Shown here: piece after piece, positions 1-64,000 of the stretch | How the letters are laid out: each line of letters opens with the position of its first letter | Position numbering within the stretch: position 1 is the stretch's first letter | NCBI GenBank assembly: GCA_026874595.1 | Contig: CM049308.1 | Span: 25,012,367 to 25,076,366, forward strand | Source: Sipunculus nudus | Taxonomy: Eukaryota > Annelida > Sipuncula > Golfingiida > Sipunculidae | Length of the DNA: 64,000 bases | Direction of reading: 5' to 3' | Translations under genes and position numbers: made by a program | Notes under the pieces: model-generated | Databases searched by the model: none | Seen by the model: the letters and a program-made list of their open reading frames with translations, nothing else | What the model was told of the DNA's origin: nothing

Positions 1-2375
1 TCGTTTTAAGTAGAAACCACATCTGGCGGAAGGGTGGGCCCTACAATGCAGTAATTCCAAATGGATAGGGTTCTAAAAACCAACATCAAGCTTATTAAAT
101 CACTGCAGTCTTTGCTTTAGGTTAGCAAAGCGAATTATATACCAAACCCATGCATATGGCCCCTATATATCTAAAAAATCACGTCTTCCAATTATTGCCT
201 TTAAGTATATGTATTTTCAACGCAACTTCGGCGTAATTTAAAACAAATTTTAGACACTGCGAACGTATAGGCCTATATTATGAGCATGTTAAGGGGTGAA
301 CTGGATGCTGGGAGAGGTACCGGTGAGGCTTATCGAATATCAATAGAAAAAACATCCGCCTTATTGAGAGGTACATTACAGCTCGTGTCACTGCGGAGCG
401 TCCCGCCAGAACAAGCTACTGCCCTGTATACAGGAGCAAACAAGCTATAACATAATGGCCATTGTGTCCTAATACACGTGTATACAAACCGTACTCTGTT
501 TGGTTATGCTTGCTCACAAATTGATCATTTATACATTGTTGACTTTACTGTAGTTTGGCCCTAAATATCAGCCTTAACAATACGAGCTAATGTATACAGA
601 ATTATGGGGGCTTGTCAAGCAGTTCGGGTTATTGTTAATGAACTATCTGTAAAGTACACGTACATGTTTGTTATTCTGTTCCCTCTTACATATAAGCCAG
701 GTGTTTATATAAGCGACAAATATTACCAGCAATATTGAAAAAAAAAATTGAAACCAAACTTCACGCCTGTTTTATACACACACAGACACAAATACAGACA
801 CACACACACATATATATATGTGTGTATATATAAATATATATATAAATAATTAGTTTTGTATCTAGAAAAGGGGTACAATGCCTTTCGGCATGTTATATTA
901 ATCCAGTCATATGAAAACTCGCTATATATATGACATATTGCATGGCTTCTGTGCGGTTATAAAAATGTATGTAATATGTTATACAAATGCTATATATCAT
1001 CAAACAAGTAATGTGGAATTTATATATATCTAAATTAACATAGCCGTCATAACCATTAACAGCTCTCTGTGTTCACACCTGTCAGCATTAATATTTAAGG
1101 AGCTGTAACAGTCACCTGCAAACCATTATCTTGATCAGCTTTGATTGGACACACGGCAGACAGCTCGGTTTAACAGCAAAGCATTTGCAGGCTGGATTTA
1201 TATTGATTTATATTGAAAAAAAGACACCTGTCTACCAGTGTCAGTGGAAACTTCCATTTCACAATTATTGACTATATGCTTTTCATGTATGCATGGTCTG
1301 CGCTGGATGGATTATACATGTACGTACAGGCTATATGTACATTTAAATGGGTTAAGAAAAAAATAGTAATTATTGGCAGGATGAAATACAGCTTTGGAAA
1401 TAATTTTGAAGGTTTAATTTATGGAATCCCTGTTATATAATATTTATATTCTTCTTCTACTTATACTTATGATTATAATTATATAATAATAAAAATTATA
1501 ATGACATGAACAAATTCTTACATTGTAATACTAGTAATATCATTAGTATTTTGTATTCATTTCGTCTGAAACTGGATACTTGTCCTTTGAAGGAAAATGT
1601 TGACGATGAACAACATCCAACCTTTTATTATCTTGACTGAAGGTAAACCCTGAAATCCGACTGCGGCTTACAACATCTGGGTTTGAGACTGTTCGCATAA
1701 AGGCGGCCCTATGAGCGGTAACGAATTTTATGCAAGGTCAGGATTTGATAGGGACACGGATATACGATGGGAACGTATTCTAAGGATATTTGAAGGTGGG
1801 AATCTTGCTGCGGAGAGTCTGGTGGCCACAATTTAAAGACCCATGTCTTCAAAGTAGACGCCTGAGGAACGCTTTGTCGGTGACCGCGCCCTCAGCCGCA
1901 AATTATAGAAGGGTACTTTGTTTTTTTTCAATGCTTAACAGATTATATTTCACGTTACTAAACTAAAATATTACCCGTACCCGGGTGTTTACACCCAATT
2001 ATTTCTCAGTTTAAATGGCCCGAGTAAGGCCATTGACTTAACACCTCCTGTATTAAAATGAATGAAAGTCTTTTTTCTATGGATACCACATCCAGGACTC
2101 CCAAAATCTCTTTAGCTATCAAGTTACGACTTAATGTTAGACTTTTTTGTACATGCATCCATTTTCCTACGCGAATTCGTGTGCATTGCCATTTTTATGT
2201 GTATCTATGTCATGGCTTAAATTTATTTTACCTGGGCGGCTATTAATAGAGGTGCGTCCATAAAAAAGGATATACGGCTTGTATCATGTACTGTGAGCAC
2301 GCAACTGTAGCACAAAGTGAATAATTCTTGCATAAAATCAATCAAAACATTTGGTCATGGAGATTACGAACAAAC
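1..2375. other. Intergenic AT-rich DNA, no gene seen
   Basis: I see no supportable gene here; open frames are short and low in complexity. The stretch has a CA/TA dinucleotide patch around 775-845. A segment at about 1740-1905 resembles one at about 37500-37645: both carry a gcggaga...-like core followed by a shared GACCGCGCCCTCA and an AAATTA-type tail. That points to an old interspersed repeat family, unclassified. The rest shows nothing I can name. Confidence 0.5.
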
Positions 2376-2381
2376 TTTATT
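2376..2381 (-). terminator. AATAAA polyadenylation signal for the 345-aa gene
   Basis: A canonical AATAAA hexamer on the minus strand, about 158 nt downstream of the stop codon at 2539, in the right place for 3' end formation of the minus-strand gene. It is AT-rich DNA, so chance occurrence is possible. Confidence 0.4.
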
Positions 2382-2538
2382 TCAAGCGTTATTAACGAGA
2401 CGACTACCGCTGCATGCAGCACCAGGTCATTAAACCCGTTAGGTCAAAGTTCAAAGTTCAGCGTGATTTACCAAGATGACAGAAGCAAAACCTTATAGAA
2501 AAGTTTCAACATCCATTGGTACATGTAACTTCAGTCAC

Positions 2539-3576
2539 TCAGTTCCCGAGCAATTCAATAGCTTCTGTGGGAACTGGTGTTTTCTCACGGGCTCTGACGA
2601 TTTGACCCCGGCCCGAGAGAGGCCTGGTCGGTGTCCGGGCCCGGTCGAGCGGAGGTAACCGGACCAGCGCTACCCTGGTCTCTGGAAGGTTGGCTGGTCT
2701 AACCCCTTTCGGAGCTCGGATTTTCCGAATACCCACGGAAGAATCCGGAAGTCCCATGGTCGGAGAGGGGTGGCTTTTGCTAAGACTTAGCGGGGTTTTG
2801 CTGACGCTGAGAACTGAGAGTTCCTTCCGGCGGGCCGTAAGATTCTGCGGCGGGCTAAAAACGCTCATTTCGATTTTATCTCGAGGAGTTGACAACCCTA
2901 GTGGATTAACTGGAGTGGGCGGTCGGCCGCTCATGCATGAGCTCTGTCTACTAAGGCTCGGGGGTTGAGGATACTTTGTATTATCACATCTGGATCGACT
3001 CCTGGGTTCGGTGGGAGTCACTGAAAGCCTCCGTATATCTCTGGTCGCCGTCGCGCTCATTGAGTGACTAAGTTCAGTTAAACTGTTATTGGGTATACTT
3101 AAAGATTTACTTAACCCTACTGCCGATTTGGGACGAACTAGTTTTTTTACCAGTTTCCTTTTTTCCAGGGTCTGTGTGGCGTATGTATCTGTGTGTGGGA
3201 CGTGCTGTTCATGTTTCAAGTCTCTTTCGAATTCCTCGTCGGATAAATTGCTACGATTACTTAACACGGACAGCGCGTCGTCCTCGATATCTCTCAGTAC
3301 GATACTGCCAGGACCGGAATTCTGCGGCACGCGCATCCGGTGCAGGGCTAAGGTTTGATGGTACTGGCTCTCCGTGTCGTCGTGAGCGTCGGCGTCGTCG
3401 TCGTCATTGAGTTCGTATTCCGCGAATTTTTTGTTTAATTCCTCCTGGTCTTGGAGAAACCGGAATATCTGCTCCGCCTTTGCTCGCTGGAAGTCGGCGT
3501 TCAGCTCGGACAAGATGTCGCGTTGTACGCTCATCCGTGACGTCAGCCTAGTTTCGATACTCCTGAATTCATCCAT
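2539..3576 (-). CDS. Uncharacterised 345-aa protein, coiled-coil N terminus and Ser/Pro/Arg-rich tail
   Basis: A 1,038-nt open frame that is markedly more GC-rich than its surroundings. I do not recognise the family. From the chosen start (MDEFRS), residues about 5-60 are rich in Leu, Glu, Lys and Gln and look like a helical or coiled-coil segment (FRFLQDQEELNKKF). A run of aspartates follows, then about 250 residues of Ser/Thr/Pro/Arg-rich, probably disordered sequence with several SP, TP and SRS patches of the kind kinases phosphorylate. There is no signal peptide or membrane segment. The frame extends 5' to 3609, but a good acceptor (TTTTCAG) ends at 3586, so the exon probably starts at 3585. 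The first ATG inside it, at 3576, has G at -3 and +4. It could be a full single-exon CDS with a non-coding upstream exon, or the last exon of a longer protein. Confidence 0.65.
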   Translation of the reverse strand: MDEFRSIETRLTSRMSVQRDILSELNADFQRAKAEQIFRFLQDQEELNKKFAEYELNDDDDADAHDDTESQYHQTLALHRMRVPQNSGPGSIVLRDIEDDALSVLSNRSNLSDEEFERDLKHEQHVPHTDTYATQTLEKRKLVKKLVRPKSAVGLSKSLSIPNNSLTELSHSMSATATRDIRRLSVTPTEPRSRSRCDNTKYPQPPSLSRQSSCMSGRPPTPVNPLGLSTPRDKIEMSVFSPPQNLTARRKELSVLSVSKTPLSLSKSHPSPTMGLPDSSVGIRKIRAPKGVRPANLPETRVALVRLPPLDRARTPTRPLSGRGQIVRAREKTPVPTEAIELLGN

Positions 3577-3739
3577 GCCTTTACCCTGAAAACATAGAAA
3601 ACACGGCATAAGTATAGTGTATTATGTAATGTGTTAACTTCTAATGTTCTTTGTTTTGTACAAGTTTCCAGAAACAGTGATGCACTTTATTAGCAAAGCG
3701 TTTATATATACATACTAGTATACACACCTGTCTGTATAG

Positions 3740-3740
<1 letters not shown>

Positions 3741-3795
<55 letters not shown>
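3741..3795. repeat. TGTC/TC microsatellite
   Basis: A short TCTG tetranucleotide run passes directly into an uninterrupted (TC)n tract. It lies just upstream of the exon of the 345-aa gene, in its presumed intron or 5' flank. Confidence 0.9.
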
Positions 3796-3799
<4 letters not shown>

Positions 3800-3801
<2 letters not shown>

Positions 3802-4646
3802 TTATTTATCTCTATCTCTCTCATAAATGGATTACCATTTCTTACAATTTATTTATTTAAACCTCACATTTAAATAAAATACGACATACTTTTTTGTGTT
3901 TCTTTTTTTGTGGTTTTAGCGGGATGAGCATTCAAGTACCAATTATATACATTCGCTAATATTTGACGTATTTTGTGCAGCCATTCGACGAGTCGATTAA
4001 TGAGTGGGTGTAGACTTTTTTCAGTCCCTAAACAAATGTCAGTTTTAACAATAACTTCCAGGGTTATTAATGTTTCATAGCTCTATTTATTTGATATTAT
4101 AAATAAAATCATGAAACATGTTCGTAATTGTCAGCAAATAAAATCAGCCAGACAAGGAAGAAAACAAATTTTTTTCGCCGCCAGAATAGCAGCGTTTAGA
4201 TAATTGATAGCGTAGAAATTTCTTCAAATTAACTCGCTCCAGCTAAAGTCTGAATAGAACCTTTGGTCAATGTAAAATATAATTAATAGCGAACTTGTGT
4301 ATTAGGTCTGGGTGAACGGTTTAAGCGAGGCATCAATTGAGACCGACAAAACAGAAACCAAAATGGCTGCCTTAAGCGTTTTATTTGGCTTAATTAGGTA
4401 TAAAATATCCATTGGAGACGTCCCAATTACCTGAGGTCCATATACGGTTAACCTGTTCCTGAAGGTCTTGCTAGTGCAAATTCCAACGAAACAAGCTTGG
4501 GAGTTTATGTACCAAAGAATATGGTAAGAGTTTTAATTATATAAGGATTTTAGATCACGAAGACCTTTATATATGAATGTTTCGGGGCTTTCAATGATAC
4601 ACATCGACAGCTTAGATGCTCATAATGTAATTCTATCACGAATAAC

Positions 4647-4713
<67 letters not shown>

Positions 4714-7700
4714 CTTAAATTGTTGGGACAAATTGGGCTTAAATAAGGATACCAGAAAATATTGTAGGAAAAGAGACTTTTCAAAACTCTCGTGCAGTAC
4801 TATACTGGGACAAAAATCAGCTTCCATTAAAAATAATAAGCCAATTTAAAAAAAAATAGGACCACGTGACAAATATGTAAATTTGAACTCTGAATGTTAG
4901 ATCATGTGATTAGAGCAAATAAAAAGCTTCGATAGACTGATTCCCTTCCAAATTATTTCCCAGCGGAGCCTGTAAGTGCGTGTATGAAAAAAAAGTTGAA
5001 AACCGGGTTTGAATAATGGTAATTACAATGAACATTGTATATGTAATGTTTTACTTTTCAAATAACTTTCGATCCTCTGCGGGATTTACCGGGCAAAGTC
5101 TGTGTACACACACTGAACTGGTGGCATATATATATATATGTGTGTGTGTGTGGGTGTGTGTGTGTCTCAGCAATTTGACCATAATCCGTTCATAATCTTT
5201 TCAATTAAATTGCTAACATACAAACCAAATAACTAACCATCCAAGGGGAAAACATAATACCGCGCCACCTGGCGGAGGTATCATTAGGTTATGACCGATC
5301 ACTCACAAAAAGCACACATCAAATCACACACATCAAAACATAGGTCTTCCGTTCTCTATGTTTCATTCACTCCAGCAGTGACCGACTAATTGGACTCATC
5401 TAATTCTACTCAGATTTCACGTGAAAAAGAATACAAAATGTGAACAGATGTTACACGGAGCAATACGCACTTGGAAATGCATTTAGGTTAAGCTGATGGA
5501 CGCACATTCATAGTAAATTTGACAAATGCGCATTATATGTTTTAGATGGTCTTTTTATTAAGGACAGACGTGGGCTTAAGCCCCTCTGGGAGTCCCTTCT
5601 TGTGGTTGTTACCAATGGCTTTTATTAATTTTAATTGGGAAAAAAAATTACAAGCCAGGTGTGTGGTGGATTTTTAGGACCGCATGCCCTGTAGCTGTCA
5701 TTATCTATTTATAATGACGTCGCAATGGACGAGTTTACACGATCCTGTTCTCCAGGTGCACACACAAAAAAACTGGACTTTACCTAAACCAGAGAAGTCA
5801 TCGAGTGTACAGGGAGCCTACTAGTATGTGGCCGGTTTCAAGTTCTTCTGCGAATATTTGTTTCTAGACCCTTGACATGCTTCATTGTCCTGTGCCTGAT
5901 TTACACCGATTACACCCCTTTATGTATACTATATTGTATTTATTTAAACAATAATTTTCGTATTTTTATTTTAATTTGCACTTTGAACAGGTGTGTTTAT
6001 TGGATGTCTTCAGCTATGCATTAGTTACAGGCAAACTGTGCAATCAGGCATTACGTGAAAATTTCAGGCACTACACCAAATGACAGATTCACTCAGGCAT
6101 TTCATGAAAGGACCAAAATGTCCAGGCATTACTACCTTACACTTCAAATAAGGAATAATCCACTTTGTTTGTATTTATAAGAAATGAACCATTCTTCAGT
6201 GCATATTTATACTCTACCACTATTTACTTATACAAATCAGTAAATTTAATATTTTGCTGCTATGAGACGGTTCAATGCACATCAATGCCTTAAATCACTG
6301 GCACCTTTTAAAACTATACTTTTTATCGTTAAAATTTTGTTGTCAGTTGTAAGTGTATGCACCTAAAATGTTTATCATAATTACCAATTATTTTGTCAAA
6401 ACAAAATGTTTAAATTTAAGCAAAATACTATATTTACCGTATACAAGATGTTATAAATCAGTACCAATTAATAAGAAAATCACAAACAAATCTCTGATAT
6501 TCTCTGTAATATTCAGAGGAAATAAAGATGAACAGATAAACAATTATTATAATAAATCATCAACACACTGACGTTTGCTGAACCATTAAGGGAATATCAA
6601 AATGATAAAAGACACAGTAATATATATGTTTAGGTTTAAAAAAATGAAAATTAAGGTTAAAATGATGATAGATGTAACATTTTCTAACTTGGTATTGATT
6701 TAAAAAAAGGTATATTTAAATATATTTATATATACAAACTCATTGTAAGGATTTTGTATTAATAAAAAAAATGGGGCTGATTGGGATTTGGATTCTAAAC
6801 GATTCTGCCTCAAAGAAAGGGAAGTGGACTAGAATTGAAGCTAAAGGACTTGGACTTGGACTTGACTTTGGCTAAGGCTTGCACCTGATCTCGGACAGTG
6901 TGCTCATAACTACAACACAATAACTATTACACAGTTTAATAATCGGATGTATATGATATATACGGCATGTTTTATACCTAAAGCTCGTTGATAGTCAGTT
7001 CATGTTGTACTCTCCTATCCTTGGTTACTGGAACCAATTGTTTAATAATGCAAAGTCTTAGAAAAACATCAAGATTTGATAGCCCTTTTGGGAAATTACA
7101 ATCCTCACAACAAATGTGTCCTCATTACTCTATTTTTGTTGCTAGATCTCTCACCCACGTATCTTCAAAGCTGCGTTTACCCGGCGCCGTATGCGGTAAG
7201 CAGTTACACTGCGCAGAATCGTGAGGGATTGTGGGTAAAGAAAACTTTTCCCCCACAATACACTGGGGCTTCTAAAATCTCAATGCACAAGCGGCGTAGA
7301 AATTAATGTAGTGAAGAGAGTTATGTTGTCCGTTGAAATATATTGGAAAATTGATTTATGGCAAATTACATGAACATGGATATTTTTATTGGTAAGGACT
7401 TCATGGAATAAGTACTAGTAATATTTTGTAAGCATGCGCAGATGCAATGCAAACAGAGGATGTTTCCTTTAACTGTGACAAATTTTGATTCTGGATTTTT
7501 ACAGTTGAGACAAGTAGTCCAGGCCGTCCCAAAATTCCAATACGGAAGAGGTTCGTTTTGAGTTAAACGACCTCTGGTTGAAGGGTTAGTGAGCGTTTGT
7601 GGTGCGCGGAAAATATTTTTTTCGCTCAGATTATTTTATCATAAACTATTCATTTACCTCGGCGGTATGCGACAACAGGACAACAACCCCCCTTTCTCTC

Positions 7701-7933
7701 CCTTTGATAAGAAATATCAATTTTTTTCCTATACTGTTGACACATAATTATTATGAAGTATATATTTTTTTACACGTACAAAAGTTTTACTAAATTTTCT
7801 CAGAGACCTCAGTCTGGAAAGACCCATTTATGATGGTTCATTAAGCAATAGAGGCATATCATATATTAAATTTTCCAAAGAGGAGATGTAAATCTAAAAT
7901 ATTATTGAAGAAAATGATCGTGGGATTATCTTG
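3800..7933. other. Intergenic or intronic AT-rich DNA
   Basis: No gene supported. It contains the AT tract at 4650-4710, a mixed TA/TG patch at about 5129-5164, and a CTCF-like GC-rich motif at 5262-5275 (GCGCCACCTGGCGG). A short GGACTT direct triplication sits near 6845. The GC-richer patch at about 7160-7300 has open frames on the plus strand but no recognisable protein. Confidence 0.5.
4650..4710. repeat. (AT)n microsatellite, about 61 bp
   Basis: A pure AT dinucleotide run seen directly. Open frames across it encode only alternating Tyr/Ile and are not genes. Confidence 0.95.
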
Positions 7934-8365
7934 ACAGCGTTAGATAAAAACTACCATAAACTACCAGGTATGCATTTTATTCCAAAATAAATTTAGGGGA
8001 CTAAAAAGTACGTTGTCTCCACTCCTGAAAAAAGTGAGGGGGACATATCTTCTCGTCTCCTCTGAAACAAGGGTCATGGCTATGTAATCATATATTTAGT
8101 AATTAATATTGATATCATATCAGATGAAAATAGCATGAGAATAAAGTGATATACAGTATATAACCTTATTACATTGATTAATAATCATAAATCCTAACCA
8201 AAACAGTCTACTTCTGAAACTGTGTTGATAAAAATCAGTCAGAATTTTCTATTATAAGACTGTCTTATATATATACCTACAGTAAAATCATATGGAACGG
8301 AGATATTTTTATTACATGTATTATAATTATTATTTTGATGGTGATGATTATGATAACATTATGGA

Positions 8366-8404
8366 TGATGATGATAATAATAATAATAATAATAATAATT
8401 ATTA

Positions 8405-8456
<52 letters not shown>
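8366..8456. repeat. (GAT/AAT/ATT)n microsatellite in unit 1
   Basis: Trinucleotide run that switches from GAT to AAT to ATT, ending just before ACTGGCC. It creates poly-Ile, poly-Asn and poly-Tyr frames on both strands, which are not genes. The copy in unit 2 is at 17226-17316 with the same length. Confidence 0.95.
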
Positions 8457-10494
8457 ACTGGCCATAAATATTGGAAATTCTGGAAAGCAAAACAATATTT
8501 TTCTAATAAAGAAATTGAGTTTTTGTGTGTGTGCTTTCCCATTTTTGCACTCCGAATTAATGTTTTATGTGCTTGAATTTCTATTTTCATTTCAGCTCCG
8601 TATGATCATTACCATTTCATCGAACTCTTGCACAGAGTTGACCAGACGCATGAAAGCCCAGAAGCAATAGGCTAATTAACGGGCCCCTAATTGGATCAGC
8701 TAGAACTGTAATACCGGTAAACCATAATTATGTAAGATTCTTTATTCTGCACACGGACAACGTGTGATATCGCGGGTCACACGCTTGGTGGGTATGTATG
8801 TGACACCGACAGGCAAACACCGTGTTTTCCACGCCTGATTCAATTCATGACTGCGACCTGTCGCAAACAAAAGTTTCTTGAATTATGTATGCACTCTTCA
8901 CACACAAACGTCAGCATATGCTTACTTGTAGTTCGCACCGTTCTTTATGTATTAGTAGAAAGAACCTACATTTGACGTACTATATGTACTAAACATAGAC
9001 CACATTTATGTTTCAACACGCAAATTAAATGTTAAAGTTTATCATCGCATTTGTTTTAATCAACAGCATTTTTGGAAGAATTCCAGGTTGTATAATATTG
9101 TAGTATTAATTAATGCGATATTTCAAATGATATTAGTATTATTTTTAATATTCTTGTTACACATTGAATTGTTCCTTCGTGGTTTCATAAATTAAAATAT
9201 ATTCGGTGTGGTTAAAGTATGTGATATTCATTTAAAACTTTATTTTTCTTTTGAGATCCTAGGAACTGGTTGCATATTTTTTTCGAAATGTCTGCACTTG
9301 TGTATGTCTGATATATTCGTTCTATTCTGTCTAATGAGACATAGCTTACAAGAAGGACATTCATGAATATTCCACCTGAGCCAAATCCAAATAAAATCTA
9401 AGAATTATAATATTAACAAAGGTCTTATTCTATTGTAATTTTTGTTGCAAAATTTGAAATAACGTAGCATTCCTTGTGATTTTGAAGAAAAAAATACTTA
9501 TAGCGGGTTCAGGCTGGAGCTTCCATATCCGGCAGGCTTTCAGAATGAACTGAGCTGCCGTAAATAATTAGAATTATACACTGTCGCAAAATAAAATGAC
9601 AACTAGGGGGTTAAAGTAAAACATGATGACGCCATGGTTATCCTTTATTTATGTGAAGTGTTAACAATGTCGTGACGTTTGCAGATTCTTATGTCGTTAT
9701 TGTTAATTGATTGGAAGACTGGTCGATATTTTTCATCGACTTGCGACCACATCGCACCCGGCCTGCGTCATCAATGGCTAATTAACTGAAGAAACCAGAG
9801 CAATCAAATTATGCCCCATGTCTAAAGCTATGACCTGTGGCGAGTTGGTGGTGGCTTTTTTCCTCACGCACGCGAGATTGCCATCCTATATATGTCCGGA
9901 AAACTACGGTTAAATTAAAGTGGTTGTTCATAGGTCGAAATAAACATTAACTGCCTTCTTTTTATTGTGTCGTTAAACATTGATCCATCTAGCTCTTTAC
10001 ACATTTTTGCCATAAACTGCCAATGTTAATTCTCATTTATTTCCCAGCAATGTCCATGTACATACCTACCTTGTAATCCTTTCAGCATTTAAGGGTTACG
10101 CGTCTGTATCTTTAATTTAACAACCACGTGCTTTTGACATTTACGACATGCACTCTCATTTTCTCATTACCAAGAGCAAACGTATCATTTTACGTCTCCC
10201 AAGTCATTCGATTTTACGACACTGATTTAGCATGCTTACACCAACCGACATTTTAACATTTGCATACATATACACTGCAAACAGCATTACTGACAGCAAC
10301 TTATCCCTGTGTACATTTTCACTCCCATAACTTTCTTGTATCTATTTTGCGACATATATATCTTTTGCACTTTGTACATGTAAACCACGAATATCACAAA
10401 TAACAGTCACGCAATATTTCACACCTACTTACATATAGAAATTTTGAATTTTTAGGTTAGTATGTTTTCGACAATTTATACAGTATCTACTTAC

Positions 10495-10575
10495 CGTTTT
10501 CTCCTTTCAATATCCACGGGGTCACGTGTATAATGTCACACACAGTTAATCCTAGTGTTTTCTCCGTGGTTGTTT
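10495..10575 (-). promoter_or_regulatory. Candidate TATA promoter and non-coding first exon, unit 1
   Basis: On the minus strand a TATATA box lies at about 10601-10608. Some 25-35 bp downstream is a stretch without ATG, and it ends in a strong donor, ACG|GTAAGTAG, with the exon's last base at 10495. That is the arrangement of a TATA-driven 5'-UTR exon. The next minus-strand acceptor with an open frame that I can find is the one at 3585 for the 345-aa gene, so this could be its first exon. That link is inference only; no transcript is available and both signals are short. Confidence 0.25.
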
Positions 10576-11557
10576 CTCCGACGGCTCACTCAGGTTGACA
10601 CATATATAGGATCCTATATGATTTTTATAATGTACGGGAGATTTCACATGATCAAACAGTAACTCCTAGCTGCCGGTATGGTAGAGTTGCCGGGTTGCTT
10701 TGCTGTGTGGTGTATATCGCTTAGCAAGGACAGAGTCCCTTGTCATGTTAGTCCGTATAAATTGAAAATGGTTAACTACAGCAGACACTGCGCGCTACTG
10801 CGGTACGTCTCAGTATAGGGATTCTATGGTACGCGACAGATTAAGCGTCTTGCAGTCGAGCCGGGTTCCTAATACAATACAGTACAACGGCGTATCACAC
10901 GGGCGTATTGTCGTATAATAGTGCACCTTAGTTACTTCACAAATGTATCAATAATTGTGCGCAATATCTGCACTGATAGGAAAAACGCACGGCTGACTGG
11001 AACAAACGATCCACACCCAAGCAAGCTGTGCTTGTGACTGCAGCAGCACCTGACAGCAGCCGTGTCCACTTCACAGACTCGGTAGCGATTCGCACCTGTG
11101 CTTTTTACAGAACCGCAAACACAGTTGTAATTACCTTAAGGTGTGGTGCTCGCCAAATCTACCTTGTTTATACACATATGGAATCGTCGACCCCGGTGCC
11201 TCCACGGCCTATACAATATTAAACGTGTTGGCTACATATGAATTTGGCGGCGACCCAAATCGGCCCAAGTAGACTGATCAATAGATTGAGGTATTCGTGT
11301 TCGGCCGTTGCCTAGATCAACTGCGGTACACACGTTTGTTGTGATTGCGCCCCACTGTAGCTTTAGGGACCCACCGCTGTATAAACTGATCGTCAAAAAA
11401 GTGTAGCGCCGGGGCTAGTCGCGGGGCTAATCCACTGTACGCTTGATCGCTTCGAGTGACGTCATCGGCTCAAACCGATCGACCACCAGAACATTAGAAG
11501 ATATTTTATTTAGTTTAATAATTTATATGGCACATCTATATATGATGCATTATCACA

Positions 11558-11560
<3 letters not shown>

Positions 11561-11599
<39 letters not shown>
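11561..11599. repeat. (AT)n tract, 39 nt, unit 1
   Basis: Pure AT run. The corresponding tract in unit 2 (20421-20463) is 43 nt, that is 4 nt longer, one of only two differences I found between the units. Confidence 0.95.
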
Positions 11600-11606
<7 letters not shown>

Positions 11607-11751
11607 ATTGTGTGATGGTTATACTAATTTCTACATATATGGGATAAAAGTAATTAACTTAACGCACGTGCAGAAACATTCTTTTAAAAATTTTCATGCT
11701 ATCGTGAAAAGCAAATATGCTATGCTTCATAGGAAAGTTTGAAGCATGGTG

Positions 11752-11753
<2 letters not shown>

Positions 11754-11819
<66 letters not shown>
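11754..11819. repeat. (AT)n tract, 66 nt, unit 1
   Basis: Pure AT run bordering the foldback element. The corresponding tract in unit 2 (20618-20679) is 62 nt, that is 4 nt shorter, so the two length changes cancel and the offset returns to exactly 8,860. Confidence 0.95.
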
Positions 11820-11822
<3 letters not shown>

Positions 11823-11887
11823 CTATATTGTTGTAATGAAGTGTTGTTTCCATTAATAATAATAATTCCAAGTAATTTCATACATAT

Positions 11888-12856
11888 ATGCAGTACGTAT
11901 GCCAATATACGTATGTAGCACGTTTCTTTCACTTGCTGTGGCGACGGAAAACGCATCCGTATGGTAAAGGACAGGGAATCCCAAAATTTGACGTCAGTGA
12001 TGGGGTATTCATCTGGAAGATAACTTCTCTACTCATACAGCTTTATACTTTATCTACGATTTCGCTGCAAAAATACTGTATACGCGCATATGGAATGCTA
12101 GCTTTTAGCTACCATTTTATATATGCTTATGGTTAGGAAAACCTATTCCACGTGCGTTTGCATTTGGATTTCATCCAGATCCCGGATTTTGCCCTGAATT
12201 GATTGGCTTGTACACATGTGACTTCATGGACTGAATTTTATCAACAACTCAGATCTCGTAATGCATCTTGTTTTTATCATCTGCTGAAAATTCGGGACTA
12301 ACAGTGGCAGAAATACTGTGCTTTTACTGAGATCTAGAATTTTTAGTCACAGGGGATTTCCCAGTGTGTGACGTCACTGCCGAGTTCAGTGCTCATAGAT
12401 GTGCCAACAGTTTTTGAACAAATCACACAACCTCATGTTTTTAGTGGAAAATATATAGAAAAAATTTAAATTCTCAAGAAATTGGGCTCATTTTATGTAA
12501 AATCTATATTAATATTTTTTGTTCATAACCAATTATGTTATATGATAATATAATGAGATTTAAAATACGTTTGCTTGATCTTATATGTCGTACGTTTGCA
12601 AATACGGTACGTATGCGTATGCAGCTAGAAAACGGTGATTCTATTAATGCATATGCACACGCAGTACGTATGCAGCAAACACGTGGATATAGCAAAGTGC
12701 GCATAATTTGAGAAGTCATCCATCAGAGGAATACCCTACCATTGAAGTCAAAGTGTTGAATTCCTCCACCCGTTACCATGCGTATACAAATCAGTGAGCG
12801 ATCGAAACATGCTGCATATGCATGCATGTATATGAATGTACGTACTGCATACGCAT
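11888..12856. mobile_element. Foldback-type element with long inverted arms, unit 1
   Basis: The left arm (about 11888-12130) and the reverse complement of the right arm (about 12570-12856) align over more than 200 bp. They share ATGCAGTACGTA at the outer edge and a GGGTATTC...GAAG/GATG...ACTTCT stretch inside. Both arms are full of ATACGTATGC-like motifs. The centre (about 12140-12560) is not inverted. There is no transposase frame, so it is non-autonomous. I could not fix the exact ends or a target-site duplication because the left edge abuts an AT microsatellite. Confidence 0.6.
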
Positions 12857-13317
12857 TTATGGAATCATTCTATTGAGAACATAATGTGTCCGATTGCAAA
12901 CTGCATACGCATAAAATAAATGCAAACTTTAGAGGAAACAATCATCTTTGCGTGAATACCCATAATTCAACCGTCATTCACAAAAAAAAACATACAGACA
13001 CGAGTCAAAACATAATCTCCTTGGCTAGAGTTATAAAAAGCTTATATGATGCTTTCTTGAAGAGAACGAATGCGATCCTTCTAGCCGTAATACCAATTTT
13101 TTTTCGAGCATACTTGTGAGCAATGTTTGTTTTCGTGTATTGTCCACGTGTTCTTACAACATTATTCACAATAATTTATGTTAAACCCCCGATAGCCCCG
13201 ATATTTTAACTGTATCCCTTTTACATCACGACACTCTTCGACCTCCAGTTCCGGCTTCATTAGCCTTCCCCCTTAGAGAGGCGAGGCTTCTAGGCGTTGG
13301 TGATTTTGTTCCCATAA

Positions 13318-13659
13318 GGTCAAAATAAAAAAAAGGTATGGTTCTCAGGCACTTTCTTTCTGAAAACAATGCGGGCGGGCGGTTTTTTTTTTTTATTTTT
13401 TAATTTTTTGTATGTTTCGATAAAAATGTCAAATGATCAGGGAAAAGCATGATAAATACAAATTTATTTTGCTAAACAAGTAAAAGCACTACATAACAAA
13501 GGAAACTGTATGGTTTTATCTTCTTGAAAGAAATGTCCGAGCGGCTGCATCTCAAAATTGGTAAGTTTCTTTTGAAAATCAAAATAAAAATTTTTGATGC
13601 GGGGGTTTAAAATCGACGCGGGCGGTGCCTGAGAACCATACCTTTTATTTTTTTTGGCC
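13318..13659. mobile_element. PIF/Harbinger-type MITE, 342 bp, unit 1
   Basis: The terminal inverted repeats are about 35 bp: the left end reads GGTCAAAATA... and includes GGTATGGTTCTCAGGCAC, and its reverse complement closes the element and ends in GGCC. It is flanked by TAA on both sides (13315-13317 and 13660-13662). TWA target duplications with GG-starting ends are typical of PIF/Harbinger and Tourist-like MITEs. There is no coding capacity. A third copy is at 51598-51895. Confidence 0.75.
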
Positions 13660-13855
13660 TAACAAAATTTAGGCTGACATATTTTCATAATGAACAGATT
13701 TGCACTAGATGTTTGAAAATCTAAATAAAAATTTTTGATGCGGGGGTTTAAAATCGATGCGGGCGGTGCCTGAGAACCATACCTTTTATTTTTTTTGGCC
13801 TAACAAAATTTAGGCTGACATATTTTCATAATGAACAGATTTGTACTAGATGTTT
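13574..13855. repeat. 141-bp direct duplication of the MITE right end, unit 1
   Basis: Two adjacent 141-bp copies (13574-13714 and 13715-13855) contain the MITE's right terminal repeat plus about 55 bp of flanking DNA. They differ at a few positions, for example GACGC versus GATGC and GCACTAG versus GTACTAG, so this duplication is older than the 8,860-bp one, which carries it in both units (22434-22715). Confidence 0.9.
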
Positions 13856-16249
13856 ATTTTGACCATGACCTAAATCCCAGGGTACCCTCCGTAGCCGTAT
13901 CCCCATTATCGCTCAGTTGCGATCGTCGGGGGAAGGCTGTCAGTGATCTCAGCGATAGCAAACATCTCTACATGTATATCTCAAAACAGCATTTCAATAA
14001 TTGTACGAATCTTCCATTTGATTAGGAAACTATTTGTTTGTGTTTGGCAATGTGTGTCATTATAAAACTTTCTTTCTCGTTTATATTTTATAGGATACAT
14101 TTGACATATTTAAACTCGAAATTTCTTTGTAAATGAAAAACTTTTGATGAAAAAATCAGTCGATAATTTTTAAATCAAACAGTTTTAAAATATGTTTAAA
14201 ACTATCAATGTATTTTGTACATCTACATTTGCGCTCGGTTTTGTTGTGCTGTTTCGAAAAGATTTTAATTTTTCATACAGTTGAGCTTCTCTATTTGCCA
14301 AAATGGCTACGCTTGAAATCATGTTGAAATAATATGTTCAAATAACCAAAGGCGCAGTCAAACGACCAGTTACGACTAGTTATGTTCTGCAAATTTCGGC
14401 CTCCCATATCCGACACTCATACACAAATGTCAATCGTGTATTGGGAAAAGAGATGGAATGTCGATCGGGTCAACGTTAGAGCGAATTAAATACCCTTCTC
14501 GGGGTGGTCCCTCTTACTGTCCCCTGTCCTCTCCCTCAGCCCCAGATCAGACACCTATACAAAAAGGTACACAGAATAAACCTTGTGTAAGTGCACCTCG
14601 CTGATCTGTTCAAACTAGCTAATAATTAAGCTGATATTTATTTCCCTAAGGATCTAATTAACTTATGCGGATTACAGGCACGCCACACTCCATAAAGGTT
14701 ACCTGACCCCCGTACACTTTGATTAAAGCGGGCGGAAGGACAATGGTAATTTGGTAATAAGATCTTATTGTTACCGAAGGTCAGAGTAACCCTGCGTGCT
14801 TGGATAACCTCATCTCCCATCAATAGATTGTAGAGTTACCACCAGTGCAACATTATATGTAATATACACAAATCTTAGAATTGACTGAAAATGATCTATT
14901 GTGTCTGGTTTTGCTTCCAGCTATAATTTACGGATAAGGGCGCGGTAACCCCCGGAGGGTTTCTCCGGCTTCTGCTGAGAAGATAGACGAGTCTAACTCC
15001 CTCCGCAGATAGATTCTCACAATGAGACTGTCCTCTGAGTGCTTCCCTATTGTATATCCGTGCCTTAACGAAACCAAACAAAAAAAAATCGGAATTATGG
15101 CTATCCGCTTGTAATAATTAATTACCTAACAATATCAGGAAACACTTATACGATCATGAAATTTCATTGAAATTTCAAACACAAATACAATTTATTATAA
15201 ACACTATTCTGTAACAACGCCATGTATTTTTTTTGTCTGTTATTTGTTTGTTTGTCTACAAAATGTAAAGATTATTTTTTTAAGTATAGGATATTTAGAT
15301 CAAGAAGATTTCATTTTATTTTCAAGATTCCGCTGCGTCCTAATTCATGGTCATTTTCATCTGTTTGTTGTTTTTGACGTTGAGTAAACCAGGGAGGAAT
15401 GATATAAAACCTAGATAGCAATCAAAGAATGCATACTTCCGCAAACATTCTGGATCACCAGATCGGGAATCTTACAAGGTTCCTGATTATTCCTGATGTT
15501 TAGTGTATAAGGAGACGTATGAATCAAAGCTGAGTTTAACGACTCCATGACAAATGCGCATAAAGCAATTTCCAACAAGACAAAATGGCTACAACATAAA
15601 TGCCTACAATCTTAATGAGAAAATCTTAATGAGAACAGTTATCTAGACACATTTTTAATAGATTTAGTGGGAAGCAAGAATTAAATGCAATGTTAAATTT
15701 AAATGACTAGCTGTACACCCGTAATTGTTACATTTACGACCAGTTGCATCCGCTACGTATGCAAATTGGCAGGCCCCGTGACTAGTTTCGAGAAACTGGG
15801 TAAAATAAAACTGTCAGGGTTCAACATGGGCACAGGGATGCAACACGAAGGTACAACATGGACAGCAAGCAGCCAGGCGATTATATGCTGGTATTTACAG
15901 AGAGATCTAGAGTTTGGTGGCACTGCCATGCATGGGGCATGCATCGACAAGGTTTAAACCGGAAAAACGCTTTTTTTACGACGCCCAAATCCTCAAATTA
16001 TAGTAGGAATTGTGAAAAACAAGTACTGTAGAGGTAAAGCCTGCCCAGTGGATGTGCTGCATATTTTTTATATAACTCTGCACCTCAGGTATATATTTAG
16101 TGGAAAGTGTGGTTAAATATATAAGGGCTTGGTACAAATCAGATATATTAAAGCGGATTATGAAACCTAACTTAATCGGACCACTTATTCTTGTTACAAC
16201 CATCTATAATCGCATTGATTCTTACCAGAACTATTATATCGGATTAATT

Positions 16250-16407
16250 ACACACACACACACACGCACACACACATACATTTTTATATATGTATATATA
16301 TATATATGCAGGTTTATCATTTAATATATCATCAGACCATTTTCTTGATATATATGTATATGTATGCATTAATATATATATATTTATTATATATATATAT
16401 ATATATA
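16250..16407. repeat. CA and TA dinucleotide tracts, unit 1
   Basis: A CACACA run passes into interrupted TATATG/TATA tracts. The same arrangement recurs at 25110-25267 in unit 2 with no length change. Confidence 0.9.
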
Positions 16408-17225
16408 TCCAAAAAAATGGATAATTTGCAAGAAAGTAAAAACAAAATAAAAAAATACTACATCTTACAAAATATCGCATTCTTTTTATATATTTCATAC
16501 ATAAAACAGCACATATTTGGTCTTTAAGTCCATCTTGTAAATTCTTAGTCATTTCTGCTTATGTGTAGCAAACAGAAGCAAATACTATACCATTGGGTCA
16601 CATCTAAAGGATAAACAGTCAGGTCTGGCCCTGATGCCAAAGATTGGCTGGAAAATGTGACCAGCACGTGACTCAGATTGTATGCGCGGTTACAAGGTTA
16701 TCTGCTACACTTAAAGTTAGATGTAGGCTTCTTGGATCAAACTGGAGCACAGGGTCACAACATTTTTAACATTAATCAATTTCGTTATGTCAAACAGCGT
16801 TAGATAAAAACTACCATAAACTACCAGGTATGCATTTTATTCCAAAATAAATTTAGGGGACTAAAAAGTACGTTGTCTCCACTCCTGAAAAAAGTGAGGG
16901 GGACATATCTTCTCGTCTCCTCTGAAACAAGGGTCATGGCTATGTAATCATATATTTAGTAATTAATATTGATATCATATCAGATGAAAATAGCATGAGA
17001 ATAAAGTGATATACAGTATATAACCTTATTACATTGATTAATAATCATAAATCCTAACCAAAACAGTCTACTTCTGAAACTGTGTTGATAAAAATCAGTC
17101 AGAATTTTCTATTATAAGACTGTCTTATATATATACCTACAGTAAAATCATATGGAACGGAGATATTTTTATTACATGTATTATAATTATTATTTTGATG
17201 GTGATGATTATGATAACATTATGGA

Positions 17226-17264
17226 TGATGATGATAATAATAATAATAATAATAATAATTATTA

Positions 17265-17316
<52 letters not shown>
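17226..17316. repeat. (GAT/AAT/ATT)n microsatellite in unit 2
   Basis: Same trinucleotide run and same length as at 8366-8456. It is notable that this long, slippage-prone tract has not changed length between the copies. Confidence 0.95.
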
Positions 17317-19354
17317 ACTGGCCATAAATATTGGAAATTCTGGAAAGCAAAACAATATTTTTCTAATAAAGAAATTGAGTTTTTGTGTGTGTGCTTTCCC
17401 ATTTTTGCACTCCGAATTAATGTTTTATGTGCTTGAATTTCTATTTTCATTTCAGCTCCGTATGATCATTACCATTTCATCGAACTCTTGCACAGAGTTG
17501 ACCAGACGCATGAAAGCCCAGAAGCAATAGGCTAATTAACGGGCCCCTAATTGGATCAGCTAGAACTGTAATACCGGTAAACCATAATTATGTAAGATTC
17601 TTTATTCTGCACACGGACAACGTGTGATATCGCGGGTCACACGCTTGGTGGGTATGTATGTGACACCGACAGGCAAACACCGTGTTTTCCACGCCTGATT
17701 CAATTCATGACTGCGACCTGTCGCAAACAAAAGTTTCTTGAATTATGTATGCACTCTTCACACACAAACGTCAGCATATGCTTACTTGTAGTTCGCACCG
17801 TTCTTTATGTATTAGTAGAAAGAACCTACATTTGACGTACTATATGTACTAAACATAGACCACATTTATGTTTCAACACGCAAATTAAATGTTAAAGTTT
17901 ATCATCGCATTTGTTTTAATCAACAGCATTTTTGGAAGAATTCCAGGTTGTATAATATTGTAGTATTAATTAATGCGATATTTCAAATGATATTAGTATT
18001 ATTTTTAATATTCTTGTTACACATTGAATTGTTCCTTCGTGGTTTCATAAATTAAAATATATTCGGTGTGGTTAAAGTATGTGATATTCATTTAAAACTT
18101 TATTTTTCTTTTGAGATCCTAGGAACTGGTTGCATATTTTTTTCGAAATGTCTGCACTTGTGTATGTCTGATATATTCGTTCTATTCTGTCTAATGAGAC
18201 ATAGCTTACAAGAAGGACATTCATGAATATTCCACCTGAGCCAAATCCAAATAAAATCTAAGAATTATAATATTAACAAAGGTCTTATTCTATTGTAATT
18301 TTTGTTGCAAAATTTGAAATAACGTAGCATTCCTTGTGATTTTGAAGAAAAAAATACTTATAGCGGGTTCAGGCTGGAGCTTCCATATCCGGCAGGCTTT
18401 CAGAATGAACTGAGCTGCCGTAAATAATTAGAATTATACACTGTCGCAAAATAAAATGACAACTAGGGGGTTAAAGTAAAACATGATGACGCCATGGTTA
18501 TCCTTTATTTATGTGAAGTGTTAACAATGTCGTGACGTTTGCAGATTCTTATGTCGTTATTGTTAATTGATTGGAAGACTGGTCGATATTTTTCATCGAC
18601 TTGCGACCACATCGCACCCGGCCTGCGTCATCAATGGCTAATTAACTGAAGAAACCAGAGCAATCAAATTATGCCCCATGTCTAAAGCTATGACCTGTGG
18701 CGAGTTGGTGGTGGCTTTTTTCCTCACGCACGCGAGATTGCCATCCTATATATGTCCGGAAAACTACGGTTAAATTAAAGTGGTTGTTCATAGGTCGAAA
18801 TAAACATTAACTGCCTTCTTTTTATTGTGTCGTTAAACATTGATCCATCTAGCTCTTTACACATTTTTGCCATAAACTGCCAATGTTAATTCTCATTTAT
18901 TTCCCAGCAATGTCCATGTACATACCTACCTTGTAATCCTTTCAGCATTTAAGGGTTACGCGTCTGTATCTTTAATTTAACAACCACGTGCTTTTGACAT
19001 TTACGACATGCACTCTCATTTTCTCATTACCAAGAGCAAACGTATCATTTTACGTCTCCCAAGTCATTCGATTTTACGACACTGATTTAGCATGCTTACA
19101 CCAACCGACATTTTAACATTTGCATACATATACACTGCAAACAGCATTACTGACAGCAACTTATCCCTGTGTACATTTTCACTCCCATAACTTTCTTGTA
19201 TCTATTTTGCGACATATATATCTTTTGCACTTTGTACATGTAAACCACGAATATCACAAATAACAGTCACGCAATATTTCACACCTACTTACATATAGAA
19301 ATTTTGAATTTTTAGGTTAGTATGTTTTCGACAATTTATACAGTATCTACTTAC

Positions 19355-19435
19355 CGTTTTCTCCTTTCAATATCCACGGGGTCACGTGTATAATGTCACA
19401 CACAGTTAATCCTAGTGTTTTCTCCGTGGTTGTTT
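19355..19435 (-). promoter_or_regulatory. Candidate TATA promoter and first exon, unit 2
   Basis: Exact duplicate of the arrangement at 10495-10575: a minus-strand TATATA at about 19461-19468 and a GTAAGTAG donor after 19355. If the unit-1 version is a real first exon, this is a second, alternative promoter further upstream. Confidence 0.22.
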
Positions 19436-20417
19436 CTCCGACGGCTCACTCAGGTTGACACATATATAGGATCCTATATGATTTTTATAATGTACGGGAG
19501 ATTTCACATGATCAAACAGTAACTCCTAGCTGCCGGTATGGTAGAGTTGCCGGGTTGCTTTGCTGTGTGGTGTATATCGCTTAGCAAGGACAGAGTCCCT
19601 TGTCATGTTAGTCCGTATAAATTGAAAATGGTTAACTACAGCAGACACTGCGCGCTACTGCGGTACGTCTCAGTATAGGGATTCTATGGTACGCGACAGA
19701 TTAAGCGTCTTGCAGTCGAGCCGGGTTCCTAATACAATACAGTACAACGGCGTATCACACGGGCGTATTGTCGTATAATAGTGCACCTTAGTTACTTCAC
19801 AAATGTATCAATAATTGTGCGCAATATCTGCACTGATAGGAAAAACGCACGGCTGACTGGAACAAACGATCCACACCCAAGCAAGCTGTGCTTGTGACTG
19901 CAGCAGCACCTGACAGCAGCCGTGTCCACTTCACAGACTCGGTAGCGATTCGCACCTGTGCTTTTTACAGAACCGCAAACACAGTTGTAATTACCTTAAG
20001 GTGTGGTGCTCGCCAAATCTACCTTGTTTATACACATATGGAATCGTCGACCCCGGTGCCTCCACGGCCTATACAATATTAAACGTGTTGGCTACATATG
20101 AATTTGGCGGCGACCCAAATCGGCCCAAGTAGACTGATCAATAGATTGAGGTATTCGTGTTCGGCCGTTGCCTAGATCAACTGCGGTACACACGTTTGTT
20201 GTGATTGCGCCCCACTGTAGCTTTAGGGACCCACCGCTGTATAAACTGATCGTCAAAAAAGTGTAGCGCCGGGGCTAGTCGCGGGGCTAATCCACTGTAC
20301 GCTTGATCGCTTCGAGTGACGTCATCGGCTCAAACCGATCGACCACCAGAACATTAGAAGATATTTTATTTAGTTTAATAATTTATATGGCACATCTATA
20401 TATGATGCATTATCACA

Positions 20418-20420
<3 letters not shown>

Positions 20421-20463
<43 letters not shown>
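20421..20463. repeat. (AT)n tract, 43 nt, unit 2
   Basis: AT run, 4 nt longer than its unit-1 counterpart at 11561-11599. Confidence 0.95.
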
Positions 20464-20470
<7 letters not shown>

Positions 20471-20615
20471 ATTGTGTGATGGTTATACTAATTTCTACAT
20501 ATATGGGATAAAAGTAATTAACTTAACGCACGTGCAGAAACATTCTTTTAAAAATTTTCATGCTATCGTGAAAAGCAAATATGCTATGCTTCATAGGAAA
20601 GTTTGAAGCATGGTG

Positions 20616-20617
<2 letters not shown>

Positions 20618-20679
<62 letters not shown>
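20618..20679. repeat. (AT)n tract, 62 nt, unit 2
   Basis: AT run, 4 nt shorter than its unit-1 counterpart at 11754-11819. Confidence 0.95.
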
Positions 20680-20682
<3 letters not shown>

Positions 20683-20747
20683 CTATATTGTTGTAATGAA
20701 GTGTTGTTTCCATTAATAATAATAATTCCAAGTAATTTCATACATAT

Positions 20748-21716
20748 ATGCAGTACGTATGCCAATATACGTATGTAGCACGTTTCTTTCACTTGCTGTG
20801 GCGACGGAAAACGCATCCGTATGGTAAAGGACAGGGAATCCCAAAATTTGACGTCAGTGATGGGGTATTCATCTGGAAGATAACTTCTCTACTCATACAG
20901 CTTTATACTTTATCTACGATTTCGCTGCAAAAATACTGTATACGCGCATATGGAATGCTAGCTTTTAGCTACCATTTTATATATGCTTATGGTTAGGAAA
21001 ACCTATTCCACGTGCGTTTGCATTTGGATTTCATCCAGATCCCGGATTTTGCCCTGAATTGATTGGCTTGTACACATGTGACTTCATGGACTGAATTTTA
21101 TCAACAACTCAGATCTCGTAATGCATCTTGTTTTTATCATCTGCTGAAAATTCGGGACTAACAGTGGCAGAAATACTGTGCTTTTACTGAGATCTAGAAT
21201 TTTTAGTCACAGGGGATTTCCCAGTGTGTGACGTCACTGCCGAGTTCAGTGCTCATAGATGTGCCAACAGTTTTTGAACAAATCACACAACCTCATGTTT
21301 TTAGTGGAAAATATATAGAAAAAATTTAAATTCTCAAGAAATTGGGCTCATTTTATGTAAAATCTATATTAATATTTTTTGTTCATAACCAATTATGTTA
21401 TATGATAATATAATGAGATTTAAAATACGTTTGCTTGATCTTATATGTCGTACGTTTGCAAATACGGTACGTATGCGTATGCAGCTAGAAAACGGTGATT
21501 CTATTAATGCATATGCACACGCAGTACGTATGCAGCAAACACGTGGATATAGCAAAGTGCGCATAATTTGAGAAGTCATCCATCAGAGGAATACCCTACC
21601 ATTGAAGTCAAAGTGTTGAATTCCTCCACCCGTTACCATGCGTATACAAATCAGTGAGCGATCGAAACATGCTGCATATGCATGCATGTATATGAATGTA
21701 CGTACTGCATACGCAT
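20748..21716. mobile_element. Foldback-type element, unit 2 copy
   Basis: Duplicate of the element at 11888-12856, carried along in the 8,860-bp duplication rather than independently inserted. Confidence 0.6.
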
Positions 21717-22177
21717 TTATGGAATCATTCTATTGAGAACATAATGTGTCCGATTGCAAACTGCATACGCATAAAATAAATGCAAACTTTAGAGGAAACA
21801 ATCATCTTTGCGTGAATACCCATAATTCAACCGTCATTCACAAAAAAAAACATACAGACACGAGTCAAAACATAATCTCCTTGGCTAGAGTTATAAAAAG
21901 CTTATATGATGCTTTCTTGAAGAGAACGAATGCGATCCTTCTAGCCGTAATACCAATTTTTTTTCGAGCATACTTGTGAGCAATGTTTGTTTTCGTGTAT
22001 TGTCCACGTGTTCTTACAACATTATTCACAATAATTTATGTTAAACCCCCGATAGCCCCGATATTTTAACTGTATCCCTTTTACATCACGACACTCTTCG
22101 ACCTCCAGTTCCGGCTTCATTAGCCTTCCCCCTTAGAGAGGCGAGGCTTCTAGGCGTTGGTGATTTTGTTCCCATAA

Positions 22178-22519
22178 GGTCAAAATAAAAAAAAGGTATG
22201 GTTCTCAGGCACTTTCTTTCTGAAAACAATGCGGGCGGGCGGTTTTTTTTTTTTATTTTTTAATTTTTTGTATGTTTCGATAAAAATGTCAAATGATCAG
22301 GGAAAAGCATGATAAATACAAATTTATTTTGCTAAACAAGTAAAAGCACTACATAACAAAGGAAACTGTATGGTTTTATCTTCTTGAAAGAAATGTCCGA
22401 GCGGCTGCATCTCAAAATTGGTAAGTTTCTTTTGAAAATCAAAATAAAAATTTTTGATGCGGGGGTTTAAAATCGACGCGGGCGGTGCCTGAGAACCATA
22501 CCTTTTATTTTTTTTGGCC
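22178..22519. mobile_element. PIF/Harbinger-type MITE, unit 2 copy
   Basis: Duplicate of 13318-13659, with the same TAA flanks and the same 141-bp partial duplication of its right end. Confidence 0.75.
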
Positions 22520-25109
22520 TAACAAAATTTAGGCTGACATATTTTCATAATGAACAGATTTGCACTAGATGTTTGAAAATCTAAATAAAAATTTTTGATG
22601 CGGGGGTTTAAAATCGATGCGGGCGGTGCCTGAGAACCATACCTTTTATTTTTTTTGGCCTAACAAAATTTAGGCTGACATATTTTCATAATGAACAGAT
22701 TTGTACTAGATGTTTATTTTGACCATGACCTAAATCCCAGGGTACCCTCCGTAGCCGTATCCCCATTATCGCTCAGTTGCGATCGTCGGGGGAAGGCTGT
22801 CAGTGATCTCAGCGATAGCAAACATCTCTACATGTATATCTCAAAACAGCATTTCAATAATTGTACGAATCTTCCATTTGATTAGGAAACTATTTGTTTG
22901 TGTTTGGCAATGTGTGTCATTATAAAACTTTCTTTCTCGTTTATATTTTATAGGATACATTTGACATATTTAAACTCGAAATTTCTTTGTAAATGAAAAA
23001 CTTTTGATGAAAAAATCAGTCGATAATTTTTAAATCAAACAGTTTTAAAATATGTTTAAAACTATCAATGTATTTTGTACATCTACATTTGCGCTCGGTT
23101 TTGTTGTGCTGTTTCGAAAAGATTTTAATTTTTCATACAGTTGAGCTTCTCTATTTGCCAAAATGGCTACGCTTGAAATCATGTTGAAATAATATGTTCA
23201 AATAACCAAAGGCGCAGTCAAACGACCAGTTACGACTAGTTATGTTCTGCAAATTTCGGCCTCCCATATCCGACACTCATACACAAATGTCAATCGTGTA
23301 TTGGGAAAAGAGATGGAATGTCGATCGGGTCAACGTTAGAGCGAATTAAATACCCTTCTCGGGGTGGTCCCTCTTACTGTCCCCTGTCCTCTCCCTCAGC
23401 CCCAGATCAGACACCTATACAAAAAGGTACACAGAATAAACCTTGTGTAAGTGCACCTCGCTGATCTGTTCAAACTAGCTAATAATTAAGCTGATATTTA
23501 TTTCCCTAAGGATCTAATTAACTTATGCGGATTACAGGCACGCCACACTCCATAAAGGTTACCTGACCCCCGTACACTTTGATTAAAGCGGGCGGAAGGA
23601 CAATGGTAATTTGGTAATAAGATCTTATTGTTACCGAAGGTCAGAGTAACCCTGCGTGCTTGGATAACCTCATCTCCCATCAATAGATTGTAGAGTTACC
23701 ACCAGTGCAACATTATATGTAATATACACAAATCTTAGAATTGACTGAAAATGATCTATTGTGTCTGGTTTTGCTTCCAGCTATAATTTACGGATAAGGG
23801 CGCGGTAACCCCCGGAGGGTTTCTCCGGCTTCTGCTGAGAAGATAGACGAGTCTAACTCCCTCCGCAGATAGATTCTCACAATGAGACTGTCCTCTGAGT
23901 GCTTCCCTATTGTATATCCGTGCCTTAACGAAACCAAACAAAAAAAAATCGGAATTATGGCTATCCGCTTGTAATAATTAATTACCTAACAATATCAGGA
24001 AACACTTATACGATCATGAAATTTCATTGAAATTTCAAACACAAATACAATTTATTATAAACACTATTCTGTAACAACGCCATGTATTTTTTTTGTCTGT
24101 TATTTGTTTGTTTGTCTACAAAATGTAAAGATTATTTTTTTAAGTATAGGATATTTAGATCAAGAAGATTTCATTTTATTTTCAAGATTCCGCTGCGTCC
24201 TAATTCATGGTCATTTTCATCTGTTTGTTGTTTTTGACGTTGAGTAAACCAGGGAGGAATGATATAAAACCTAGATAGCAATCAAAGAATGCATACTTCC
24301 GCAAACATTCTGGATCACCAGATCGGGAATCTTACAAGGTTCCTGATTATTCCTGATGTTTAGTGTATAAGGAGACGTATGAATCAAAGCTGAGTTTAAC
24401 GACTCCATGACAAATGCGCATAAAGCAATTTCCAACAAGACAAAATGGCTACAACATAAATGCCTACAATCTTAATGAGAAAATCTTAATGAGAACAGTT
24501 ATCTAGACACATTTTTAATAGATTTAGTGGGAAGCAAGAATTAAATGCAATGTTAAATTTAAATGACTAGCTGTACACCCGTAATTGTTACATTTACGAC
24601 CAGTTGCATCCGCTACGTATGCAAATTGGCAGGCCCCGTGACTAGTTTCGAGAAACTGGGTAAAATAAAACTGTCAGGGTTCAACATGGGCACAGGGATG
24701 CAACACGAAGGTACAACATGGACAGCAAGCAGCCAGGCGATTATATGCTGGTATTTACAGAGAGATCTAGAGTTTGGTGGCACTGCCATGCATGGGGCAT
24801 GCATCGACAAGGTTTAAACCGGAAAAACGCTTTTTTTACGACGCCCAAATCCTCAAATTATAGTAGGAATTGTGAAAAACAAGTACTGTAGAGGTAAAGC
24901 CTGCCCAGTGGATGTGCTGCATATTTTTTATATAACTCTGCACCTCAGGTATATATTTAGTGGAAAGTGTGGTTAAATATATAAGGGCTTGGTACAAATC
25001 AGATATATTAAAGCGGATTATGAAACCTAACTTAATCGGACCACTTATTCTTGTTACAACCATCTATAATCGCATTGATTCTTACCAGAACTATTATATC
25101 GGATTAATT

Positions 25110-25267
25110 ACACACACACACACACGCACACACACATACATTTTTATATATGTATATATATATATATGCAGGTTTATCATTTAATATATCATCAGACCAT
25201 TTTCTTGATATATATGTATATGTATGCATTAATATATATATATTTATTATATATATATATATATATA
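25110..25267. repeat. CA and TA dinucleotide tracts, unit 2
   Basis: Duplicate of the tracts at 16250-16407. Confidence 0.9.
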
Positions 25268-25656
25268 TCCAAAAAAATGGATAATTTGCAAGAAAGTAAA
25301 AACAAAATAAAAAAATACTACATCTTACAAAATATCGCATTCTTTTTATATATTTCATACATAAAACAGCACATATTTGGTCTTTAAGTCCATCTTGTAA
25401 ATTCTTAGTCATTTCTGCTTATGTGTAGCAAACAGAAGCAAATACTATACCATTGGGTCACATCTAAAGGATAAACAGTCAGGTCTGGCCCTGATGCCAA
25501 AGATTGGCTGGAAAATGTGACCAGCACGTGACTCAGATTGTATGCGCGGTTACAAGGTTATCTGCTACACTTAAAGTTAGATGTAGGCTTCTTGGATCAA
25601 ACTGGAGCACAGGGTCACAACATTTTTAACATTAATCAATTTCGTTATGTCAAACA

Positions 25657-26439
25657 TAAGCTAGGTATAAAAATTCATACATCTATGCACAAACACTTTA
25701 GATGAGAGGTTTTTCCGGAAACAGTGATCCCAACTAAAGCATGTGGCATAATTCTCTAATGTAAAGATTGAAATGTGCAAACATTATCAGATGTTTTATT
25801 ATATTGTCAAAACCTCAACAAGTTTGTAAAAGCCTGAATCTGAGAGAAGGTATGTTATAATGTTATACATGTGCACCAGGGTTTGTTTAACCAGGTAATG
25901 TAGCATCCTTTGAAAATCACAGAATTTAAAATTAATCCATAAATTCTTTCAAATGCATATATGAAAACATATGGTGCATATCATTTAAAAACTATTCTGA
26001 TGGTATTTACATGTATACTTATGAAATTCGTGTTCATTTGTAATATTTTTTTAAAATTAATTCTCAGAAAGGTACACGATTTGAAGCATCCAGTAACAAT
26101 AAGCTACCCTTTTCTGGGCTTTTTTTTATCTATCATATTTCTTTCTAATTTTAATATATAAAAAGATTGATTCAATAAAATATATTATATATCATCTTCG
26201 AACATTTTGGAAGAAAAATTAAAAAAAAAATTATTTTGTGATATTATCAAGTCTGATATCAGCCCACTACAGAGTGATTTGCTGTCACTGGCTGCTCAAA
26301 ATTATTCCCTTTCAATTTTTTTAATTAAAAATTTTCAAAATGATGAGAATTTTATATTTTTATACGGATCACCCCTAAAATTAAATTAATTGACCCTTGT
26401 ATCGTTGCCGAGCTATCCTTAAAATTTCAGGTAATCCGT
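25657..26439. other. Unique AT-rich DNA after the duplication
   Basis: No gene, RNA or clear repeat seen. Open frames at about 25961-26389 are hydrophobic and Lys/Phe/Asn-rich, as expected of AT-rich non-coding DNA. Confidence 0.5.
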
Positions 26440-27255
26440 TAGTATTTTTTAGCCCTCAGCCCAATGGCTGATGGGCTATTGTCGTCACCCAAGCTGTAGT
26501 GCCGTCTGTCCGTCCATCCGGCATCCTTTTTTTACCTTGTGAGTGGGATATCTCTAAAAAGGATTCACCGTAAGAATTTTATTTCTTAGGTGAAGATGTA
26601 TATCGACCAAATTTCGGTCAAGTTCGAAGATGGGTGACCTTGACCTTTTTTTATATTTCAGAGCTGATTATAGAAAACACTTAGAAGCTTATTTCTCAGG
26701 AACCATTGGGTGGATTTTCACAAAACTCACTGTGATCATTGGGACTGATGGTCTGTACCTGCTGCCCAAGTTTAGGGGTGCCACCTACAATTTCTGATTT
26801 TTAATACATTTTTATCGGATTTTTCAACTTTGGCCTTGTGAGCGGGATATCTCCAAAGGTATTCAACACAAGAACTTCATTTCTTCATCATGTGCTGATG
26901 CATATTTACAATATTTTGGTCAAGTTAAAAGATGGGTGACCTTGCCCTTATTTTCAAGGTCAAAGAGCTTAGAATGAAAAAAAAACTTAGGAGCATATTT
27001 CACAGGAAGCATTTGGTGGATTGTTATGAAACATGGTATAATGATACGCCTTGATGATGGTATAATGATGCATGAGATCGGTCTTACCATACTTGCAAAG
27101 GTACTACATACCTATCCAGTTTAAATATATAACTGAGACATGTACAGATGTACATCGATGTGAGAACAAATTTTATACTTGTTACTGTGACCCCGTATAA
27201 ACACTGTTCTTTTGACTGAGGGCTTTTGTCAGCTTTTGCTGATATTCTAGTTTTT
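26440..27255. repeat. Interspersed repeat with AGCCCTCAG inverted ends and an internal duplication
   Basis: It starts near AGCCCTCAGCCCAATGGC and closes near GACTGAGGGCTTTTGTC, giving a short inverted end of about 9 bp. Inside are two related halves: CCTTGTGAGTGGGATATCTC... near 26535 and CCTTGTGAGCGGGATATCTC... near 26834. Each is followed by a conserved GATGGGTGACCTTG. No frame is open across it. It looks like a non-autonomous repeat, class unknown. A CCGTCTGTCCGTCCATCCGG stretch near the start is a pyrimidine-rich hallmark. Confidence 0.55.
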
Positions 27256-28107
27256 AGTTATGTTGCTAACAGACAAACAAATAGAAAACAAGCAAACAAA
27301 CCAACTCCGGCATAAAAATAACCCTCTGCCCTTGGCGGAGGCAAGATTGAAAAAAAAAATCCCGGCAGATGTGACTGTGCCCTTGCACTGTAAATAAACA
27401 CGCTCAATAAGTCATGTAATATCAAGACGAATCACGTTCTCCGTGTGTTGTTGTATTCCCCACCTTGTCTAAGGATGCCAAGTCCCCAAAGTCAGTGTTT
27501 TGATTATTTTCCAAACGGGAAAGTCTCATTAGGAATATACCGAGTGGTTTACTGGATGTGTTCCAGAGAATGAGTTTACCGAATTACACGTTCTCTTAAT
27601 TGAGTCCACCTCTCTAGGATGGGGAGGCTTTAAGGGGTTGATCGGTTTATTTCTACGTCATATATGTCGGGGTAAAAACCTGAGGATGGATTTCCTAAGG
27701 TCCTCCAGGGCAAACCAATCGATTTATTAGTTTTTTTTTCAGTTTGCGCTAGATGCCCAATATGATGGACTGGGCATAAGAATCGTCGTTGTTCGAGTGT
27801 GGCATGACTAAATTGCTACACAACAATAGATACTGCCTCCTGCCGGTAAATTATTTAACTAATGTATGGTTCTTTGGCCGTCACAGCACGGAAGTTCCGC
27901 AAACTGGACTATATATATATATACACTTCTGTCGAGGCATGAAATAATAATTTATTTTACATATTGAAGTTTACAGCATAATTACAGACGGCTGATTTTA
28001 AAAAGCTGACATTTTGGCAAATATTATTCCTAGGTCCAAGATTTGAACATGATATTTATTTTGACCTTGACATTATTCCCAAGGTCGTACACTACGCCAA
28101 GTTGCGA
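27256..28107. other. Non-coding AT-rich DNA
   Basis: No gene supported. Short TATATA patch at about 27910-27923; nothing else recognised. Confidence 0.45.
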
Positions 28108-28173
28108 GGGGGGGGGGGGGGGGGGTTCTTGTGATTGCATACATGTAGCTTTTCTTGAGACGAACCAATACAA

Positions 28174-28232
<59 letters not shown>
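28108..28232. repeat. 18-nt G homopolymer and (TA)n microsatellite
   Basis: An 18-base G run (28108-28125) followed after about 50 bp by a long TA tract. Frames encoding poly-Gly, poly-Pro or Tyr/Ile across this region are artefacts of the repeats. Confidence 0.95.
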
Positions 28233-28234
<2 letters not shown>

Positions 28235-28962
28235 GGGTTGCTCATATAAATTTATATATATATATATATTTATATACATACATGATACATCTACATCTTC
28301 TTAACAATAATGGACATCCATGTAACTAGAACACAATAAAATACTAGATGTTTACAATCGCCAAGCGATCCGAGCGAACGCCCGCGACTGAGCAATAATG
28401 GGGATTCGGCTTTAGAGCTTACGATCCTGGAAATAAGGTCAAGTTTTCAAAAAGAGTCCAGTGCAAATTTGTCAGCTTTGATCAATATTTTTTCAAAGGA
28501 TATTTTTGAAAGCCATATTTCAAATCAAGCGTAACCCGGACAGACGAAAAAATGAAGAAAATAAAATTAAAAATGAAAAATGAAATTTAAATGGATAGTA
28601 TTGCACTCGGCGGGGGAGGAGAGCTTAGAAAACCCATCCACAAAAAAAAAAAATTGAAAAAGAAAATTTTAATAGGGAAATAAACTAATCAACCCCTGTA
28701 AGCCTCTCCTTCTTATGGCAGTATGCTTTATTGATGTTTTATTCATTTTTCATTTGTATCTGGCGATGAAAAATTTTCTGTATTAGGTTGTCTGTATGAG
28801 CAACCAATATAATGAGTATATAGACATTTCTTTCCAATCATTTGCGCTTCCAAAGTATCTGGTTAAGACCAAAAGCTCAGGCCTTCCTGTGTTGTCTTAG
28901 AAAATTCTGATTTTCAGTTAAAGGAAAAATACCTGTTTCTGTACATTATCAGCCCGCTCACA

Positions 28963-29491
28963 AGGGTCGTAATAATGCTTAATTGTCTGTCTAAGATTGG
29001 CAAACACGTTCACAGAAAGGTATTTTTTATTTTGTACCAATCCATTGGAAAGGTGAACACCTAGATGTTTTCCACATTACTAGCTAAAAGGTAGTAACAA
29101 TTATGACAAAAAAAAACGAAATAATTTATAGGTGGTGTTCCACCAACATCCTTTTTTCCTATATTTTCCTATAAAATGGTCAATAATTTCTTATTCCTAC
29201 TTTGCTTTTCGATCCTCATCTACAATATTTTCAAGGGTTTTTTTTCACTTCACAAACGTGTTTCTGACATAAAAGTGTTACCTTTGAAAACATTCAGTCC
29301 TCTTTGCATGCAAATGTGCATGATGGATGGCATGTTAGATGGCAGAATCAGGTTAACCGTGAGCGAGGTGTGACTTAAAGTTTGATATGATTGTAGGATG
29401 TATCCTTAGCGGAAAGGCAATTTTTCTGCGGAAAGGCAAACCTGTATAATGCATTTCCGTTGGAAAGGTGAAAAATTCAAAGTATTACGAT
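28963..29491. mobile_element. Short DNA element with CAGGG-type ends (family R, copy 1)
   Basis: The right end reads ...GTATTACGATCCCTG. Its reverse complement, CAGGGATCGTAATACTT, resembles the left end, CAAGGGTCGTAATAATGCTT. The last 265 bp are homologous to about 36150-36433 and, reversed, to 45172-45445. CAGGG termini are common in hAT-like elements, but I find no clean 8-bp target duplication, so the class is uncertain. No coding capacity. Confidence 0.5.
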
Positions 29492-30974
29492 CCCTGCTCC
29501 TATACTCATAAGGTCCTCGGCACCAAAGCAGCTTGTTTACTGGTTACCTTTTTTTACGATCAATCAGTAATTTATTATTATCTGTTACACCAACCTGTGT
29601 CCATATATTTATAGAGGTAATTTTTTAATATTTTATATTTTCATTAATATCCCAGCAATTTACAGATGGAAGTGACGGCCTAATCTGGATATCAGGAATT
29701 TTACAATAAATCTCCAGTTTATGTTTTACAACTTTTTGACTGTTTCCAATGAATTGACAGATCAGGTGTGTCCCTGCATGATAAGCCATCTTTGATTTAG
29801 CTAGTCATATATTTAGAGTGTTTACTTGCCATCAGCAGATGCGAACTCGGGCTGTTGTTGAAAGTGAGAAATGAGCTCTAAAGCCATAGGTGGAACTGAT
29901 TTGTTTTAAAATGTAGACTGATTTCTCATATTTTTATATAATTCTGTTTCTTTAACAGCGTGTCAGGTAGGCCCATTAATCTTCTACGTTACACATACAT
30001 TTTTCTTCCGAAATGAAACCTATATAAAGTTTCAAGGCATAAAACAGATGGACTTGAGGTGATTTAACCGACAATAGTATTACTTATACTGAAATACAGT
30101 TCTGTCGGACTTTCTTTGGTTTATGAAATGAGAATAATATTTTATAGGAATACCGTGTGTATCACAAAAAAATCATAGTACTTCTTTGAAGAATAGATGC
30201 CAGCACCGTATGGCATTTGGTGTCCACAGTAAAAGGCCAGGTTAATGATTCAGGCTCAATGCCAAGTGCCAACACCAGGTGCCAAAACCAGGTGCCGATA
30301 CATCCTTCATGTAAGAGTATAGTAAAGACACGAACCCATGAACAAGCAATTTTAGTCCAAAGCACTTGGTTAACATATGCCTCAAATCGAAAGTTAAAAG
30401 AAATATATGTTACCGTGAACAATTTTATAAATCAAGAAGATAGGTGAAATGGGAAGATTTACCATGCAATAAGTGGAGTATTTGCATGGCAATTTATATT
30501 AAGATAAAATACTATTTGTTTCTATTATTTGAATAAAATCCTCCCATATATACTACCTTCAGTATTACCAGAAAAAGGGAAAGTCGTATGATGACGAGTC
30601 GTACGATCACACGTATTCTTTTGTGTTAATTCATCATTCGTAGCCTAACGTTAAGATTATGGGCTGTTTACCACGATATGAATGCAACATGATGGAAGAC
30701 CAGCGCATTGCTTTCTTCCGTGTGGCTTGTATCACGACTTAATTTAGGCTTGCAAGGCTAATTTCAGTGCAGACTGAGTTTTGTACTCACGGCTGGTGTT
30801 TTGCATCGAGAATGGTTTACATCAGAGGCGGATATAGGGAAGGGGTTGATTTCGTGTGACAAAAAAAAAGAAAGAAAATCATGCTTAAATCAGGATAAAG
30901 CGCCGGAATCGCGTTACGCACCAATTTATCTTCTCCTTTTGCTGGCGACAGTTTATGTATAAACCAGTGATGTG
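29492..30974. other. Non-coding DNA, no gene seen
   Basis: No supportable gene. The open frames at about 30162-30447 face each other on opposite strands over a stretch with repeated CCAGGTGCC motifs (about 30266-30300) and resemble no protein I know. Confidence 0.4.
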
Positions 30975-31575
30975 GTCGAGTCCATACTATATTAGATTCC
31001 GAGTGCATGTCCTAGTCCGTGTCCTTCAAGTTCCAGACCAAGTCCACCCTCTTCGAGCCCTAATTCGAGTTCCTTTTGTCTAATATTTTGTGAGTAGTTT
31101 GCACATGTAAACAAGTCTTCATTGTATTTGAAAGATCTTTTCTTTTTCTACTATACTTGAGATTCACTTGGCCTGATTCTCGAGTCCTTACCTCCGAGTT
31201 CGAGTAAAAGCCCGAGTGCAGCACCCTCGAGTCTGAGTCCGTGTAGTTCAAGTCCAAGTCTACCTTATTCGAGTACTAGTCATCATGAACTGAGTCAAAG
31301 TCCGGGTCCGAGAAAAATACAAATCTTCTCATTAAACGAAATTTAAAAAGGATTATGATATAATCATGAAAATTTTATGTTAGTTTGCATGTGTCCTTTA
31401 CTTGAATGTTTTCTTTTCTACTGGACTCGAGTTGGACTCGGGTTGATTTCTCGAGTCATTACCTCATATAGTTCGAGTACAAACCCGAGTGCAGGACCCT
31501 CAAGTTCGGGTCCGAGTCCCAAAAAAGGCGTCTCGAGTCCGCATCGAGTCCAAGTCAGGAGTGGAGTCCTACGTC
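30975..31575. repeat. Degenerate GAGTCC/GAGTTC-rich repeat block
   Basis: Some 600 bp dominated by the hexamers GAGTCC, GAGTTC and AAGTCC. Two longer modules repeat about 265 bp apart: CGAGTCCTTACC... at about 31180 and CGAGTCATTACC... at about 31452. Each is followed by GTTCGAGTA(A/C)AA(G/A)CCCGAGTGCAG. This looks like an old expanded minisatellite. Confidence 0.7.
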
Positions 31576-31834
31576 ACTGGTATGAACTCAACTGGATCAG
31601 CGTGCTGCGCTGCACCCCGGCTCCTTATTCTAAAGTTATGTCGGCGCCTCCTCTGTTTATTCTTTCATGTTTGGATTGATGAGAATGGCTGCTTAGTAAC
31701 TAAGGAGTAAGATTTACTCAAGTGCCAAAACAAACTAAAGCACTCAAAAAATGATAAATGAAGAAGGCGTTGTTTCGTGGTGTACCTGGCCAAACATCAG
31801 CATGTGTTTAAAACTTGGTGAAAACCCGTCATTT

Positions 31835-32180
31835 TTTAAAGGTGCGCAATCATCTACCTTTTGAAAAAAAAAAAATGTGTGATTTTTAGCTTTCTCTGTA
31901 TATATATTAATGATCAAAGGGAAATTTTGGTTGTGAAAACTTCTTATTAGGCCTTTGTGAAGGATATTGTAATTGTTTATCAACAACATGTTTGTGAACA
32001 CAGCAATGTTGACAAATGGGAAAACATGTTACATAAGGTGATAGGTTGCATATATGCAGAGGTAGAAAGATCACTTGTTGCAAAACGCCATTTGCAAAGC
32101 TCTGGCTTATCTAACTTGCTGCCAGATGCCCTTGGTATATTTGGTTTGATTATTGTGGCGGGCCCCACATATTATCAACA
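31835..32180 (+). repeat. Interspersed repeat, family S copy 1
   Basis: Homologous, in opposite orientation, to 39562-39893. Shared landmarks include AATGATC..AAGGG, TTATCAACAAC, a GGTTGCATATATG segment and CATTTGCAAAGCTCTGGCTT. A 96-codon open frame overlapping it (31957-32247) is therefore repeat sequence and not a gene. Confidence 0.75.
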
Positions 32181-32692
32181 TATTGATATAAACAAAAAAA
32201 GCAGCCTGTGTGTGGTGATATCCACATTTTCTGGTCTATTTTTATGAAAGCTCCAAGGGATTTCCTTTAGTTTATAGAGGTCAGATATGTGATTGGGCCC
32301 CTTTAACGCTGCGGGTATACTCCATATAGTTTATAGTTCTGTCACCAGATAGCGTCCCGTATCAGAATCGGTTCCTGAATCGATCTGCCCAAATTGAAGA
32401 TATCCTGTCGTGTTGTCATGAGTCACGGCGAAAACAAACATGTTCTCGCTGGTCCAGTCCACGTTGTTCTCGCTGCCGTGTATTTACAAAAATCACTGAT
32501 GAATTTCCTGGCCCTTTAAAACATACTGTCAATTCTCTCTACGATAGCAACTGTACATAGATCTTTCGTGCGTTCGAACAGTGGCATAATCTGGGTACGT
32601 ACTATATGGACAAAAAACATGATGGGATCGATTTTCACCAGTGCAATATCAAATGACCGTAAAATACCTTGACTGACATTACACTTAAGAAC
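32181..32692. other. 5' flank of ARF-like copy D
   Basis: No gene seen. It immediately precedes the plus-strand exon 1 of copy D, so any surviving promoter would lie here, but I do not recognise the TGACTCA block found upstream of A, B and C. Confidence 0.35.
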
Positions 32693-33793
32693 ATGGGTGC
32701 GCTGTTTACGAAACTAAATGAAGTTTTACAGAGTTTCTCCCCACGTGACCCCCTCAGTTTTGCTCTGTTGGAACTTGATGGAGCAGGTTAGTATACCTAA
32801 AACCCAGGTACATTTGATATGTGAGGCACTCAAGTTATGTACATTTGTAATATTAAGATTTTGTGGCTATATTAAGTCAGTAAAATTCTCGAAACATTTC
32901 TGATAAATTTAGTATGGTCACGTTTTATCTTTGAACATTTTTTAGTTTAACAATATCCGTGACAACATGAGTATCGATTTAAAAAGCGTTTATACTTGCA
33001 GTTATTCTCATGTAATTAAGCATAATTTTTGGTTAATTTAAAGATCCACTCTTTAATATATTAACATATCACTGTTTTTTTAATCTCCATAATATTATAT
33101 TAACGTTAATTAGGAAAATGTTCATTTTACCAAGGGGTATGTTTTGTATGGGTTTCTGTATTTTGATATAGCCCCTGTAAAGTATTATATGCTGCCACCT
33201 ATCGGCAGGGGATTGAATAAAAACTAGAGGAGTGGCGTTCTGGCTGCGGCACACATGTAAGAATAAAAGGTTTAATTATTCATAACTAGAGTTGGACTGG
33301 GTATTGATAATGTCCCTGACCCTGCAAAATGCATCAATGATAGCCGTAATGTAGAGTTGTAATGCAAGCACATGTATATGATGAAAGATAACACAGTGCC
33401 CTACACTCTAATTATCATTTCAGTCAATTATCAAGTGAACCCTGTCATTTGTTGTTACATGCATTCCCGTTACTCAATCCTGCCGTCTACCTTAAAGCAA
33501 GGTCTCTAACTCGGTTGCCCAGAGACAGTGCTTCAGTGGGTCTCCTGGGATGGTAAATGATGAATTTTTAAACAGTCAATCATGTAATGAGGTCGATATT
33601 ATAATGGCGGTCAATCAGATCCATCGTTACAACAGTAAAACAAAACTGCTCACATACCTTATCAACAATAACACATATGCAATCAAAATATCTAAACATG
33701 CGTACAAGCATTAATAATATAATATGCCTGGTCAGATTGTCCATAACGTCTTCTATGATGGGTGATCTAAAAAAATAGAGCCCCTCGCCGCGT

Positions 33794-34033
33794 ACACTCT
33801 AAGAAAAAAAAGGTTTTAATATAGAATCATCAAGGGTTCTTTAGATTGGAGGCAGTTGGGAACCCTTAGAGGTTCCAGCTATAACCTTCTAGTCAGGGTT
33901 CTTCATGAAACCCTCTGGGGGTTCTTTGGGCACCCTAATGGTTCTGTATATATAACCCTGACAATGGGTGCTTTCAAGAACCATACAGAAGGGTTCTTCT
34001 TGGAACTATTTGTTCATGAAAGGGTCTTTAGTG

Positions 34034-34036
<3 letters not shown>
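33794..34036. repeat. GGTTCTT/AAGAACC-rich element in copy D intron 1
   Basis: About 240 bp starting at CACTCTAAG and ending at TTTAGTGGTG, with at least eight GGTTCTT- or GGTTCC-type motifs on one or the other strand. Probably a short non-autonomous element or degenerate minisatellite; a TA microsatellite (34036-34078) abuts its right side. Confidence 0.5.

Positions 34037-34078
<42 letters not shown>
34036..34078. repeat. (TA)n microsatellite
   Basis: Pure TA run directly after the GGTTCTT-rich element. Confidence 0.95.
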
Positions 34079-34081
<3 letters not shown>

Positions 34082-34870
34082 GTTTGATTTTAGATTGAAT
34101 TCCATTCATTTGAATTCGTATAAATTTACGAACTATTTCTCCGGGTATGTTTTATGAATAATAAAAAATAAAAAAAATATGGTTATTTTTAACAGTTGAT
34201 ATATTCATATTAAATTTTTCCTATTCATCCGTTTAATAGAGGTCCGATCTTGCGCATGCACAACAACTTCGAAACAACGAGAAGTAACATGAAAGAAGGA
34301 ACACAGTAAAAACACCGGTTTGAAGAGTGAAACTCCTTTTTTTTACCCGGTGGGGTGCCCGCTATGGTTACATTTCGTGTCACTGCTCGCACCCGGTACA
34401 AGCTTATTTCTACTTGAATACATAAACAAACACTATAATTCATGTATATTTAACACTCTTGGTATGTGTATAGGTACTTTTAACAATACAGTTTGATTAT
34501 TTGAAACGAGAGAGCAAAGATGGTCAGCAGAAAAACAATCAATATTTATTGTTATTATTACTTTCACAGGAAAGACCACTGCTTTATACAGAATCAAACT
34601 GAACAAGACCGTAGACACCATACCAACAATAGGTACCAACGTGGAGACCGTGACCCTGTGCCCGGGTGTGTGTCATTTACCTTGTGGGAAATCGGCGATA
34701 AGGAAAAGCATCGTCCCTTGTATGTACATCATTTTGCGGGTATGCATGGAGTGATATTTGTGGCTGACAGCGCAGACCGTGACCGTTTGGCGATTTGCAT
34801 CCTGCCTTGGAGTCAGAATACTTAAGGAACGTGCCTGTTGTGGTTATTGCTAATAAGCAAGAGTTGCCAC

Positions 34871-36149
34871 GTAAGATGTAAAGTTTTACATCAGTATTTA
34901 ATATTTGCAAAAGAACTATACATATGTTACAATAATTTCTAAAACAAAACAACGACAGATTTAGTGTGTATTGGTCAGGCGTGTTTTAAGAAGTGAAACA
35001 TGGAATGCGATAGAATGACTTAAATATATCATGACTTACATGCATTTAAACGAATGCTATATAACGTTTTAATAAGAAACCCTTTGCGAAAGGTAATCCG
35101 GTGGTTTATTCAGGGGTTCAAGTAACTCTTCAGAAGAAGTGTGTATACGTGTATGCGCAGGACAGAGTTATGATAAGGTTCCGGTATTCACACCCTATGA
35201 AAAAAAGGGGGATTGTTTACAGAGGGGCAACAGAACGGCCATTCGAGAGAAGACCGAGAGAAGACAGAAGTGTATATGTGCTTGTAACACACATTACTCG
35301 AGCATGCGCATTGAGTGGCGGGTCCGGAAGGTAATCTTTGAAGTTTATCGCCGGCCCACATTGTCCCATACTGGATCCGCGTTAAACCTAGGAACGCTAG
35401 TATCATCAGCTGTACATAGATGCTAACCTCGCTAATAACGTTTCCTCTCAAAAACAACTTGAATTATAAATACGAGAATTTGCTTAACGACTTTCTTTAT
35501 TGATAGCAGGCCTGGACACCTAGCGTCATCTTTTGCCGACAGGTGTCGCTGACTTAATGGACAAGGTCTTTCAGCGAGCCATAGATTTGTATCCGAGTGA
35601 ATACGGAGATGTATATGGATGTATATGGACATATCAGTGCGATTAATGCATTTTAATCATAATGTTCTCAAAATACACATGTGAATTTATAGTCGAGTTA
35701 CGCCGAAATGATGTAATCGGTTCATGGGAACGCGACCCTATTGACTAAAAGATTTCGACTGTCGTTCTTTTAGGCTTTGACATATGGCATCGGGCCTGTT
35801 GCCCAGAAAATCACTAATTTTATATACGATCACCCTTTTTAATGTTTTATGTCCACTTTTCAAGTGATTTGTTGTTTGACAAACTGCCAAACAAAAGTAT
35901 CATTACATGTACACATCGGTTATTTATTTTCAGCGAAAATAGCAATAACTTTACGATAACATAAAAATCCTTAAACATATAGGCTGCAGATATTCTATAC
36001 TTGTTTTATTAAAGGAGCTGATCTTTCTTAAGATATTTCTTGAGCATGTCCTTAATATTTCATGATAAGTCCGCCGTTGCTGATGATGATGATGATGTCC
36101 GTCCATCTCTTTGCGAAGATGACCATGTTTCTTTTACTTTCCTGCATTT
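34871..36149. other. Spacer between copies D and A
   Basis: No gene or exon 3 for copy D found. A GC-richer patch at 35100-35430 has several overlapping open frames but no recognisable protein. A (GAT)n run is at about 36083-36097. GCCGACAGGTGTCGC near 35528 resembles the CTCF-like motif found 3' of B and C. Confidence 0.4.
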
Positions 36150-36433
36150 AGGCCTTCATCTCCTACTTTTCCTATTTTTTCACTGCACAATCGTGTTTCT
36201 GATATAACAGTTTTGCAATTGAAAAAATCCAGTTCTTTTTGCATGAAAGCGTGCATTTAGGATAGCATGTAAGAAGGCAGAATTATGTTTACGCTGAGCG
36301 AAGTGTGACTGAACTTTTGATATAATGGTAGGATGCATCATTAGCAGAAAGTCAATATTTCTGCGGAAAGGCCAACCTGTATTAATGTTTCTCCGTTGGA
36401 AAGGTGAACATTTCAAAGTATTACGATCCCTGG
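36150..36433 (+). repeat. Family R copy 2
   Basis: Homologous to 29225-29491 and, reversed, to 45172-45445, ending in the same TATTACGATCCCTG terminus. It sits 170 bp downstream of the stop codon of gene A. Confidence 0.75.
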
Positions 36434-36461
36434 TTATAGGTGACAGATATGGTACCTAGTG

Positions 36462-36467
36462 TTTATT
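36462..36467 (-). terminator. AATAAA signal of ARF-like gene A
   Basis: Minus-strand AATAAA about 133 nt after the TAA stop at 36600. Confidence 0.45.
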
Positions 36468-36599
36468 ACTATATGTGCACGGTGATAGGTCGTACACTTA
36501 AGAGCCGGTTCCCCATTATCACTCAGTTGTGGGCGTCTTGCACCTCGAGATTGCTTCCATTGACCGCGTGGTGATTGTTAACATCTGGTTCACTTTGGA

Positions 36600-39035
36600 T
36601 TATTGACTGTCCCCCGACTCCTTGATTAAGCGAGACAAGGCCATCAATGACTCGATCAGACCGTCCCCGCTGGTGGCGCTGGTTCCCTCAACGTGCCACC
36701 TGTGCCCGCTCAGCTTCCAGAGTTCGAGCATCTCTGCTATCTCGGCGGGTTTTAGTGCATCTATGAGACACAAGAAATCTTGTCACAATGTGAAACAGAA
36801 GTTTATCAGAAAGAAGAGGTTGACATATTGCAAAAATCAAAAAGTCTCATTGTTTTGATCCAAGATATAAAGCCAAACGCAAATTTTTATTTTTTCGCGG
36901 ATTAATTTTTTTATTAATGTGCACAGTAGTAATATTGCGATTTTGGATTTAAAATGGCACAGATATAAGAGAACATTGAGTAAATTTTGTGTTGCTTACA
37001 AACATTTTAATCAGTTGATGCTTATTTTTTTACATTCTTCAGACATTTTGCAAATTTATGTATTTTATTCTCGACCGGCAAATATTTCAGGAAAAGTGTA
37101 TAACAATCAATTTCTTGCTGTGGCCTTTATATATGCTTTATAAATGTAATTGGGGTGGGTTTGTCTAATAAAACTTGTTGGTGTACATATGTTAGCATAC
37201 GCAAATATTCTATAGAGATATAATAGTTTAGGCCTATTCTACTTTACGGTTCTAATGACCACCAAACTCTCCTATAGTGGATAGTTTCACACCTTGAGTT
37301 TGCCCCGGGGTACTTTCTTATCGTATTTCTGTGCCCGTATCAAACGCTGATCTCGCAAAAATTTCGAAACCGCTCATGGGGGCTGTCATTTTTGCGCACA
37401 CACTAAAACCTGGATGGCACAGATCGCATTTCGAAATTATCTGGGCTTTAGTGTGTACACAAAAGTGTAACCGCAATGAAGAGGTTTCGGTATTTTACGA
37501 GTTCAGAGTTAATAAGGTCACGGAAATACAAAAAGAAAGTAATCTGAGGAGATTCTGAAAGTGGGCATCTGCGGAGATAGACCAGTATTTTACATGCAGA
37601 AGCCGAAGAAACGCTGTGCGTTGACCGCGCCCTCATTCTCAAATTAAAGTGGGATAAACAAGCATCTTGTATATATATGGGATATCTATGTATGCTTGCC
37701 TTGTCCAACATACGTGATGTATTTCCTTTTGCTTGAATGTACCCCAAATCCACTTGTATGACAGCTAGCTGTTGTGCAAGTCAACTTGCATGCATATTCC
37801 GAAATAAGCAATACGGTTTTGTTCTGATTGGCAGAGTAACTCCACCCGAATGGTTGTCCTGGCAACATCTTCATAGCTTTCCGGGAGACCTATGGTAAAT
37901 CATATTCGCTGTGCAAGAGCCTTCGCCTCGCGATGCCATGTATGACCCACGCCTATTGCCTTACGTGATTCTGGGTTATGATGATTAATCGCAATTGGTA
38001 TTAAGGTATGATTTAAAATATGTTCACTCACTTGGTAAATCTTGTTTATTAGCCATCACAGCCACCGGAACTTTCTCCTGACGTTCTGACTTCAAGAGAC
38101 CGTGCAACAGATCACGTGACTCAGCCAAACGGTCACGGTCAGTGCTGTCAACCATAAACAGCACGCCGCTCGATTGTGTAAGATAATGCACATACAAGGG
38201 ACGCAGCTTTTCTCTATCGCCGAAGTCCCACACAGTAAAGGTCACGCCGGGGAACGGGGTCACGGTCTCCACGTTAAACCCGAACGTTGGTATGGTGATC
38301 ACTGTCTCGTCCAGTTTGATCCTGTATAATGCAGTGGTCTTTCCTTGCAAATTGATGAAACAGAATAAGAAAATGCAGAATTTTGGCTCTTGTGCTTATT
38401 CATTCTTATTTATTCCTAAGTTTACTCTCATATTATGTAAAAAATGAATATAAAAACGATTAAAAAATCATCCATGCTGTTTCTTTTCTCATCCAAAGTA
38501 TCGATACATGCAGCGACGTCTGACGATACCGGTACGATATATGACTTGTATGTATCGGTGCACCGTTGAATCGGTAAAGCCCTAGTAAATGGAGAAACTC
38601 AGGCTGTGTTTTCGAAGGGGACCCGCGGGTTCTTATGTTTCTTACCAGAGGGAGCCACTAAATATTCAACAAACCAGCGAAACCGGTTACTTCAATACCA
38701 CGTTCGCGACTGTCACAGATAATATATAATTTGCTACAGATCATGAATAGAACCAACTAAATACACGAATAGACCTATATATATATAAGGATATAAGGGT
38801 GCGTCATTTGAATTTTTCATTCATGATCAGGTCATAGATAACAACATTACGAAAACATTTTACTATTGTTAAAGTTTGAATTTGTATATCGAAACGCGCA
38901 CACACACACATTATTCCTCAGGGCAGAATGTAGCTACATACCCGCAGCATCAAGTCCCAACATTAGAATCCTCACAGGTTCTCGTGCGGTGAAGCTCTGT
39001 AAAACTCCGTATAGTTTCGTAAAAAGACCACCCAT
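36600..39035 (-). CDS. ARF-like small GTPase, intact, with Asp-Arg in place of Gly-Gln in G3 (gene A)
   Basis: Three exons on the minus strand: 39035-38942 (94 nt), 38343-38032 (312 nt) and 36760-36600 (161 nt). Both introns are phase 1 with GT-AG ends. They join into 188 codons, close to the 180-184 usual for ARFs. Gly2 with Thr6 fits an N-myristoylation signal, followed by an amphipathic N-terminal helix. G1 is GLDAAGKTT (27-35), the switch-I Thr lies in TIPT (48-51), and the Phe-Trp-Tyr interswitch triad is F54, W70, Y85. G4 is NKQD (130-133) and G5 TSATSGD (162-168). G3 is WDFGDREK (70-77): D74 and R75 replace ARF1 Gly70 and Gln71. Family knowledge says Gln71 positions the catalytic water, so GTP hydrolysis is expected to be weak. 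Membrane-linked signalling or trafficking is inferred. The 5' flank carries a block shared with B and C. Confidence 0.88.
37500..37645. repeat. Interspersed repeat fragment in gene A intron 2
   Basis: Resembles about 1740-1905 (shared gcggaga and GACCGCGCCCTCA). A nearby hairpin at about 37395-37465 pairs CACACTAAA with TTTAGTGTG. Class unknown. Confidence 0.4.
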
Positions 39036-39235
39036 GATAACGTCGCAGTGTTACTGGTTAATATTAAATAATAACCTTGAACTAACATATAAAATGATGT
39101 TTGCGACCAGACAGTTCTACATAATGGTTCTCATACAAAAAAATCCGAGATGTCCCAATTAAACGGACGTAACTACTCATGGTGAAGTGTTGAGTACCTC
39201 GCAGTTATAAAGAAGTCGGCCTTGAGCGGTGATTT

Positions 39236-39400
39236 GTATTAGTATACGGCAGCGAGACCCAAGTTGGGAAAACCAGAGGGGACATGTTTGTTTTCCACGT
39301 GACTCATGACAACGCGGGCTGATACACAGGAATCCGCTTACGGCACTCGCACTGATATCGCACTCCATCTGACGACAGGACTACGTACTACTGACGCTTG
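39236..39400 (-). promoter_or_regulatory. Conserved 5' block of gene A with AP-1-like TGACTCA
   Basis: Homologous to blocks upstream of B (about 44460-44615) and C (about 50275-50410). The best-kept core is GTGACTCATGACAAC; TGACTCA is at 39300-39306, 265 bp upstream of the ATG, and here overlaps a CACGTG. AP-1/ATF or small-Maf-type binding is inferred from the consensus only. Confidence 0.45.
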
Positions 39401-39561
39401 TGAAAATATCGACATAGTTAAATCAGCCCAATCACCTACTGGCTTATATATATTACAAACAAAACGTAATCACCTGGGTTTTTTTTTTAATCGGTCAGAA
39501 AACGTGGATATCTCCGCACACAGGCTGCTTGTATAGTTTATATAAACATTTTTATTTTATA

Positions 39562-39893
39562 TGGGGGCCCGCCAAAATAATCAAAACAAATAAAAAAGGC
39601 ATATTGCGGCAAGTCAGAGAAGCCAGAGCTTTGCAAATGGTGTCTTGCAACAAGTGACCTTTCTACCTCCACATATATGCAACCTACAACCTATGGTTAC
39701 ATGATTTTACCGTTTGTCAGCATTGCTGTGTATACAAACACGTTGTTGATAATCATGATCATACATCCTGAACGGAGGCGTTGTAAGAACTTTTCATAAC
39801 CGGAATTACCCTTGGATCATTGATATACACAGAGGAAGCCAGAAATCGCATAAAATCTTTTTTCAAAAGGTAGAAGAATGTGCACCTTTAAGA
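39562..39893 (-). repeat. Interspersed repeat, family S copy 2
   Basis: Reverse-orientation copy of 31835-32180, lying between the promoter block of gene A and the B region. Confidence 0.75.
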
Positions 39894-40118
39894 GACGAAG
39901 AAAGCAATATCATTCAATGAACAATTAGCAATTCCCGTGAATCAGGTAGGTCCCAATGTGCCACGGTCCAGTCTTGCGTCCTCCATATTTGGACAAACGA
40001 GTATTCTGATTACAACCATTTGAAAACGATGACAAGAATGTTTTTTTTTGTATACTGTGTTCTCCTGATTGGTGGATAATTTATCACTTAGTGATAATTA
40101 TGAAAAGCATATTTCTGT

Positions 40119-40336
40119 TTAGTGTGTGAAATTGTAATAACAGTAAGTATGAGTATTCCTAAAATATTTTAAAATGTATACTTCACGACCTTCCAGGTAC
40201 TTCTTGATTACCCGACTAGGCAAGATGGCGTCTTTCAGCTGACGGTTTATACTTTTTCCAACTTGTACGGTACTAGACATAACTTCCATCAAATCAACAT
40301 CGGTCAAAATATATCCTTCACTCTGTCCCTTCAGCC
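40119..40336 (-). other. Possible orphan exon, 62+ codons
   Basis: On the minus strand an acceptor-like TTTTATCAG is followed by an open frame with good amino-acid complexity (…GQSEGYILTDVDLM…). It runs about 60 codons to a possible GTATAC donor. The GQSEG...TDVDLM pattern faintly recalls the active-site region of Mab-21 nucleotidyltransferases, but the spacing does not match and nothing else supports it. No neighbouring exons were found. Confidence 0.18.
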
Positions 40337-40575
40337 AAACAATCCTGATAAAATAGACGATGTATCCAATATCATATCATTTTTTGCGCCTTATGGCGTT
40401 GGTTAAATTCTAAATGCGCGCCTCCTGCACCCGTTTCAAGATTAGCCCACGCTGTAGCCCCTGCTACACCAAGATTATATTGGCAGCCGATCTTTATACT
40501 GTAGTCGTCTCGGCACTTTTGTCTTTGAAATATTCTTAAAATGTGATCGCTGTGTTATTAATAATTATTAATACT

Positions 40576-40578
<3 letters not shown>

Positions 40579-40635
<57 letters not shown>
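40579..40635. repeat. (AT)n microsatellite
   Basis: Pure AT run. It forms the edge of a block (40636-40960) that is homologous to 46160-46510. Confidence 0.95.
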
Positions 40636-40638
<3 letters not shown>

Positions 40639-40960
40639 GAATCATATTCTGTATACAACTGACAGAAATGTATTTCATAAACGCAGTTAACAACTACATG
40701 AACAATAGTGTAAACGTCTAACGAAAGTAGGTCAAAACGAATACTCGACCTGATTTCGGACTCTGATACCCGATTAAAATTACGGCAACATTTTTCCGGA
40801 ATAAAAAAAAATGATATGTGCTGTAGATTTAAGTGTTTCCATTTGACGTCATACCTGGGCCAGGAAATTACGTCAGGGTATACACTATTTTTCTTTGTGC
40901 AACCCTCCCGTAACATTACACCAGAGAACTTGCAATGCGTTGACCTAATCACCTGAAATT
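40636..40960. repeat. Segmental-duplication block, copy 1
   Basis: Alignable with 46160-46510: both start GTGGAATCA(T/C)ATTCTGTATACAA, share CTAACGAAAGTAGG, and end near a GTTGACCT(A/G)ATC stretch. It marks the duplication that produced the B/C part of the ARF-like cluster. Confidence 0.75.
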
Positions 40961-41345
40961 CGTACGTTAAAAAAATAGAAATTAAACGTTTTATGGATTT
41001 TTAACACGAGCATACTCACTGCGTTTAGTGTTCGTCTGCCGTGTTCATGTCCAATGAACCAGTTTTGTTGGTTTGTCCTATGTAATTAAATACAAGCATG
41101 CGGTTCCGTCAACAGCCTAGCTGTTAAAGATAAGTATGATTTAACATTTAAAACATGTCGAATTATGATCTCTCCTGTCAATATAAATCCTTAAAGTGAA
41201 TCCTCGCCAGCAGGTGGCGCAAATGAGCTGGGAAGGGTCTACTGATTGTCCTTGGATTTTTTTAAGCAAACGAGACATGGCCGTCAGGGACCCGATCAGA
41301 CCGTCCCCGATCGTGTCGCTGCATGGTTCCCTCAACGTGCCATCT

Positions 41346-42083
41346 TTGCTGCAGTCTTGCAGCGCTGACATATATAGTAAACAATACAAGCGCTGCAGCC
41401 TCTGGCGGGGAGAGTCTATACTATCTAAGTTTGTACGGATCCGGACAGACCCTCAGACACGTATATGCCTTGTGAAGCGTGGGGACACCAAACAAACCCC
41501 ACATATTATAATTGTTACAGATGCTTAGACTCCGTTGGGACCAAAACTTTTGCTGGATGATCAGCATTAATAAAGTATGGGCACTTACTCTGGATGAAGT
41601 CAGATATTGCATCGTCTCCGTCTGGCCGATGGCGCTTTCCGGTTGGAACAACCAATAGGAATTTAGCATCATTGACAACAAGCGATGTATGATGGGAAGG
41701 ATGCTTATTAAAATATGGTCTATCCTAGTGCACGGCACTGGCATTCCTGGGAAAAGCCCCCCTGAATTCATCTTTTGCATAGATTGCCCACCTAATTTGC
41801 ATGGGATTCCTTTTCCGGCGGTGTCTAGTTGGCATGCAACATCTGAACCCCGGCAGTTCAAAGGATAAAAAAACATTTACAGGCGCACATAAAGGTGATA
41901 TATCGATTTAATTTGATACATAAAAAGTTTATTTCTATATATAAATACAAGATTGTTTCTCTATCGCACAACAAGCAGTGGTAATTCATGTTACAGGTCC
42001 TTCAGTGAACGGCAGGGTGAACTCTCACCGCCAGACGGTCGGACTCCGTATCACAGATAAATGGAGTCCGTACGTGGCGGACT
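41346..42083. mobile_element. 738-bp insertion in exon 3 of copy B, 11-bp target duplication
   Basis: The sequence ACGTGCCATCT occurs at both edges (41335-41345 and 42084-42094) but once in genes A and C at this site, so it is a target-site duplication. There are no clear terminal inverted repeats; a near-end CTCTGGCGGGGAGAGT (about 41400) has a diverged inverted partner near 42020-42035. A hairpin of GGACTCC and GGAGTCC lies near the right end. Long frames inside (for example 41421-41876) match nothing I know. An 11-bp duplication would suit a Mutator-like element or a retroposon; I cannot decide. Confidence 0.7.
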
Positions 42084-43032
42084 ACGTGCCATCTGTGCCT
42101 ACTTAACTTCCAAAGTCCGAACATCTCTGCTATGTCAGCGGGTTTTGCCGCACCTGTGAGACATCAGAAATATTTGATGAACAAAAACGATAGAACAGCT
42201 TAACAAAATACAAATTTTAATTTTTTCATTGTAATTGTCGGATAATTTAATAGTTCATAGATTTTGTACATATCTAATGTCTGAAAAATAAAAAAAGGGG
42301 GAAAACGGAGCGTGGCACAAATTCGGGCGCTTTTTTTTCGGCATTAAGTTCGGATGGTTTTTATTTTTCGTCTGTACGGGTCGATAGGGCGATGGGAGGG
42401 ATAACCACTCCAACCTAAATCCGTCCCTGTAATATACAATACCGTGATAGAAAAATGTTTCCTGTGTGTCCCATACTGGGCATCGTATCTGCTTTAACAG
42501 TGATTTAATTAAGCAGATGTTTTTCTAAGATTTCACGTTAAAGGGCTAAAAAAATCAAATGGTTAATGGCATTTGCCCGAAAAAAAATACTGATATATAT
42601 GGTTACTCACATATGGCGTCTCGTTTATTAGCCATCACAACCACCGGGACGTTCTTCAGGTTTTCTGACCGCATGAGACCGTGCAGCAGATCACGTGACT
42701 CAGCCAAACGGTCACGGTCAGCGCTGTCTACCACAAATACCAAACCACTCGAAGAATCAAAATAATGCACATACGAGGGACGCAGCATTTCTCTGTCGCC
42801 GACATCCACCACGTTAAAGGTCACGCCGGGGCACGGGGTCACGGTCTCAATGTTAACACCGAACGTAGGTATGGTGGTCACTGTCTCGTTCAGTTTGATT
42901 CTGTATAATGCAAAAGGTCAAGAACTAGTAAGAAACAGGAGATTTGTGATAACTTTCTAACTAAAAACAAGTCTGGCCTTTGATAGGTCTGGTCCTTCTC
43001 TTAATAAATAATCGGTCGAATTTCGCTCCCGC

Positions 43033-43075
43033 TCATCGATGGGTATATGGTCTAGTCACTGCGTGGTATCAGAGA

Positions 43076-43125
<50 letters not shown>

Positions 43126-43237
43126 ATCCAAGAAGTAAAGGGGTTCTTGGCTCAACAGACTGCCTGGCACAGGTAAATATGTCTGCAGGGTGGTTCATCG
43201 ATGGGTTTATGGTCTAGTCACTGCGTGGTATCAGAGA

Positions 43238-43305
<68 letters not shown>

Positions 43306-43380
43306 ATCAGAATCCAAGAAGTAAAGGGGTTCTTGGCTCAACAGACTGCCTGGCACAGGTAAATATGTCTGCAGGGTGGT
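43033..43380. repeat. Tandem 162/186-bp duplication with AT cores, copy B intron 1
   Basis: Two adjacent units (43033-43194 and 43195-43380) begin TCATCGATGGG and end GCAGGGTGGT. Each contains an AT tract of different length. A single related unit is in intron 1 of gene C (about 48780-48890), so the duplication happened in B only. Confidence 0.9.
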
Positions 43381-43927
43381 TATATTGTATATTTTATGTT
43401 TTTTTATAATGTTCTTTCATTTAGACGCCGGGAAGAAAACTATACGAGACGCAGAATTCAGCGCTGCTTTTCGGTATTTTAATAAAATATTCCATCTCAC
43501 AGATATTTTGATGGGGCGCGCCCCTTCTCCATCTACCCTATAGCCCGAATTTTTCGGACTCAGTATTATTGGAAGGGTCTAATATATTGAGTCCTATTAA
43601 ATCGTGCTACATCTACCCCTGCTACATCAAGATTATATTGGCAGCCAATCTTTATACAACAGTCGTTTTGATACATGACTATGCTATTTTCTTCCGATAT
43701 GCTCGTTCAGAGTTACTAATTTGAATGAAGATGATACTGTAAGAACCTGCAAAAAAATTCTTGTCAGAATATTATTACCTTGTGGCTTTATGTTTTAATA
43801 AGGCCATGAGGATAAGGAACTTGGATGGGGAGGGGGTTCAAGGAGCGCGTGAGATATATTTAAGTACTTTACCATTCGAGAAAAACATATGGAATTTCGC
43901 TTCCCTGCAAAATGGAATACAAAGAGG

Positions 43928-44056
43928 TGAATGAATGAATGAATGAATGTATGAATGAATGAATGAATGAATGAATGAATGAATGAATGAATGAATGAAT
44001 GAATGAATGAATGAATGACTGAAAGAATGACTGAATGAAGGAATGAATGAAATATT
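43928..44056. repeat. (GAAT)n microsatellite, copy B intron 1
   Basis: About 130 bp of near-pure GAAT. In reverse it reads as Phe-Ile-His-Ser repeats in every frame, which are not proteins. It sits at the position matching the much larger array in gene C intron 1. Confidence 0.95.
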
Positions 44057-44454
44057 GTGCACAGTTGATTTTTCACGAAAAAAATTAGATAATACATTAC
44101 ATTTCGCGAAACAGCCAAACATATTTAGGAGTTTTGCATATAAATTCCTCAAGATATAAAGCCCTTACCCGCTCCATCAAGTCCCAACATAAAAATTCTC
44201 CCAGGTTCCCGTGCGGTTACGTTCTGTAAATCTCCGTATAGTTTCGTAAAAACACCACCCATGACGTAATATGTCACCACGTAATGTCAAACATTTGCCA
44301 AAATAAAATGGCCCTCATTTAATGTTGGGAACCAGCCTCTCATACTCAGAGGCTGCATGGTCAGTGTAGTGTATAATAAACGAACGGAAGTACACATTGT
44401 ATAATATAGAGAACGGCGCTATAATAAAAGCACCGTGGATTCAGCTGAGATTTG

Positions 44455-44615
44455 TATATGAACACGGTATCGAGACCCACGTGGACAAAACCAGCGAGGA
44501 TATTTGTTTGTTTACTCCGTGACTCATGACAACGCGGCGCTCCATTTGAAACAGGAATCCGTTAATGGTACTCTCGCTGGTACGCCATCTAGTGCCAGGA
44601 CTAAGTACCATTGAT
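44455..44615 (-). promoter_or_regulatory. Conserved 5' block of copy B with TGACTCA
   Basis: Same block as upstream of A and C; TGACTCA at 44520-44526, 258 bp before the ATG. It also has CACGTG about 40 bp further upstream and a CTCF-like CACTAGATGGCG (minus strand, near 44583). The flank survives although the gene is broken. Confidence 0.45.
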
Positions 44616-45171
44616 GTCAGACATGGGTAAAGTGTTCATTATTTAAATGACTCGGCAGATGAAAAAATAACTTCATGTTACCCGTTAATAAGCTACGGTT
44701 TGGTCTTGCGCCATATATTTTGGGCAAGCGAGTACCCGAGTAACAAACATTTATATATGAAATAAAGGGAGATAATTTTTCATTTTAGAAAGTCTGTTAC
44801 ATAAAGCGGCGCCTATCTTTTTTACGACAATTATGAAGGCTTAATGACTCACCAATATGAGCATTCCAGCAGTAAGGGATATTATATACCTGGGCACGAA
44901 CTTATCAACTGTATACAAGGGATAGCCCTGCCTGGGCTTTAATATTTACGTTTGTTACTAAAATAAAACCTGATTCCAAGTACTGATAGACGTAACTCAG
45001 TGCCAACTCTTTTCACTTAATGAAAAGTCAGCTAGAGAGCGATTTTTTTTTTTTTTTCCGCGAGGGGGTAGTACGTGTTCTATGCGTTGCAACAAAGCAA
45101 GAGTAAGTTTGGTGACTCTGACGGTGGCAGTTATTATGTTTTAACAATTGCATCGACTGGGCCAGTCTACA

Positions 45172-45445
45172 CCAGGGATCGTAATACTTTTCCAACGGAG
45201 AAACATTAATACAGGTTTGTCTTCCCCAGAAAAACAATTCCTTCCCGCTACCATCATATCTAACTTTCACAGTTTCAGTCTCACTTCTCTCAGTGTAAAC
45301 CCCATTCTGCCACCCTACATGCCATCCTACATAAACACTTGAATGCAGAAAGCACTGAATGTTTTCAATAGTAAAACTCTTATATCAGGAACATGATTGT
45401 GCAGTGAAATAAACAAGAAAATAAAGGAGATGAAGGCCTACATGA
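45172..45445 (-). repeat. Family R copy 3
   Basis: Reverse-orientation copy of the repeat at 29225-29491 and 36150-36433, beginning CAGGGATCGTAATAC. Confidence 0.75.
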
Positions 45446-46159
45446 CATTTTTTACAGGAAAATATAGGACATTTTATATTTGATTTCTATACCTGTGTTT
45501 ATATATATATATATACATGTAACAGTCACATCGTTATATTTATACATTTCTGATGCTACGCGGACTCTCCTATGCCTCTGTGCAATGTTTAAAACTCTAT
45601 CTCCTATGACTAATTAATTGTAGTAGCGGCTCCTTGAAATTATACTTATTATACTATCTCTGCTCAATAAGGCTTTATACACAAAAAATAATTTCACCAA
45701 AGAGATTAGGTATACTACCGTATTTCTTTGATCAGATCCCCGGGCGTTTATTTCTTTCGGCCTTGATCGCAAATGACAGATCGGGAATATTTGCTGCCCA
45801 TTCCATATAGGTCTGAGGCGTGTGACATTTGAAAGATAAATTGGTGAATTAAAATAGAGCAACAAAGTTAAAAAAAAAACAGATTTATATAACTCATATT
45901 CAATTGACTCGCAAATCCACGCGTTTTAGTAACAGACATGAATATAAGCAGAGACACCAGGCAGCAATTAAGGGAACTTTTCTGGTAACCGGACTTTGAA
46001 TCGATTCCCGCGTTGATAGTGCGCAAATGTAGGAACTATTGGTCTCATATTCAGTATTAGTATCACCCGACTCGGAACCGAGTATTCGTTAGAATGGTGA
46101 CACTTTCCATGGGGTCATTAAAAAATATTCATCAAATATTTTTAATATACAAATAAACA
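45446..46159. other. Spacer, no gene seen
   Basis: AT-rich DNA with a short TA run near 45500. Nothing recognised. Confidence 0.4.
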
Positions 46160-46510
46160 TATATTATATATTTATAGTGGAATCACATTCTGTATACAAT
46201 GGACAAAAAAAAGTTTCATTCACTTCGTTGACAACTGCAGGAACAATTGTTTAAACTTCTAACGAAAGTAGGCAACACGATCGAGTACTCGCCTAGTTTT
46301 CGGACTCGAATACACGATTAAAGGTACTCACCATTTTACAGGAATGAATAAGAACAATGTGAATATAAATTGAAGTATTTCAATATTTCGTTATGACGAC
46401 AGGTACCTGCAACACCCAGTCACGACAGGATATCGATGCAGTCTTAATATTTCTTTGTGCAGTCCTTTCGTAACATGACACTAGAGCACGTGTAATACGT
46501 TGACCTGATC
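46160..46510. repeat. Segmental-duplication block, copy 2
   Basis: Partner of 40636-40960, more diverged in the middle. It places a duplication breakpoint between copies B and C. Confidence 0.7.
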
Positions 46511-46549
46511 CTTGGGATTTTGTAGGTTTAACAAAACACGTATAAAAAC

Positions 46550-46870
46550 CTTTCTGTGGCTCAGGGGGAGAGCACAGGATTCAAAGCCGGGAGGTCGTGA
46601 GTTCGAATCTAAGCCGAGGCGGTGAGATTTTTCACGGTCGGTCCCCACTCTTGGTGAGCGCTCTGCAGGCACAATGGGGAGACTGCCCAACAGTCATGTT
46701 TCACTCACAAACAAGTGCGCCTTTCGAGGGTTCCTCGGTGTTATGGAATGACACATACCAAGGACCCGCAGGTGAGGTACACCGAACCTGGTTGACACCA
46801 GGATAACCAGGTATAAGCTCCTGTCATGTAGTCCGAAACCGATATGGAACTCTGCAGATGTATATATAAA
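46550..46870 (+). mobile_element. tRNA-derived SINE candidate
   Basis: The first ~75 bp have a pol III A-box-like TGGCTCAGGGGGAGAGC and a B-box-like GAGTTCGAATC at tRNA spacing. The T stem and acceptor stem do not pair well, so it is not a functional tRNA. The next ~240 bp contain no frame and pass into a TATATATAAAT tail. This is the build of a tRNA-headed SINE; the family is not identified. Confidence 0.5.
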
Positions 46871-47659
46871 TAGTTAAGCAAGCATTTAAAAAAAAACACG
46901 TGTGAAAGACCTTTTCATGAGCAAGTTCACTGCTAGTTTCAGCTCCCGTGCTCTCTCCCTACGCTTCGCTGCTCTCCGCTGTGAGAGAACCCTAGTAAAA
47001 GGTGTTTGAAAACTGGAGATGTACCAGTGGACAATAAAACTATATTATTCTGACTTAGAAAAGTGTCAGATTTAAGAATACAAATACATTTTTTTATCAT
47101 ATGGAAGCATACCATACCACTTGAACAACGTTATGCCCCTTAAACACTCGAATCGGGCAGGTCTTTATCTGAAGGAGTAACACAAACATGTCTGGAGGGG
47201 AGTTTCCTGGGTTTCTCCACGTAAAGCGTCATACCCGTTATCAACCTCCAAGGCAGGGTCATGATCTGTTGTGTTATCCTTGAAATTCCTAGCAAGTTTT
47301 TTATATGGAAAATGATGCGTCGTACGCGCCATCTGGGGATTGTCCCAACTCTGATTAGAAACAACTGTCAGGCTTTTTAAGTGAAATTGGTTTAGGCATT
47401 AAAGCAGGAACTTCAGTGAACATTCTTATTCACTCGAATACATTAATATTATCTGCCCCCAAATGCATACAAGTTCCCCTGTCATACACACAATATTTGA
47501 TTTTATGCGATCTTTGTCCGATACAGGATTTACTTTCTCGCGTTTTCTTGAAGCTTTTTATATATAGAGAATCCATGGAACTGGATACCTACGCCGCATA
47601 ATTGCAGTCAAAGCATATATAGGGCTTCGCCATAAGATTCGCCGCTATGATGGGGTAGA
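46871..47659. other. Spacer downstream of gene C
   Basis: No gene supported; only short AT-rich frames. Confidence 0.4.
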
Positions 47660-47665
47660 TTTATT
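47660..47665 (-). terminator. AATAAA signal of ARF-like gene C
   Basis: Minus-strand AATAAA about 112 nt after the TAG stop at 47777. Between them lies a CTCF-like CCGACAGGTGGCGC (about 47744-47757), kept in copy B as CCAGCAGGTGGCGC (about 41208-41221). Confidence 0.5.
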
Positions 47666-47776
47666 ACGTTTAACATCTGAAACATGATGAAATAGGATCT
47701 TTCCTGTCCATACAATGGACCTGAACCTTCAGTGTCCATCCTCGCCGACAGGTGGCGCAAATGAGCTGGGAGAGGT

Positions 47777-50049
47777 CTACTGATTGTCCTGGGATTCATT
47801 GATCAAACGAGACATGGCCGTCAGGGACTCGATCAGACCGTCCCCGCTGGTGGCGCTGGTTCCCTCAATGTGCCATCTGTGCCCGCTCAGCTTCCAGAGG
47901 CCGAACATCTCTGCTATCTCCGCGGGTTTTGCTGCACCTGTGAGACACCACAAACATTTGTTGAACTCTCGATTCTGCTTTATGAAAGAACACCTTAACA
48001 TAATTTAAATCTTGAATTTCTATTGTAGAGGTCGGATAATTTATTAGTTTATGAATTTTATACAAAACTATCGTCTGCAAAATTAAAACAGGAAAATAAA
48101 CGGCACGAAACACAAATTCGGGCGCTTTTATTGGTATTCAGCTGGGATAATTTACTTTTCTTGTGTATTGTGTTCGAAAGGGGTTGGGAGGGGTAGCTAC
48201 CCCCACCTTAATCCGAGATATTTATGTGATAAAAAGTTATTTGTATGTCCTAAACAAGGCACCGTCTCTGCTTTAACAGCGGCTTAATTTTTTTTATTTT
48301 GTTATCAGATTTCACGTTAAAGGGTAATAATTCCCAATTTGTTTATGACAGTTGTTGTAAAAGAGACTGACATATTTGGTTACTCACATGGGGCGTCTTG
48401 TTTATTAGCCATCACAACCACGGGGACGTTCTTCAGGCCCTGTGACTGCAAGAGACCGTGCAACAGATCACGTGACTCCGCCAAACCGTCACGGTCAGCG
48501 CTGTCCACGACAAATATCAAACCACTCGAACCTTCAAAATAATGCACATACAAGGGACGCAGCTTTTCTCTATCGCCGATGTCCCACACAGTAAAGGTCA
48601 CGCCGGGGCACGGGGTCAAGGTCTCCACGTTAAACCCGATCGTTGGAATAGTGGTCACTGTTTCGTTCAGTTTGATTCTGTATAATGCAGTTGTCTTTCC
48701 TGTAAGATGGCAAAAAAGGTAAGAAAATACAGGTTTTATGATGACTTTCTAACTAAAAACAAGCTCGGGGCCCTCGATATATCTGGCTTATGCATGGTTG
48801 TGTTAAGTATCAGAGACAGATAAAGAATCCTAGAAATAAAGGGGACGAGCTCAACAACCTCCCTGGCACAGGTAAACATGTCGGCCAGCACTGTCAGTAC
48901 AGTATATACGTATAGGTCTCATGTGGAGACGTAGGGAAGAAAACGATGAAAGCAGCTTTGGCGCTTAATGTTTCCCGTACTTGATTATATTATTCTATTT
49001 CACAGATATTTTGACTCGCCCCCCCCCCTGCGCCCCTCTAAATCCGCCCATGCTACATAAAGTTCATATTGGCGGCCGATCTTTTATACTGCAGTCGTTC
49101 TGACAGATGGCTATGACATTTTCTTCCGATTTGATGGTTAAAAACCTGTGAAAAAATTCTTGTTAGAACATAATCAACTTGTGATTGTACATGTTAAATT
49201 AAGGCTATGGGGATACGGAATGGGAATGTGTGTGTGTGGGGGGGGGGGGAGGGGGGTCCAAGTTAAGGAGCGCGTGGGAAATTTTTCAAATACTGTATCA
49301 TTCGAGACAATATATGCGGAATTTTGCTTCTTTGCGAGTAATGTAAAAAAACAAAAAATGCATGCTTTTATCATTTAAATGAATACTAATGAATGCATGA
49401 ATGCATGAATGATTGAATGAATGAATGAATGAATGAATGATTGAATGATTGAATGCATTGAATGCATTGAATGCATTGAATGCATTAATGAATGCATGAA
49501 TGCATGAATGCATGAATGCATGAACGAATGCATGAACGAATGCATGGACGAATGCATGAGTGATTGAATGAACGAATGAATGAATGAATGAACAAAATAA
49601 TGGACGAATGAATGAATGAATGAACGAATAAATGAATGATTGATTGAATGATTGAACGAATGATTGAATGAATGAACGAACGAACGAATAGATGAATGAA
49701 TGGATGGATGAATGAATGAATGAATGAATGAATGAACAAATGAACAAATGAATGAATGAATTAACGAACGAACGAATGAATGAATAAATGAAAGAATTAA
49801 TGAACAGATGAATGAATGAGTGAATGAGTGAATGAATGAATGAATATCGTGCTTAGTTTTTCAGGGAAATCATTAGATAATGTATTACACAATTACATTT
49901 CGCGAAACTGCCAATCATATCTTGTGGTTTTTAATATAAATTGTAATGCACTTACCCGCTCCATCAAGTCCCATCATAAGAATTCTTGCAGGTTTACGTG
50001 TAGTGAACGTCTGTAAAACTCCATATAGTTTCGTAAAAACACCACCCAT
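47777..50049 (-). CDS. ARF-like small GTPase, intact, with Asp-Arg in place of Gly-Gln in G3 (gene C)
   Basis: Exons 50049-49956 (94 nt), 48699-48388 (312 nt) and 47937-47777 (161 nt) on the minus strand, both introns phase 1. They join to 188 codons, exactly as in gene [11 protein letters not shown] gives a myristoylatable Gly2. G1 is GLDGAGKTT, switch I keeps TIPT, and the Phe-Trp-Tyr triad is kept. G4 is NKQD, G5 TSATSGD. G3 reads WDIGDREK, with the Arg codon at 48571-48569, so it has the same loss of the catalytic Gln as A. It differs from A mainly in the N-terminal helix, the segment after switch II and the loop after NKQD. Intron 1 holds a 470-bp GAAT-type array. B is the closest relative by intron and UTR similarity. 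Membrane-bound, slow-hydrolysing or GTP-locked behaviour is inferred, not shown. Confidence 0.9.
49379..49846. repeat. GAAT/GAATGCAT compound microsatellite, gene C intron 1
   Basis: About 470 bp of GAAT with GATT, GAAC and GCAT variants, including a block with period 9 (TGAATGCAT). It occupies the same intronic place as the 130-bp array of copy B. Reverse-strand frames of Phe-Ile-His-Ser and Ala-Phe-Met-His are artefacts. Confidence 0.95.
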
Positions 50050-50274
50050 GACGTAACTTTCACCACTCAATGTCAGATAAATAGATAAATCAAAAGAAAT
50101 GATCCTATATTAATCTTGGAAACCTGCCTGACCTGAGTGACTATACATGCCTATTTCTCACACAGAGAACCTGAACAGCAGTGTATATTAAACGAACGGA
50201 AATCCATATAGTGTTATGTGGAAAACGGCGCTATAATAAGAGTGACGGGGACTGAACAACGATTCTTATCAAAA

Positions 50275-50410
50275 ACACGGTAGCGAAATCCACGTGGACC
50301 AAACCAGCGGGGACATGTTTGTTTCCCCGTGACTCATGACAACACAGCGGGAATCCGTTTATGGTACTTGCTCTGATACGCCATCTAGTGACAGAATTAC
50401 GTACCACTGG
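50275..50410 (-). promoter_or_regulatory. Conserved 5' block of gene C with TGACTCA
   Basis: TGACTCA at 50330-50336, 281 bp before the ATG. An upstream CACGTG and a CTCF-like CACTAGATGGCG (minus strand, near 50378-50390) are shared with B. A TTACGTCATGG sequence overlaps the start codon in B and C and resembles a CRE/ATF half-palindrome. Confidence 0.45.
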
Positions 50411-51597
50411 TTTCAGAGGCTTAGAACGCAGATTTGTAGTTTCTCATAAAGTTAACGTATGCATCACACATTAAAATAATAAGTATAATTAATTCATCAA
50501 TGGAACGAAAGTATATAAACCTAATTATTAAAATATTTTATTTCAAATATATAAATATTACTATCTGTATATCGGGGAGGGGGGATTACATTGACCACAC
50601 CCCTTTTGCTAAAGAGTCGGGGATATGTACCCTCACCCCCACACCCCCCGTATTCACGGCTAGTATTGCCCGTGAAGAAAGTACAGCCTCGTCTTGCGCC
50701 ATTGATATTTGGACACCCAAATAATCTTATGACAAACATTTAATTTTCACTTTAGAAAGTCAGTGGCCCGGCACACACTTTTTTGCGATTATTATAATAG
50801 TTGGATATTCCTGTTCAGTGTGTTCACTCCTCACGCAGCTGTTATACACTGCAGACGTTCCAGATCTCCATCGTTTAAACATAACACATTTGTACTCTCA
50901 TTCAGGGTGGATACAGGATTAAGGAAAAGGAGGGGCCAAACTTAGGAGGACAAATGTTGAAACTTAAGAAAAGGTCCCCGGGTCCGAAAGGGAGGGGGGG
51001 GGGGTTCAGGCCGCAAAAATTGGCCTGAAACCCTTACAATAAGGTTCCGGTGGCTTGAAAGGGGGAGGGGGGGCGGGGGGGGTCCATTCACGGAAATTTT
51101 TTATAAAAAGTAATATCCGGGTTTATGACACTTGTCTGCATGCATGAAGTTCAAACTTCATTTTTTATGTTGTTCGCTACATAATTTTATATATGTGTGG
51201 TTGTGTGTGATGATTGTGTGTGTGAAAACTGTGTGTGCGATCGAGGAAGCGAGATTGTTATTCAAGAAAATTCAACCTAGAGTCTTAATATTCTTAATTG
51301 TTATATCTTAATTTTAAAAACAAGAGAAATAGTTGCTATGGCGTTAAATCTTGAAAATTGACTCTTTGAGAAAAAGTCTCAATAATTACAATTAACTTAA
51401 ACTAAAAAATCATGCATGATTCATTAACAGCATGCTTTATTTAATTATCGCATGGTATTATTAAGATATAATGACAATGTATAATGACACTGTAAACAAG
51501 AATAATTTTTGTCCATGCCAATGACGGTCATAGCATTATCATTATTTAAATAAGAAATAAAATATTATATTTCTTGCCGAAAAAAAAACACACCTTA
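50411..51597. other. Spacer with G-rich runs
   Basis: No gene supported. About 50690-50760 is still homologous to 44700-44790 and 39973-40040 (TCTTGCG(C/T)C...ATATTTGG), showing that the ARF-like duplication units extend this far upstream. G runs of 8 to 13 at 50990-51082 could form quadruplexes. The rest is AT-rich. Confidence 0.45.
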
Positions 51598-51895
51598 GGC
51601 CAAAATAAAAAAAGAGTATGGTTCTCAGGCACTTTTTTTCAGAAATCAATGTGGGCGGCCGCTTTTTTTATTTTAATTTTTTTGGTATGTTTCGATAAAA
51701 ATGTCAAATGATAAGGGGAAAAACATGAAAATAACAGTTTTATTTTGCTAAATAAATAAAAACACTACAAAACAAAGGAAATTGTATGGTTTTATCTTCT
51801 TGAAAGAAATGTCGGAGCGGCAGCAGCTCAAACTTGGAAAGTTTTTATTGAAAATCAAAATAAGAATTTTTTTTTAAATTGATGCGGGCGGTGCC
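51598..51895. mobile_element. PIF/Harbinger-type MITE, third copy, right end deleted
   Basis: Diverged relative of 13318-13659, flanked by TTA on both sides (51595-51597 and 51896-51898). The left terminal repeat is kept (GGCCAAAATA... GGTTCTCAGGCAC). The right one stops at GTGCC: the missing ~30 bp lie between two GCC triplets in the intact element, as expected of a short microhomology deletion. Confidence 0.75.
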
Positions 51896-51898
51896 TTA

Positions 51899-52963
51899 AC
51901 ATTCTGTTTCAGTCTCCGGCTACGTGTTAACAAATTTTAAAGATTTGACCTTCCGCCACTAAGAAATGAGTATATGTTACATAGGTATATCATATAGGTA
52001 TATTACTACGACATTTATCCATAAAGGCAATTATGCTGGGCAGGTAGGCGCATATTCAGTTCAGTCTTTTTTACGTTATAACTGGCCCGGTTTTTAACAG
52101 CTTTTTAGTACCGTATATGTAATAATTTATATTAAATATTCTATTCTGATAATACAGAAATTTCATAACCATCATATTGCAGAATATTGCATATATCAAG
52201 AAATAAGAAGTTGCCATACTATCTGAGAGTACAGAGTGGATCTATTGAAACAGGCAAATTGCTCTATCCACTGCAACACGGTAGGGGAGAAAATGACAAC
52301 GTTGAAAGTGTGTCAAGGCTGTGGTTATAGTGTGGTTGAACAAGCGTTGTAAACCTTACGCGCAAGACCCGTGGTCGAACGTAGTTTAAAGATCCTGCAT
52401 GATAAGGTAAGCAGATTTATGGTAACTGTATGAGCGAGGGAGTCGTCCAAAGCCTGTGTGAGTATGAGTCATATCACCTCACTGGAAAGAAGGTATATGA
52501 TATGTTGTGACATGTAAGTTATATGATTCGTTCAGTTGCATGTACAGTTCCTGTGTTTCTCTGCTAACAGTTGTATACCACAGTTACAACACACAAGTGA
52601 CTCCGGTTAGATAAAACCGGATCCCGTAGCAGGACCAAATATCGAATTAATGTAATTTTATCGGACTGTCACGCAAGAACTGAAGCAAGTACAGAGAAGA
52701 TCTCTTGGAGCCATTATCCACCCCATGTCGCCTTGTGGCAGAGAAAATAAGAATAAAAAAAACAGAAGCTAACATGGAAATGCTATTGAATATTACTGTA
52801 TTGCATCACTCGTATTAAACGGAGTTCCCCGTTTGTTACTATAAATAGGATCGAACTTTCCCGGAAGTAAATTAACAATATAGGGCGCTCTGTTTGATCT
52901 GGTTTCAACCACAGGAGACTGTATCTTACCAGAACTATTTCAGGATCCCGTCTTTGCATCGAA
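51899..52963. other. Non-coding spacer
   Basis: No gene or RNA recognised; moderately AT-rich, unique as far as I can see. The last 8 bases (52956-52963) are the target-site duplication of the hAT element. Confidence 0.4.
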
Positions 52964-53924
52964 CAGGGTTGGAAGCAGGTACATGTTACAGTACCCAGGT
53001 ACAGGTATTTTAGAAAGTACTTAGGTACAAGTCAATTTCAAAGACATTTGAATTGATGATAACCGATAAATTTCATATACAGATACCTGATAATAAGATG
53101 TTGTAGAATGACAGAATATATTATTAAGAGTATTAAATGATCACTTCCTATGTCTTCAAGAAAAATACACTACAGGCAAATACAAAAATGATAAATATAC
53201 GAAGTTGATAAATTTACAAAGTTATTAATACAGAAAGCTGAAACCTCATTCATATCTTTAATATCACGAATCAAAACTTAAGTCTATATTTTAAGAACAA
53301 TAAACATGTTAATTACAGAAAGTCACGCAATTAATATTTTGAAAATTAAGAGCAAATAAATTTAAGGCAGGGGATTTTTTTTCTGTAAAATTTTGTGTTT
53401 TGGCTGATGTTGAGAGTTAGTGATAATCATATAGTATGTATATTCATTGCTTCTTCTTTCACTCTTCACCAGTGTTCTGTGAAAACTAGACAAGTTTTCT
53501 ACTTGGCGTATTTGAGCATCACTTTTCATATCCTTTGTTGGTTGTCCTTTACTTTCTGCTGATAATGTCACATTGAACTTCCTGTTTAGAAGTTTGAGGT
53601 TCACTTGCTTGCTAATAGCCAAGATAGCCCACTCAATTTCAAAGGCTGCAGGGAAGAAAGCTTGGTAATTACCCCAGGCTTGGTTAGGTAACTGTCCTGA
53701 AAGGGGTGATAGCTTTGAACATGTAATTGACTCAAATCTGACCAGCGATGTCCATTTCCTGCATCGTAAATTTAGGCCCTACCTTGAGTGCCTTATACCA
53801 GGTACAGGTACTTTTGTTCCAGGTACAGGTACCAGGTCCTTCCTATTTATGACATCCAGGTACTGGTATTCTGAACTGTGTACCTAAGTAAACGGACAGG
53901 TAAAAGTACCTGGCCTCAACCCTG
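52964..53924. mobile_element. Non-autonomous hAT element, 961 bp, with 8-bp target duplication
   Basis: It starts CAGGGTTGGAAGCAGGTAC and ends GTACCTGGCCTCAACCCTG, imperfect inverted repeats of about 19 bp. It is flanked by GCATCGAA on each side (52956-52963 and 53925-53932). An 8-bp target duplication with CAGGG ends is the signature of hAT transposons. Sub-terminal AGGTAC motifs recur many times at both ends, as transposase binding sites often do. The 86-codon frame inside (53362-53622, minus) resembles no transposase I know. Confidence 0.85.
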
Positions 53925-54189
53925 GCATCGAAGCCACCAAATTTTTTCTGTTTCTGTGATTATAAAGTATTGGCCAATGGCCAACGACGTTCAGCTGAAT
54001 TCAAGGAGCCTTGAACAATAGGGGCAAAAACGACTCCCAGAGTGCCAAAAATCATGTATTTTGCCAAAAGACCTTAGATATAGGTTACAGTGACCTTATT
54101 CTACATCCAGCTTCTACCATTTTTGCTCATCTAACTAATAGAGTGTTACAATCATGATCTTTCACATAGCTTGCAGGACAAAGGTCATA

Positions 54190-55040
54190 GTGGAATTTCA
54201 GGTTTCCAAGGAGATTTTTAATGGACCCCTGTCAGGGTCATGTATGAAGATTTTAGGCCAAATGGATACAGTTTGTGCCCCATCTGACTCACTAAATGCT
54301 TAAAAATCATGTTTTCTCCCATAATTAGTAAAATATAGGTTACCATGACCTAATTTAAGGTTTCCAGGGAGATTTGCCTAGGACCTCCCTGGATGTCAAG
54401 CGAGAAGATGCTAGGTTCAACGGTTACGATTTCTGTCCTGTTAACGGAAGAACGCTTCACTTGAAGGTCTCAAAAGAGAGAAAAAAATGCGTTAAAAAAC
54501 AGGTGGCACCACCTTTGCAGGAACTAATGAAATTCTCCATGATCAATATGCATGCAAAGTTATTGAGATACAAGAACTTTTGAATAAAATTATTATTATT
54601 TCGGTGGTACGTTCGAGCCCACTAACTTGGAGGATATGGGTAATACAGACCAAATATCGGGTGTCCAAGGAGATTTTTCATCGACATCCCTTGGTGTCAA
54701 GTTAGAAGATTCAAAATCCAACGCTTGCGATTTGTGCCCTGTTAAAAATGCGTAAACATTCGAAAATATACAGATAACGCCAACAGTCTGCGGAAACTAA
54801 TGAAACACTTCATGATCAATATGCATGCTAAGAATCATGGCGATCAAAGCATCAGTTATTCAGAGACTGGAGCTTTTGTATCAAATTTTTAATTATTCTG
54901 GGGGATACTTAGCTCGGAAGCTATGGGTAACAGAGAACTAATTTCAGGTTTCCAAGGAGATTTTTATGGACCTCCCTGGATGTCAAAATAGAATTTCTAG
55001 GTTTCACGGTTACGATTTGTGTCCTGTTATATTATATATT
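54190..55040. repeat. Degenerate tandem array, period about 290 bp
   Basis: Four starts of the same module, (T)TTCCAAGGAGATTTTT, lie at about 54204, 54361, 54662 and 54949. Later modules also share GGATGTCAAG/AAAAGAA, GGTTACGATTT and TGTCCTGTTA. The first unit is truncated. Old divergence; class unknown. The 69-codon frame at 54374-54583 lies inside one unit. Confidence 0.65.
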
Positions 55041-55785
55041 AATTTTGACACCCTACTTCCCACAAAATTAGCATTTTGATTTTCAGAAGAAATTTACTGA
55101 TTTTGAGCCCCAGCCGTTTGGACATTTCTTTCGAGAAAATAACAAAATATTTTAAATTCTTTTATCATCATGTTGTCCCGTATTTATTTTAATTAAAAAA
55201 AAAGAATTAAAAGATATAACAATCGCCGATCCGCAGTGATTTCTTTAAAAAAATGTCTGAGAATGTCTGGAAAGTAATTAAAAATTATCAATCGACCAAT
55301 TTTTTCTTGATTTTACGTTGTTTGCATTGTAATGTAATGTTTGACAACATGTGTCCATCTCGGTAATTTACTTGTACATTATTGACGCTCGTACACGTAG
55401 GCTTTGTCAACTATGTATGAAAGATTCCCTTTTTATCCCTTTTTTAATGCTTGTGTCGCTGTCCTATGTTAATAAGTGAAGTAGTAAACAATAAATAATA
55501 AAATTAATAATCAAATTATAAACAAAATGGTCAGTTGTTTTCTATTAATATTAAACAGATTGCTTGGTCTGATGTGGAACAATGTTTACTCCTAAAATTA
55601 ATATGACTACCAGAAAGAAAAGCATACATTCATATATGTTATATATTTCATTTTCCATGTTTTTTTTCGTAGAAAACTCAATTATTAACTATATGGTTAC
55701 ATCTATATTGTTCGATTACTTTTGGTTTACAGGACTAACCTCTCATATGTGAATATGAATATGAATATAATATTTTGTTCAACAG
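55041..55785. other. 5' flank or intron of the Mab-21 gene
   Basis: AT-rich with no gene. It ends in a good acceptor, TTTTGTTCAACAG, at 55784, so it is probably the intron after a non-coding first exon that I cannot place. Confidence 0.4.
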
Positions 55786-55797
55786 GAATTCATCATA

Positions 55798-57957
55798 ATG
55801 GCTTTGAAGGTTGACCCATTGAGTGCGACACCTGAGGCTTTATTATCGGTCGCTGTGCGGTTTTTCTTTCCTGATACCGAAGACCACCCAGAAAAGAAAC
55901 TGCTGAGCCCTTGTCTCATTACCCTAGAAGAGGACCAATTAAAAACTCCATATTACGTCACAGGGAGTTTAAGCGAAGACCTGAATGTTCCTTATCTGAT
56001 CAACAAAGCGACCTTGCAACACTTAAGTGACACTGACGTAGATATGATGGACAGAATTCATTTGCCAGGTAACCCTACCCTTGAAACCAGCGGTACCCAT
56101 AAGTCTTTGCGGCCGGGGTACTGTTATATCAGGTGCAATGAACTTCCTCCAATACAAAGTCCACTCAGGCGCCATCTTATAAAGAAAGACAACAAATTTT
56201 ATATGAGCAAGACTTTTGTCTATCATCATTGTGGAAATATTTACGAACACAAGATGTGGAAGGCACCAGAAACAATTATCATAAATGAAGATGAAATCCA
56301 ACGTCTTAAAGTCGAAAAAGGAAAGGAATTCACAAGCCCAGCGATCACGTTCGGAGCGAGATCTCGCGATATGGATGTTGTTCCTGCATTTTCATTCTCA
56401 TGGCCCGATGCTGCGAGCGCCTGGAAATCAAGAAAGAGAAAATCAGGCTGGCCAAGCAGGAAGACCGTAAACGAAGCTGTCAAAACAGGATGTCACGTGG
56501 TGAGCAAATCACATCCGTTAAGTCCGATGTCAAATATCGAATGGCGTTTCTCTTTCTCATTCGCTGAAAAAGCACTTGCACAAACGCTGACGCCATTACA
56601 AAAGCTTTGTTATAAAGTATCCAAAGCTTTGGTGAAACGTCATACGAATACATCTACGTCAGACATTCCGAGTTATTTCCTGAAGACAACATTATTCTGG
56701 GTTTGTGAAGACATCCCACAATCTGTATGGAAGACGCCAACTCTCGGTTCCATGTTGCTGCACATATTTGATCAGCTGATCCGTTTTCTGGCAAATCACA
56801 ATCTTCCGAACTACTTTCTTCCGCAAGCAAATCTCATAGACCATGTACCACGTGATGTGCTTCAGCAGTGGCTTAAATGCCTTGGAGTGATTCGACGTAA
56901 CCCTCTGAGAGCTATGGTGCAGTTTCACGCTGTGTATACCTCCAATCATCCTACAGGGACCCTCCCAAATAACATCTTAAACGCAATGGAGATGTTGCGA
57001 CAGACCGCCGACCAACAGAGTTCAATGCATCAAAAATTGTCGACCGCTCTGAGGACCCTGGCTGTGTACTACGGCGTTGACGGCAGACACAACATGGTCT
57101 TATCTATAGGCAAAGTGTTTTTTAATCTTTTCTCAGATCAGCAAACCATCAGACTCCAAGAACAAGACAAACTCAGTATCACAGCAGAACTTCTAATCCT
57201 CAGAAAACTGTATTCGCAATTAATCGACTTGGTTAATCTTGACGACATTTATACATTGCGCCCCTATGTCTCGGATGTGTTTACAGTGATGAACAAAGAT
57301 ATGATGTTGTCATACCTTCACGCTGAGCTAGCATGTCTCCATTACCAGACAGCGTGCCTGCGTGGTATTCCAGAACCGGCAAAACTTGAGCACACTGCAA
57401 AAGCGAAAAACTTTTTCAATAAAGCAACAAGGAGTCCCCATACTCCCTCTTGTGTGAAAGTTAAACATGCACAATATCTGCTACAGACCTCGGAGTACGA
57501 TTCAGCATTGCCCTTACTGATGGAAGTAATCGGTGAAAAGGAACTGCCTCTGGACTACCGTCTATATACAACAGTGTCTTACACAAGATTCACAGTTTTT
57601 GCAATGGAAAAAATTCTCTCACCTGACGTTATTGGACAAGCGGAAGTCAATTACAAGACGCATGCGCTCGCGTATTATCTCTTAAACATATGTGCTCAGG
57701 AAACTCGCAGGAAAATCAGTGTACCAAAAGTGTCCGAGTTCAGTGGAGATTGTACTGATGTGGTACAAATGGCGATCAATGACGCGGAGTTTTTGTACTT
57801 TGAGGGGTGTTGGTTGCTACGCTCTGCTTGCTGGTTTCCTGCCTTCTGGGTCTTTCTTCAAGCCTTCAGACGCGCAGATTGCAAATCATACGACAAGATG
57901 TGGTATTGTGTAGCCAAATTATACTGGTTTTTGAAAGTAATGCATGACGTATGGTGA
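55798..57957 (+). CDS. Mab-21 domain / cGAS-like receptor (cGLR) family protein, 719 aa
   Basis: A single long coding exon, GC-richer than its flanks; an acceptor 13 nt before the ATG implies a spliced 5' UTR. The N-terminal nucleotidyltransferase lobe has GS at residues 56-57 (TGSLSEDL) and DVD at 80-82 (SDTDVDMM). The third acid, D193, is in DMDVVPAF. These correspond to the metal-binding residues of cGAS-like enzymes. The helical Mab-21 lobe includes IEWRFSFSFAEKAL (247-260) and LTPLQKLCYKVSKALVKRH (264-282). Residues about 390-719 are a further, mostly helical region, longer than in MAB21L proteins (about 360 aa) but common in mollusc Mab-21 expansions. There is no cGAS-type zinc thumb that I can see. 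The family includes nucleic-acid sensors making cyclic dinucleotides and inactive developmental members; intact residues allow, but do not prove, catalysis. Confidence 0.88.
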   Translation: MALKVDPLSATPEALLSVAVRFFFPDTEDHPEKKLLSPCLITLEEDQLKTPYYVTGSLSEDLNVPYLINKATLQHLSDTDVDMMDRIHLPGNPTLETSGTHKSLRPGYCYIRCNELPPIQSPLRRHLIKKDNKFYMSKTFVYHHCGNIYEHKMWKAPETIIINEDEIQRLKVEKGKEFTSPAITFGARSRDMDVVPAFSFSWPDAASAWKSRKRKSGWPSRKTVNEAVKTGCHVVSKSHPLSPMSNIEWRFSFSFAEKALAQTLTPLQKLCYKVSKALVKRHTNTSTSDIPSYFLKTTLFWVCEDIPQSVWKTPTLGSMLLHIFDQLIRFLANHNLPNYFLPQANLIDHVPRDVLQQWLKCLGVIRRNPLRAMVQFHAVYTSNHPTGTLPNNILNAMEMLRQTADQQSSMHQKLSTALRTLAVYYGVDGRHNMVLSIGKVFFNLFSDQQTIRLQEQDKLSITAELLILRKLYSQLIDLVNLDDIYTLRPYVSDVFTVMNKDMMLSYLHAELACLHYQTACLRGIPEPAKLEHTAKAKNFFNKATRSPHTPSCVKVKHAQYLLQTSEYDSALPLLMEVIGEKELPLDYRLYTTVSYTRFTVFAMEKILSPDVIGQAEVNYKTHALAYYLLNICAQETRRKISVPKVSEFSGDCTDVVQMAINDAEFLYFEGCWLLRSACWFPAFWVFLQAFRRADCKSYDKMWYCVAKLYWFLKVMHDVW

Positions 57958-58261
57958 GAACTCTACCAGAGACGCGCTTCACAGATCTCAATATAAAATT
58001 ATACCTGGATATATAAGTTATCAGATATGTTTTATCGATAAATTAGCTTTTCCATCTATTGTGAGCTAGAGGCTTTCATTCTGTAGACCATCTTTCTAAA
58101 GAACATGATGAATTAAAACTTTGCGAGCTTGCATAAATATTCCAGTCAGCTTGACACACTTAGATTTGGTACAACGCAGAGAATTACTATGCAGCCGGAT
58201 TGCTCGTACACTGCGTACTAGTACAATGCTTTGTATATAGTAATGTATGACGTTGGGTGAT

Positions 58262-58267
58262 AATAAA
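58262..58267 (+). terminator. AATAAA signal of the Mab-21 gene
   Basis: Canonical hexamer about 305 nt after the TGA stop. Confidence 0.5.
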
Positions 58268-60240
58268 GTAGATTCACCATATATACCAAATTCATATTAT
58301 AAAATTGTCGGATAGTTTTGATGAATTTATTTGCTTTGTCTTGTTTGTGATGGTGGTAATTATTTGATTATACAGGATAATTTGATTGGTCTGAGAAAAT
58401 ATTCCAATCATTTTGAAATCCTGTACTTGGTATAAGTCTAAGATTAAGTACCGATTGATCCACTTTCATATTCATTAAGCCCGCGGCTGTCCGTCACATG
58501 ATAATGGTACAGGCTTTACTGAAAAATCTTAGTGAAAATACAATCACTCATTCCACCGGAATGTTTTTATCACTTTCAAGTCCCTAGAAAGGCTCCTACG
58601 AATCTAAGGTTCATTTCAAATGAAAGTATATGCTGCACATTGGTATATGTTTGTCAAGTAAGGAACCTATAGGTTTATAAACCCATATCACACCGTAACA
58701 TTTAATAAAAGCTATAGAGCCGTTTGCCAATTTTGAACAAAAATGTATATTTAACATATTTGATAGAGTTTGGTGACCCATGTAAAGACAAAGCTCACGC
58801 TCTATGCGGCATGATTTTGTAGTATTTATAAATATCGTATTGTGCTGCACAAAGTATGTTTTCCAGTTGTTCATGCTTGGAGAATATATATAGTGAAAGC
58901 TCTTTTAGATGCATTTAAACCTACACGTCCGTGGCCAAGCAGAAAACATTAACCGGTAACCCTGTAGGCATCCAACGATGAGAAATAAATTTAAGTAAAT
59001 GACCTTTGTTTAACTTTAAATATGTTATTTGAAATATGCCTTCAGCATTTTCTTCAGTTTTGTCATCACTATTTATATAGACAGGAGAATTTGATTGCTA
59101 ATAAACCTTGCATGCACCTCTTACACATGTCTGTGTTTTTGCCTGCGGTTATGATCCTTTGTGTGTTTGAGTGAGTATAAAAGAAAACTTCTGCTATATT
59201 TTCACAATATTTCCTGTTTAAAATCCTAGGATTTAAAATTTATTTATAATTTAAATAAAAAAGTAAAGAGCTTTCCCCCACGAAATGGTGTCGAGGCTCT
59301 TGTTAAGTGAACCGTAGTGGGGTTAAGTGTTGCGTCTTCATGATTTAAATAAATATAACTTGCCACAGTACGGCATTGTATGTCTATAGCACTATGTACC
59401 ATACGTGGGCCTATAGCAATACTTCCCTCACAATACGGTTAACGATAAAATATGGTATTTTTAAGTTTAGATTCATAGTCACATTCCTTAGTTCGTCTTT
59501 GAAAGATAGCATCCCCTTTTACGAGAGTTATTTTCAAAATTCCAAAAGTTAAATTTATTTCCAAACAATTAGCCAGTCAGATGCCCCACATAAGTTCTGG
59601 GCTATGAATTTCAGCTTACACGTCTTGTATGGCGTTCATAAACATTTATATTAAATTTCTCGCGCCGTTTTCCATCAGGCGATCATATATATAGTCACGT
59701 ACCGATACAGAGGCAACTGACGATAGAGATACACTATTTGAATTTTTCATCTTGATGTATATCTGTGAACCGGGGTATCTTTACGGTCTTATCTAGCATA
59801 AATTATGAAAAATTTGTATTGACTGAATATATACAAAGGATCAGTTGTTACAGAGCTGGCTTGCTCGCCATAACCATTGGCTGTTGTCTGAAGGAAAAAA
59901 AAATATTTTTCTTGTATAGGCCTTTTAAATCTGCGCTGTCTTTGATGATCATGCTATGGCATACCGGGGCCAGTGCGTGTATGTGTGTGTGTGAGGGGGG
60001 GGGGATATGTAACCCCTTACAAACCTTGAAAATGTTCACTATGTTTCTACATAACTCCAAAATTAATTGAATATATTCTTTAAGCTATACTGGAAATATA
60101 AAAAAGTAGTTTAATTCATGGTCTAACTTGTAATTAAAGTTTTCTTTTTTAGTGTGTGTTGTGTCCGACTTTAGATCAATCCCCAGGACCGCCCCCCCCC
60201 CCCTCTCATACCTTTATAAAAAATCCTTAACCCGGCCCTG
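58268..60240. other. Non-coding DNA after the Mab-21 gene
   Basis: No gene or RNA supported. A G-run (about 59996-60004) and a C-run (about 60192-60203) lie in an AT-rich background; frames near them are short. Confidence 0.45.
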
Positions 60241-60442
60241 CACAGCTGTCCACGACAAACAGAAGGCCTTACGCCTTTCCGTAGTAGTGCTGCCAGAATA
60301 CGACGTTTTTCCTGACCTCCGATGTCCCACATAGTTTAGGTCACGCCGGGGCACGTTGTCACGGTCTCAACGTTAAACCCGATCGTTGGTCTGGTGGTCA
60401 CGTTCTCGTTCAGTTTGATTTTATACAATAATGTGGTCTTTC
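60241..60442 (-). pseudogene. ARF-like GTPase copy E, exon 2 remnant with canonical Gly-Gly-Gln
   Basis: A CACAG acceptor is followed at 60442 by [13 protein letters not shown], the start of ARF exon 2. An in-frame TAA (60338-60336) interrupts GVT-TMW. The G3 box then reads WDIGGQEK, with the Gln codon at 60314-60312, the ordinary ARF form, unlike copies A to D. A 1-nt shift follows; in the shifted frame WQHYYGKA, another stop, and GLLFVVDSC can be read, then homology ends. I found no exon 1 or 3 nearby. Its WQHYY sequence after switch II is also nearer to typical ARFs (WRHYF) than the YVHYF of A and C. Confidence 0.85.
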
Positions 60443-63075
60443 CTGTGGTGAAGCATACATACTATTAAGTGTACATATTTTTTTTTCATTTAATATCTAC
60501 ATCAAATTTACTGTAAGATTTTACCCCGACTAAATCCTGACTAAATCCTGAAGTCCACCAAAATGGTGGTCTGTCCGAATTTGAATGGTTGTTTTAGTAT
60601 GCCAAATGTTAGTATACTGCCAGTTTCGGGGAAGCGTCTTTGGAGAGAGACGGAGGGTTGCTGGCTACTGGTTTCGCCGTTGCTTAACGTCCTCCGTCAA
60701 CTTCAGACGCCAGGGGCCCAAGTGCCTCCCCCTCGGTTCTCTGCATTGCTTATCGGAACCCCCAGTGAAAGATCACAATGTGTATATAGCGGTGCATGCC
60801 TATGGGCAGATTGGATAGCTTACAATAAGATTAAGTATTTCAAAGTTTGTAACTGACAATTCTTTCTTAGAATAACTAAACTCCCTCTAATCAATTTTTT
60901 TCCAGAACAGAAAGGTGTAAACCTTTGTACACATCAATACGTTTTCCGTTTACGAAAATCAGACAACGATAATGCGGCGTTGGAAAAGAAAAAGATGACC
61001 GTATAAAAAATTCATTGGAGTGTATACAAGCGCACGCGACGGCAACAACAATGCAGCACGACTATCCGGATATTTTTCACATTATTCTGTCAGCGATTGG
61101 TTTTTTTTATCACCGGATATGACCGTGCGGCGGCATTTCCATTAAATGACGTCACTACAACCATACACTGGCACACTTTCAAAGCATTGTAGTTCAATAA
61201 GACCACAGGGATGCCCCGAAAATCCTAAAAATTACCTAAAAATGTTAGAAAAAAAGTAATCCAGAGAATTATTGTCAGAAAAAGTAATCTAATATAACCT
61301 AAACCAGTCTCAATTTTCATAAGGTGTGTAAAATATATTCAAATATGTTTCTCTCTGTCTTCCCTTTTTATTTATTAAATGGAACCGGTCTATTCCCTTT
61401 CTTCTTCATATAATTTAAGACAAAGACAATATTCAGAAGGATATTGTCGCCCTTAAAGCTTAGTGCCACTATCATTTCTGGAACTGATAATCAAAGAAAC
61501 TTTTATACTTTGTGCTTAAGGTTGATTCGTGATGTAAATCAAACTGATCAAGGGTGATCACCATGCATTTTGGTAAGATATGACCATTAAACAAGACGGT
61601 GGTCAATTGGCTTTTATGATGGACGGAAGAAAAATCAGTTAAAGAATATAATAAACTACAGAATTGCAATAAAGTGTAATTTGAAAACTTTTATAATAAA
61701 AAAAGCCAGCAATATCATTTTATTATATGAAATAAAGAAATTTTATTATGAAAAGAGAAAAATATATTGTCAAAATTCATATATAATAATAATGAATACC
61801 TGGCGAAAATGACCAGAATACATCACTCCTCTGCAGGTATAAAATAAAATTTAAAAAAAGCTAGAATTGATTTCTTATTTTAATCTGGCCTATGAATCAC
61901 TTATACTATATGATAAATAATCACCAAACAAATTTAGGGTCACCATAGATCTTAGCAGTCAAACATTAGTGTCTGTATAATAAGAATATAAAAAATGCAT
62001 ATAAATGATGCATATATATCTATAAAAGTAATTTCCCTTAACATGATAACATAGAATCTTGAGAAAAATGATAAAGCAAAAGCGGTATCGTGTACAGGGG
62101 TTTGTCGAGGGCAATTAATTAAGCATCAGTTTGCAATTAATTATCGATCTGCCACCTCTACCTATTTCCCAGTATTTTTCAAGTAAGTAAAGTAGCGATT
62201 CTATGATAGGTACTAATACCTAAAACATATAAATTAAATTCATTTGAAGATAATGGTTAACCAGTTCAAATAAAAATTAAACACTTTGAACAGTAACGGG
62301 AGTAAAAATTAGGGCTATTTAAATCGGAAAATGTTGACAATTGGACCTATGTACCCCGTATAATGCATGACAATTTAGGTCCGATCATGGTATACGGTAC
62401 GTTCATTAGCCTTATATGAGACCATCCCAAAAACCGTAAATAAACGCTGGAAATTTGGAATATTTTACGTTTTAAATCTTGTACACAGTTATATGATTGT
62501 CTCATCTAAAGTAACCAGTCATAAAATGAGAAATATAATAATAATGGAGTGTAAATGCATTTTGATTTGGGCTTGGGAGACCTATTGTGGGAAAAATTGA
62601 CCGTATGCGGACCATATATTTTAGTTGGAATTGGCTTGATTTTCCGAATTTTAAGTTACTTTTCTGGTGTCTATGGTAAGAGTTCTGTCCATTCTATTAT
62701 AATCAACTGGAGAAAGTGTAAAATACGCATAAAATAAGTATGATACGGACGTTTTCTGTGGGCCCGGGTTTTCTGACGGCCCAAAAAACAAGCATTTTAA
62801 CCCTTAGTAAGAGTGATAAATTACCCCTAAAAATAACGAATTATCAGCTAAATTTTTATTTCATAGGGAAGGGATAGACTCAATCTTCATGATTAACTCA
62901 ACTTTAAGATCGTTTCTATTACGTAAGGCTTTTTTTTTTTCATGTGTTTAATTGGGCCCGGGTATCTCATTCCACAACGCGCAGTAGCAATCGCGGCACT
63001 TAGCAAGGTCTATTGTGGTATACAAAACTACGGAAGCGTATTGCTGCCACCTAGTAAAAGAAAAATAAATTATTA
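60443..63075. other. Non-coding AT-rich DNA
   Basis: No gene supported. A GC-richer patch at 60600-60760 has two overlapping frames of 77 and 97 codons with no recognisable protein. Confidence 0.45.
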
Positions 63076-63281
63076 ATCTCGTACGTACGACATAGTATCT
63101 CGTACGTACGACATAGTATCTCGTACGTACGACATACTATCTCGTACGTACGACATACTATCTCGTACGTACGACATATTATCTCGTACGTACGACATAC
63201 TATCTCTTACGTACGACATATTATCTGGTACGTACGACATATTATCTCGTACGTACGACATACTATCTCGTACGTATGACA
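63076..63281. repeat. 21-bp minisatellite with palindromic CGTACGTACG core, about 10 copies
   Basis: The unit is ATCTCGTACGTACGACATA plus two variable bases; every unit contains GTACGTAC or a one-base variant. In reverse it reads as a seven-residue repeat (MSYVRDx) with no stop because the period is divisible by three; I do not think it is coding. Units near 63205 and 63221 carry substitutions. Confidence 0.95.
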
Positions 63282-63343
63282 AAATAAATCTTACGTATCT
63301 GTTTCACAGACTACAAAACAGACCAACTGATATATGTATAAGC

Positions 63344-63370
63344 AATATATATATATATATATATATATAT
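63344..63370. repeat. (AT)n microsatellite
   Basis: Pure AT run shortly after the minisatellite. Confidence 0.9.
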
Positions 63371-64000
63371 GTTAAATAATGTATGTTCTCCACCTCCTTG
63401 CAAACAGTTTGAACACCGTTGAAACGAACGTATATATATTTCTTTATTTATTTATATATACTATATATTTAAATGCTATTCGATTATATCATTTTTCTGT
63501 GTCTGGGTTTCTGAAATATTTCAAGGAAGCGAAATATATCAAGTCGTTGTCTGCAGGTCATATACAGAACTTTAATTTTTAGATAGATGATTAAATTCTG
63601 TTGGCAGCGTATGATGTTAAATGATGAGCCTGTCATAGTATTAATAAAAAAAAATTTTGCCTTTGCCAAATTGAAAACAAGAGGACAGCTACCAAATAGC
63701 CTAAATTTTAGTGTTTGAGTATTGTGCAGTTTTCTAATATTCATAATTGATCTAAAAATTAGATTTATGATACAACGCACGGTGTAGTGGATCGTTAAAA
63801 ATATTTAATGTATATACAACCATTGATATAATATGTGGGTAGCGGAACAGTCTACAACCCATTTTATGCGGTACATATTATTTAATTTTTTATTTGAATT
63901 AAATAAAAAAAATATTAAAGACTATAACTCATGGAAATGCGATTAATCTGTGAAAGAAGAATACGAAATTATAATACAAGTCTTTTGTTCATATGTCAGG
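63371..64000. other. Window end, no gene seen
   Basis: AT-rich DNA; the 98-codon minus-strand frame at 63484-63780 is Ile/Phe/Lys-rich and unremarkable. Confidence 0.4.

Follow-up and report, generated by a model that had tools for sequence, protein, structure and literature searches.

To our knowledge, the DxxG glycine of the G3 box is among the most constant residues in the switches of the Ras superfamily. Its replacement in Ras G60A reportedly has a dominant negative effect, as the title of Ford et al. from 2005 is said to put it. Ras G60A is described as populating mostly the inactive state 1 and as being impaired in hydrolysis (PMC4867591), and for ARF3 L12V/D67V, with D67 located in G3, a Golgi dispersal is reported that resembles the effect of a dominant-negative mutant (PMC9652361). 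The same source mentions a lowered protein level, which together with the second change makes this allele a loose analogue. Naturally altered G3 boxes are also described: ARL10, ARL13A/B, ARL15 and ARL16 are given as ARF-family members without the switch II glutamine (PMC12722892), and RGK proteins are characterized by a DXWE motif in G3 and non-classical switching (PMC4081519). Here, we describe four ARF-type copies, named A to D, in which both the glycine and the glutamine are replaced, and we found no description of this double change in a sequence so close to true ARFs in the literature searched.

Results

An ARF gene array with an altered G3 box

All four copies are part of a 65-kb array of ARF genes, which also holds copy E and, directly outside the window (the whole stretch of 64,000 nucleotides analysed), the three intact copies F, G and H with an ordinary GGQ. 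Genes A and C are intact, lie on the minus strand and comprise three exons with 188 codons plus stop. In the spliced model of gene A, exon 1 (38942..39035) runs from Met1 to the P-loop, exon 2 (38032..38343) from the P-loop Lys to NKQDLP including G3, and exon 3 (36600..36760) ends with the stop; the corresponding exons of gene C are found at 49956..50049, 48388..48699 (with G3) and 47777..47937 (with the stop). The introns of both genes are of the GT-AG type and sit at the same two phase-1 positions, where the GGQ paralogs in this genome also have theirs. With three exons and introns placed in this way, an origin of these genes as single-exon retrocopies can be dismissed.

In A and C, the G3 box reads WD(F/I)GDREK instead of the ARF norm WDxGGQ, and the codons GGC GAT AGA (Gly-Asp-Arg) are located at 38213..38221 in A and at 48569..48577 in C, both on the minus strand. 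Hence, the equivalents of both ARF1 Gly70, the DxxG glycine, and Gln71 are replaced, by Asp and by Arg or Lys, respectively. The change is common to all four copies, as GDR in A, B and C and as GDK in D, which excludes a sequencing slip and, with no Asp or Glu at this glycine in 176 fetched relatives, a chance change. Two of the four copies, B and D, are dead. Pseudogene B (41252..44262, minus strand) carries GGC GAC AGA at 42792-42800; its exon 1 spans 44262-44167, exon 2 (42911-42609) has lost the P-loop end, with the final P-loop residues and the acceptor altered, and exon 3 (42151-42084) is interrupted by an insert of about 0.74 kb, flanked by two copies of an 11-base word, before it resumes near 41345. 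Pseudogene D (32693..34869, plus strand) carries GGC GAT AAG at 34694-34702 and consists of exon 1 (32693-32788) and a frameshifted exon 2 (34569-34869), with no exon 3 found within the window. Copy E is represented by exon 2 with an in-frame stop (60230..60443, minus strand) and has the ordinary GGA GGT CAG (Gly-Gly-Gln) at 60312-60320.

Besides the box, the four copies have an upstream element in common. In gene C, this element (50255..50360, minus strand) is located about 0.2-0.3 kb before the ATG, and used as a query it matches the genome at four places only, one ahead of each of A to D, in a search that is limited to top candidates for scoring and passes over words of very high frequency. 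The counterparts of B (44461..44539, minus strand), A (39246..39313, minus strand) and D (32410..32494, plus strand) are 85%, 84% and 83% identical to it. Confined to four places in this search, the element is not regarded as a dispersed repeat.

Apart from G3, genes A and C keep the P-loop GLDxAGKT, the switch-I Thr51, the Phe54/Trp70/Tyr85 triad, NKQD, SAT and Gly2. The earlier note had read A and C as intact ARF-type genes retaining these motifs, with the same G3 change in B and GDKE in D, and spliced models and codons agree with it in all these points. Exon 1 is intact, and the N-terminus MGG(L/V)FTKLYGVLQ combines, as far as its sequence tells, Gly2 with a hydrophobic helix, whose hydrophobic moment amounts to 0.30-0.31 in A and C vs. 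0.33-0.49 in F, G, H and I, the latter being another gene of this genome. Both proteins score best against the Pfam family Arf (180 bits for C and 178 bits for A at a curated cut-off of 22.3; Ras scores 33 for C), and this places them outside the Rnd and RGK proteins. In addition, ARF1 and ARF6 are the best PDB relatives of C, the one copy used for this search. Based on these sequence features, A and C can be assigned to the ARF family by descent; due to the atypical G3 without WDxGGQ, we do not file them as canonical ARF GTPases.

The conservation tables contain proteins of 180-200 residues, so that 18 of 133 proteins in one table and 22 of 176 in the larger one were omitted. Across 154 relatives, 72 columns are conserved to at least 90%; A and C depart together at seven of these, and four of the seven fall into the nine columns of switch II (p 0.004, for a region picked after seeing the data). 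The columns of G1, the switch-I Thr, G4 and G5 are unchanged in both. At position 52, A has Phe in place of the effector-facing Ile. Gene C keeps Lys77, Arg79, Leu81, His84 and Tyr85, which we take to match the sites that face exchange factors and effectors in ARF1.

Relatives and spread of the altered box

Among the genes of this genome, A to D form one clade (ultrafast bootstrap 100), with values of just 44 and 77 for the order in which the four split. In trees composed of proteins fetched as ARF-type relatives, with no ARL10/13/15/16 reference among them, A and C fall together with the GGQ paralogs from their own genome. A tree with 115 relatives had set the genes of this genome apart from all database proteins; this was not upheld with 154 relatives, as a protein of the annelid Owenia is then placed beside the genes I and J, with other worms near and weak support further out. 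Owenia fusiformis also provides the best named match of F (70%) among the best 120 of 7992 candidates in a joint search with F, C and J, which yielded no closely related species. The nearest database proteins hint at an annelid-like worm, and a mollusc origin is not supported.

Within the searches made, the box itself was found in this clade only. In 176 fetched relatives, the DxxG position is occupied by Gly in 173 and by Ser in three cases and never by Asp or Glu, and the aligned G3 boxes read GGQ (169), GSQ (3), AGQ (2), GGT (1) and GGK (1). These relatives stem from word-limited searches, two of which each listed the top 120 out of 7992 candidates scored, and within this scope there is no member with a GD box outside the genome and no support for a widespread GD group. 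Likewise, GDREK occurs in none of the 13 proteins matched by box-centred words in a search of about 5.8 billion proteins. Within the genome, none of 12 further readable G3-like boxes has GD; these come from 23 stretches (L001-L003 and 20 others) drawn from 67 places matching the Arf model. One exon of this genome, which presumably is ARL13-like, reads YDLGGG and retains the glycine. Of the ARF clade with an altered box described in the earlier note, A to D do form one clade, and these searches show no wider group. Its further remark that it knew of no described ARF group with this box has to be narrowed: ARF-family members without the glutamine are already known, and what the literature searched does not describe is the double change so close to true ARFs.

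Selection on the altered copies

Omega was estimated by codon maximum likelihood with a nine-gene model, a second topology and window-only fits on two topologies. Gene C has an omega of 0.17, for which omega=1 is rejected with nine genes (2dlnL 11.33, p=0.0008) as well as in the window-only fits (2dlnL 11.35 and 6.51, with p of about 0.011 on the weaker topology); none of 26 null simulations reached 11.33, the maximum being 4.25. This value does not differ from that of the GGQ paralogs (omega 0.11, p 0.42). The stem of the clade (omega 0.13, a rough value with synonymous changes near saturation) and the D branch (omega 0.31) also reject 1, and the results for C, stem and D are the same on the second topology. 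In contrast, gene A (omega 0.48-0.57) is not different from 1 (p 0.10-0.49), with 2dlnL values of 2.13 and 2.67 in the window-only fits, 2.59 with nine genes and 0.48 on the second topology, and the omega of the GGQ paralogs, if imposed jointly on A and C, is rejected (p 0.001). Pseudogene B (omega 0.63) is not different from 1 either. A simulated neutral gene of 188 codons remains free of stops with a probability of about 0.04-0.06 over the A branch and 0.09-0.12 over the C branch, with indels ignored. Selective retention of the altered protein, as claimed before, thus holds for C, the stem and D, but A is compatible with neutrality and may be decaying.

Discussion

The preservation of C by selection despite its altered G3 box suggests a retained ARF that is no longer an ordinary on/off switch. 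As a tentative interpretation of the sequence data, which we favour while giving it a little less than even chances, the sub-clade A to D would represent a non-switching ARF pseudoGTPase, likely acting as a brake or fixed scaffold, and we infer that C is the main functional copy as part of this best explanation. In A to D, the phosphate-sensing pair of switch II (Gly70 and Gln71 in ARF1) has become Asp-Lys or Asp-Arg. The altered protein would still bind guanine nucleotide and be targeted to membranes via Gly2 and the N-terminal helix, and the gamma phosphate would be unable to draw switch II into its normal active form. Since its partner-facing residues are kept, C would most likely engage exchange factors or further partners of ARFs, which would then not be released normally, and the outcome might be a natural dominant-negative brake or a fixed scaffold beside the ordinary GGQ paralogs. 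The narrower idea of C as a dominant-negative ARF of natural origin, a duplicate without the gamma-phosphate sensor that selection keeps in order to restrain exchange factors or other partners opposite its GGQ neighbours, is in our view rather unlikely.

The earlier note had instead proposed a GTP-bound, poorly hydrolysing ARF that is similar to Rnd in its logic and perhaps forms a permanently active platform for effectors. Gln71 is indeed changed to Arg or Lys in all four copies, and Arg at the glutamine position alone, as in Ras Q61R, predicts slow hydrolysis and a GTP-bound protein, which counts against the reading that we favour. Moreover, A and C retain the membrane and interswitch features, and Rnd proteins are described as pseudoGTPases, which bind GTP and do not hydrolyse it (PMC5593906). 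However, the glycine that contacts the gamma phosphate is gone as well, an Asp adjoining this phosphate should be unfavourable, and by analogy with Ras G60A, which is described as mainly inactive (PMC4867591), a protein incapable of the active state is no less likely than a GTP-locked one. The proposal is therefore not supported as it was stated, and we regard a GTP-locked protein as unlikely and a non-switching pseudoGTPase as likelier.

Both of the remaining explanations appear improbable to us, and equally so. If A to D were relaxed duplicates on their way to extinction, the box would have decayed after an ancestral loss of function and A and C would be intact through youth alone; the two pseudogenes among the four copies and the omega of A, which is not different from 1, fit this scenario. 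It conflicts with the constraint on C, which is indistinguishable from that on the GGQ paralogs, with the rejection of omega=1 for stem and D, with the low chance of a neutral copy to stay free of stops, and with the intactness of the remaining motifs. Alternatively, the switch could still cycle with catalysis supplied otherwise, as proposed for RGK proteins, which have an acidic G3 residue and are either classed as retaining catalysis (PMC5593906) or credited with low or absent activity (PMC9074095). We identified no sequence feature that would supply such a replacement in A to D. Furthermore, RGK G domains presumably differ at many other places.

A constrained ARF without the DxxG glycine and the catalytic glutamine would be a natural means of learning which functions of ARFs depend on the GTP switch. 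The intact genes A and C on the one hand and F, G and H on the other share the same exon structure within the same 65 kb and hence form a ready-made comparison.

Comparison with known systems

A and C are most similar to the true ARFs (ARF1 and ARF6) and to those ARF1-like paralogs of animals whose interswitch is one residue longer, sharing with them the Pfam Arf family, Gly2, the P-loop, Phe-Trp-Tyr, NKQD and SAT. They differ from true ARFs by WDxGD(R/K) in place of WDxGGQ and by the nearby exchanges of Trp82 to Tyr and Ile78 to Leu. Like A to D, which have Arg or Lys at this site, the atypical ARLs possess no Gln at ARF1 position 71; by name, they belong to other branches of the ARF family, and the likeness refers to the glutamine. 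Ras G60A and ARF3 L12V/D67V combine a G3 lesion with inactive or dominant-negative-like behaviour (PMC4867591, PMC9652361), but these are mutant alleles with other substitutions at other positions, whereas A to D are retained genes. With Rnd/RhoE, the copies have an altered switch II in common and, as proposed for A to D, the loss of hydrolysis; the permanently GTP-bound state ascribed to these Rho-family proteins (PMC5593906) is less likely in A to D given the Asp. In the RGK proteins Gem, Rad and Rem, an acidic residue replaces the G3 glycine as in A to D, although they are Ras-family members with extended termini and calcium-channel partners, and the G3 of A and C is DxGD. Compared with Rnd, the RGK proteins are the closer analogue.

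Genes with an altered G3 box

The two intact ARF-type genes A and C lie on the minus strand, each with three exons spliced to 188 codons plus stop and with GT-AG introns at the identical two phase-1 positions. They are 79% identical, and the closest solved structures to C, taken as query, are ARF1 and ARF6. The G3 box reads WDFGDREK in A and WDIGDREK in C, and the pseudogenes B and D (the latter on the plus strand) carry GDR and GDK, respectively. Asp74 and Arg75 of C align with Gly70 and Gln71 in ARF1 numbering. The earlier note was right about the box, which is altered in A-D, one clade (GD clade) with two phosphate-facing residues lost. Intron 1 of C holds a long tandem simple repeat (window 49298-49860; Phe-Ile-His-Ser type in translation), and B has a shorter one in its own intron 1, near 43795-44122.

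Among 154 relatives, 72 columns are conserved at ≥90%, and A and C both depart at positions 39, 74, 75, 78, 82, 110 and 120. Four of these seven common departures fall in switch II (residues 72-86, nine conserved columns; hypergeometric p 0.004, with the region chosen after looking), and a set of 115 relatives, with 71 conserved columns, returned the identical seven. Neither gene shows a change at the columns for the P-loop, switch-I Thr, NKQD or SAT. In A alone, Phe replaces Ile at 52, adjoining the interswitch Phe; changes at 26, 59, 103, 134 and 182 are specific to C.

B has lost the end of the P-loop and the normal acceptor, and its exon 3 is interrupted by ~0.74 kb of inserted sequence (window 41345-42084) with the 11-base word AGATGGCACGT at both flanks, a pattern that a mobile element might have left; the insert lacks long, exact inverted repeats at its ends, and its 151-codon frame gives no match in Pfam. 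B and C are 71% identical in intron 2 and 88% in the coding sequence. In D, exon 2 is frameshifted and exon 3 was not found in the window. The pseudogene E, outside the GD clade, is an exon-2 fragment at 60.2-60.4 kb with an in-frame stop and the ordinary GGQ box.

Origin and rarity of the box

Searching the whole genome (assembly G000, 1.43 Gb, 153 contigs; window at C3:25012367-25076366) with protein C gave at least 41 matching places among the best candidates. These include F, G and H at 25.08-25.11 Mb, at most 35 kb past the window, and the pair I and J on contig C14; the frame is open in all five, with splice signals at equivalent places and GGQ. A nucleotide tree splits A-D from E-J (ultrafast bootstrap 100), with the branching order within A-D lacking resolution. 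Given this split and the GGQ copies nearby, the GD clade arose inside a local ARF family of the ordinary type. A protein tree built with 154 relatives groups A with C (1.0) and places F-H next to them (0.89); the following node adds I, J and an Owenia fusiformis (annelid) protein (0.88). Beyond it come weakly supported branches of other worms, including the annelids Capitella and Paralvinella, and these neighbours hint at an annelid-like source more than at a mollusc. An earlier tree used 115 relatives without the Owenia protein. The codons at the second and third box residues are GGT CAG in E-H, GAT AAG in D and GAT AGA in A and C, which suggests that the changes occurred in this order.

Inside the array, between C and E, a 728-codon open frame (window 55771-57957, plus strand) encodes Mab-21 nucleotidyltransferase and Mab-21_C domains, a pair known from cGAS-like receptors. 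Elsewhere, window 7921-16807 and a copy 8860 bases downstream form a recent large tandem duplication (98.5% of positions agree at that offset), hence the identical open frames at 8218 and 17078.

How widely G-D-R/K occurs, a point raised in the earlier note, was followed in 176 fetched relatives, whose G3 reads GGQ (169), GSQ (3), AGQ (2), GGT (1) or GGK (1). An acidic residue at the glycine occurs in none of these 176, which share exact words with the queries of three protein searches, two of them covering the best 120 of 7992 scored candidates, and GDREK is absent from the 13 proteins found with words taken solely from a 40-residue stretch spanning the box. An exon of the same genome (L039, contig C6), presumably ARL13-like from its look, has YDLGGG, with the glycine kept and the glutamine gone. 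The note's remark that no ARF group with this box is described agrees with the open-licence literature, where queries not naming the box itself found no account of a GD(R/K) group, but loss of the glutamine is already described for several ARLs (PMC12722892).

Upstream sequences

A block of ~86-98 bases is located ~0.2-0.3 kb before the ATG, where D is 77-83% identical to each of A, B and C, and all four contain the run GTTGTCATGAGTCACG. Used as query (window 50255-50360), it has four matches in the genome, one before each of the four copies A-D. Between C and D the block is 83% alike and the coding sequence 76%. The block fits a candidate retained promoter, and it also precedes the dead copies B and D. 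In an alignment including the fetched stretches L009, L011 and L012 for F, G and H, the motif CTGG followed by GTCCACGTGG, ~0.25 kb upstream, is common to B, C, F, G and H and partial in A and D, possibly as a putative older common promoter element.

Selection on the GD genes

Pairwise, A and C differ with dN 0.120 and dS 0.306 (Nei-Gojobori). An in-house GY94 branch codon model was fitted to A-D and F-J, excluding pseudogene codons with stops or frameshifts. Its omega estimates were 0.11 for the GGQ genes F-J and 0.13 for the GD stem, the latter a rough value given the length of the stem (dS of about 1.3-1.7 between F-H and A or C). They were 0.17 in C, 0.31 in D, whose branch also covers the period after the gene died, 0.48 in A and 0.63 in B. 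The fit rejects omega=1 in C (p 0.0008), in the stem (p 0.00008) and in D (p 0.006), but neither in A (p 0.11) nor in B (p 0.24). Compared with the GGQ genes, C shows no difference (p 0.42); A and C jointly do (p 0.001). On a second topology, omega=1 was again rejected for C, D and the stem, and not for A (p 0.49). Window-only fits including E, on two topologies, gave 0.18 and 0.22 for C (2dlnL against omega=1 of 11.35 and 6.51), and 0.54 and 0.57 for A, with omega=1 not rejected. None of 26 replicates simulated under omega_C=1 reached the observed 11.33 (maximum 4.25). A neutral frame for A would stay stop-free with a probability of about 0.04-0.06 at branch lengths of 0.45-0.49, and its intact frame, taken alone, is a weak argument for constraint. 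Thus, of the earlier statement that selection retained A and C, the part on C holds and that on A is not established; judged by its codons, C is retained under selection beside ordinary paralogs.

Mechanistic implications

The DxxG glycine touches the gamma phosphate and helps to drive switch II. As in Ras, replacing only the Gln by Arg would favour the GTP-bound form, in line with the GTP-locked platform proposed in the earlier note. However, the glycine is lost besides the glutamine, and in Ras Gly60 combines the gamma-phosphate contact with a role in switch II, and H-Ras mutants such as G60A are mainly in the inactive state 1 with drastically impaired hydrolysis (PMC4867591); a GTP-locked protein is not established. 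RGK proteins are thought to deviate from the classical switch (PMC4081519), and the ARF3 double variant L12V/D67V causes Golgi dispersal resembling a dominant-negative form (PMC9652361). By analogy with Ras G60A, RGK and ARF3 L12V/D67V, we favour a non-switching pseudoGTPase over the GTP-locked platform, although sequence alone does not decide. Such a pseudoGTPase would bind partners without cycling and would most likely act as a brake.

The finding gains interest from its surroundings, a two-residue loss in one clade with C under selection beside ordinary paralogs. Divergent lineage-specific paralogs in various taxa appear in an ARF family survey (PMC8358228), and a 2025 review holds that many atypical ARF-like proteins are to be regarded as pseudoGTPases (PMC12722892). 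In that review, ARL10, ARL13A/B, ARL15 and ARL16 are without the switch II glutamine, as are A-D. RGK proteins have DXWE at the DxxG site (PMC4081519).
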